Part shown: positions 1 to 38,110 of the stretch, in pieces
How positions within the stretch are numbered: the first letter of the stretch is position 1
How the letters are laid out: each line of letters starts with the position of its first letter
Assembly: GCA_020248865.1 (NCBI GenBank)
Contig: JADCGS010000018.1
Span: 1-38,110 of the forward strand
DNA from: Burkholderiales bacterium
GTDB lineage: Bacteria > Pseudomonadota > Gammaproteobacteria > Burkholderiales > Burkholderiaceae_F
DNA length: 38,110 nucleotides
Direction: 5' to 3'
Position numbers and translations under genes: made by a program
The notes under the pieces: model-generated
Database searches by the model: none
Told to the model about the DNA's origin: nothing
Seen by the model: the letters and a program-made list of their open reading frames with translations, nothing else

Positions 1-123
1 CATGCGTTCCCGCTGTTTGAGAACAAAGCGCTGAAGGCAACGACGCGCGACGAAGCGCAGGCCGAAGTCGTGCAGATGGCGCACGACTGGCTGAGCGCTG
101 CCGTGTATGGACTCGTGGCCTAA
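1..123 (+). CDS. Partial hypothetical protein, C-terminal end only
   Basis: An open frame enters from the left edge and ends at TAA 121-123, giving about 40 residues of an otherwise unseen protein. The composition is protein-like (for example DEAQAEVVQMAHDWLSAA) but I do not recognise a family. The stop codon lies inside GCCTAAC, the complement of an integron-type recombination core. The frame may therefore belong to a mobile cassette, lying opposite to the orientation usual for an integron whose integrase is on the right. The complementary strand is also open in this stretch, so the coding strand is not certain. Confidence 0.4.
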   Translation, partial: HAFPLFENKALKATTRDEAQAEVVQMAHDWLSAAVYGLVA

Positions 124-124
124 C
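118..124 (-). other. Candidate attI/attC core site GTTAGGC
   Basis: On the minus strand the sequence reads ATCAAGTTAGGCC. It contains GTTAGGC, which fits the GTTRRRY core cut by integron integrases and matches the core of attI1. It lies about 160 bp upstream of the integrase remnant and on the side where attI is expected. A 7-bp core alone is weak evidence. The neighbouring intI remnant and SOS promoter are what make the call worth recording. Confidence 0.4.
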
Positions 125-222
125 TTGATTTCGTGAACGCGCAGGAGCGGCTAACCAAGGCGGATAACCGGGCGGGCGAACGTCTTCCGGTTGGCGGCGA
201 TAACGCCAAGGCACTGTTCTCC

Positions 223-252
223 TTGACATTTCTTTCGAGCACTGAATATATA
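223..252 (+). promoter_or_regulatory. Sigma-70 promoter of the integrase remnant
   Basis: A perfect -35 hexamer TTGACA (223-228) is followed after 18 bp by TATATA (247-252). The promoter points at the ATG at 283. Its -10 element lies inside the LexA box. This is the arrangement known for integron integrase promoters. Confidence 0.65.
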
Positions 253-257
253 TACAG
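242..257. promoter_or_regulatory. LexA (SOS) box
   Basis: CTG (242-244), ten A/T bases, then CAG (255-257): the CTG-N10-CAG proteobacterial LexA operator. Over 240-259 it agrees with the E. coli consensus at 18 of 20 positions. It covers the -10 element of the promoter facing the intI fragment. LexA control of intI is established for class 1 and Vibrio integrons. Confidence 0.8.
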
Positions 258-282
258 TACTAACCGTCCCGCCAAACCCGCC

Positions 283-402
283 ATGCCCGAACCCCCGCGC
301 GCCCCTCGCCTGCTGGAGCAGCTTCGGCAGCAGATCCGCTACCTTCATTGCAGCTTACGAACGGAGCAGTGCTGCGTCCAGTGGGTGCGGCGTTTCGTCC
401 GC
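283..402 (+). pseudogene. intI: Truncated integron integrase (IntI), N-terminal fragment
   Basis: Translation from ATG 283 gives an N-terminal SAM-like core-binding segment of an integron tyrosine recombinase: LLEQLRQQIRYLHCSLRTEQ then VQWVRRFVR. This matches the LDQLRERIRYLHYSLRTEQ and VHWVRAFIRF block of IntI1. The likeness stops after about 40 codons. The remainder, including the catalytic R-H-R-Y domain, is absent, so the fragment cannot recombine DNA. No further integrase homology is visible in the three frames up to 515, and the next gene, on the other strand, ends at 516. An aromatic residue of the family (YLHY) is replaced by Cys, which fits decay. The promoter and LexA box upstream remain in good condition. 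Confidence 0.75.
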
Positions 403-515
403 CCTATCACCCCAATCGACCGACAGCCGCACAGGGTACGTGTCGAACAGCGGCTTTGCCTGTCCGTATCTGTACATCGTCGCGCGCCGACCCGCGACCG
501 GGTAGGCGCAGGCCG

Positions 516-1292
516 CTACACCACCACCCAGTCGCAGCCCTGGCCCTGCCCGGCCACCCGTACATCAGCGGGCGCGCAGCCCAGCACCGGCGCCAGCGCG
601 GCGCAGGCGAGTTCGGGACGGTTGTTCTGGCGGCTCAGGTGGCCGGCCACCACCTGACCGAGACAGCGCCGGTCGAGCATCGCCAGGAGCTGGGCCGACT
701 GCGCATTGGACAGGTGGCCGAGGTCGCCGCCGATGCGCGCCTTGAGAAACGGCGGATAGGCGCCACCCCACAGCAGCTCGCGGTCGTGGTTGCACTCGAG
801 CAGCAAGGCATGCACGCCAGACAGGGCCGCCGCCACTGCCGCGGTCGGCCGGCCGATGTCGGTGACGACGCCGAGGCGGCGCGCACCGTCGCTCAGCACC
901 AGTTGCAGCGGCTCGGCAGCGTCGTGCGGGACGGCAAAGGGTGTAAGTTGCAGCGCGCCGACCGTCAGGCCCTGGCCGTCGCCGACGCGACGCCAGTCGA
1001 TCGGCTCGTCGAGCAGCCCGGCCACCGCGCGTGTACCGGCCGAACACACCAGGGCGACGCGGCGCCGCTTCAGCAGCGCGCGCACGCCGCCGACGTGGTC
1101 CGCGTGTTCGTGAGTGACAAAAACCGCGTCGAGGTCGTCGACCGCCAGCCCCAGCCGCGCCAGTCGCTGGTCGAGCTGGCGCGGCCCGAAGCCGTTGTCC
1201 ACCAGCACGCGGGTGGCGAACAGTCCCTCGGTGGCCTCGACCACCAGCGCGTTGCCGTCGCTGCCCGAGCCGAGGCTGGCGAAACGCAGCAT
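516..1292 (-). CDS. MBL-fold metallo-hydrolase (YycJ/WalJ-like)
   Basis: A 258-residue cytoplasmic metallo-beta-lactamase-fold protein. The metal-binding signature THEHADH lies at residues 60-66, and later His and Asp residues (VPHD, VTDIG, GHLS) supply the rest of the di-metal site. The opening MLRFASLGSGSDGNA is typical of the YycJ-like phosphodiesterase/nuclease branch. It is the last gene of the leftward run after bamC, with a 22-bp gap, an arrangement common in Burkholderiales. The exact substrate is unknown. Family members are presumed single-strand nucleases or phosphodiesterases. Confidence 0.85.
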   Translation of the reverse strand: MLRFASLGSGSDGNALVVEATEGLFATRVLVDNGFGPRQLDQRLARLGLAVDDLDAVFVTHEHADHVGGVRALLKRRRVALVCSAGTRAVAGLLDEPIDWRRVGDGQGLTVGALQLTPFAVPHDAAEPLQLVLSDGARRLGVVTDIGRPTAAVAAALSGVHALLLECNHDRELLWGGAYPPFLKARIGGDLGHLSNAQSAQLLAMLDRRCLGQVVAGHLSRQNNRPELACAALAPVLGCAPADVRVAGQGQGCDWVVV

Positions 1293-1314
1293 CGGTCCGG
1301 CGTGCGGCGTTGCC

Positions 1315-2508
1315 CTAGCGCAATTGCTGATTGAGGAGCGTCAGGATGCGATCGCCGATGGCGCTCAACTCAGGTTTGCCGTCCTTGTCGAGCACCGTCA
1401 CCGTGCTGGTGTTGCCGCTGCTCAGGACGAGCACGCGGTACTGCGGGGCGATGATCTTCGGGTCGCCGCCGAACATCCGGGAGAACATCCCCTGCTGGCT
1501 GCGCTGCTTGGCCTCGACCTCGGGGTCGAGATAGCGGACGAAGTACACGCCGTTGGCGCGGTCGCGGTCCTCCACCGTGAAGGCACCCCGGTCCAGACCG
1601 AGGCCGACGCGGCGCCAGGCGCGATCGAAAGGCTCGTCGATCTCCACGCGCTCGGCGCGGCCGTTGCCGCCGCTGACCAGCCGGACCGTCTGTGCCTGCG
1701 CAGCGGCCGCCGACGCGGCGGCCCCGGCCACGGGTGCGGCAGCGCCGGTCGCGGGTGCGCCAGCCGGCGTGCTCGGCGCGGCAGCGGTGCGCGGGGAGGC
1801 TGGCGCCGCCGTCGAGCCGAAGCGCAACAGCAGGCGCTGCAGCATCTCGGCCTCCAGTTCCGGATCGCTGGCGCGCGGCTGCCAGCGGGTGGCGTCGCGC
1901 TGCGCGGTGGTGTAGACCTCTTCCATGCCGCGGTGGCTGACATAGATCTCGGCCGTGTTCTTGGCGGTGCGCTCGATGCGCGTGCGGAAACGGTCCTGCT
2001 CGCCCGTGGAGTACATGCCGTCGATCAGCCGGCCGAGCGTGCGGCGCAGGATGTCCTGCGGCAGCTTGGCGCGGTTCTCCGCCCACACGGTCTCGACGAT
2101 GCCGGCCGCCGGGTCTTCGCGGTCGAGCGCCAGGCCCACGCTGGGCCAGAAATCGCGCACCACCGCGTAGGCCTGCTCGGGCGTCACGTCCACCGCGAGC
2201 CAGCGCTGCCCGCCGGCCCGCTCGATCCGCGCATTGGGCGTGTTCGGCGCCACCGCCGCCGCGCTGCCGGCCGGCCGCGCCGCCGGGGTGGCGGCTGCCG
2301 TACCCGACGCGGTCGCGGTGCCGGGCACGATGAAGCGGTCGTTCGGTGGCAGCGGCGACAACTCGGGCGGCACCTCGAGCGAGCGCGTGCTGGCAGGCAC
2401 GCCCTTGTAGTCGATGCGGTCGGAACCAAAGTTGGTGACGGTGCAGCCGCTCAGCGAGCAGGCCAGCAGAATCGAGCCGGCCGCCGCGGGCCGCAATGCA
2501 AACGACAT
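1315..2508 (-). CDS. bamC: Outer-membrane assembly lipoprotein BamC (NlpB/DapX)
   Basis: A 397-residue lipoprotein. The signal peptide ends in lipobox LSGC with the acylated Cys at residue 22. BamC is an accessory subunit of the Bam complex, which inserts beta-barrel proteins into the outer membrane. Two BamC-type globular segments are visible: around residues 100-200 (WLAVDVTPEQAYAVVRDFW) and the C-terminal NlpB_DapX part (VEIDEPFDRAWRRVGLGLDR). They are joined by a long Ala/Pro-rich linker. It lies directly downstream of dapA, as nlpB/dapX does in many proteobacteria. Confidence 0.9.
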   Translation of the reverse strand: MSFALRPAAAGSILLACSLSGCTVTNFGSDRIDYKGVPASTRSLEVPPELSPLPPNDRFIVPGTATASGTAAATPAARPAGSAAAVAPNTPNARIERAGGQRWLAVDVTPEQAYAVVRDFWPSVGLALDREDPAAGIVETVWAENRAKLPQDILRRTLGRLIDGMYSTGEQDRFRTRIERTAKNTAEIYVSHRGMEEVYTTAQRDATRWQPRASDPELEAEMLQRLLLRFGSTAAPASPRTAAAPSTPAGAPATGAAAPVAGAAASAAAAQAQTVRLVSGGNGRAERVEIDEPFDRAWRRVGLGLDRGAFTVEDRDRANGVYFVRYLDPEVEAKQRSQQGMFSRMFGGDPKIIAPQYRVLVLSSGNTSTVTVLDKDGKPELSAIGDRILTLLNQQLR

Positions 2509-2541
2509 CGTGTCTCCTTGTACGCCGGTGGAGTCCTGACG

Positions 2542-3417
2542 CTACAGGACGCCGGCTTCCTTCAGCGCCGACTCGACCAGGGGCTGGGCGCCGGCCGTCA
2601 GAGGCACCAGCGGCAGCCGCTGCGCGGCCCCGATGCGCCCCATCCGCTGCAAGGCCCACTTGACCGGCGTCGGGTTGGGCTCGACGAACAGCTTCTGCGC
2701 CAGAGGCAGCAACTGGTTGTTCAGGCGCCGCGCGGTGGCCAGATCGCCATCGAGCGCAGCGCGGCACATCTGGCTGAACAGCTTCGGCGCGACGTTGGCC
2801 ACCACCGAGATGACGCCGTGGCCACCAAGAAGCAGCAGCGACAGCGCGCTGTCGTCGTTGCCGCTGTAGAGGGCAAAGTCGCTGGGCAGGCGGCGCAGCA
2901 GATCGGCGGCGCGCGCCAGATCGCCGGTGGCGTCCTTCAGGCCGACGATGCCGGGTACCTGCGCCAAGCGCACGGTGGTGTCGTTGGCCAGATCGGCCAC
3001 GGTACGGCCCGGCACGTTGTACAGGATCACCGGCAGGCCGCAGGTCTCGGCGACCGTGCGGAAGTGCTGGTACAGCCCTTCCTGGGTCGGCTTGTTGTAG
3101 TACGGCACCACCTGCAGCGTGGCCTGCGCCCCGCACTGCCTCGCAAAATGGGTGAGCTCGATCGCCTCGGCGGTGGAATTGCCGCCGGTGCCGGCGATCA
3201 CCGGCACGCGGCCGCGCGCCACCTCGACCGCGACCCTGACCAGCTCGCAGTGCTCGTCGTGGTCGACGGTGGGCGACTCGCCCGTGGTGCCGACGGCCAC
3301 GATGCCGTTGGTGCCTTCGGCGATGTGCCACTCGATCAGCCGGCGATAGGCGTCGAGGTCGAGCGAACCGTCCTCGTGCATCGGCGTGACGATGGCGACC
3401 AGGCTGCCGGTGATCAT
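2542..3417 (-). CDS. dapA: 4-hydroxy-tetrahydrodipicolinate synthase
   Basis: Condenses pyruvate with aspartate semialdehyde, the first committed step of lysine and diaminopimelate synthesis. The 291-residue length is normal. Catalytic residues are all present: Thr44/Thr45 in GTTGE, Tyr107 in PYYNKP, Tyr133 in ILYNVPGRT, Arg138, and the Schiff-base Lys161 in VGLKDATGD. The frame is open much further upstream, but ATG 3417 gives the conserved N-terminus [13 protein letters not shown] and has AGGA about 8 bases before it. It is transcribed with bamC, 33 bp apart. Confidence 0.95.
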
Positions 3418-3614
3418 CGGAGTGTTCCTCGGCGGGCGCGCGCGGCGCCACGGTGTGCAGAGAAAAGAAAATTCTACATGCCGAGCCTGACGCACCGGGC
3501 ACGCTCGACCCACCGCACGCGGCACGCCCCGGCGTCGGCCCTTGGAGCAGCCCGGCAGGAGCGAGCAAAGCGGGGCAGCGCGCCGCGCGCATGCCCTGCC
3601 CGTCGCCGGTCTCG

Positions 3615-4163
3615 TCAGCCGGGCAGGTGCAGCAGGTCCAAGTCGCCGGGGGCCGCTCGGCGCGCGCAGATGCGCTGGATGCGGGCCGGCTTCGGAACCT
3701 CGATCACCCCATCCTCGTAGCCGAGAACGTGCAGCCCGGCACAGGCGGCCAGCAGTTCGCCGGGCGCCAGCAGGAAGTCCGGGTTGGACGGCCGGCCGAA
3801 CCGGGCGTTGCCCTGCGCAAAGGTCTCGTAGATCAACAACCCGCCGGCGGCGAGGGCAGAGTGCAGCGCCGGCCAAAGGGGGCGATGCAAGTAGTGGGTG
3901 ACCACGATGCCGTCGAACTGCCGACCCGCCAGCGGCCAAGGCCCACGTTCAATGTCGGCCGCAATGAAATCGATGCGACGGTCGGCGCCGAACTGCGCCG
4001 CCAGCGTTGCGTCGCGGTCGACCGCGGTCACCGTGCAGCCGCGCTGCGCGAACCAGCGCGCGTGACGGCCGCCGCCGCAGGCCACGTCCAGCACCGCGGC
4101 ACCGGCCGGCAGCAGGACGCCCCAGCGCTGCACCCACGGCGAGGCGGCCTCGATCGCGTGCAT
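3615..4163 (-). CDS. Class I SAM-dependent methyltransferase
   Basis: A 182-residue Rossmann-fold methyltransferase of the TehB/Methyltransf type. Motif I is [14 protein letters not shown] (residues 24-37), followed by the acidic residue of motif II (AVDRD, 47-51) and the motif III-like FIAADIE. The substrate cannot be told from sequence. It starts 21 bp after trpS and precedes dapA, so it is probably co-transcribed with them. Confidence 0.8.
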
Positions 4164-4184
4164 CGGCCGGTCAGCGACCGCACA

Positions 4185-5384
4185 TCAGCGGTACGCCAGC
4201 CCCATCGCCTCGCGCACGTCGCGCAGGGTCTCGTCGGCCACGGCCCGCGCGCGGTCGCAACCGGCATCGACGATCTCCCGCAGGGACTGCGGCCGGTCGA
4301 GGAACGGCTGCGCCCGCTCGCGCCACGGCGCCTGCTCAGCCAGCATGGCATCGATCACCGGCTGCTTGCAGTCGAGGCAGCCGATGGCGGCGCTGCGGCA
4401 GCCCTGCTGTACCCAGGCCTGCGTGTCGGCGTTCGAGTAGACCTTATGCAACTGCCATACGGGGCAGCGCTCCGGCTCGCCCGGATCGCTGCGCCGGACA
4501 CGCGCCGGGTCGGTGGTCATCTTGCGCAGCTTCTCGCCGAGCGCCCGGGGCTCCTCGCGCATCAGCACCGCGTTGCCGTAACTTTTGGACATCTTGGCGC
4601 CATCGAGACCCGGCAGCTTGGGCGTCTCCGTGAGCCGGGCCTCGGGCTCCAACAGGATGCTGCGGCTGCTGCCTTCGAGCCAGCCGCGCAGGCGCTCGCG
4701 GTCGTCCTTGGGGATGCTGGCGCCGGCCAGCAGCGTACGGCCGTGCTCCACCGCTGCCGCCGCCCCTGCCTGCTGCCACTGCCGGCGCAGGTCCTCGAGC
4801 TGCCGGGCGGACTTGCCGCCCAGTTTCTTCAGTGCGGCGGCAACCTTGTCCTCGAAGCCCGGCTCGCGGCCGAACAGGTGGTTGAAGCGCCGCGCGACTT
4901 CGCGCGTCATCTCCACGTGCGGCACCTGGTCCTCGCCCACCGGCACCCAGCGGGCCCGGTAGATCAGGATGTCGGCCGCCTGCATCAGCGGGTAGCCGAG
5001 GAAGCCATAGGTCGCCAGGTCCTTGTCCTTGAGCTTTTCGATCTGGTCCTTGTAGGTCGGCACGCGCTCGAGCCAGCCGAGCGGCGCGCTCATCGCCAGC
5101 AGCAGGAACAGTTCTGCGTGCTCGGGCACGCGGCTCTGGATGAAGACGGTCGACTGCTCGGGATCGAGCCCGGCGGCAAACCAGTCGATCAGCATGTCCC
5201 AGACGGACGCCGCCATCACCGACGGGTCTTCGTAGTGCGTGGTCAGCGCATGCCAGTCGGCCACGAAGTAGAAGCAGCGGTAGTCGCGCTGCAGGCGCAC
5301 CCAGTTCTTCAGCGCGCCGTGGTAATGGCCGATGTGCAGGGCGCCGGTGGGGCGCATGCCCGAGAGGATGCGTTCGTCGCTCAC
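4185..5384 (-). CDS. trpS: Tryptophanyl-tRNA synthetase
   Basis: Charges tRNA-Trp. A class I synthetase with the HIGH motif as HIGH (residues 17-20, GALHIGHYHGA) and KMSKS at 264-268. At 399 residues it is longer than the roughly 330-residue E. coli enzyme. The extra sequence lies at about residues 170-255 between the Rossmann halves, the long form usual in Betaproteobacteria. The GTG start at 5384 is chosen because it overlaps the upstream gene's TGA in a 4-bp GTGA and gives the conserved SDERILSGMRPTG opening. The frame is open further upstream only as a shadow of the protease gene. Confidence 0.93.
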   Translation of the reverse strand: MSDERILSGMRPTGALHIGHYHGALKNWVRLQRDYRCFYFVADWHALTTHYEDPSVMAASVWDMLIDWFAAGLDPEQSTVFIQSRVPEHAELFLLLAMSAPLGWLERVPTYKDQIEKLKDKDLATYGFLGYPLMQAADILIYRARWVPVGEDQVPHVEMTREVARRFNHLFGREPGFEDKVAAALKKLGGKSARQLEDLRRQWQQAGAAAAVEHGRTLLAGASIPKDDRERLRGWLEGSSRSILLEPEARLTETPKLPGLDGAKMSKSYGNAVLMREEPRALGEKLRKMTTDPARVRRSDPGEPERCPVWQLHKVYSNADTQAWVQQGCRSAAIGCLDCKQPVIDAMLAEQAPWRERAQPFLDRPQSLREIVDAGCDRARAVADETLRDVREAMGLAYR

Positions 5385-6028
5385 GTAAACAGGCTCACGA
5401 TGGCAGCGCCGATCGCGAAGAACGGCTGGATGAAGAACTGCAGCATGCCGCTGGCCAGCAGCGCAATCAGGATGATGAGGCCGTAGGGCTCGATGCGCGC
5501 AAAGCGCCAGGCGAGCGCATCGGGCAGCAATCCGGTGACGATGCGCCCGCCGTCCAGCGGCGGCACCGGCAGCAGGTTGAGCGCCATGAGCACGAGGTTG
5601 ACCTGGATGCCGGCCACCGCGACCGCCTGGAAGAACTGCTCCTGCGCGCCGAGGAACTGCTGCGCCGACAGGAACATCGCCCACAGGATGGCCATCAGCA
5701 GGTTGGAGCCCGGTCCCGCCGCCGCCACCCAGATCATGTCGCGCTTGGGTCGGCGCAGGTTCTGGAAGCTGACCGGCACCGGCTTGGCCCAGCCGAACAG
5801 CAGCCCGGGCGAACCGAGGGCCTTGGCGGCAATCAGGATGAGCAGCGGCACGGCGATGGTACCCACCGGATCGATGTGCTTGAGCGGATTCAGGGTGATC
5901 CGACCGGCCAGATGCGCGGTCTGGTCGCCGAGCATGCGCGCGACGTAGCCGTGGGCGGCCTCGTGCAGCGTGATGGCGAGCAGGACGGGGATCGCGTAGA
6001 CCGTGACGGTCTGGATGAGCTGTTCCAT
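5381..6028 (-). CDS. Site-2 protease family protein (peptidase M50)
   Basis: A 215-residue intramembrane zinc metalloprotease. HEAAH at residues 22-26 is the HExxH zinc motif inside the first membrane segment. The third ligand is the Asp of NLLPVPPLDGGR (about residue 159). Four to five hydrophobic segments are visible. This compact M50 type (no PDZ domain) is commonly found beside trpS and the YciO/Sua5 gene in Betaproteobacteria. It is translationally coupled to trpS by a 4-bp overlap. The substrate is unknown. Confidence 0.88.
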   Translation of the reverse strand: MEQLIQTVTVYAIPVLLAITLHEAAHGYVARMLGDQTAHLAGRITLNPLKHIDPVGTIAVPLLILIAAKALGSPGLLFGWAKPVPVSFQNLRRPKRDMIWVAAAGPGSNLLMAILWAMFLSAQQFLGAQEQFFQAVAVAGIQVNLVLMALNLLPVPPLDGGRIVTGLLPDALAWRFARIEPYGLIILIALLASGMLQFFIQPFFAIGAAIVSLFT

Positions 6029-6069
6029 GCGCGGCGCAGTCTACCGGGACGGCCACCGCGCGCCGGCGC

Positions 6070-6696
6070 TCACTGCAGGCCGAGCGCCTCCACCGGCCCG
6101 CGCCCGCGGCGAACCAGCACGGCCTGCCTGCCCGTCACGTCGACGATGGTGGTCGGTTCGACTCCGCAGGCGCCGCCGTCGATGACGACATCCAGCTCGT
6201 GACCGATGCGCTCGACGATGTGGGCCGCATCATTGAGCGGAATCTCGTCGCCCGGCAACTGCAGCGTGCTGGAGATCAGCGGCTGGCCGAAGACCTCCAG
6301 CAGGGCGAGCGTGACCGGATGCTCGGGAACGCGGATGCCGATGGTCTTGCGCGAGGGGTGCGACAGCCGCCTCGGCACTTCCTTGGTGGCTTCGAGGATG
6401 AAGGTGTAGGGGCCCGGGGTGGCGTTCTTCAGCAGCCGGTACTGCAGGTTGTCGACCCGGGCGTAGTTGGCGATCTCCGACAGGTCGCGGCACATCAGGG
6501 TCAGGTGGTGACGCTCGTCGATCTGGCGGATGCGCCGCAGCCGGTCCACCGCCGGCTTGTCGTCCAGGTGGCACACCAGCGCGTAGCACGAGTCGGTGGG
6601 CACCGCCGCCAGGCCGCCGTGGTCGATGATCTGTGCGGCCTGCCGCAGCAGCCGCACCTGTGGATTGACCGGGTGAACGACGAGCAACTGCGCCAT
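6070..6696 (-). CDS. YciO/YrdC/Sua5-family protein (threonylcarbamoyl-AMP synthase-like)
   Basis: A 208-residue single-domain YrdC-fold protein. Conserved segments are GGLAAVPTDSCYAL, RIRQIDERHHLTLMC, PGPYTFILEAT and the SSTLQLPGDE loop. The family makes or resembles the enzyme making threonylcarbamoyl-adenylate, the precursor of t6A in ANN-decoding tRNAs. The closest look is to YciO, whose own activity is less certain than that of TsaC. The gene sits between the PHP phosphoesterase (8-bp gap) and the M50 protease. Confidence 0.85.
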   Translation of the reverse strand: MAQLLVVHPVNPQVRLLRQAAQIIDHGGLAAVPTDSCYALVCHLDDKPAVDRLRRIRQIDERHHLTLMCRDLSEIANYARVDNLQYRLLKNATPGPYTFILEATKEVPRRLSHPSRKTIGIRVPEHPVTLALLEVFGQPLISSTLQLPGDEIPLNDAAHIVERIGHELDVVIDGGACGVEPTTIVDVTGRQAVLVRRGRGPVEALGLQ

Positions 6697-6703
6697 GGCT
6701 TGC

Positions 6704-7555
6704 TCAGACGAAACGGTGCCAGACGGGCTTCAGTCCGTCTGGCACGAGGTGGACGCGGCCCAGTTCGGCATGCGACTCGTTGGGCCCGTGAAAGTCGCTG
6801 CCGCGCGAGCCCTCGAAGCCGAACTCGAGCGCAACCTGCGCGTAGCGCCGCACCTGCTCGCGCGTGTGCACGCTGGTGGCGACCTCGAGCGCCACGCCGC
6901 CGGCCTCGCGGAACTCGCACAGCAGCGCCCATTCCTCGGTCGGCGTCAGCCGGTAGCGGCCCGGGTGCGCGATCACCGGCGCGCCGCCGGCCGCGACGAT
7001 CCAGCCCACCGCGTCCTTCAGGCTGGCCCAGCGGTGCGGCACGTAGCCGGGCCGTCCCTCGGTCAGATAGCGGCCGAACACCTCGCGCGTGTCGCTGCAC
7101 ACGCCGCGCTCCACCAGGTGCCGCGCGAAGTGCGTGCGCGACACCAGGTCCAGGTTGCCGGCAAATTTCAAGGCGCCCTGCAGCGCGCCGTCGATGCCGA
7201 CGCGCGCCAGCCCGTCGGCCATCTCCTGCGCGCGCCGCATGCGGCCCGAGCGCACCTGCGCCAGCCCGGCGCGCAGCGGCTCGCTCGCCGCATCGACGCC
7301 CAGCCCGACGATGTGGACCGTGTGATGGGCAAACGTCACCGAGATCTCGACGCCCGGCACGAACGGCAGCCCGAGCTGCGCTGCCGCCGCCTGCGCCTGC
7401 GCCAGTCCACCGAGTTCGTCGTGGTCGGTCAGCGCCAGCAGCTCCACGCCCTGCGCCTTGGCGCGCGCGACCAGGTCGGCCGGCGCCAGGGTGCCGTCGG
7501 AGGTGGTCGAGTGGGCGTGCAGGTCGGCATTCAGGTCCATCGGCAGCAGGCGCAT
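6704..7555 (-). CDS. PHP-domain phosphoesterase (nucleoside 3',5'-bisphosphate phosphatase-like)
   Basis: A 283-residue metal-dependent phosphoesterase. The PHP motifs are DLHAHS (HAH at 13-15), TDHDE (about 43-47), FVPGVEIS, APVIAHPGRY and a C-terminal GSDFHG. These residues form a multinuclear metal site. The family includes RNase AM/YciV, which acts on nucleoside 3',5'-bisphosphates and RNA 5' ends. ATG 7555 (MRLLPMDLNAD) is used. ATG 7540, five codons later, is equally possible since neither has a strong ribosome binding site. It lies immediately upstream of the YciO-type gene. Confidence 0.85.
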   Translation of the reverse strand: MRLLPMDLNADLHAHSTTSDGTLAPADLVARAKAQGVELLALTDHDELGGLAQAQAAAAQLGLPFVPGVEISVTFAHHTVHIVGLGVDAASEPLRAGLAQVRSGRMRRAQEMADGLARVGIDGALQGALKFAGNLDLVSRTHFARHLVERGVCSDTREVFGRYLTEGRPGYVPHRWASLKDAVGWIVAAGGAPVIAHPGRYRLTPTEEWALLCEFREAGGVALEVATSVHTREQVRRYAQVALEFGFEGSRGSDFHGPNESHAELGRVHLVPDGLKPVWHRFV

Positions 7556-7587
7556 AAGGACCGATTGTAGGAGGCGGCGCCGCCCGG

Positions 7588-8505
7588 TCAGCCGCAAACC
7601 GCGTCGGAAACGCCACCGGAAACGGCGCCGGCGTCCACGAAGCCCTCGATCAGCCGCGCCACCGCAGCCGGCTGGTCGTGATGGACCATGTGACCGGCCG
7701 CCTCGACCACCGCGTACTGCAGGCCCGGCAGCGCCGCCCTGCGCTCGGCCAGCACGGCCGCACCGCCGGCCCATTTGTGGGCGTCGGTCTGGGCGCCCTC
7801 GATCCACAGCACCGGCGCGCGGATGCGCGCCCAGCAGGCCTGCACCTCGGCGAAGCGGTACAGCACCGGATTGACGAGGCGATGCGCCGGGTCGCCGGCC
7901 AGGCGGCGGCGCCCGTCCGCGCCGGCCGTCGACCAGTGCTGCGCCAGGAACTGCGCCTTGTCTTCCGACAGGCGCGGGTTGGTTCGGCGCAAGCGCGACG
8001 CCACGTCCGCCAGGGACTCGTAGTCGCGCAGCCCCGGGCGCGCCTTCAGCTCGTCGAGCCACTGCGCGTAGCGCTGCGGCGCCTCCTCGGGCCGGGCGTC
8101 GCGCAGGCCGAAGCCCTCGATGTTGACCAGGTGCCCGACCCGCGCCGGCCGGATCCCCGCGTACAGGAGCGCCACGTTGCCGCCCATGCTGTGACCCAGC
8201 AGGGTGACCGGCGCCGCGCCGCACAGCGCGTCGAGCAGGGCGTCGAGGTCGCCCAGGTAGTCGGCAAACCAGTAGCAGTCGGCCGCCGGCCACTCGGTGG
8301 CGCCGAAGCCGCGCCAGTCGGGCGCCAGCACATGCCAGCGGCGCTGCAACTGGTCGACCACGAACTGGAACGAGGCGCCCACGTCCATCCAGCCGTGCAG
8401 CAGCACCAGCGGCGGCGCACCGGCCTCGCCCCATTCGCAGACGTGGTAACGCAGGCCGCGGATCGATACGGTGCGGGAGCGCAGCGGGTGGCGGGGGGAG
8501 TACAT
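7588..8505 (-). CDS. Alpha/beta hydrolase
   Basis: A 305-residue alpha/beta-hydrolase-fold enzyme. The oxyanion strand LVLLHGWMD, nucleophile elbow GHSMGG with Ser106, and the C-terminal catalytic His in AAGHMVHHD are all visible. The substrate is not predictable. ATG 8505 (MYSPRHPL) gives a natural N-terminus but has no Shine-Dalgarno sequence. The reading frame remains open through the heptamer repeat just upstream, where it would encode periodic KTQDPRP, so repeat-number changes could alter any longer N-terminus. It is the first gene of the leftward run. Confidence 0.8.
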   Translation of the reverse strand: MYSPRHPLRSRTVSIRGLRYHVCEWGEAGAPPLVLLHGWMDVGASFQFVVDQLQRRWHVLAPDWRGFGATEWPAADCYWFADYLGDLDALLDALCGAAPVTLLGHSMGGNVALLYAGIRPARVGHLVNIEGFGLRDARPEEAPQRYAQWLDELKARPGLRDYESLADVASRLRRTNPRLSEDKAQFLAQHWSTAGADGRRRLAGDPAHRLVNPVLYRFAEVQACWARIRAPVLWIEGAQTDAHKWAGGAAVLAERRAALPGLQYAVVEAAGHMVHHDQPAAVARLIEGFVDAGAVSGGVSDAVCG

Positions 8506-8514
8506 GAGGAGGCG

Positions 8515-8626
8515 GTCTTGGGTCTTGGGTCTTGGGTCTTGGGTCTTGGGTCTTGGGTCTTGGGTCTTGGGGCTTGGGGCTTGGGTCTTGGGTCTTGGGT
8601 CTTGGGACTTGGGACTTGGGGCTTGC
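8515..8626. repeat. Tandem heptamer repeat, 16 copies of GTCTTGG
   Basis: Sixteen contiguous 7-bp units: eleven exact GTCTTGG, three with a T-to-G change at position 2 (GGCTTGG, the last ending in C) and two GACTTGG. The plus strand has regularly spaced GGG tracts separated by TCTT, a canonical G-quadruplex pattern. The array starts 9 bp upstream of the alpha/beta hydrolase ATG, in the divergent space before the acyl-CoA synthetase gene. Confidence 0.97.
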
Positions 8627-8789
8627 GGCCCGGCGCTTGCGGAGCCGGGATCGGCGGCACGGGCGTCGGGGCAGCACCGCGGAGCGGCTGCCGCACCGAC
8701 CGACCGCAACCGATCCGGGAGTATCTTGACGCAATCGCCGCGCCCGCCGCGACCTCGTCTTGATCCCGATCTTCTCACCTCGCTTGCCC

Positions 8790-10445
8790 ATGGACTCCTA
8801 CGACACGCTCTACCGCAACTTCCGCTGGCACGTGCCTCGCGAGTTCAACATTGCCGCGGTGTGCGGCCGGCGCTGGGCTGCCGAGTCCTCGCGGGTGGCG
8901 ATCCAGCACGAGGACGAGCGCGGCCGGCGCTCCACGCATACCTATGCCGCGCTGATGAGCGACGCCAACCGGCTGGCCAATGCGCTGCGCGCCCTCGGCG
9001 TGGTCCGCGGCGATCGCGTGGCCATCGTGCTGGCGCAACGGCCCGAGACCGCCATTGCGCACCTGGCGGTGAGCCAGCTGGGCGCCATTGCGATGCCGCT
9101 GTCGGTCCTGTTCGGGCCCGATGCGCTGGAGTACCGCCTGCAGGACAGCGAGGCGGTGGCCGCCGTCTGCGACGACAGCACCGCCGAAACCCTGGTCGGC
9201 CTGCGGCTGCAGTGCCCGGCGCTGCGCCACCTGATTACCGTGGGGGTGCAGGCCGACGGCGCCCACGAGTGGAGCCGGCTGCTGGCGCGCGCCTCGGCAC
9301 GGTTCACGCCGGTGGCCACCCTGGCCGAGGACCCGGCGGTGCTGATCTACACCAGCGGGACCACCGGCCCCCCGAAAGGCGCGCTCATCCCGCACGCGGC
9401 GCTGATCGGCAACCTGCCCGGTTTCGTCGCCTCGCAGAACTGGTTCCCGCGGCCCGGCGACGTGTTCTGGTCGCCGGCCGACTGGGCCTGGACCGGCGGC
9501 CTGATGGATGCGCTGCTGCCGACGCTGTACTTCGGCTTCCCGATCGTCAGCTGCCGCGGCCGCTTCAGCCCGGACAAGGCGCTGGAGCTGATGCAGCGCC
9601 ATAGCGTGACCAACAGTTTCCTGTTCCCGACGGCGCTCAAGATGATGATGCGCTCGGAGGCCTGGCGCGCACCGCAGGGGCTGCGGCTGCGCGCGATCAT
9701 GAGCGCCGGCGAGGCGGTGGGCAGCGCGGTGTTCGACTGGACCCGCGCCACGCTCGGCGTCACCGTCAACGAGATGTTCGGCCAGACCGAGGTCAACTAC
9801 ATCGTCGGCAACTCGCATCAGCGCTGGGCGGCCCGGCCCGGGGCGATGGGGCGGCCCTACCCCGGCCACCGCGTGGCCCTGGTGGACGAAGACGGGCACG
9901 AGGTGCCGACCGGCCAGGTGGGCGAGGTGGCCATCCATCGCCGCGACATCCACGGCGTGCGCGATCCGATCTTCTTCCTCGGCTACTGGCGCAACGAGGA
10001 GGCCACACGCCGCAAGTTCACCGGCGATCCGGAGCGCTCGTGGTTCCGCACCGGCGACCTGGCCGTGGGCGACGAGGACGGCTACCTCTGGTACCAGGGC
10101 CGCGCCGACGACGTGTTCAAGGCCGCCGGCTACCGCATCGGCCCGAGCGAGATCGAAAACTGTCTGGTCAAGCACCCCGCCGTCGTCAACGCCGCCGTGG
10201 TGCCCAAGCCCGACGCCGAGCGCGGCGCGGTGGTCAAGGCCTTTGTCGTGCTGGCCGACGGCCGCCTTCCGAGCGATTCGCTGGTGGCCGAGCTGCAGGC
10301 GCACGTGCGCGGCAAGCTCGCGCCCTACGAGTACCCCAAGGAGATCGAGTTCCTGGAGTCGCTGCCGATGACCACCACCGGCAAGGTACAGCGGCGCGTG
10401 CTGCGCGAGCTGGAGGCCGAGCGGGCCAGGAAGGCCGGCAGCTAG
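8790..10445 (+). CDS. AMP-binding acyl-CoA synthetase (medium-chain ACS type)
   Basis: A 551-residue adenylate-forming enzyme that activates a carboxylic acid to its acyl-CoA via acyl-AMP. The P-loop YTSGTTGPPKG is at 187-197. The adenine-binding NEMFGQTE, the hinge RTGDLAVGDEDGYLWYQGR, the A8 loop GYRIGPSEIE and the C-terminal catalytic Lys532 in TTTGKVQR are all present. Architecture and length fit the AcsM/medium-chain branch rather than acetate-specific Acs. ATG 8790 is preferred to a TTG ten codons upstream. It converges on the MaoC-family gene with its stop overlapping that gene's stop (CTAG). The acyl substrate is unknown. Confidence 0.87.
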   Translation: MDSYDTLYRNFRWHVPREFNIAAVCGRRWAAESSRVAIQHEDERGRRSTHTYAALMSDANRLANALRALGVVRGDRVAIVLAQRPETAIAHLAVSQLGAIAMPLSVLFGPDALEYRLQDSEAVAAVCDDSTAETLVGLRLQCPALRHLITVGVQADGAHEWSRLLARASARFTPVATLAEDPAVLIYTSGTTGPPKGALIPHAALIGNLPGFVASQNWFPRPGDVFWSPADWAWTGGLMDALLPTLYFGFPIVSCRGRFSPDKALELMQRHSVTNSFLFPTALKMMMRSEAWRAPQGLRLRAIMSAGEAVGSAVFDWTRATLGVTVNEMFGQTEVNYIVGNSHQRWAARPGAMGRPYPGHRVALVDEDGHEVPTGQVGEVAIHRRDIHGVRDPIFFLGYWRNEEATRRKFTGDPERSWFRTGDLAVGDEDGYLWYQGRADDVFKAAGYRIGPSEIENCLVKHPAVVNAAVVPKPDAERGAVVKAFVVLADGRLPSDSLVAELQAHVRGKLAPYEYPKEIEFLESLPMTTTGKVQRRVLRELEAERARKAGS

Positions 10446-10891
10446 ATCGGCGTATCGCTCACCAGCATCCGGCCATGCGCCGTGGCGACCGCCTCGCCGC
10501 GCTGGTTGTGGGCGATCGCCTCGGCCACGACGATGCCGCCGCCCTGCTGCGGCTTGGGCTGCAGCTCGATCACGGTCCAGACGATGGCGAGCTCGTCGCC
10601 GGGGCGCACCGGCGCCAGGAAGCGCGCACCGTGTTCCAGGTAGGCGATCGCGGTGCCGGCGAACACCATGCCGAGCTCGGCGCCCATGAAGGCCGAGGTC
10701 AGCACCCCGTGCAGGATGCGGCCCTTGAAGCGCGAGCGCTGCGCAAACGCCTCATCGACATGCAGCGGGTTGAAGTCGCCGATCAGTTCGGCACCCTCTT
10801 CGAGGTGCCGCAGCTCGACCTTCTGGTGGCGCATGAAGCGCTCGCCGAGCATGACGTCGGAAAAGCGCCGGGGCGGGTCGGGCAGGGCCAT
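10442..10891 (-). CDS. MaoC-family dehydratase (hotdog fold)
   Basis: A 149-residue single-hotdog (R)-specific enoyl-CoA hydratase-like protein. The hydratase signature is present: GDFNPLHVDE with catalytic Asp39 and His44, then FKGRILHG. Such enzymes hydrate trans-2-enoyl-CoA or act on related thioesters. It is tail-to-tail with the acyl-CoA synthetase, the stops sharing CTAG, so the two are not one operon, but both act on CoA thioesters. Confidence 0.87.
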   Translation of the reverse strand: MALPDPPRRFSDVMLGERFMRHQKVELRHLEEGAELIGDFNPLHVDEAFAQRSRFKGRILHGVLTSAFMGAELGMVFAGTAIAYLEHGARFLAPVRPGDELAIVWTVIELQPKPQQGGGIVVAEAIAHNQRGEAVATAHGRMLVSDTPI

Positions 10892-11224
10892 GCCGCATTA
10901 GAGCAGGCCGCGCCGGCGTCGATCCCGCCACCGTCTCGCCGCGCCTTGCAGAGCGAGCAGTCCGCCGCGCCAGGAGCGCGGGCGCGCAGGCACCGTGGCG
11001 CGCACAACGCACCAGACCCATGGCGATCCCCCCGCGCGCCGCAGACCCGGTCGCGCCTCACGTTCCACCCAGGGCAGGAGCCGGTCGGCGCTGCGATCGC
11101 GGGTGCGGGCCAGCGGGACATGGTGCCAGCGAAGCGACGGGTCGCTAGCCCGCGGCGGCAGCCCTTGCCGACGGCCACGACCGCGCAACCGCCATGAACG
11201 AAGTCGCATCGGCGCGGATAAGGT
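10892..11224. other. 333-bp interval without a confident gene
   Basis: This space lies between the MaoC gene start and the end of the next minus-strand gene. A 103-codon minus-strand frame (10898-11209) exists and its middle part looks somewhat protein-like (RWHHVPLARTRDRSADRLL), but it is Arg-rich and has no recognisable motif. I see no RNA structure or repeat. Confidence 0.4.
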
Positions 11225-11623
11225 TCAGCGGCGTGATAGCGCCGAAGATCGCGCATTGGCCTCAGCGATGGCTGCCTTGAGCACCGTATCGCGCTCTTCG
11301 CTCGGGCACAGCACCAATTGCGCCACATACGAGCTGGGCAGGTCTCGGTAGACGCGACGATCCGGGCGGTGCCTGACCTCACGCCAGCCGCGATCCTGCA
11401 GCCAGCGCCAGAGGTCGTTGTCCATGCCGGCCGGCATACTGAACCGCAGATCGCCCAGGGCAATGCGCGCTCCGGGGGCCGGCCTGGCCCGTCGCGGCGG
11501 CACCCGCCGTGCTTTGCGGATGCGAAGAAGGACTCGCAACCGATTCCAGATCGCGGTGCCGAATCCGCTCATCAGCCCTCTCCATGGCGTGATGATGCCG
11601 CCGTCGGCGGGCGGCCGCATCAC
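11225..11623 (-). CDS. Hypothetical protein, 132 aa
   Basis: I do not recognise this family. The C-terminal half (MPAGMDNDLWRWLQDRGWRE, then RRVYRDLPSSYVAQLVL) looks like a compact, conserved domain. The first 50 residues are basic (RKARRVPPRRARPAPGAR). The start at 11623 overlaps the DUF455 gene stop in a 4-bp ATGA, which argues for translational coupling and for a real gene. An internal ATG (MSGFGTAIWNRL) is an alternative start. No signal peptide is obvious. Confidence 0.6.
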   Translation of the reverse strand: MMRPPADGGIITPWRGLMSGFGTAIWNRLRVLLRIRKARRVPPRRARPAPGARIALGDLRFSMPAGMDNDLWRWLQDRGWREVRHRPDRRVYRDLPSSYVAQLVLCPSEERDTVLKAAIAEANARSSALSRR

Positions 11624-12495
11624 GCGGAGGAGCTAGCCGCGTCGCCTCCGCGCGCCCCGTCGCTGCCGGCGATCAAGGCCGACAGCTCGTGCTCCTCGAA
11701 CCCGGCCGCCCGTCGCGCCGCCAGGTTGAACGGCCCGCGCAGCACCGGCGCGCCATACTGGCGGGCGAGCGCCGGGTAGGCTGTGACGGGATCGAGCCCC
11801 CGCGCGGCGCAGCACCAGCGAAACCAGCGGTTGCCGATGGCCACGTGCCCGATCTCGTCTCGCAGGATCACGTCGATGATGGCCGCCGCGGCGTGGTCTC
11901 CTGCGGCGGCGAGCTTGTTGCGTACCGCCGGCGAGGCATCGAGCCCGCGCGCCTCCAGCGTGCGCGGGACGAGTGCCATGCGCGCCAGCACGTCGCCGCG
12001 CGTACGCTCGGCCATCTGCCACAGGCCGTCGTGACCGGGCAGATCGCCGTAGGCCGCACCGAGCGCATGCAGGTGCGCGGACAGCAGCGAGAAGTGCGCG
12101 GCCTCCTCGGCCGCCACCTGCAGCCATTCGCGGTAGTACACCGCCGGCAGCCCGGCAAAGCGCCAGATGGCGTCGAGCGCGAGGTTGATGGCGTTGAACT
12201 CGATATGCGCCAGCGCGTGCAGCAACGCGACACGGCCTTCGCGTGAGCGTACCGGCCGCTGGGGTACCGCGCTCGGCAGCACCAGCAGCGGCCGCGCCGG
12301 CCGGCCCGGCAGGCCCGGCGGTTCGGCCAGCACGCGCTGCGCGTCGGCATCCGGCGCCTGCTGCGCCAGTCGGCGCACGGCTGCCACCTTTGCCCGGGCA
12401 TCGGCGAGCCGCAGCGCGGCCAGGGCGGCACCGCGCATCTCGGTGGCCTCCTCTGGCAGTGGACTGGCAGCCGGCGGACAGTCGGCGGCGTTCAT
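11620..12495 (-). CDS. DUF455 ferritin-like domain protein
   Basis: A 291-residue all-helical protein of the DUF455/MiaE-like ferritin superfamily. Metal-ligand-type motifs are HIEF (97-100), EEAAH (130-134) and DEIGH (213-217), the paired E/ExxH pattern of a di-iron four-helix bundle. Some relatives are tRNA hydroxylases. The function of DUF455 itself is not known to me. It is upstream of, and overlaps by 4 bp, the small hypothetical gene. Confidence 0.85.
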   Translation of the reverse strand: MNAADCPPAASPLPEEATEMRGAALAALRLADARAKVAAVRRLAQQAPDADAQRVLAEPPGLPGRPARPLLVLPSAVPQRPVRSREGRVALLHALAHIEFNAINLALDAIWRFAGLPAVYYREWLQVAAEEAAHFSLLSAHLHALGAAYGDLPGHDGLWQMAERTRGDVLARMALVPRTLEARGLDASPAVRNKLAAAGDHAAAAIIDVILRDEIGHVAIGNRWFRWCCAARGLDPVTAYPALARQYGAPVLRGPFNLAARRAAGFEEHELSALIAGSDGARGGDAASSSA

Positions 12496-12553
12496 CGCAC
12501 TCAGTCTAGGCGTCTGCGGGGCGCCGAGAACAGCGCCGGGCTCGAACGGCCAT

Positions 12554-12634
12554 GGCGGCTCAGGTGGCTCCGGTGGCTCATTTGGCTCCGGTGGCTCAAG
12601 TGGCTCAGGTGGCTCAAATGACTCAGGTGGCTCA
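12554..12634. repeat. Degenerate 9-bp tandem repeat (GGTGGCTCA), 9 units
   Basis: Nine consecutive 9-bp units close to GGTGGCTCA, with changes such as TTTGGCTCC and AATGACTCA. It lies between the DUF455 gene and the GntR-family gene and runs into the last codons/stop of the latter. Because the period is a multiple of three it keeps frames open, but I see no gene using it. Confidence 0.85.
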
Positions 12635-13318
12635 CGCTTCTCGGGCCGGCCCGGCGGCCGGACGCTGCAGTGCCAGCTCGGCGCCGACCCGCTCGCGTGC
12701 CTCGCGCACGTGCGCGCCGATCAGCAGGGCCGCCTCCTTTTCGTCGCGGGCGGCGACCGCATCCAGGATCGCCGCATGCTCGCGCCAGACCTTCTGGGTG
12801 AAGCGCGGCCGCTGCAGCACCTCGCCCATGGAGCGGCGCAGGTGCTGCCAGTGCAACTGCATTGTGTCGACGATGAGCGGATTGCCGCTGGCCTCGTAGA
12901 TCAGGTTGTGGAAGTCGATGTCGGCCTGCAAGGTTGCATGGGCGTCGCCCGCCGCCGCCACCCGCCTGCCCTCGGCCACGAGCTTGCGCCCGCGCTCCAG
13001 CAACGCCGGCGTCATCCGCTGCGCCGCCAGCGCGGCTGCCAGCGGCTCGAGCGCCGAGCGGAACTCGTAGATCGCGTCGAAGCGCGCGCGGTCGACCGGC
13101 GCCACCTGCAGGCCGCGCCGGCCCCGCTCGACCAGGAAGCCCTGCTGCTTGAGCAGACCGAGGGCCGACATCACGGGCTGGCGCGACACCTGCAGTTGCG
13201 CCGCCAGCTCATCCTGGGTGATGCGCGCGCCGGCCGCCAGCGATCCCTCGGAGATCGCGTCGAGGATCCGGTCATAGACCTGGTCGGCCAGGGTGCGCTG
13301 CGGCTTCAGTGATTCCAT
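12632..13318 (-). CDS. GntR-family transcriptional regulator (FadR/FCD type)
   Basis: A 228-residue regulator. The N-terminal winged helix (residues 1-75) has DQVYDRILDAISEGSLAAG and the recognition helix VSRQPVMSALGLL. The C-terminal FCD domain (about 80-215) has conserved acidic/His metal-binding positions (DIDFHNLIYEASGN, EHAAILDAV). FCD regulators usually bind organic acids and repress neighbouring catabolic operons. It is divergent from the hcm operon and separated from it by 229 bp containing a 16-bp palindrome, so it is the obvious candidate to sense 2-hydroxyisobutyrate or its CoA ester. Confidence 0.9.
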   Translation of the reverse strand: MESLKPQRTLADQVYDRILDAISEGSLAAGARITQDELAAQLQVSRQPVMSALGLLKQQGFLVERGRRGLQVAPVDRARFDAIYEFRSALEPLAAALAAQRMTPALLERGRKLVAEGRRVAAAGDAHATLQADIDFHNLIYEASGNPLIVDTMQLHWQHLRRSMGEVLQRPRFTQKVWREHAAILDAVAARDEKEAALLIGAHVREARERVGAELALQRPAAGPAREA

Positions 13319-13383
13319 GGTCGCGGGTGGGGCGTGGTCGCTGCGGCAGGTTTGACAGCAGTCGGGGCTTGAGCCAGACTTCG

Positions 13384-13399
13384 CATATCGTATACGGTA
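13384..13399. promoter_or_regulatory. Palindromic candidate operator for the GntR regulator
   Basis: ATATCGTATACGGTAT is symmetric at 14 of 16 positions around a central GTATAC. FadR-subfamily regulators often bind short palindromes with a TNGTATACNA-like centre. It stands 66 bp before the gntR start and 149 bp before hcmB, in an AT-richer patch of this GC-rich gap. Confidence 0.55.
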
Positions 13400-13451
13400 T
13401 TCAATGCTTCACAAGCAGCATTTGCGCGGACCTCGAGCAGGACTCAAGCAC

Positions 13452-13484
13452 CACTTGAGCAGCACTTGAGCAGCACTTGAGCAG
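13452..13484. repeat. 11-bp tandem repeat CACTTGAGCAG, 3 copies, in the hcmB leader
   Basis: Three exact units of CACTTGAGCAG. Just before it, CTCAAG (13443-13448) pairs with the first CTTGAG (13454-13459), and could pair alternatively with the later ones, so small mutually exclusive hairpins are possible in the leader RNA of hcmB. Confidence 0.85.
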
Positions 13485-13547
13485 GACCGGCGCGCCGTCG
13501 CCGGACGACCCGCCGATGCGGCGCGCACACGGAGGAACCCCAGCCCG

Positions 13548-13955
13548 ATGACTACCCCGATCCGCGTACTGCTCGCCAAGGTCGGCCTCGACGGCCACGA
13601 CCGCGGTGTCAAGGTGGTCGCGCGCACCCTGCGCGACGCCGGCATGGACGTCGTCTACTCCGGCCTGCACCGCACGCCCGAGGAGGTGGTGAACACAGCC
13701 ATCCAGGAAGACGTCGACGTGCTGGGCGTGAGCCTGCTGTCCGGCGTGCAGCTCACGGTGTTCCCCAAGATCTTCAAACTGCTGGCAGACCGCGGCGCCA
13801 ACGACCTCATCGTCATCGCCGGCGGCGTGATGCCCGATGAGGACGCCGCGGCAATCAAGCAGATGGGGGTGCGCGAGGTGCTGCTGCAGGACACGCCGCC
13901 GCAGGCCATCGTCGACACCATCAAGCAGTTGGTCGCGGCGCGCGGGCCGCGCTGA
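13548..13955 (+). CDS. hcmB: 2-hydroxyisobutyryl-CoA mutase, small B12-binding subunit
   Basis: A 135-residue cobalamin-binding domain. The DxHxxG cobalt-ligand motif is Asp15-Gly-His17-Asp-Arg-Gly20, and the SLLSG and AGGVMPDED loops that hold the nucleotide tail are present. Sequence and length agree closely with HcmB of tert-butyl ether degraders (for example SGLHRTPEEVVNTAIQED). It pairs with the large subunit encoded at 16518-18206 to form the active heterotetramer. It is the first gene of the operon, preceded by a 5' region holding an operator-like palindrome and small repeats. The start is ATG 13548 with GGAGG about 10 bases upstream. Confidence 0.92.
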   Translation: MTTPIRVLLAKVGLDGHDRGVKVVARTLRDAGMDVVYSGLHRTPEEVVNTAIQEDVDVLGVSLLSGVQLTVFPKIFKLLADRGANDLIVIAGGVMPDEDAAAIKQMGVREVLLQDTPPQAIVDTIKQLVAARGPR

Positions 13956-14010
13956 ACCGGCGCGCACTGCGCGCTGCGCGGTCGTTGCCAACCACATCCG
14001 GGAGACGCCG

Positions 14011-15453
14011 ATGCACGGCATGGAGAGCTGGTCCTTTCCCACGGTCTACGACGAGACCTACCTGCCGCGCGGCGACAGCCGCTACTGGTTTGCGGTGCGC
14101 GAGACGATGCCGCCGGCGCAGCGCGAGCAGGCGATCCTCGCGCGGCTGCAGGAGGTCTGCGCCTACGCCTATGCCCATGCGCCCTTTTACCGGCGGCGGT
14201 GGGACGAAGCGGGCTTTCATCCGCGCCAGCTCAAGTCCCTGGAGGACTTCGAGACGCGCGTGCCGGTGGTCAGGAAGGCCGACCTGCGCGCGGCACAGAC
14301 CGCGCATCCGCCCTTTGGCGACTACCTGTGCGTGCCGGACTCGGAGGTCTTCCACGTTCATGGCACCAGTGGCACCACGGGGCGCCCGACCGCCTTCGGC
14401 GTCGGCCGCGCCGACTGGCGCACGATGGCCAACGCGCACGCCCGCATCATGTGGGGCATGGGCCTGCGGCCCGGCGACATGATCTGCGTGGCCGCCGTCT
14501 TCAGTCTGTACCTGGGTAGCTGGGGCGCACTGGCGGGAGCCGAACGCCTGCACGCCAAGGCGTTCCCCTTCGGCGCCGGCGCACCCGGAATGAGCGCGCG
14601 GCTCGCGCAGTGGCTGCACATCATGAAGCCGGCAGCCTTCTACGGCACGCCGAGCTACGCCATCCACCTGGCCGAGGTGGCGCGGGAGGAGAGAATCGAC
14701 CCGCGCGAGTTCCGCCTGAAGTGCCTGTTCTTCTCGGGCGAGCCGGGCGCCAGCGTGCCCGGCGTCAAGGACCGCATCGAGGACGCCTACGGCGCCCGGG
14801 TCTACGACTGCGGCTCGATGGCCGAGATGACCCCGTGGATGAACGTGGCCGGCAGCGAGCAGAGCAACCAGGGCATGCTGTGCTGGCAGGACATCGTCTA
14901 TACCGAGGTGTGCGACCCGGCTACGATGGTGCGCGTGCCCTACGGGCAGCGCGGCACGCCGGTCTACACGCACCTGGAGCGCACCAGCCAGCCGATGATC
15001 CGCCTGCTCTCGGGCGACCTCACGCTTTGGGTCAACGAGGAAAACCCCTGCGGCCGCACCTATCCGCGCCTGCCGCAGGGCATCTTCGGCCGGATCGATG
15101 ACATGTTCACGATTCGCGGCGAGAACATCTACCCGAGCGAGATCGACGCCGCGCTCAACCAGTTGTCCGGCTATGGCGGCGAGCACCGCATCGTGATCAC
15201 GCGCGAGGCGGCCATGGATGAACTGCTGCTCCGGGTGGAACCCGATGACGGCATCCACCGCGCCGGCGGCGCGGCGATCGAGCGCTTCGGCGGCGAGGTC
15301 GCGCATCGCCTGCAGGCCGTGCTCGGCATCCGCACCAAGGTCGAGATCGTCGCGCCCAACAGCATCCCGCGCACGGACTTCAAGGCGCGCCGCGTGATCG
15401 ACGACCGCGAGGTGTTCCGCTCGATGAACGCGCTGCTGCAGAAGAATGACTGA
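14011..15453 (+). CDS. hcl: 2-hydroxyisobutyrate-CoA ligase (phenylacetate-CoA ligase family)
   Basis: A 480-residue adenylate-forming ligase of the PaaK-like type. The AMP loop is HVHGTSGTTGRPT (115-127). The C-terminal hinge region RIDDMFTIRGENIYPSEID follows the phenylacetate-CoA ligase pattern. Its place between hcmB and meaH matches the ligase that activates 2-hydroxyisobutyrate in Aquincola and Methylibium, where the order is also hcmB-ligase-meaB-like-hcmA. Specificity is inferred from context; the family by itself is broad. ATG 14011 has GGGAG 8 bases upstream. The frame is open before it but lacks similarity there. Confidence 0.85.
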   Translation: MHGMESWSFPTVYDETYLPRGDSRYWFAVRETMPPAQREQAILARLQEVCAYAYAHAPFYRRRWDEAGFHPRQLKSLEDFETRVPVVRKADLRAAQTAHPPFGDYLCVPDSEVFHVHGTSGTTGRPTAFGVGRADWRTMANAHARIMWGMGLRPGDMICVAAVFSLYLGSWGALAGAERLHAKAFPFGAGAPGMSARLAQWLHIMKPAAFYGTPSYAIHLAEVAREERIDPREFRLKCLFFSGEPGASVPGVKDRIEDAYGARVYDCGSMAEMTPWMNVAGSEQSNQGMLCWQDIVYTEVCDPATMVRVPYGQRGTPVYTHLERTSQPMIRLLSGDLTLWVNEENPCGRTYPRLPQGIFGRIDDMFTIRGENIYPSEIDAALNQLSGYGGEHRIVITREAAMDELLLRVEPDDGIHRAGGAAIERFGGEVAHRLQAVLGIRTKVEIVAPNSIPRTDFKARRVIDDREVFRSMNALLQKND

Positions 15454-15531
15454 CACCCGGCCGCGGCGGCCCGACGCGCGGCCGCGCACGCCCGCCGGCG
15501 CCGCGGCGACCGGCTGCCCAGCGAGCGCTGC

Positions 15532-16521
15532 GTGACCTACGTCCCCTCCCGCGACCTTCTGGCGCAGGCCCTGGCCGGCAGTAGCCGCGCCGCGGGCCGG
15601 CTCATTTCGCGCGCCGAGCAGGGCGCCGAGGAAGCGCGCCCCACGCTGGCCGAGGTGTACCGGCGCGCCGGCAGGGCGCACCGCATCGGGCTGACGGGCG
15701 TACCGGGCAGCGGCAAGTCCACGCTGGTGTGCCGGCTTGCCGCGTCGCTGCGCGCGCAGGGCCGCCGGGTGGGTATCGTCGCCATCGACCCGTCGAGCCC
15801 CTACTCGGGCGGCGCCATCCTGGGCGACCGCGTGCGCATGACCGAGCTGGCCAACGACCCCGGCGTCTTCATCCGCAGCATGGCCACGCACGGCGCCACC
15901 GGCGGCATGACGCATGCGGCGCTCGACGCCGCCGACATCCTCGATGCGGCCGGCTTCGACGTCATCATCATCGAGACGGTCGGCGTGGGCCAGGACGAGG
16001 TGGAGATCGCCAAGGCCGCCGATACCACCATCGTCGTGTCGGCCCCCGGCCTGGGCGACGAGATCCAGGCGATCAAGGCCGGCATCCTGGAGATCGCCGA
16101 CATCCACGTCGTCAGCAAGTGCGACCGCGATGACGCCGACCGCACCATCACGGACCTCAAGCAGATGCTCACGCTCGGCGCGCTCACGGCGCTGCGCGAC
16201 GGGCAAGGAAGGCCGCTGTGGACCATCCCCGTGATCGGCTTGAGCTCTTACACCGGCCAGGGCATCGACGAGTTGCTCGCCGCCATCGGCCGGCACGGCG
16301 CGACCCTGGCTGCTACGGCACTGGGCGCGCAACGGCGCGAGCGCGTGGCCGCCTTCCGCCTGGCCAAGACGGCCGAGACGCTGCTCGTCGAGCGATTCAG
16401 GCGGGCCGCGCAAGCGCTGGCCCTGCCCCTTTCCCAGCAACTGAGCCGGCGCGACACCGATCCATATTCGGCGGCGCGCTCGCTCATCGATCAGACGATC
16501 GCCAAGGAGTTTTCGCCATGA
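15532..16521 (+). CDS. meaH: MeaB/ArgK-type G-protein chaperone of the mutase (MeaH)
   Basis: A 329-residue SIMIBI GTPase that protects and reloads B12-dependent acyl-CoA mutases. Walker A is GVPGSGKST (56-64). Switch and base motifs are IDPSSPYSGGAILGDR, ETVGVGQDE (148-156), and SKCD (195-198) where most relatives have NKxD. The GTG start at 15532 is 78 bp after hcl in very GC-rich DNA without a better ATG. It overlaps hcmA by 4 bp (ATGA), so mutase large subunit and chaperone are translationally coupled. Confidence 0.92.
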   Translation: MTYVPSRDLLAQALAGSSRAAGRLISRAEQGAEEARPTLAEVYRRAGRAHRIGLTGVPGSGKSTLVCRLAASLRAQGRRVGIVAIDPSSPYSGGAILGDRVRMTELANDPGVFIRSMATHGATGGMTHAALDAADILDAAGFDVIIIETVGVGQDEVEIAKAADTTIVVSAPGLGDEIQAIKAGILEIADIHVVSKCDRDDADRTITDLKQMLTLGALTALRDGQGRPLWTIPVIGLSSYTGQGIDELLAAIGRHGATLAATALGAQRRERVAAFRLAKTAETLLVERFRRAAQALALPLSQQLSRRDTDPYSAARSLIDQTIAKEFSP

Positions 16522-18206
16522 ACGGTCTGGATCCAAAGACCATCGACCGCCTCGAGCACCAGACGCGCGACTGGGAGGACAACGAGGTTGCAGCCTTTCT
16601 CAAGAAGCAGTCCGAACGCAAGGAACGGTTCTTCACGATCGGCGACTTCCCGGTCAAGCGCGTCTACACCGCGGCCGACCTGAAGACCACGCCCCTGGAG
16701 GATATCGGCCTGCCCGGCCAGTACCCGTTCACGCGCGGCCCATATCCGACGATGTATCGCAGCCGCACCTGGACGATGCGGCAGATTGCCGGATTCGGCA
16801 CCGGCGAGGACACCAATCAGCGCTTCAAGTACCTCATCGCGCAGGGCCAGACCGGAATCTCCACCGACTTCGACATGCCCACGCTGATGGGCTATGACTC
16901 GGACCACCCGATGAGCGACGGCGAGGTCGGGCGCGAGGGCGTGGCGATCGACACGCTGGCCGACATGCAGGCGCTGCTGGCGGACATCGACCTGGAACAG
17001 ATCTCGGTGTCGCTGACGATCAACCCGACCGCCTGGATCCTGCTGGCAATGTACGTGGCGCTGGCCGAGCAGCGCGGCTACGACCTGAACAAGCTGTCGG
17101 GCACGGTTCAGGCCGACATCCTCAAGGAGTACATGGCGCAGAAGGAGTACATCTACCCGATCGCGCCGAGCGTACGCATCTGCCGCGACATCATCACCTA
17201 CTGCGCGCGCCACATGAAGCGCTACAACCCGATCAACATCTCCGGCTACCACATCAGCGAGGCGGGCGCCTCGCCGGTGCAGGAGGCCGCCTTCACGCTC
17301 GCCAATCTCGTTGTCTACGTCGAGGAAGTGCTGAAGACGGGCATGCCGGTCGACGAGTTTGCGCCGCGGCTGGCCTTCTTCTTCGTGAGCCAGGCCGACT
17401 TCTTCGAGGAGGTGGCCAAGTTCCGCGCGCTGCGTCGCTGCTACGCCAAGATCATGAAGGAGCGGTTCGGCGCCCGCAACCCGGACAGCATGCGGCTGCG
17501 CTTCCACTGCCAGACGGCGGCCGCCACGCTGACCAAGCCGCAGTACAAGGTCAATATCGTGCGCACCGCGCTGCAGGCCCTGAGCGCCGTCCTCGGCGGC
17601 GCGCAGTCGCTGCACACCAACGGCTACGACGAGGCCTTCGCGATCCCGACCGAGGAGGCGATGAAAATGGCGCTGCGCACGCAGCAGATCATCGCGGAGG
17701 AGACCAACGTCGCCAGCGTGATCGACCCGCTGGGCGGCAGCTACTACGTCGAGGCGCTGACCACCGAGTACGAGAAGAAGATCTTCGAGATCCTGGGCGA
17801 GATCGAGCGGCGCGGCGGCACCATCAAGCTGATCGAGCAGGGCTGGTTCCAGAAGCAGATCGCCGACTTTGCCTACGAGACGGCGCTGCGCAAGCAGTCG
17901 GGGGAAAAGCCTGTCATCGGCGTCAACCGCTTCGTCGAGAAGGAAGGACGGGCCGACATCGAGATCCACCCTTACGACCAGACCACTGCCGACCGCCAGA
18001 TCGCCCGCACGCAGCGCGTGCGCCGCGAGCGCGACCCGGCTCTCATCGAGCGGCTGCTCGACCAGCTCGTCGCCGTGGCGCAGAACGAGAACGACAACAT
18101 CATGCCGATCACGATCGAGCTCGTGAAGCACGGCGCGACCATGGGCGACATCGTCGAGAAGCTCAGGGGCATTTGGGGGACGTATCGGGAGACGCCGGTG
18201 TTCTAA
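16518..18206 (+). CDS. hcmA: 2-hydroxyisobutyryl-CoA mutase, large catalytic subunit
   Basis: A 562-residue TIM-barrel, substrate-binding subunit of a B12-dependent mutase that interconverts 2-hydroxyisobutyryl-CoA and (S)-3-hydroxybutyryl-CoA. Two residues decide the call: Ile90 in WTMRQIAGFG (Tyr in methylmalonyl-CoA mutase, Phe in isobutyryl-CoA mutase) and Asp117 in GISTDFDMP. Both keep the numbering of the Aquincola tertiaricarbonis enzyme. The length and the C-terminal GIWGTYRETPVF also fit. The B12 domain is absent, as expected, because HcmB supplies it. AAGGAG lies 9 bases before ATG 16518. Confidence 0.95.
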   Translation: MNGLDPKTIDRLEHQTRDWEDNEVAAFLKKQSERKERFFTIGDFPVKRVYTAADLKTTPLEDIGLPGQYPFTRGPYPTMYRSRTWTMRQIAGFGTGEDTNQRFKYLIAQGQTGISTDFDMPTLMGYDSDHPMSDGEVGREGVAIDTLADMQALLADIDLEQISVSLTINPTAWILLAMYVALAEQRGYDLNKLSGTVQADILKEYMAQKEYIYPIAPSVRICRDIITYCARHMKRYNPINISGYHISEAGASPVQEAAFTLANLVVYVEEVLKTGMPVDEFAPRLAFFFVSQADFFEEVAKFRALRRCYAKIMKERFGARNPDSMRLRFHCQTAAATLTKPQYKVNIVRTALQALSAVLGGAQSLHTNGYDEAFAIPTEEAMKMALRTQQIIAEETNVASVIDPLGGSYYVEALTTEYEKKIFEILGEIERRGGTIKLIEQGWFQKQIADFAYETALRKQSGEKPVIGVNRFVEKEGRADIEIHPYDQTTADRQIARTQRVRRERDPALIERLLDQLVAVAQNENDNIMPITIELVKHGATMGDIVEKLRGIWGTYRETPVF

Positions 18207-18212
18207 GCCAAC

Positions 18213-18235
18213 GCGGCCGGCTCGATCCCGGCCGC
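18213..18235 (+). promoter_or_regulatory. Strong hairpin between hcmA and the TPP-enzyme gene
   Basis: GCGGCCGG, a 7-base loop, then CCGGCCGC: a perfect 8-bp GC stem starting 6 bp after the hcmA stop. No T-run follows, so it is not a classical intrinsic terminator. It could stabilise the hcm message or lower read-through into the next gene. Confidence 0.55.
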
Positions 18236-18283
18236 CTTGCGAACAGCCCGCCGCCGCAGCGGCCGGCGCACCAAGGACTGCGC

Positions 18284-20017
18284 ATGCCCTCCGCCCCTCC
18301 GCCTCTGACCCGCGACACCGTTGCAGGAGTCATTGCGCGCTGCCTGAAGGCGCGCGGCATCGACACGGTCTTTGCGCTGTGCGGCGGTCACATCATGCCG
18401 ATCTGGATGCGGCTCGATGCCGAAGGCATCCGCATCGTCGACGTGCGCGACGAGCGCGCGGCGGTTTACATGGCGCACGCGCATGGCCACATGGCGGGCG
18501 GTCTCGGCGTGGCGCTGGTCACGGCCGGGCCCGGCGTCACCAACGCGATGACCGGCATTGCCAACGCGCATGTCGCCCGGGCGCCGGTGCTGGTGCTGTC
18601 CGGTGTGCCGCCGCAGCCGCAGGAGAACCGCGGCGCGCTGCAGGACATCGTCCATACCGACCTGGTGCGCTCGCTGACGCGCTATGCGCGGACCGTGCGC
18701 GATCCGGCCCTGGTGCTGCAGGAGCTCGACGAGGCAATGGCGCGGGCATGCGGCCACGGCGGCGAGCCGGGACCGGTGTACCTCGACTTTCCGACCGACA
18801 CGCTGCGCGCCACGGTGCCTGCGGCCTTGCAGCGCGACGAGCTCTTCCTCGCCCGGCCGGCGCCGCGGCCGCAGCCGGAGCCGGCCGCCGTGGCCTGCGC
18901 GGCGGAACTGCTGTGGGGAGCGCGCCGGCCGCTGGTGATCAGCGGTCGCGGCGCGCGCGGCGCCGGGCGCGAGCTCGTCGCGCTGCTCGATGCCCTCGGC
19001 GCGCCCTACCTGGACACCGGAGAAGGCAAGGGCCTGGTGCCCGACCGACATCCATCCGTGGTGGCGGCGATGCGGGGCAGCGTGATGAGCGAGGCCGACG
19101 TCGTGCTCACCGTCGGCCGCCGCCTCGACTTCCAGCTCGGCTATGGCTCGCCGGCCATCTTCGGCAACGCCCAGTTCGTGCGCATCAGCGATGCCCCGAG
19201 CGAACTGCGCGACAACCGCCGCGGTGCGGCTGAGGTGCTGGCACCGGTCGATCTGGCGCTGACCGCACTGCTGGCAGCGGCGCGCGGCCGCACGCCGGCC
19301 ATCGACCGGGCCTGGGCGTACGCCCTGCGCGAACGCCATGAAGAGCGCGCTGCCCGGCTGCAGGCGGCCATGCGCAGCGCACCGGCGGACGCGCAGGGCC
19401 TGATGCATCCCAACACGCTGTTGGCCGCCGTGCAGGACGCCATCGGCACCGCTGCCGTGGTCGTGGCCGACGGCGGCGACTTCCTGGCGTTTGCCCGCGT
19501 CGGCCTGCAGTGCGGCGCGTATCTGGACCCGGGCTCGCTCGGCTGCATTGGGATCGGTACGGCCTTCGGCATCGGCGCCCAGTTGGCCACGCCGGGCCGC
19601 ACGGTGGCCGTGCTGACGGGCGACGGCGCCTTCGGCTTCAATGCGATGGAGATCGACACCGCCGCCCGCCACCGCGTGCCGATCCTGATCGTGGTGGCCA
19701 ACAACGGCGCCTGGCAGATCGAGGTGCATGACCAGACCCTGAACCACGGCAAGGTCGTCGGCACCCGCCTGCAGGACGCCGATCATGCGGCCATGGCGCG
19801 TGCCTTCGGCCTGTATGGTGAGCGCGTTGAGCGCGCCGTCGACCTGCCGGCCGCGCTTGCCCGGGCGATGGCACGCCTGCCGGCTCTGGTGGACGTCAAG
19901 GTCTCGCCCGCGGCGATGTCGTCCGACGCCAAGACCGGGCTCGCCTGGGTTCCCGACCTGCAGCCCCTGGCGGCATGGGACGAGGCGGAGCGGGCCTGGC
20001 GGTCATCGGCCGGTTGA
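18284..20017 (+). CDS. Thiamine-pyrophosphate-dependent enzyme (acetolactate synthase / 2-hydroxyacyl-CoA lyase superfamily)
   Basis: A 577-residue three-domain TPP enzyme: N-terminal Pyr domain with catalytic Glu57 (DVRDERAAVYMAH), central domain (about 200-335) and C-terminal PP domain with the TPP/Mg motif starting GDGAF at 446 and ending in NN at 473-474. The family includes acetolactate synthases, 2-oxoacid decarboxylases and 2-hydroxyacyl-CoA lyases. Sequence alone does not decide between them. The start at ATG 18284 has AAGGA 8 bases upstream. It lies 77 bp after hcmA on the same strand, so a role in 2-hydroxyacid or 2-hydroxyacyl-CoA metabolism is likely but inferred. Confidence 0.8.
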   Translation: MPSAPPPLTRDTVAGVIARCLKARGIDTVFALCGGHIMPIWMRLDAEGIRIVDVRDERAAVYMAHAHGHMAGGLGVALVTAGPGVTNAMTGIANAHVARAPVLVLSGVPPQPQENRGALQDIVHTDLVRSLTRYARTVRDPALVLQELDEAMARACGHGGEPGPVYLDFPTDTLRATVPAALQRDELFLARPAPRPQPEPAAVACAAELLWGARRPLVISGRGARGAGRELVALLDALGAPYLDTGEGKGLVPDRHPSVVAAMRGSVMSEADVVLTVGRRLDFQLGYGSPAIFGNAQFVRISDAPSELRDNRRGAAEVLAPVDLALTALLAAARGRTPAIDRAWAYALRERHEERAARLQAAMRSAPADAQGLMHPNTLLAAVQDAIGTAAVVVADGGDFLAFARVGLQCGAYLDPGSLGCIGIGTAFGIGAQLATPGRTVAVLTGDGAFGFNAMEIDTAARHRVPILIVVANNGAWQIEVHDQTLNHGKVVGTRLQDADHAAMARAFGLYGERVERAVDLPAALARAMARLPALVDVKVSPAAMSSDAKTGLAWVPDLQPLAAWDEAERAWRSSAG

Positions 20018-20230
20018 ACGAAGCAGCGGGCAGCAGTCGCCCCCGGCGCGACGGACCGGAGCAGGTGCCGGTCGTTGTCCCCGCGCGGCAGCGGCGGCGG
20101 GCCGGCGCGCCCGGCTGCCGGACGCTTTGTCCCCCGCTGAGATGGGGCCGATGGCCGGTCCGCGCCGGCTGTTAACCTCTTCGCAACTCGTCCGGCCCGC
20201 CGCGGCCTGTCCCCGGCTGAGGCGTAACCC

Positions 20231-21289
20231 ATGAATCGAACCGACCTCAACATCCTGTCCTACGACGACGCCACGCCGCTGCTGGCGCACGCACCACGCC
20301 ACGCTGCGCCCGGCCATGCCCTCATCGGGCGCATCACCTGCGGGGTGGACCTGTGGCTGGGCGCCGGTGCCACCATCCGCGCCGACGGCCACTTCGTGCG
20401 CATCGGCAACGACCTGCAGATGGGGCGCGGCGCCACCATCCACATTGCGCACGACGTGTATCCCACGCTGGTCGGCGACCACGTGACCGTGGGCGCCAAC
20501 GCGGTCGTGCATGCCTGCGACATCGGCGCCGGCTGCGTGATCGAGGACGAGTGCGTGGTGCTCGACGGCTGCGAGCTGGAACCGGCGCTGCTGCTCGAAG
20601 CCGGCAGCGTGGTGTTTCCACGCACCCGGCTCGAAGCCGGCTACGTCTACGGCGGCAGGCCGGCCAAGCCCGTGCGCCGGCTAGCGCCCGGCGAGCTCGA
20701 CGCCCGGAGGCGCCTGCTGCGCTCCTGCAACGAGGCCGACGACAACGGCTGGGACGAGCCGGCGCCCGCCAACCTCGCGCCCGCAGCCTTCATCGCCAAC
20801 ACGGCGATCGTGCGCGGCGTGCTGCACGCCGCGGCCGACTCGAGCATCTGGTACGGCTGCCGCCTCGATGCGGGCCCGCCCGGCCTGGGTGGGGCGATCG
20901 TGCTGGGCGCACGCAGCAACGTGCAGGACAACTCCGTGCTCACCGCCACGGCCGGCCAGCGGATCGTCATCGGCGCCGACACCACCATCGGCCATAACGT
21001 CACCCTGCCCGCCTGCAACGTGGGCGACCGCTGCCTGGTCGGCATCGGCTCCAAGCTCGGCGCCGGCACCGTGGTCCGGGACGACGTGTTCATCGCGGCC
21101 GGCGCCACCACCGAGCCCGGACAGGTACTGGACAGCGGGCACTTGTACGGCGGCCAGCCGGCGCGCCCGTTGGCCCCGCTCGACGAGCGCAAGCGCGCGC
21201 TGGTGATGGGCACCATCCCCGTCTACTGCGAGTACGCGCGCGAGCTCAAGCGCCAGCAGGCTGCGCGCGAGGGCGGCCCGGCGCGATGA
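20231..21289 (+). CDS. Tandem gamma-carbonic-anhydrase-fold (left-handed beta-helix) protein
   Basis: A 352-residue protein made of two gamma-CA-type hexapeptide-repeat domains in one chain (about 1-155 and 185-330). Each ends in the family's YGGxPAxPxRxLxP type segment (GYVYGGRPAKPVRRLAP and GHLYGGQPARPLAPLD). The zinc histidines are distributed: domain 1 keeps the positions equal to Cam His81 (His71) and His122 (His94) but has Ala89 for His117. Domain 2 has Thr238 and Pro260 for the first two but keeps His255 for His117. Ordinary gamma-CA family proteins are about 175 residues with one domain. The stop overlaps the hslO start (ATGA). The substrate is unknown. Confidence 0.8.
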   Translation: MNRTDLNILSYDDATPLLAHAPRHAAPGHALIGRITCGVDLWLGAGATIRADGHFVRIGNDLQMGRGATIHIAHDVYPTLVGDHVTVGANAVVHACDIGAGCVIEDECVVLDGCELEPALLLEAGSVVFPRTRLEAGYVYGGRPAKPVRRLAPGELDARRRLLRSCNEADDNGWDEPAPANLAPAAFIANTAIVRGVLHAAADSSIWYGCRLDAGPPGLGGAIVLGARSNVQDNSVLTATAGQRIVIGADTTIGHNVTLPACNVGDRCLVGIGSKLGAGTVVRDDVFIAAGATTEPGQVLDSGHLYGGQPARPLAPLDERKRALVMGTIPVYCEYARELKRQQAAREGGPAR

Positions 21290-22200
21290 GCGACCGGCTG
21301 CTCAAGTTCCTGTTCCACGACGCGCCGGTGCGCGGCGAGGTGGTCCGTCTGGCCGAGGTCTGGCAGCAGGTGATCGAGCACCACGACTACCCGGCCCCGG
21401 TGCTGGCGCTGCTGGGCGAGATGACCGCCGCCGCCGCGCTGCTGGCGGCCAACATCAAGTTCAACGGCGCGCTGAGCCTGCAGATCGAGGGCGACGGGCC
21501 GGTGCGGCTGCTGGTGGTGGAGTGCCAGCCCGACTTTCGCCTGCGCGCCACCGCCAAGCTGCGCGCCGACGCGCCGGTGCCGGCCGATGCCACGCTGCGC
21601 ACGCTGGTCAACGTGCAGGGCCAGGGACGCTGCGCCATCACGCTCGACCCGCAGGACCGCCAGCCCGGCCAGCAGCCCTACCAGGGCATCGTCTCGCTGA
21701 CCGGCGACTCGATCGCCCACGCGCTTGAAAGCTACATGCGCCAGTCCGAGCAGCTCGACACGCGCCTGTGGCTGGCCGCCGACGCGCGCGCGGCCAGCGG
21801 CGTGCTGCTGCAGAAGCTGCCCGCCGAGGGCGGCCGCGCCGCCCAGGCCCGCGACACCGACGCCTGGGACCGCACCACCACGCTGGCCGGAACGCTGACG
21901 CCGCCGGAGCTGCTCGACAACGACCCCGAGCAGCTCGTGCGCAAGCTGTTCTGGCAGGAGCGCCTGGAGCACGGCGCCGCCTTTGCACCTCGCTTCGAGT
22001 GCCGGTGCTCGCGCGGCCGCATCGGCCGCATGCTGCTGTCGCTGGGACGCGGCGAGGTCGAGGACATCCTGCGCGAACAGGACCGGGTCGAGGTCACCTG
22101 CGACTTCTGCAACCAGGTGCAGTCGTTCGACGCGGTGGACGTGGGCCAGTTGTTCGCGACCGGCGACAGCCGCAACGAGGTGCCGGAGCGCAGGCACTGA
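21286..22200 (+). CDS. hslO: Redox-regulated chaperone Hsp33
   Basis: A 304-residue Hsp33. In reducing conditions the four C-terminal cysteines (Cys239, Cys241, Cys272, Cys275; CRC and CDFC) bind zinc. Oxidation releases zinc and activates the holdase. The N-terminal domain is typical (LKFLFHDAPVRGEVVRL, EMTAAAALLAANIKF). It overlaps the preceding gene by 4 bp, a pairing with gamma-CA-like genes often seen in Betaproteobacteria. Confidence 0.93.
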   Translation: MSDRLLKFLFHDAPVRGEVVRLAEVWQQVIEHHDYPAPVLALLGEMTAAAALLAANIKFNGALSLQIEGDGPVRLLVVECQPDFRLRATAKLRADAPVPADATLRTLVNVQGQGRCAITLDPQDRQPGQQPYQGIVSLTGDSIAHALESYMRQSEQLDTRLWLAADARAASGVLLQKLPAEGGRAAQARDTDAWDRTTTLAGTLTPPELLDNDPEQLVRKLFWQERLEHGAAFAPRFECRCSRGRIGRMLLSLGRGEVEDILREQDRVEVTCDFCNQVQSFDAVDVGQLFATGDSRNEVPERRH

Positions 22201-22265
22201 GGCGGGTTGCGGGCAGCGGGTTGAGGATCGACGTCTTGCAAGCTGCAAACGAAGGAGATGCCGGC

Positions 22266-22625
22266 ATGTTGAACCACCGTGCGTTATGCCTTTCGCTGCT
22301 GGCGCTGCTCGTCGCCGGCTGCGCCACGCGGCCCCTGCCGGACGGCAGCCGCATCGAACGGCTGCCCGCGGCCAGCAGCGCGCCTGCGGCCGTGCTGTCG
22401 GCCGAGGAGCAGCGCCAGCTCACGGAGCTGAATGCCCGCATCCTGCGCGAGCAGCAGGCCGCACAGCTTCACGAGCAGCGCCTCCAGGCGCTGCGCCACG
22501 TGCCGTCGCCGCACGGTTACGGCGGGCCTTACCTGGACGGCGGCTGGGTCTGGACGCGGCACGGCTGGGCCTGGCGGCCGCGGTGGGGGTTCGGCCTCGG
22601 CTGGTACGGCGCCTGGCCTCACTGA
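22266..22625 (+). CDS. Small lipoprotein, hypothetical
   Basis: A 119-residue predicted lipoprotein. The signal sequence LCLSLLALLVAGC has lipobox VAGC with Cys19. The mature part is a short coiled region rich in Gln/Arg (EEQRQLTELNARILREQQA), then a Gly/Trp-rich tail (YGGPYLDGGWVWTRHGWAW). No family is recognised beyond small Trp/Gly-rich envelope proteins. ATG 22266 has GAAGGAG about 10 bases upstream. Confidence 0.75.
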   Translation: MLNHRALCLSLLALLVAGCATRPLPDGSRIERLPAASSAPAAVLSAEEQRQLTELNARILREQQAAQLHEQRLQALRHVPSPHGYGGPYLDGGWVWTRHGWAWRPRWGFGLGWYGAWPH

Positions 22626-22680
22626 TGGGGTGAGAGGCCTTCCGGCACGTCTTCCGGCAACGCAACGCGGCCAGCAGCCG

Positions 22681-23094
22681 ATGCAATCAGCCGACGCGGG
22701 TCGACCGACGATCCGACCCCAGTATCACCTGCGACCCACCGCCGGCGGAATCGACGCGTTCGACGTCCGCAGGCTCATCAGGCTCTCGCAGCACCTGCCG
22801 GTCCGGATGATCGATCCCGACAGCGTGGCGGAACTCCACCGGGACCACTGGTACTTCCACGGCCGGTCGAGGCCCACGCCGCGCAGCATCGTGGAACACC
22901 TGCGGCTCGTGCTCGGAGCCGACCTGCGCTACCCCATCATCCTCGACCAGGACGGCCGGCTCATGGACGGCATGCACCGGGTATGCAAGGCGCTGCTCGA
23001 AGGAGTCCGCGAGATTCCGGCCGTCCGCTTCGTCGAGGACCCGCAGCCCGACTTCGTGAACTGCGATCCGGACCTGCTGCCGTACGACGATTGA
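22681..23094 (+). CDS. ParB/Srx-fold small protein, hypothetical
   Basis: A 137-residue protein that fits one ParB-N-like domain: FDVRRLIRLSQHLPVRMIDP, then YPIILDQDGRLMDGMHRVC, where the DGxxxDGMHR segment corresponds to the ParB GERR/DGHHR-type nucleotide loop. There is no DNA-binding HTH, so it is not a chromosome partition ParB. ATG 22681 is chosen as the first Met before the domain. The frame is open upstream. Function unknown. Confidence 0.65.
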   Translation: MQSADAGRPTIRPQYHLRPTAGGIDAFDVRRLIRLSQHLPVRMIDPDSVAELHRDHWYFHGRSRPTPRSIVEHLRLVLGADLRYPIILDQDGRLMDGMHRVCKALLEGVREIPAVRFVEDPQPDFVNCDPDLLPYDD

Positions 23095-23193
23095 GACACA
23101 CGTCGCGACCCTCGCGCGCCGGTCCGCCATCAGGCGGCGCAGACGCATGACCGCCAACCCGATTCGCGCATCGGGCGAGCCGCCGGCCGAGAA

Positions 23194-23275
23194 TGTGCCC
23201 CGTATGCGCCCCGTCGTATGCGCCCCGGATGCGCCCCGGATGCGCCCCGGATGCGCCCCGGATGCGCCCCGGATG
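23194..23275. repeat. 11-bp tandem repeat CGCCCCGGATG, 5 exact plus degenerate copies
   Basis: Five exact CGCCCCGGATG units (23221-23275) preceded by decayed copies (GCCCCGTATG and similar) from about 23194. The array ends 4 bp beyond the stop of the minus-strand SAF-domain gene, so it lies in that gene's 3' region. Confidence 0.9.
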
Positions 23276-23279
23276 CACG

Positions 23280-24602
23280 CTAACCGCGCGCTCGAGCAAG
23301 CAGTCCGGAACCGCGCTCCATGTCGCGCCGGAAACCGACCGCAGGCTGCCGCTCGTCGATCTCCACGTCGCCCCAGCGCACGCTCTGGCCGGCCGCTACG
23401 TCCCTGACCAGCCGTACCTTGTGCGCAAGGCCGAGCGGCAGTGCGCCTTCCTGCAGCGACTGGGCTGCCGGCAGCAGCTTGCCGTAGACGGTGAAGCCAC
23501 CCTCGCCGTCGAGCGTCTCGCCAGCCTTCAGGTCCCGCTTGGCGGTGGCCACCACGTCGGCGTTGAACGCCTCGGGCGCGCCGGTCGGCTCGCCGCGCAA
23601 GCCCACGCTGGCGACGCTGATGCCCAGTTCCAGCCCGATCAGGTGATACGGCTTGTACATCGCCGTGAAGCGGCCGCTCGGATCGGTGACCAGTCCGTAC
23701 TCCCGGAAGCAGCGCTCGACGTACGCGCCGCCCGCGGCAAACACCACGTAGACACCCCAGCGCAGGTCGCGGAACACGGGACGGCCATCGCGCTCGAGAC
23801 TCGACACCACCTCCACCTGGCCGCGGTGCGGCAGTTGCCCGCCGTCGGCCTGCGGCCGCAGCACGCGGGCCAGATCGTCCACCCCGCACGGGGGAAAGCC
23901 CAGGCCCGCAGGCGCAGTGAGCCCGGTCGCATTGGCCACCGCGCACATTTCGATCGCGCTCTTGGTGCCGTCGAGGAAGCTGTTGAACATCTGCGCGTTG
24001 AGTCCGCCCAGGCGGGCGTCCTCGGGCGTGATGCCGTAGTGGCCCCACACCGTCGCCGGCGTGGAGGCGTGATAGGCCGGCAGGTACTTGGTGCCCTTGC
24101 CGGCAGCGATCACCTCGAAACCGCAGGCGCGCGCCCAGTCGACCATCTCGCAGATCAGGGCCGGCTGGTCGCCGTAGGCGAGCGAGTAGACGATGCCCGC
24201 CTCGCGCGCCTGGCGCGCCAGCCAGGGGCCGGCGAGCGCGTCGGCCTCGACGTTCACCATGACGATGTGCTTGCGCGCCTGGCAGCAGGCCAGCACGTGG
24301 GCGATGCCGGCGGCTGGCGAGCCGGTGGCGTCGATGACGATCTCCACCTCGCGCCGGTCGATCAGCCGGCGACCGTCGTCCACGCAAGCCACCTCGGCCA
24401 GTTCCGCCGCGCTGAAGCCCACGCGCGTGAGCGCCTCACGCGCCGCCGCCGGGTTCAGATCCGCCACCGTGGTGAGCCGCATGCCCGGCGTGCGGCGGAC
24501 CTGCGACAGGTACATCGAGCCGAACTTGCCGGCGCCAATCAGCCCCACGCGCAGCGGGCGCTGCTCGCGCTCGCGCTGTTGCAGCAGTCGATGCAGGTTC
24601 AT
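23280..24602 (-). CDS. NAD(P)-dependent dehydrogenase with C-terminal SAF domain
   Basis: A 440-residue protein. The N-terminal Rossmann fold VGLIGAGKFGSMYL (19-32) resembles homoserine dehydrogenase. A catalytic-type middle domain follows (GKGTKYLPAYHASTP, MFNSFLDGTKSAIEM). A SAF domain at about 350-425 (VATAKRDLKAGETLDGEGG) resembles antifreeze/sialic-acid-synthase modules. Proteins of this architecture occur in sugar-acid catabolic loci, but the substrate here is unknown. ATG 24602 with GAGGGG upstream is used. The frame extends 36 codons further without homology. It is not clearly part of a neighbouring operon. Confidence 0.75.
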   Translation of the reverse strand: MNLHRLLQQREREQRPLRVGLIGAGKFGSMYLSQVRRTPGMRLTTVADLNPAAAREALTRVGFSAAELAEVACVDDGRRLIDRREVEIVIDATGSPAAGIAHVLACCQARKHIVMVNVEADALAGPWLARQAREAGIVYSLAYGDQPALICEMVDWARACGFEVIAAGKGTKYLPAYHASTPATVWGHYGITPEDARLGGLNAQMFNSFLDGTKSAIEMCAVANATGLTAPAGLGFPPCGVDDLARVLRPQADGGQLPHRGQVEVVSSLERDGRPVFRDLRWGVYVVFAAGGAYVERCFREYGLVTDPSGRFTAMYKPYHLIGLELGISVASVGLRGEPTGAPEAFNADVVATAKRDLKAGETLDGEGGFTVYGKLLPAAQSLQEGALPLGLAHKVRLVRDVAAGQSVRWGDVEIDERQPAVGFRRDMERGSGLLARARG

Positions 24603-24747
24603 GCCGGCCCCTCGGGTTGCGCGCTCTGGACGAACGCTCCGGTGCGATGATGCCCGACGGGCGCGCCGACGACGGCAGCGCCACGCGCCCGGCCCGCAGC
24701 GCGCGGCCACCGGCGCGACATTCTCCGCCGCCGCGACCCAGCGCGCC

Positions 24748-26337
24748 CTACTCGATCTCCTCGTACAGCGGCAGCGTCAGGAACTCGGCAAAGGCCTCCT
24801 GCGTGCTCATCTGCTCGAAGATCGCAGCGGCGCGGTCATAGGCCGGGCTGCTGCCCGCCACGGCCTTGACCTTGGCGAGCTCCTCGGGAATCAGTCCCCG
24901 GACCAACTCGGCGGTCACCTTGCGGCCGTCGTCGAGCTGGCCCTTGGGCGAGCGGATCCACTGCCAGACCTGCGAGCGACTGATCTCGGCGGTGGCGGCG
25001 TCCTCCATCAGGTTGTGGATCGGCACGCAGCCGTTGCCGTCGAGCCAGGCCCCCAGGTAGTGGATGCCGACGTTGATGTTCATGCGCAGGCCGGCCTCGG
25101 TGATCGGGGCCTCGGGCTGGAAGTTCAGCAGGTCCGCCGCGGTCACGGCCACGTCGGGACGCTGCTTGTCGAACTGGTTGGGGCGGTCGCCCAGCACCTT
25201 GACGAACTCCTCCATCGCGATCGGCACCAGGCCCGGATGCGCCACCCAGCCGCCGTCATAGCCGTCGGTGGCGTCGCGCTGCTTGTCGGAGCGCACGCCG
25301 GCCAGTGCGGTTTCGTTCTTGACCGGGTCGTTCTTGATCGGGATGAGCGCACTCATGCCGCCGATGGCCGGCGCGCCGCGCTTGTGGCAGGTCTTGAGCA
25401 GCAGCAGCGCGTAGGCGCGCATGAAGGGGGCGGTCATCGTCACCCGGGCGCGGTCGGCCAGACAGAAGTTGCGGTCGACCTTGAACTTCTTGATGCAGCT
25501 GAAAATGTAGTCCCAGCGGCCGGCATTCAGGCCCGCCGAGTGTTGGCGCAGCTCGTACAGGATCTCCTCCATCTCGAAGGCCGCCAGGATGGTCTCGATC
25601 AGCACGGTGGCCTTGACCGTGCCCTGCGGGATGCCCAGTTCGCTCTGCGTCAGCACGAAGATGTCGTTCCACAGCCGCGCCTCCAGGTGCGACTCCATTT
25701 TGGGCAGGTAGAAGTAAGGCCCCGAGCCTCGCGCCAGCAGCGCCCGCGCGTTGTGGAACATGAACAGCGCAAAGTCGAAGATGCCGCCCGACACCCGCTC
25801 GCCGTCGACGGTCACGTGCTTCTCGTCCAGGTGCCAGCCGCGCGGCCGCACCACCAGGGTGGCGACCTTGTCGTTGAGCCGGTAGGTCTTGTCGCCCTGC
25901 GTGAGCGTGATGGTGCGGCGGATCGCCTCCATCAGGTTGATCTGCCCGGTGATCTGGTTGTCCCAGTTGGGCGAGTTGCTGTCCTCGAAGTCCGTCATGT
26001 AGGCGTCGGCCCCGGAGTTCAGCGCGTTGATGATCATCTTGCGCTCGACCGGCCCGGTGATCTCGACGCGGCGGCACTGCAAGTCACGGGGTACCGGAGC
26101 AACTTTCCAGTCGCCCTCGCGGATCGACCGGGTCTCGGGCAGGAAATCCGGCCGCTCGCCGGCATCCAGCCGCCGGGTGCGCTCGGTGCGCAGGGCCAGC
26201 AATTGCCGGCGGCGCGGCTCGAACTGGCGGTGCAGCTTGGCCACCAGCGCCAGCGCTTCGGGCGTGAGGACCTTCTCGAATCCCGGCTTGAGCGCCGTGC
26301 GGATCTCGATGCCGGCGGGAATGCCTTGCAGAGCCAT
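24748..26337 (-). CDS. aceB: Malate synthase A
   Basis: Condenses glyoxylate with acetyl-CoA to malate, the second glyoxylate-shunt step. The 529 residues are the normal length of the A isoform. The signature [14 protein letters not shown] starts at 113, with catalytic acidic residues there and in [15 protein letters not shown], and the later [16 protein letters not shown] 26337 with AAGGAG 6 bases upstream fixes the start. The haloacid dehalogenase gene is 52 bp upstream on the same strand. Confidence 0.95.
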
Positions 26338-26389
26338 TGCTACTCCTTGGAAAACGGATGGGTGATTGCTCGGTTTCGAGGCTGGCCCG

Positions 26390-27091
26390 TCAGCGGCCGC
26401 CCTCGGCAAAGTAGTAGGTCGCCGCGTCGGCGAGCGAGGCGCCACGGGCGACCTCCTGGCCGAGTCGCTCGGCCGGAGCGCCGTTGCGGTTGACCCAGAA
26501 GGCACGGTAGCCGTACCACTGGGCGCCCACCGCGTCCCAGCCGTTGCTGGAGACGAACAGGATCTCGCCCGCCGGGTGCCGCAGGCTGCGCGGGCCCAGC
26601 TCGTAGACGGCCGGCGCCACCTTGTAGGCATGAACCGCGTCGGCCGACAGGACGAGGTCGAAGTACTCGCCGATCCCGGCGCCATGCAGCGCGTCTTCCA
26701 GCAAGCCGGGATCGCCGTTGGAAAGCACGCCCAGGGTCACCCCGCCGTCCTGCAGCCGGCGCAGTGCAGGCACCACGTCGGCAAAGGCAGCGAGCCGGGT
26801 GTACTCGTGCATCAGCAGGCCGCGCGCCGCACCGTCCATGTCGAGCCCGAGGGCTTCGCCCGCGTAAAGCAGCGCCTCCTCGGTGACCTGGGTGAAGGGC
26901 GCGTAGCGGCCACCCAGGGCGCGCAGGCGCGTGTATTCGAGCTGCTTGTCGCGCCACAGTTGCGACAGCCGCCGACCCTGGCCCGGAAACAACTGCTCGG
27001 CGCGCGCCTCGACCGAGTGGACGTCGAGCAGCGTGCCGAAGACGTCGAAGAGGATCGCGCGCAAAGGCGCAGAAGAGGCGTTGGCAGACAT
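26390..27091 (-). CDS. Haloacid dehalogenase, type II (L-2-haloacid dehalogenase-like)
   Basis: A 233-residue HAD hydrolase with the nucleophile Asp16 in FDVFGTLLD, the substrate-carboxylate segment LWRDKQLEY with Arg47, Ser124-Asn125, Lys157 and SSNGWDAVG with Asn183/Asp186. This residue set is typical of (S)-2-haloacid dehalogenases, which turn 2-haloacids into 2-hydroxyacids such as glycolate. Glycolate is one oxidation from glyoxylate, the aceB substrate, which fits the shared strand and 52-bp spacing. Other phosphatase-like roles are not excluded. Confidence 0.85.
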
Positions 27092-27121
27092 GGTTGGTCT
27101 CGTACCGACGAGTATATTTGC

Positions 27122-27134
27122 GCGGAAGTTCCGC
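27122..27134. promoter_or_regulatory. Palindrome in the dehalogenase/LysR divergent gap
   Basis: GCGGAA-G-TTCCGC, a perfect 6-1-6 inverted repeat, lies in the 99-bp space between the two divergent starts. LysR regulators normally bind in exactly this place. The sequence is not a textbook T-N11-A box, so the assignment is tentative. Confidence 0.4.
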
Positions 27135-27190
27135 AATGGCGGCGTGTTCACACAGCATCTTTGACCTTGCCGCATGAATAGGCCACTGCC

Positions 27191-28147
27191 TTGGATCATT
27201 TCAAGCAGATCGCAACCTTCGTGAGCGTGGCCCAGCGCGGCAGCCTGTCGGCCGCCGCGCGTCACGAAGGCATTGCTCCGGCCATGGTGAGCCGCCGGCT
27301 CGACGCGCTGGAGGCCCGTCTGGGCGTCAAGCTGCTCCAGCGCACCACGCGCCGGCTGTCGCTCACGCCGGAGGGCAGCGCGTTCGTCGAGGACTGCCAG
27401 AGGGTCCTGCGTGACCTGGAAGACGCGGAGAGCGCAGTGGCCGCGCGCGGCGCCGAGGCCACCGGCCACCTGCGGCTCACCGCGCCGGCCGGGTTTGGAC
27501 GCAAGTACGTGGCACCGATCGTGGCCGACTTCATGCGCAGCCAGCCGCGGGTGTCGGTGGCACTGGACCTTTCGGACCGCATCGTCGACCTGCTGGCCGA
27601 GGGCATCGACTGCGCCGTCCGCTTCGGCGAGCAGGCCGACAGCTCGCTGGTGCGGGTGCCGCTGGGCGAGAGCCGGCGCGTGGTGGTCGCATCTCCGGGC
27701 TACCTGGAGCGGCACGGGACGCCGCGCCAGCCCAGGGATCTGGCCCGGCACAGGTGCCTGGTGCTGGGCGACGCGGCCGCCGGCCAGCAGGGCGCGCAGC
27801 GCGGCTGGAGCTTTACCATCGATGGCGCCGTGCAGTCGCTGCGCATGGAGGGCCCGCTGTCGTGCAACGACGGCGCCGTGCTGCACGACTGGGCACTGGG
27901 CGGGCTCGGGCTGAGCTGGCGCTCGTTGTGGGAGGTCGGCGAGGATCTGTCGGCGCGCCGTCTCGTCAGCGTGCTGGACGAGTTTGCCGCGCCGCCGACG
28001 CGCGTGTACGGCGTGTTCCCGGCGCGCAAGCACCTGCCGTTGCGCCTGCGGGCGTTTGTCGACTACCTGAAGCGGGCTTTCGCGGCAGCACCGCTGGACC
28101 GGGTGCTGGCGGCCTCTCCGCCACCGTCACACCGTCGCCCGGCATAG
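27191..28147 (+). CDS. LysR-family transcriptional regulator
   Basis: A 318-residue LysR regulator. The N-terminal winged HTH (FKQIATFVSVAQRGSLSAAA and APAMVSRRLDALEARLG) is followed by a periplasmic-binding-like effector domain. The start is TTG 27191. No ATG or GTG in frame gives the conserved MDxFKQIxxFV opening. It lies between aceB/dehalogenase and aceA and is divergent from the former, so it probably controls glyoxylate-shunt or 2-haloacid genes. A terminator follows 18 bp after the stop. Confidence 0.9.
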   Translation: MDHFKQIATFVSVAQRGSLSAAARHEGIAPAMVSRRLDALEARLGVKLLQRTTRRLSLTPEGSAFVEDCQRVLRDLEDAESAVAARGAEATGHLRLTAPAGFGRKYVAPIVADFMRSQPRVSVALDLSDRIVDLLAEGIDCAVRFGEQADSSLVRVPLGESRRVVVASPGYLERHGTPRQPRDLARHRCLVLGDAAAGQQGAQRGWSFTIDGAVQSLRMEGPLSCNDGAVLHDWALGGLGLSWRSLWEVGEDLSARRLVSVLDEFAAPPTRVYGVFPARKHLPLRLRAFVDYLKRAFAAAPLDRVLAASPPPSHRRPA

Positions 28148-28165
28148 GCGGCGCCAGAAAAGAAA

Positions 28166-28200
28166 GAGGCCGCTCGCGGCGGCCTCAGCATCTTTTTTTT
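28166..28200 (+). terminator. Rho-independent terminator after the LysR gene
   Basis: GAGGCCGC, loop TCGCG, GCGGCCTC (28166-28186), a perfect 8-bp stem, then a run of T reaching 28200. An A-rich stretch before the stem could make it work in part for leftward transcription from aceA as well. Confidence 0.85.
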
Positions 28201-28394
28201 CTCGTCGTTCAACTCGTATTCTGGGTCCATCCGGGCGGCTCCTCTCTGGGGGCGGCGAACCCGGTGTCATCCTCCAGCGCTCCTTGCACCCGCTGTCTGG
28301 GACCGGACTATAGGAACGCCCTGGTCCAGTCCACAAGCTGCGGTGCAACGAAAGCGGCGCCGCGTTGTGCCGGCACCCCAGTCGCGCGGCCCCG

Positions 28395-29720
<1,326 letters not shown>

Positions 29721-29810
29721 CGGTCTCTCCATGGGCGCGTGATCGTTTGGCTCCGTGCCGCCAGTCGGGCACGTGAGAAGGAAGGCTACGCCGTACCCGC
29801 GCCGCAACAA

Positions 29811-29891
29811 CTCTTATGTCTTATATAAGAGCAACCATAGATGTTCATTGAATCAATGCGTTATCGATTTAATTTCATCATGCGAATCGAT
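29811..29891. promoter_or_regulatory. AT-rich aceA upstream region with three inverted repeats
   Basis: Within about 80 bp: CTCTTAT-N7-ATAAGAG (29811-29831) enclosing the palindrome TCTTATATAAGA; CATTGA-A-TCAATG (29846-29858); and ATCGATT-N15-AATCGAT (29863-29891). The local AT content contrasts sharply with the rest of the window. TATAAG within the first repeat could serve as the aceA -10. The rest of the gap 29721-30049 holds no credible gene. Confidence 0.55.
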
Positions 29892-30049
29892 GTTGCCAAT
29901 CGCGGAAGCGAGACTTGCGCGATGCACAAGTCGATTTGCCACATTGCAAAAGGCAGTGCGGCCAATGAAAAGCGCGCTGAAGCAGGACGTCGCCCCGTGG
30001 GCGCGACCGCACGCCGGGCAGGACCCCGCCGCGCGAGCAGTTGCCGAAT

Positions 30050-30376
30050 CTAGGGCGTGCGCTTGCGCGGGTCGGCCGGCACCGCCGGGACCGTCGGCGC
30101 GCCTGCGCCGCTGACCACCTGGAAGAAGACCTCGTCGGGCCGCACCATGTTGAGCTGGTACCGCGCCCGCTCCTCGATGGCCTCGCGACCCACACGCAGG
30201 CTGCGCACCTCGGCGGCGAGCGCCTCGTTGCGCGCGGCCAGTTGGCCGTTGCCGGCACGCTGCGTATCGACCTGGCGCTGCAGTTCAGCCGCCCGCAGCC
30301 ATCCGCCCTTGCCGAACCACAGCGGCCACTGGGTCAGCAGCAGCAGGCCGGCCAGGACGAGGACGAGCAGGCGCAT
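30050..30376 (-). CDS. ftsB: Cell-division protein FtsB
   Basis: A 108-residue bitopic membrane protein of the FtsQBL divisome complex. A short cytoplasmic end and a membrane helix (about 3-20) are followed by a coiled coil (about 28-70: LQRQVDTQRAGNGQLAARNE) and the conserved EERARYQLNMVRPDEVFF. It follows eno by 6 bp, the standard eno-ftsB pair. Confidence 0.92.
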   Translation of the reverse strand: MRLLVLVLAGLLLLTQWPLWFGKGGWLRAAELQRQVDTQRAGNGQLAARNEALAAEVRSLRVGREAIEERARYQLNMVRPDEVFFQVVSGAGAPTVPAVPADPRKRTP

Positions 30377-30382
30377 GCCGCC

Positions 30383-31693
<1,311 letters not shown>

Positions 31694-31707
31694 TCAGTGG
31701 TCGAGGC

Positions 31708-32013
31708 TCAGGCCGGCGCGGCTACGCCCTCGACGATGGTCAGGTTGAAGTACTCGGTGGTGCCGGCCCGCTTGGCGCGCGCGGCGCGATACGCCTGGCT
31801 GTCGTACCACGCCTTGGCCTGTTCGTAGCTCGGGAACCTGACGATCGCAATGCGCGCCGGCGCGAACTCGCCTTCCAGCGTCTCGTAGCGCCCGCCGCGC
31901 ACGACGTACTCGCCGCCGAAGGCCTTGACCGCCGCCGGCGCCGCAGCCATGTATTCCTTGTACTTGTCCATGTCGGTCACCTTCATAGTGACGAACACAT
32001 ACGCCTCGGGCAT
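31708..32013 (-). CDS. DUF1330 domain protein
   Basis: A 101-residue dimeric alpha/beta-barrel (ferredoxin-like) protein. The DUF1330 pattern is clear: YKEYMAAAPAAVKAFGGEYV, then VRFPSYEQAKAWYDSQAY. Its biochemical function is unknown. It is held between kdsA and eno in many Burkholderiales. ATG 32013 gives the conserved MPEAYVFVTMKVTD opening, 10 bp after kdsA. Confidence 0.88.
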   Translation of the reverse strand: MPEAYVFVTMKVTDMDKYKEYMAAAPAAVKAFGGEYVVRGGRYETLEGEFAPARIAIVRFPSYEQAKAWYDSQAYRAARAKRAGTTEYFNLTIVEGVAAPA

Positions 32014-32023
32014 CGGAACCGCC

Positions 32024-32878
32024 TCAGTTGAAGTCGCTTTCGAGGAAACCGCCCGCCTTCGCAACCCGATCCAGTTCCACCAGAGTGCGCAGCAGCGCGT
32101 CCATCCGATGCAAGGGCACCGCGTTCGGCCCGTCGCTCTTGGCGTTCTTCGGGTCCGGATGCGTTTCCATGAACAGGCCCGCCACGCCCACCGCCACCGC
32201 CGCCCGCGCCAGCACCGGCACGAATTCGCGCTGGCCGCCGCTGGAGCTGCCCTGACCGCCCGGCAACTGCACCGAGTGCGTGGCGTCGAACACGACCGGC
32301 GCCCCGGTCTGGCGCATGATCGCCAGCGAGCGCATGTCGCTCACCAGATTGTTGTAGCCGAAGCTGGCGCCGCGCTCGCAGGCCATGAAGCGGTCTTCCG
32401 ACAGGCCCGCCTCGCGCGCCGCATCGCGCGCCTTGTCGATCACGTTCTTCATGTCGCCGGGCGCGAGGAACTGGCCCTTCTTGATGTTCACCGGCTTGCC
32501 GCTGATGGCGCAGGCCCGGATGAAGTCGGTCTGACGGCACAGAAACGCAGGCGTCTGCAGCACGTCGACCACGGCGGCCACCTCCGCCACCTCGTCCTCG
32601 GTGTGCACGTCGGTCAGCACCGGCACGCCGACCTGGCTGCGCACCTCCGACAGGATGCGCAAACCCTCGTCCATGCCGGGGCCGCGAAAACTGCGGCCCG
32701 ACGACCGGTTGGCCTTGTCGTAGCTGGACTTGTAGATGAACGGAATGCCGAGCCGGCCGGTGATTTCCTTGAGGGTGCCGGCAGTCTCGACCGCCATGGT
32801 CTCGCTCTCGACCACGCAGGTGCCGGCAATCAGGAACACCGGGTGCTCCAGCCCGACATCGAAGCCGGCGAGCTTCAT
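32024..32878 (-). CDS. kdsA: 3-deoxy-D-manno-octulosonate 8-phosphate synthase
   Basis: Condenses phosphoenolpyruvate with arabinose 5-phosphate to Kdo8P for lipopolysaccharide. 284 residues, with [32 protein letters not shown] and the [15 protein letters not shown] loop. AGGAGG lies 4-9 bases before ATG 32878, deciding the start. It is transcribed after pyrG. Confidence 0.96.
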
Positions 32879-32996
32879 CGGACCTCCTGGGTGCCCGGGC
32901 AGACCGCAGCGCAGCCCGCGTTCGCGCCCATGCCCGCTGCCAAGGCGTGCGCGGCAGCGGCGGCAGCCCACCCGCCCGGCGGGCAGTCCGCCGGCC

Positions 32997-35267
<2,271 letters not shown>

Positions 35268-35282
35268 TCACTGCTCGCCGCC

Positions 35283-35648
35283 GTGAACACCAAGGACGAG
35301 TCTTTCTTCAAGGAACTGGGTGCGCGTCTGGCGCAGGCGCGCAAGAAACGCGGCTTGACCCAAGTGCAACTGGCGGCGACGCTGGGCATCGCGCAGCAGA
35401 CGCTGGCGCACTACGAGGGCGGGCGGCTGCGGCTGCCCGCTTCCCTGCTGCCGGTACTGGTGCAGGCGCTGAAAGTTGCAGTCGAAGAACTGCTGGGGCC
35501 GTCGCGCCCGGCCCGGGCGGTCGCGGGCAAGCGCGGGCCGGCCTCTCGCCTGGAGCGGCAGATCGCACAGATCACGCAACTGCCGCGCGCCAAGCAGCGA
35601 TTCGTGATCGAGATGCTCGATACGGTCCTGGCGCAGGCGAGCCGCTAA
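35283..35648 (+). CDS. XRE/Cro-C1-type HTH regulator
   Basis: A 121-residue DNA-binding protein. The HTH (about residues 9-65) has KELGARLAQARKKRGLTQ, LAATLGIAQQTLAHYE and GGRLRLPASLL. The C-terminal tail (RGPASRLERQIAQITQLP) is a small helix bundle also seen in a fragment downstream. The GTG start at 35283 is chosen because it sits right before the HTH. Possibly the antitoxin-type regulator of the neighbouring TA patch, but no toxin is joined to it. Confidence 0.75.
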   Translation: MNTKDESFFKELGARLAQARKKRGLTQVQLAATLGIAQQTLAHYEGGRLRLPASLLPVLVQALKVAVEELLGPSRPARAVAGKRGPASRLERQIAQITQLPRAKQRFVIEMLDTVLAQASR

Positions 35649-35678
35649 GGCGCACGACAGAGACGGACGGAGCAGACG

Positions 35679-35924
35679 ATGACGACCCTGGAATTGACGC
35701 TGAACCTGCCGGATGCGCTGGCCAAGGAGGCGGCGCGCATGGGCCTGCTGGAGTCCGCTGCGCTGTAGTCGCTGCTGCGCGCAGCCATCCGCGAACGACG
35801 CATCCAGCGCATGTTCGCGGCGATGGACGCGTTGGCCGAAGCGAAGCTGCCGCCACTGGCAATGGAGGAGATCCAGGCCAAGGTCGAGCGCGTGCGCGCC
35901 GAGCAGCATGCGGCCGGTCATTGA
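35679..35924 (+). pseudogene. Antitoxin-like gene interrupted by an amber codon
   Basis: The frame gives MTTLELTLNLPDALAKEAA..., with LLESAAL, then TAG at 35766-35768 (codon 30), then SLLRAAIRERRIQRMF and a helical, acidic tail to TGA 35922-35924. Without the TAG it would be an 81-residue protein of the kind seen as antitoxins (N-terminal LPDALAKEAxxxGLL...LxxLLRxAIRERR). A Glu or Gln codon is expected at the TAG site, one base away. No toxin gene follows. Confidence 0.65.
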
Positions 35925-36082
35925 TCGAGTTGTTCGGTTCCGAGGCGAAGGCCGCACGCGGCCAGCGCGGGCCGGCGTCCAAGCTGGCGCAGCAGATTGA
36001 GGGCCTGGCGCAAATGCCCAACACCAAGCAGCAGTTCGTTTCGCAGATGATCGAGACCGTGATCGCCCAGGCTGCGCGCTGA
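35921..36082 (+). pseudogene. C-terminal fragment of a second XRE-type regulator
   Basis: The frame ending at TGA 36080-36082 encodes IELFGSEAKAARGQRGPASK and LAQQIEGLAQ...MIETVIAQAAR. This aligns along its length with the C-terminal third of the intact XRE protein (ELLGPSRPA...RGPASRLERQIAQIT...MLDTVLAQASR) but is clearly diverged. The HTH is missing. It begins directly at the stop of the broken antitoxin gene. Confidence 0.65.
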
Positions 36083-36134
36083 CCCCGACCACGACAGCAG
36101 CGGCAAGCAAGAGGAACCCGAAGGAGTCGATGCC

Positions 36135-36335
36135 ATGAGCGCACCCGATCAGGTCTTGTTCGACAAGATCAAGCAGCTTCCCCCGCAGCGCCTGGCCGAG
36201 GTCGAGGACTTCGTCGATTTCCTGCGCGCCCGCGAGGAAGAGCAGCGCCTCACGCATGCCGCGGCCAAGGCCAGCGAGGCGAGCTTCGCGCAGGTGTGGG
36301 ATAACGACGAGGATGCGGCTTACGACCGGATGTGA
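36135..36335 (+). CDS. Type II antitoxin (DUF2281/MazE-like)
   Basis: A 66-residue protein starting MSAPDQVLFDKIKQLPPQRL, then AEVEDFVDFLRAREEEQRL and an acidic flexible tail (WDNDEDAAYDRM). The N-terminal LPxxxxxEVxDFVxFL pattern fits DUF2281-type antitoxins. It is 3 bp ahead of the MazF-type toxin gene, so the two form one transcription unit. Confidence 0.8.
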   Translation: MSAPDQVLFDKIKQLPPQRLAEVEDFVDFLRAREEEQRLTHAAAKASEASFAQVWDNDEDAAYDRM

Positions 36336-36338
36336 TCG

Positions 36339-36686
36339 ATGGCCGCCACTTCAAGGTTCAGCTTCGGCGACGTGGTGCTCGTGCCGTTTCCGTTTACCGA
36401 CCAGTCGGGCACCAAGAAGCGCCCCGCCGTCGTCGTCTCAAGCCAAGGCTACAACGCCAACCGGCGCGACATCGTGATCATGGCGATCACGAGTCAGGTG
36501 CGTACGCCGCTGGGCTTCGGCGAATCGATGGTCGCCGACTGGCAGGGTGCCGGGCTCGTCAAGGAGTCCGTGCTCAAGCCGGTGTTCACCACCATCGAGC
36601 AAGGGCTCGTCATCCGCGTCATGGGACGCCTGTCGGCGGCCGACATCAAGATACTGCGTGAGGTCGTCGCTGACGTGATCGGCTGA
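36339..36686 (+). CDS. Type II toxin, PemK/MazF family endoribonuclease
   Basis: A 115-residue protein with the MazF/PemK core: GDVVLVPFPFTDQSGTKKRP with the conserved Arg of KKRPAVVVS, then DIVIMAITSQVR with the catalytic-type Thr/Ser, and SVLKPVFTTIEQ. Expected to cleave mRNA at short sequences unless bound by the antitoxin just upstream. It appears intact in length and core motifs. The next 267 bp (36687-36953) hold nothing I can identify. Confidence 0.87.
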   Translation: MAATSRFSFGDVVLVPFPFTDQSGTKKRPAVVVSSQGYNANRRDIVIMAITSQVRTPLGFGESMVADWQGAGLVKESVLKPVFTTIEQGLVIRVMGRLSAADIKILREVVADVIG

Positions 36687-36953
36687 TTCTCGCCGCCAGG
36701 CAAGAGGCAATCTATGACCCGCCCCTTCATGACAAGGCCTCTCGCGCAGGCCCTTGCGTGGTGTTTCCGCGTTGCGGCCGATGGTTCGCTTGCAGGGCGC
36801 GGTGCGCCAATCTATCCGGTCTGATCGGCTTCTCGCCGATCGCCACGATGGTTCAGATGCACGCCGCGGTTCCTACAAGACCTTCGAGCTCGAGGCTCAT
36901 GGCTTTTCCCGGAATGCCCGCGGCGCGCAGAGCGAACTTGCCGCCATCGTCAG

Positions 36954-37967
36954 TCACACGACGTGAGCACCGCAGGAACTCGGTTCGAACACTTCGACTT
37001 CACCTCCCGGCTGGTACGTCACGCCTCGGCGCAGGATCACCCAGGACACGCGCACCCGCTTGGCCGCCACCGCCACGGTGGCCTTGTTCGGGTGCATGCG
37101 GGTCTCCGGCCCCGTGATCCACGGGCCCCCGGCGTGTTGTTCGCGCTCGAGATGCGCGCGCACCGAGCGGCCGCCATGGCAGAACAACCAGCGCAGGTCG
37201 GTGTTGCCACGTTTGCTGATGCCCAGCAGCCTGGGCAGGCCGCCGGTGCTGTGCTGCCGGGGCACCAGGCCGAGCCAGGCCGCGAGATCCCGCCCGCGGC
37301 CGAACTCGCTGGCGTTGCCCACCGCCGCCACCAGGGCCGTCGCGGTGAGCGGGCCTACCCCGGGGACGGCCAGCAGGCGCCGGCAGCGTTCATCGGCGCG
37401 AGCGACGGCGGCCGGTTGGGCGTCGATGTGCTGCGCCTGTTGCTCGGCCTCGCGCCAGCAGCGCAGGCACTGACCCAGCATGTCGCGGCGCGCCTGAGTG
37501 AGCCCGAGGTCCTCGCGCGCCGGCAGCTCGGGCCGCTTGCTTGCCATGGTCTTGCGGCCTCGGCCCACAGCCACCCCGCACTCGAGCAGCGTCGCGCGCG
37601 CCTGGTTGATCAGCGCCGTGCGCTGCTGCACCAGGCGCGAGCGCATGCGGTGCAGCATCTGAATGTCCTGCTGCTCGATGGTCTTGACGCCGACCGTGCG
37701 CACCGTGGGCGGCAGCGCCGCCTCGGCGATGGCCTGGGCGTCGTTGTAGTCGTTCTTCTGCCCCCGCACGAAGGCGCGCACATCGGCCGCCACCAGCAGC
37801 CGCACGCAACGCCCTTGTTCAGCGAGCCTGCGCGCCCGATCGTGTGCGCCCGCGCACGCCTCCATCGCGATCGCCTCGACGTCCAGCCGCAGCAGCGTGG
37901 ACAGCACCGTCGCGCGTGTGCAGCGCGCCTTGAACGCCACGGCGCCAGACTGATCGAGCGCCACCAC
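36954..37967 (-). CDS. IS110-family transposase
   Basis: A 337-residue DEDD transposase. The N-terminal RuvC-like part has KNDYNDAQAIAEAALPPTVR. The C-terminal transposase_20 part has LLAVPGVGPLTATALVAAVG and AAWLGLVPRQHSTGG, then KRGNTDLRWL. The GTG start used here (37967) probably cuts the true N-terminus. The frame upstream reads GGDDYSDAGGVVALDQ, which supplies the first catalytic Asp of the family, but no in-frame ATG, GTG or TTG close by was found. IS110 elements lack terminal inverted repeats, so ends are not defined. Confidence 0.85.
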   Translation of the reverse strand: MVALDQSGAVAFKARCTRATVLSTLLRLDVEAIAMEACAGAHDRARRLAEQGRCVRLLVAADVRAFVRGQKNDYNDAQAIAEAALPPTVRTVGVKTIEQQDIQMLHRMRSRLVQQRTALINQARATLLECGVAVGRGRKTMASKRPELPAREDLGLTQARRDMLGQCLRCWREAEQQAQHIDAQPAAVARADERCRRLLAVPGVGPLTATALVAAVGNASEFGRGRDLAAWLGLVPRQHSTGGLPRLLGISKRGNTDLRWLFCHGGRSVRAHLEREQHAGGPWITGPETRMHPNKATVAVAAKRVRVSWVILRRGVTYQPGGEVEVFEPSSCGAHVV

Positions 37968-38036
37968 ACCCCCCGCGTCAGAATAGTCGTCGCCTCCATA
38001 GAACCAAGAACCCGGGGGCGGTGATGAAGGACGACA

Positions 38037-38110
38037 GTGGCTCGATACGGACAGGCATTCAAGGACAAGGCGGTGGCGCGGTTGCTACCGCCGGAGAGCG
38101 CGGCGCTGGA
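38037..38110 (+). CDS. Partial IS3-type transposase OrfA (N-terminus)
   Basis: From GTG 38037 the frame reads VARYGQAFKDKAVARLLPPE and SAALE to the window edge, the usual opening of an IS3/IS911-like HTH OrfA protein. GAAGG lies 8 bases upstream. Only about 24 codons are visible, so the element and its intactness cannot be judged. It is divergent from the IS110 transposase. Confidence 0.7.
   Translation, partial: MARYGQAFKDKAVARLLPPESAAL

Follow-up and report, generated by a model that had tools for sequence, protein, structure and literature searches.

2-Hydroxyisobutyryl-CoA can be turned into building blocks for methacrylates and is linked to a protein modification of wide occurrence; little is known about where it arises in nature and by which routes. 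In print, the mutase and lyase routes are mostly alternatives. The closest known systems are the hcm system of Aquincola tertiaricarbonis L108, which we compared via PDB chains alone, and that of Methylibium petroleiphilum PM1, encoded on plasmid RPME01. We analyzed a 38,110-nucleotide stretch of DNA from a Burkholderiales bacterium (the window), in which the original prediction had placed a complete 2-hydroxyisobutyryl-CoA mutase (HCM) operon, hcmB-hcl-meaH-hcmA, at positions 13548 to 18206. The features of the locus are as follows.

12632 to 13318, minus strand: GntR/FCD-family regulator, divergent from the operon (Pfam GntR and FCD)
13385 to 13400, unstranded: candidate GntR operator, ATATCGTATACGGTAT, with its recurring core GTATAC at 13390 to 13395; putative function
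13548 to 13955, plus strand: hcmB, B12-binding small subunit, 135 aa (4r3u_C, 249 bits)
14011 to 15453, plus strand: hcl, predicted 2-hydroxyisobutyrate-CoA ligase, 480 aa, ATG at 14011 (6hdw_A, a solved 2-hydroxyisobutyryl-CoA synthetase, 954.6 bits)
15532 to 16521, plus strand: meaH, MeaB-type G-protein chaperone, GTG start (TIGR00750, PF03308)
16518 to 18206, plus strand: hcmA, large mutase subunit, 562 aa (4r3u_A, 1098 bits; tree)
16785 to 16787, plus strand: Ile90 codon of HcmA (computed position)
16866 to 16868, plus strand: Asp117 codon of HcmA (computed position)
18284 to 20017, plus strand: predicted ThDP-dependent 2-hydroxyacyl-CoA lyase of the actinobacterial (AcHACL) type (NF058623; 7pt1_A; aligned residues)
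20231 to 21289, plus strand: two fused gamma-carbonic-anhydrase (gamma-CA)-like domains (zinc histidines split 2+1; mutase-cluster position)

The ORF coordinates bore out the predicted gene set and its order, which is indeed that found on RPME01, as well as the 4-base overlap of meaH and hcmA (shared bases 16518 to 16521); a 55-base gap lies on the 5' side of hcl, measured from the ATG at 14011. The claim of a complete operon held for the four genes and failed for its extent: the lyase and gamma-CA-like genes, co-directional and downstream, belong to it by conservation. The GntR gene has the same divergent placement in PM1, Xanthobacter, Agrobacterium, and several relatives, and the GTATAC core was present in six of the nine divergent GntR/hcmB gaps examined, those of PM1, Agrobacterium, and Xanthobacter being without it. 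Judging from sequence, the genes from 12632 to 21289 are likely one GntR-controlled unit. NCBIfam scans of 20 other ORFs in the window (E 1e-10) recognized nothing beyond malate synthase A, a LysR regulator, and an IS110 transposase; a good part of these ORFs are unlikely to be real genes.

HcmA aligned without gaps over residues 2 to 562 to 4r3u_A, a solved HCM, so that its numbering agrees with that enzyme up to the construct's tag. HcmB matched the separate small-subunit chain, and MeaH scored 308.8 bits against TIGR00750 (cut-off 240.75). Ile90 and Asp117, which the original prediction had put forward as the discriminating residues, were computed at positions 90 and 117 of HcmA; we take the pair to be the mark of the HCM large subunit. 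The pair discriminated well, but Asp117 alone is insufficient, since a Sinorhizobium/Shinella pair with different neighboring genes combines it with Val90. In a tree of 32 rows, in which Aquincola is absent and four methylmalonyl-CoA mutase (MCM)-like rows are named from identity and residues, HcmA fell outside MCM and isobutyryl-CoA mutase (ICM), within a 21-row clade (support 99/98) that includes the PM1, Xanthobacter Py2, and Agrobacterium rows; the sole ICM-like row is the genome's own paralogue, on a very long branch. Ile90/Asp117 was found in all rows of the clade (21/21) and in 23 of the 32 rows overall.

Automatic annotation would make this an ordinary MCM or ICM operon. Pfam and TIGR domain names do say methylmalonyl-CoA mutase, and the PM1, Agrobacterium, and Xanthobacter copies carry that label, as had been guessed. 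However, HcmA scored below the NCBIfam equivalog cut-offs for both MCM (576.6 against 876) and IcmF (327.6 against 1500), the best MCM structure reached 443 bits compared to 1098 for the HCM structure, and the tree placement and the neighboring hcl also argue against such an operon. On the NCBIfam cut-offs, structure-sequence bits, and tree, we rejected this extremely improbable reading. hcl, meaH, and a GntR gene all accompany hcmAB, a layout that matches the description in an excerpt of PMC7176365. Thus, PDB matches, NCBIfam scores, and the tree support the predicted identity of HcmAB, Hcl, and MeaH.

Growth of the host on 2-hydroxyisobutyrate is a fair prediction from these genes. The further suggestion that tert-butyl compounds might be used we rejected as unsupported, as searches found no close MdpJ-like or PF02332 genes in the genome. 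MdpJ, the Rieske protein that is the likely tert-butanol hydroxylase of PM1, gave only two partial matches in the genome, at 27 to 29% identity. No PF02332 diiron hydroxylase was found in the genome assembly (94.8% complete), while the positive control was detected. The search covered MdpJ-like and PF02332 genes; use of tert-butyl compounds may also involve AlkB-type ether monooxygenases and diol dehydrogenases.

The gene that follows hcmA is predicted to encode an actinobacterial-type thiamine 2-hydroxyacyl-CoA lyase. Its product scored 780.7 bits against NF058623 (cut-off 600), a model above whose cut-off none of 14 control genomes scored, all 14 giving matches beneath it, and 589.7 bits against 7pt1_A. 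Residues E57, L119, Q120, I479, and E480 align with AcHACL E65, L127, Q128, I492, and E493, and the alignment reaches residue 598 of the 7pt1 construct, covering the C-terminal lid. In AcHACL, roles are described for E493 (acid/base), Q128, L127, I492, and the C-terminal lid (PMC8760513, excerpt). In an excerpt of PMC2847961, the sole lyase mentioned is another enzyme.

The sequence itself shows which genes are present, how they are arranged, which key residues they encode, and their orthology. As an explanation we favor, with a probability of roughly 0.68, one GntR-controlled unit in which 2-hydroxyisobutyrate is converted to its CoA ester and would leave by two exits, a B12 mutase and a thiamine lyase. 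Hcl would make 2-hydroxyisobutyryl-CoA, which HcmAB, kept active by MeaH, would convert to 3-hydroxybutyryl-CoA without carbon loss. The lyase would cleave the same ester to acetone and formyl-CoA, or might accept as an alternative substrate the C5 homologue 2-hydroxy-2-methylbutyryl-CoA, which AcHACL also takes. Formate would finally be oxidized by a formate dehydrogenase of the selenocysteine type, for which a frame was found at another site in the genome (G000:C24). A genome search for formyl-CoA transferase returned only CoA-transferase relatives of at most 193.2 bits (cut-off 504.2), which counts against this scheme.

The same lack of a formyl-CoA transferase above the cut-off speaks against an acetone route through lyase and mutase of the kind proposed for Desulfococcus and Desulfosarcina (excerpts of PMC7888143 and PMC7176365). 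AcHACL is reversible (PMC8760513, excerpt), and on the Natrinema plasmid the lyase comes first, followed by ligase and mutase, an order that would suit such a route. On the other hand, the acid-activating ligase Hcl, which has no place in it, lies in the same operon here, whereas Desulfococcus is without Hcl (PMC7176365, excerpt). A search for acetone carboxylase (PF08882) gave no match here or in any control genome, and we give this result no weight. We regard an acetone route as quite improbable. The substrates could instead be divided, with the mutase acting on 2-hydroxyisobutyrate only and the lyase on larger C5 acids of the 2-hydroxy-2-methyl type, derived from isoprene, isoamylene, or tert-amyl compounds. 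With AcHACL, cleavage of the C5 ester is almost as rapid as that of the C4 ester (PMC7176365, excerpt), the counterparts of its C5 size-limiting residues L127 and I492 are kept in all 12 HCM-linked lyases, and the majority of the 80 retained lyase loci have a different AMP-ligase, without hcm genes in the stretch examined. Yet the acid ligase of the operon is the C4-type Hcl, and no C5-specific gene was recognized in the operon. We consider such a division unlikely.

For the two-exit unit, the distribution of the lyase gives evidence on both sides. In the window, as in Methylibium PM1 and two haloarchaea, the two routes are encoded in a single cluster. Altogether, lyase and mutase-operon genes were clustered together on 13 contigs or records (the window, G387 [same contig as L011], G396, L010, L020, L023, L024, L027, L035, L084, PM1, Natrinema, and Halomarina), a sample in which L023 and L035 are near-identical and L084 displays only hcmB and hcl. 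Other genes lie between the lyase and hcmA in L024, PM1, and both haloarchaea. Among HCM-bearing genomes of the order sample, 10 of 12 encode the lyase, and a genome-wide search did not find it in the other two (G132 and G381). Against a single unit, the lyase sits inside the hcm operon in just 3 of these 12; three others (G148, G216, and G246) carry it in a GntR-ligase-lyase cluster of its own, 13 to 16 kb upstream of hcmB, and four have it at other genome sites. The lyase also occurs in three of four hcm-less genomes of one genus, which counts against co-occurrence, and 3/11 mutase operons lack Hcl. Beyond the order, three genomes of the class encode HcmA, and in these neither the lyase nor the fused gamma-CA lies beside hcm. 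In Mycolicibacterium sp. ELW1, where lyase and mutase are clustered, cobalt is required for growth on 2-HIBA, and a possible minor route through the lyase is mentioned (PMC13188929, excerpt); the cobalt need indicates that the lyase cannot replace the mutase in ELW1, which counts against the two-exit reading.

The last gene of the proposed unit is likely a helper of the 2-hydroxyisobutyrate pathway, a predicted accessory by position and residues. In gamma-class carbonic anhydrases, one subunit face supplies two of the three zinc histidines and the next face the third. Here all three putative zinc histidines are present but divided between the domains, H71 and H94 in domain 1 and H255 in domain 2, and this 2+1 split was kept in 21/21 aligned rows; the score against NF050158 was 141.6, below the cut-off of 250. 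Among 399 genomes, the fusion was found in 16, always within a mutase gene cluster: in the hcm cluster in 12, and directly after IcmF in 4, all of one genus. Every HCM genome of the order sample carries it (12/12), after hcmA in nine and after the lyase in three. In the family of the IcmF-fusion genus, IcmF lies upstream of the hcm genes in five of six HCM genomes, the sixth contig beginning at hcmB; given this arrangement in hcm-bearing relatives, the adjacency of fusion and IcmF may be a remnant. The predicted structure is of medium confidence (mean pLDDT 68), and the best 50 of 602 Foldseek matches were chains of the gamma-CA or hexapeptide kind, many of them aligned over the two halves at an rmsd above 10, so the model argues neither for nor against a composite site.

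The fusion would be a zinc protein of the same pathway, with a full zinc site only at contacts between a domain-1 face and a domain-2 face; its most likely targets would be stray acyl-CoA esters, on which it would act in the manner of PaaY. Our literature search found no paper joining a gamma carbonic anhydrase with an acyl-CoA mutase, and within the literature searched the fusion is predicted to be an undescribed pathway accessory. A bolder proposal is tentative and, in our view, rather doubtful: that tandem gamma-CA proteins, whose composite zinc site is assembled from complementary half-sites of the two domains, regularly accompany HCM and IcmF as a so far undescribed accessory that clears or proof-reads acyl-CoA esters for these mutases. 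In the present operon, 2-hydroxyisobutyryl-CoA would then be drained simultaneously by thiamine cleavage and by radical rearrangement. The mutase-lyase pairing would represent a naturally occurring node of acetone, formyl-CoA, and 3-hydroxybutyryl-CoA, shared by betaproteobacteria and haloarchaea and open to direct testing. The fusion gene, present in every examined HCM genome of the order and with its zinc site apparently split over the two joined domains, offers a new handle on pathway support.

Compared to known systems, the locus most resembles that of PM1, which shares the gene order and divergent GntR and in which lyase-like (65% identical) and gamma-CA-like genes follow as well. PM1 differs in that its cluster genes are interspersed with or followed by genes for two cobalamin adenosyltransferases and a 3-hydroxybutyryl-CoA dehydrogenase and a small hypothetical gene, with Rieske oxygenase genes nearby, none so placed in the window. 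Actinomycetospora chiangmaiensis DSM 45062 has Hcl together with a lyase that belongs to the same NCBIfam family and shares the catalytic residues; however, this strain is without mutase genes, and its cluster has diol and aldehyde dehydrogenase genes (PMC7176365, excerpt). Cluster 2 of the ELW1 ibc genes brings together a ligase, mutase, chaperone, GntR regulator, and thiamine-dependent lyase, but on an actinobacterial plasmid, spanning 37 kb and in multiple operons, a likeness drawn from the description rather than the lyase sequence (PMC13188929, excerpt); neither "carbonic anhydrase" nor "hexapeptide" occurs in the main text of that paper. The acetone clusters of Desulfococcus biacutus and Desulfotomaculum arcticum likewise combine a thiamine enzyme with a B12 mutase, and the proteins that acetone induces in D. 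arcticum include a "carbonic anhydrase/acetyltransferase" (PMC8084838, excerpt). D. biacutus differs in its RcmAB-like mutase, its lack of Hcl, and a lyase just 22% identical to that of DSM 45062 (PMC7176365, excerpt). The closest parallel to the fusion is the plant mitochondrial gamma-CA heterotrimer, in which gamma-CAL lacks two of the three zinc histidines and a single complete zinc site therefore lies between unlike subunits (PMC7567890, excerpt); there the subunits are separate chains in complex I, whereas in the window complementary half-sites appear fused in one protein of a mutase operon.

The original prediction had placed a complete 2-hydroxyisobutyryl-CoA mutase (HCM) operon in the window. 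ORF coordinates confirm its four genes and their placement, including the claimed 4-base overlap of meaH and hcmA, and the computed positions of Ile90 and Asp117 in HcmA agree exactly with its numbering. The four genes were named rightly, but the extent was incomplete, as a lyase gene and a fused gamma-carbonic-anhydrase (gamma-CA)-like gene downstream had been left out. The operon reads as follows:

13548-13955, plus strand: hcmB, small mutase subunit (249 bits to 4r3u)
14011-15453, plus strand: hcl, ligase (954.6 bits to 6hdw, the solved 2-hydroxyisobutyryl-CoA synthetase)
15532-16521, plus strand: meaH, MeaB-type GTPase chaperone by family matches
16518-18206, plus strand: hcmA, large mutase subunit (1098 bits to 4r3u)
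18284-20017, plus strand: ThDP-dependent 2-hydroxyacyl-CoA lyase, directly after hcmA (NF058623, 780.7 bits; cut-off, 600)
20231-21289, plus strand: fusion of two gamma-CA-like domains by family matches, last gene of the operon

Upstream, at 8760-12495, lie genes for an MbcS-like AMP-ligase, a MaoC protein and a DUF455 protein; the AMP-ligase and DUF455 genes also precede the hcm operon in L010, L011 and L020 (lyase loci of other genomes), and the MaoC gene does so in L011 only. The window further carries malate synthase A, useful for growth on C2 units (24748-26685, minus strand), and, near its end, an IS110-family transposase (36954-37967).

Both subunits match the solved HCM 4r3u by sequence. 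The closest methylmalonyl-CoA mutase (MCM) structure to HcmA scores 443 bits, versus 1098 bits for 4r3u, and HcmA falls below the NCBIfam equivalog cut-offs of both MCM and IcmF. A tree of 32 rows was built after 18 more rows had been left out as duplicates of loci already included; it was rooted at the midpoint, the window genome's own IcmF-like paralogue forms a very long branch, and comparison with the Aquincola enzyme was via its PDB chain only. HcmA fell inside a 21-row clade (support, 99/98) with the Methylibium petroleiphilum PM1, Xanthobacter Py2 and Agrobacterium EL101 rows. Judged by these PDB matches, sub-cut-off scores and the tree, the prediction gave the enzyme its correct name. 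Ile90/Asp117 occurred in 21/21 rows of this clade and in two haloarchaeal mutases whose clusters contain a lyase, while Phe90/Ala117 was found in two other haloarchaeal mutases and the IcmF-like paralogue, Tyr90/Ala117 in four rows of the order (46-47% identical), and Val90/Asp117 in a Sinorhizobium/Shinella pair. The latter mutase (L133 and L134, plasmids; 58-59% identical) has aminotransferase, enoyl-CoA hydratase and AMP-ligase neighbours and is likely a B12 acyl-CoA mutase for a different substrate.

The lyase scored 589.7 bits against 7pt1, the structure of its Actinomycetospora chiangmaiensis DSM 45062 counterpart, AcHACL. In passages of PMC8760513, AcHACL is described as using E493 as acid/base catalyst and Q128 as substrate contact, with L127, I492 and a C-terminal lid holding substrate size to C5 or less. 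Window residues E480, Q120, L119 and I479 align with E493, Q128, L127 and I492, and the lid lies inside the alignment. Across 86 lyase rows, the Glu, Gln and Leu are invariant and the Ile is present in 85. Within the window's genome, this gene alone exceeds the NF058623 cut-off.

To what extent the lyase accompanies the mutase was evaluated from both the mutase and the lyase side. Among 399 genomes sampled from the order, 16 had an HcmA match at 1e-150, of which 12 are HCM (75-100% identity). Ten of these 12 have a lyase gene at some location: inside the hcm operon in 3 (the window, G387 and G396), 13-16 kb upstream of hcmB in a separate GntR-ligase-lyase cluster in G148, G216 and G246, and on contigs other than that of hcm in G084, G276, G305 and G386; the genome search did not find it in G132 or G381. 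Among the best 80 of 520 lyase loci from named genomes, at least 8 have HCM-type hcm-operon genes within the stretch (L010, L011, on a contig of G387, L020, L023, L024, L027, L035 and L084), a lower bound given that no stretch exceeded 10 kb and many contigs were short. In most of the remainder, the stretch contains another AMP-ligase, in many cases together with a GntR gene, and is free of hcm genes; this second, commoner context (L002, L003 and many of L012-L089) is spread over many Burkholderiales and some alphaproteobacteria. Lyase and hcm genes occur together in 3/5 plasmid hits inspected (PM1, Halomarina and Natrinema), and in the latter two (L004 and L005) lyase-hcl-hcmA-hcmB-meaB form a single run with Ile90/Asp117 present. 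A quick lyase tree, scored for hcm within the stretch, needed four label changes, two of them forced by well-supported branches, with rows such as L013, L015, L054 and L084 scored unlinked only because the stretch or contig stops short of hcmA. As such a tree is blind to gain versus loss, either the link is ancient and was disrupted repeatedly, or it was acquired more than once.

The fusion profile was searched in the same 399 genomes, with up to five candidates scored per genome. Full-length matches were found in 16 (E, 1.7e-133 or better), followed after a gap by partial matches of 6e-48 and weaker, nearly all of single-domain length. All 12 HCM genomes carry the fusion, directly after hcmA in 9 and after the lyase in 3, and it is also on the PM1, Xanthobacter and Agrobacterium plasmids. 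It is not universal: outside the order, three genomes of the class with HcmA at 67-68% show a cobalamin adenosyltransferase beside hcmA instead, and two of the phylum (57%) have neither there. The other four fusion genomes belong to one genus, and in them the fusion directly follows a single-frame fused mutase, which was scored in two of them and is IcmF in both (1901 and 1910 bits; cut-off, 1500); three of these hcm-less genomes also encode the lyase. Of the six HCM genomes in their family, five (L107, L109, L110, L111 and L112) have IcmF on the hcm strand, either immediately ahead of the hcm genes or no more than about 5 kb upstream; it directly precedes hcmB in G246 and G276, and the G305 contig begins at hcmB. 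Because of this arrangement, the IcmF-fusion adjacency is probably not independent support; in the four genomes, hcm genes that once separated IcmF from the fusion may have been lost. Their split histidine pattern is undamaged in 4/4, which counts against decay. L110, L111 and L113 (G276, G246 and G305; one genus, about 1.8-1.9 Mb) have only hcmB-meaH-hcmA-gamma-CA; as hcl is missing from its place between the first two genes, another ligase or source must supply the CoA ester.

Three histidines, H71 and H94 of domain 1 and H255 of domain 2, are invariant in 21/21 distinct fusion rows, a set made up of the window and rows of 35-63% identity to it. Single-domain gamma-CAs of the order keep all three ligands within one domain (8/8 readable, of 9). 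Domain 1 of the fusion keeps ligands 1 and 3, with Ala, Arg or another residue at position 2, and domain 2 keeps ligand 2 alone. The gamma-CA zinc site, as given in part of PMC7567890, is built from one histidine of one subunit and two of its neighbour; by this geometry, the ligand losses are complementary. On this pattern, a complete site requires contact between a domain-1 face and a domain-2 face; the two faces presumably meet, a point on which the structure model (pLDDT, 68) does not discriminate. By analogy, a fitting role would be that of PaaY; in an excerpt of PMC4498308, this trimeric zinc-containing enzyme acts as a hydrolase on an inhibitory by-product and on further CoA esters, acetoacetyl-CoA among them.

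Most likely, the divergent GntR regulator upstream of hcmB, released by a pathway metabolite, would open the operon; a GTATAC-centred palindrome occurs in 6/9 GntR/hcmB gaps (chance expectation roughly estimated at 0.03 to 0.06 per gap). Hcl would activate 2-hydroxyisobutyrate and HcmAB rearrange the CoA ester, while the lyase would take part of the ester, or C5 homologues, to a ketone and formyl-CoA. Formate could then be oxidised by a candidate Sec-type formate dehydrogenase encoded on another contig of the genome (G000:C24; alpha gene, L147:4213-7293), which has an in-frame TGA in the motif ARI-stop-HAPTVASLAPTFGRGAMTN; its frame, in pieces, scores below the TIGR01591 cut-off. It presumably resembles E. 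coli FdnG.

The literature search found no account of the lyase-mutase combination in Methylibium, other betaproteobacteria or haloarchaea. In the portions seen of PMC7176365, the lyase is described in an actinobacterium without the mutase, PM1 appears once, for its mutase operon, and the combination is named for Desulfococcus biacutus, albeit with an unrelated lyase, an RcmAB-like mutase and no Hcl. A thiamine lyase in the mutase cluster of Mycolicibacterium sp. ELW1 is called a possible minor route in a section of PMC13188929 (2026). Given these two accounts, the combination is not entirely without precedent. Acetone-induced proteins of Desulfotomaculum arcticum include a "carbonic anhydrase/acetyltransferase", according to an extract of PMC8084838. 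The mutase operon itself is of an already known kind, and lyase, mutase and fused gamma-CA together are a new variant of it.
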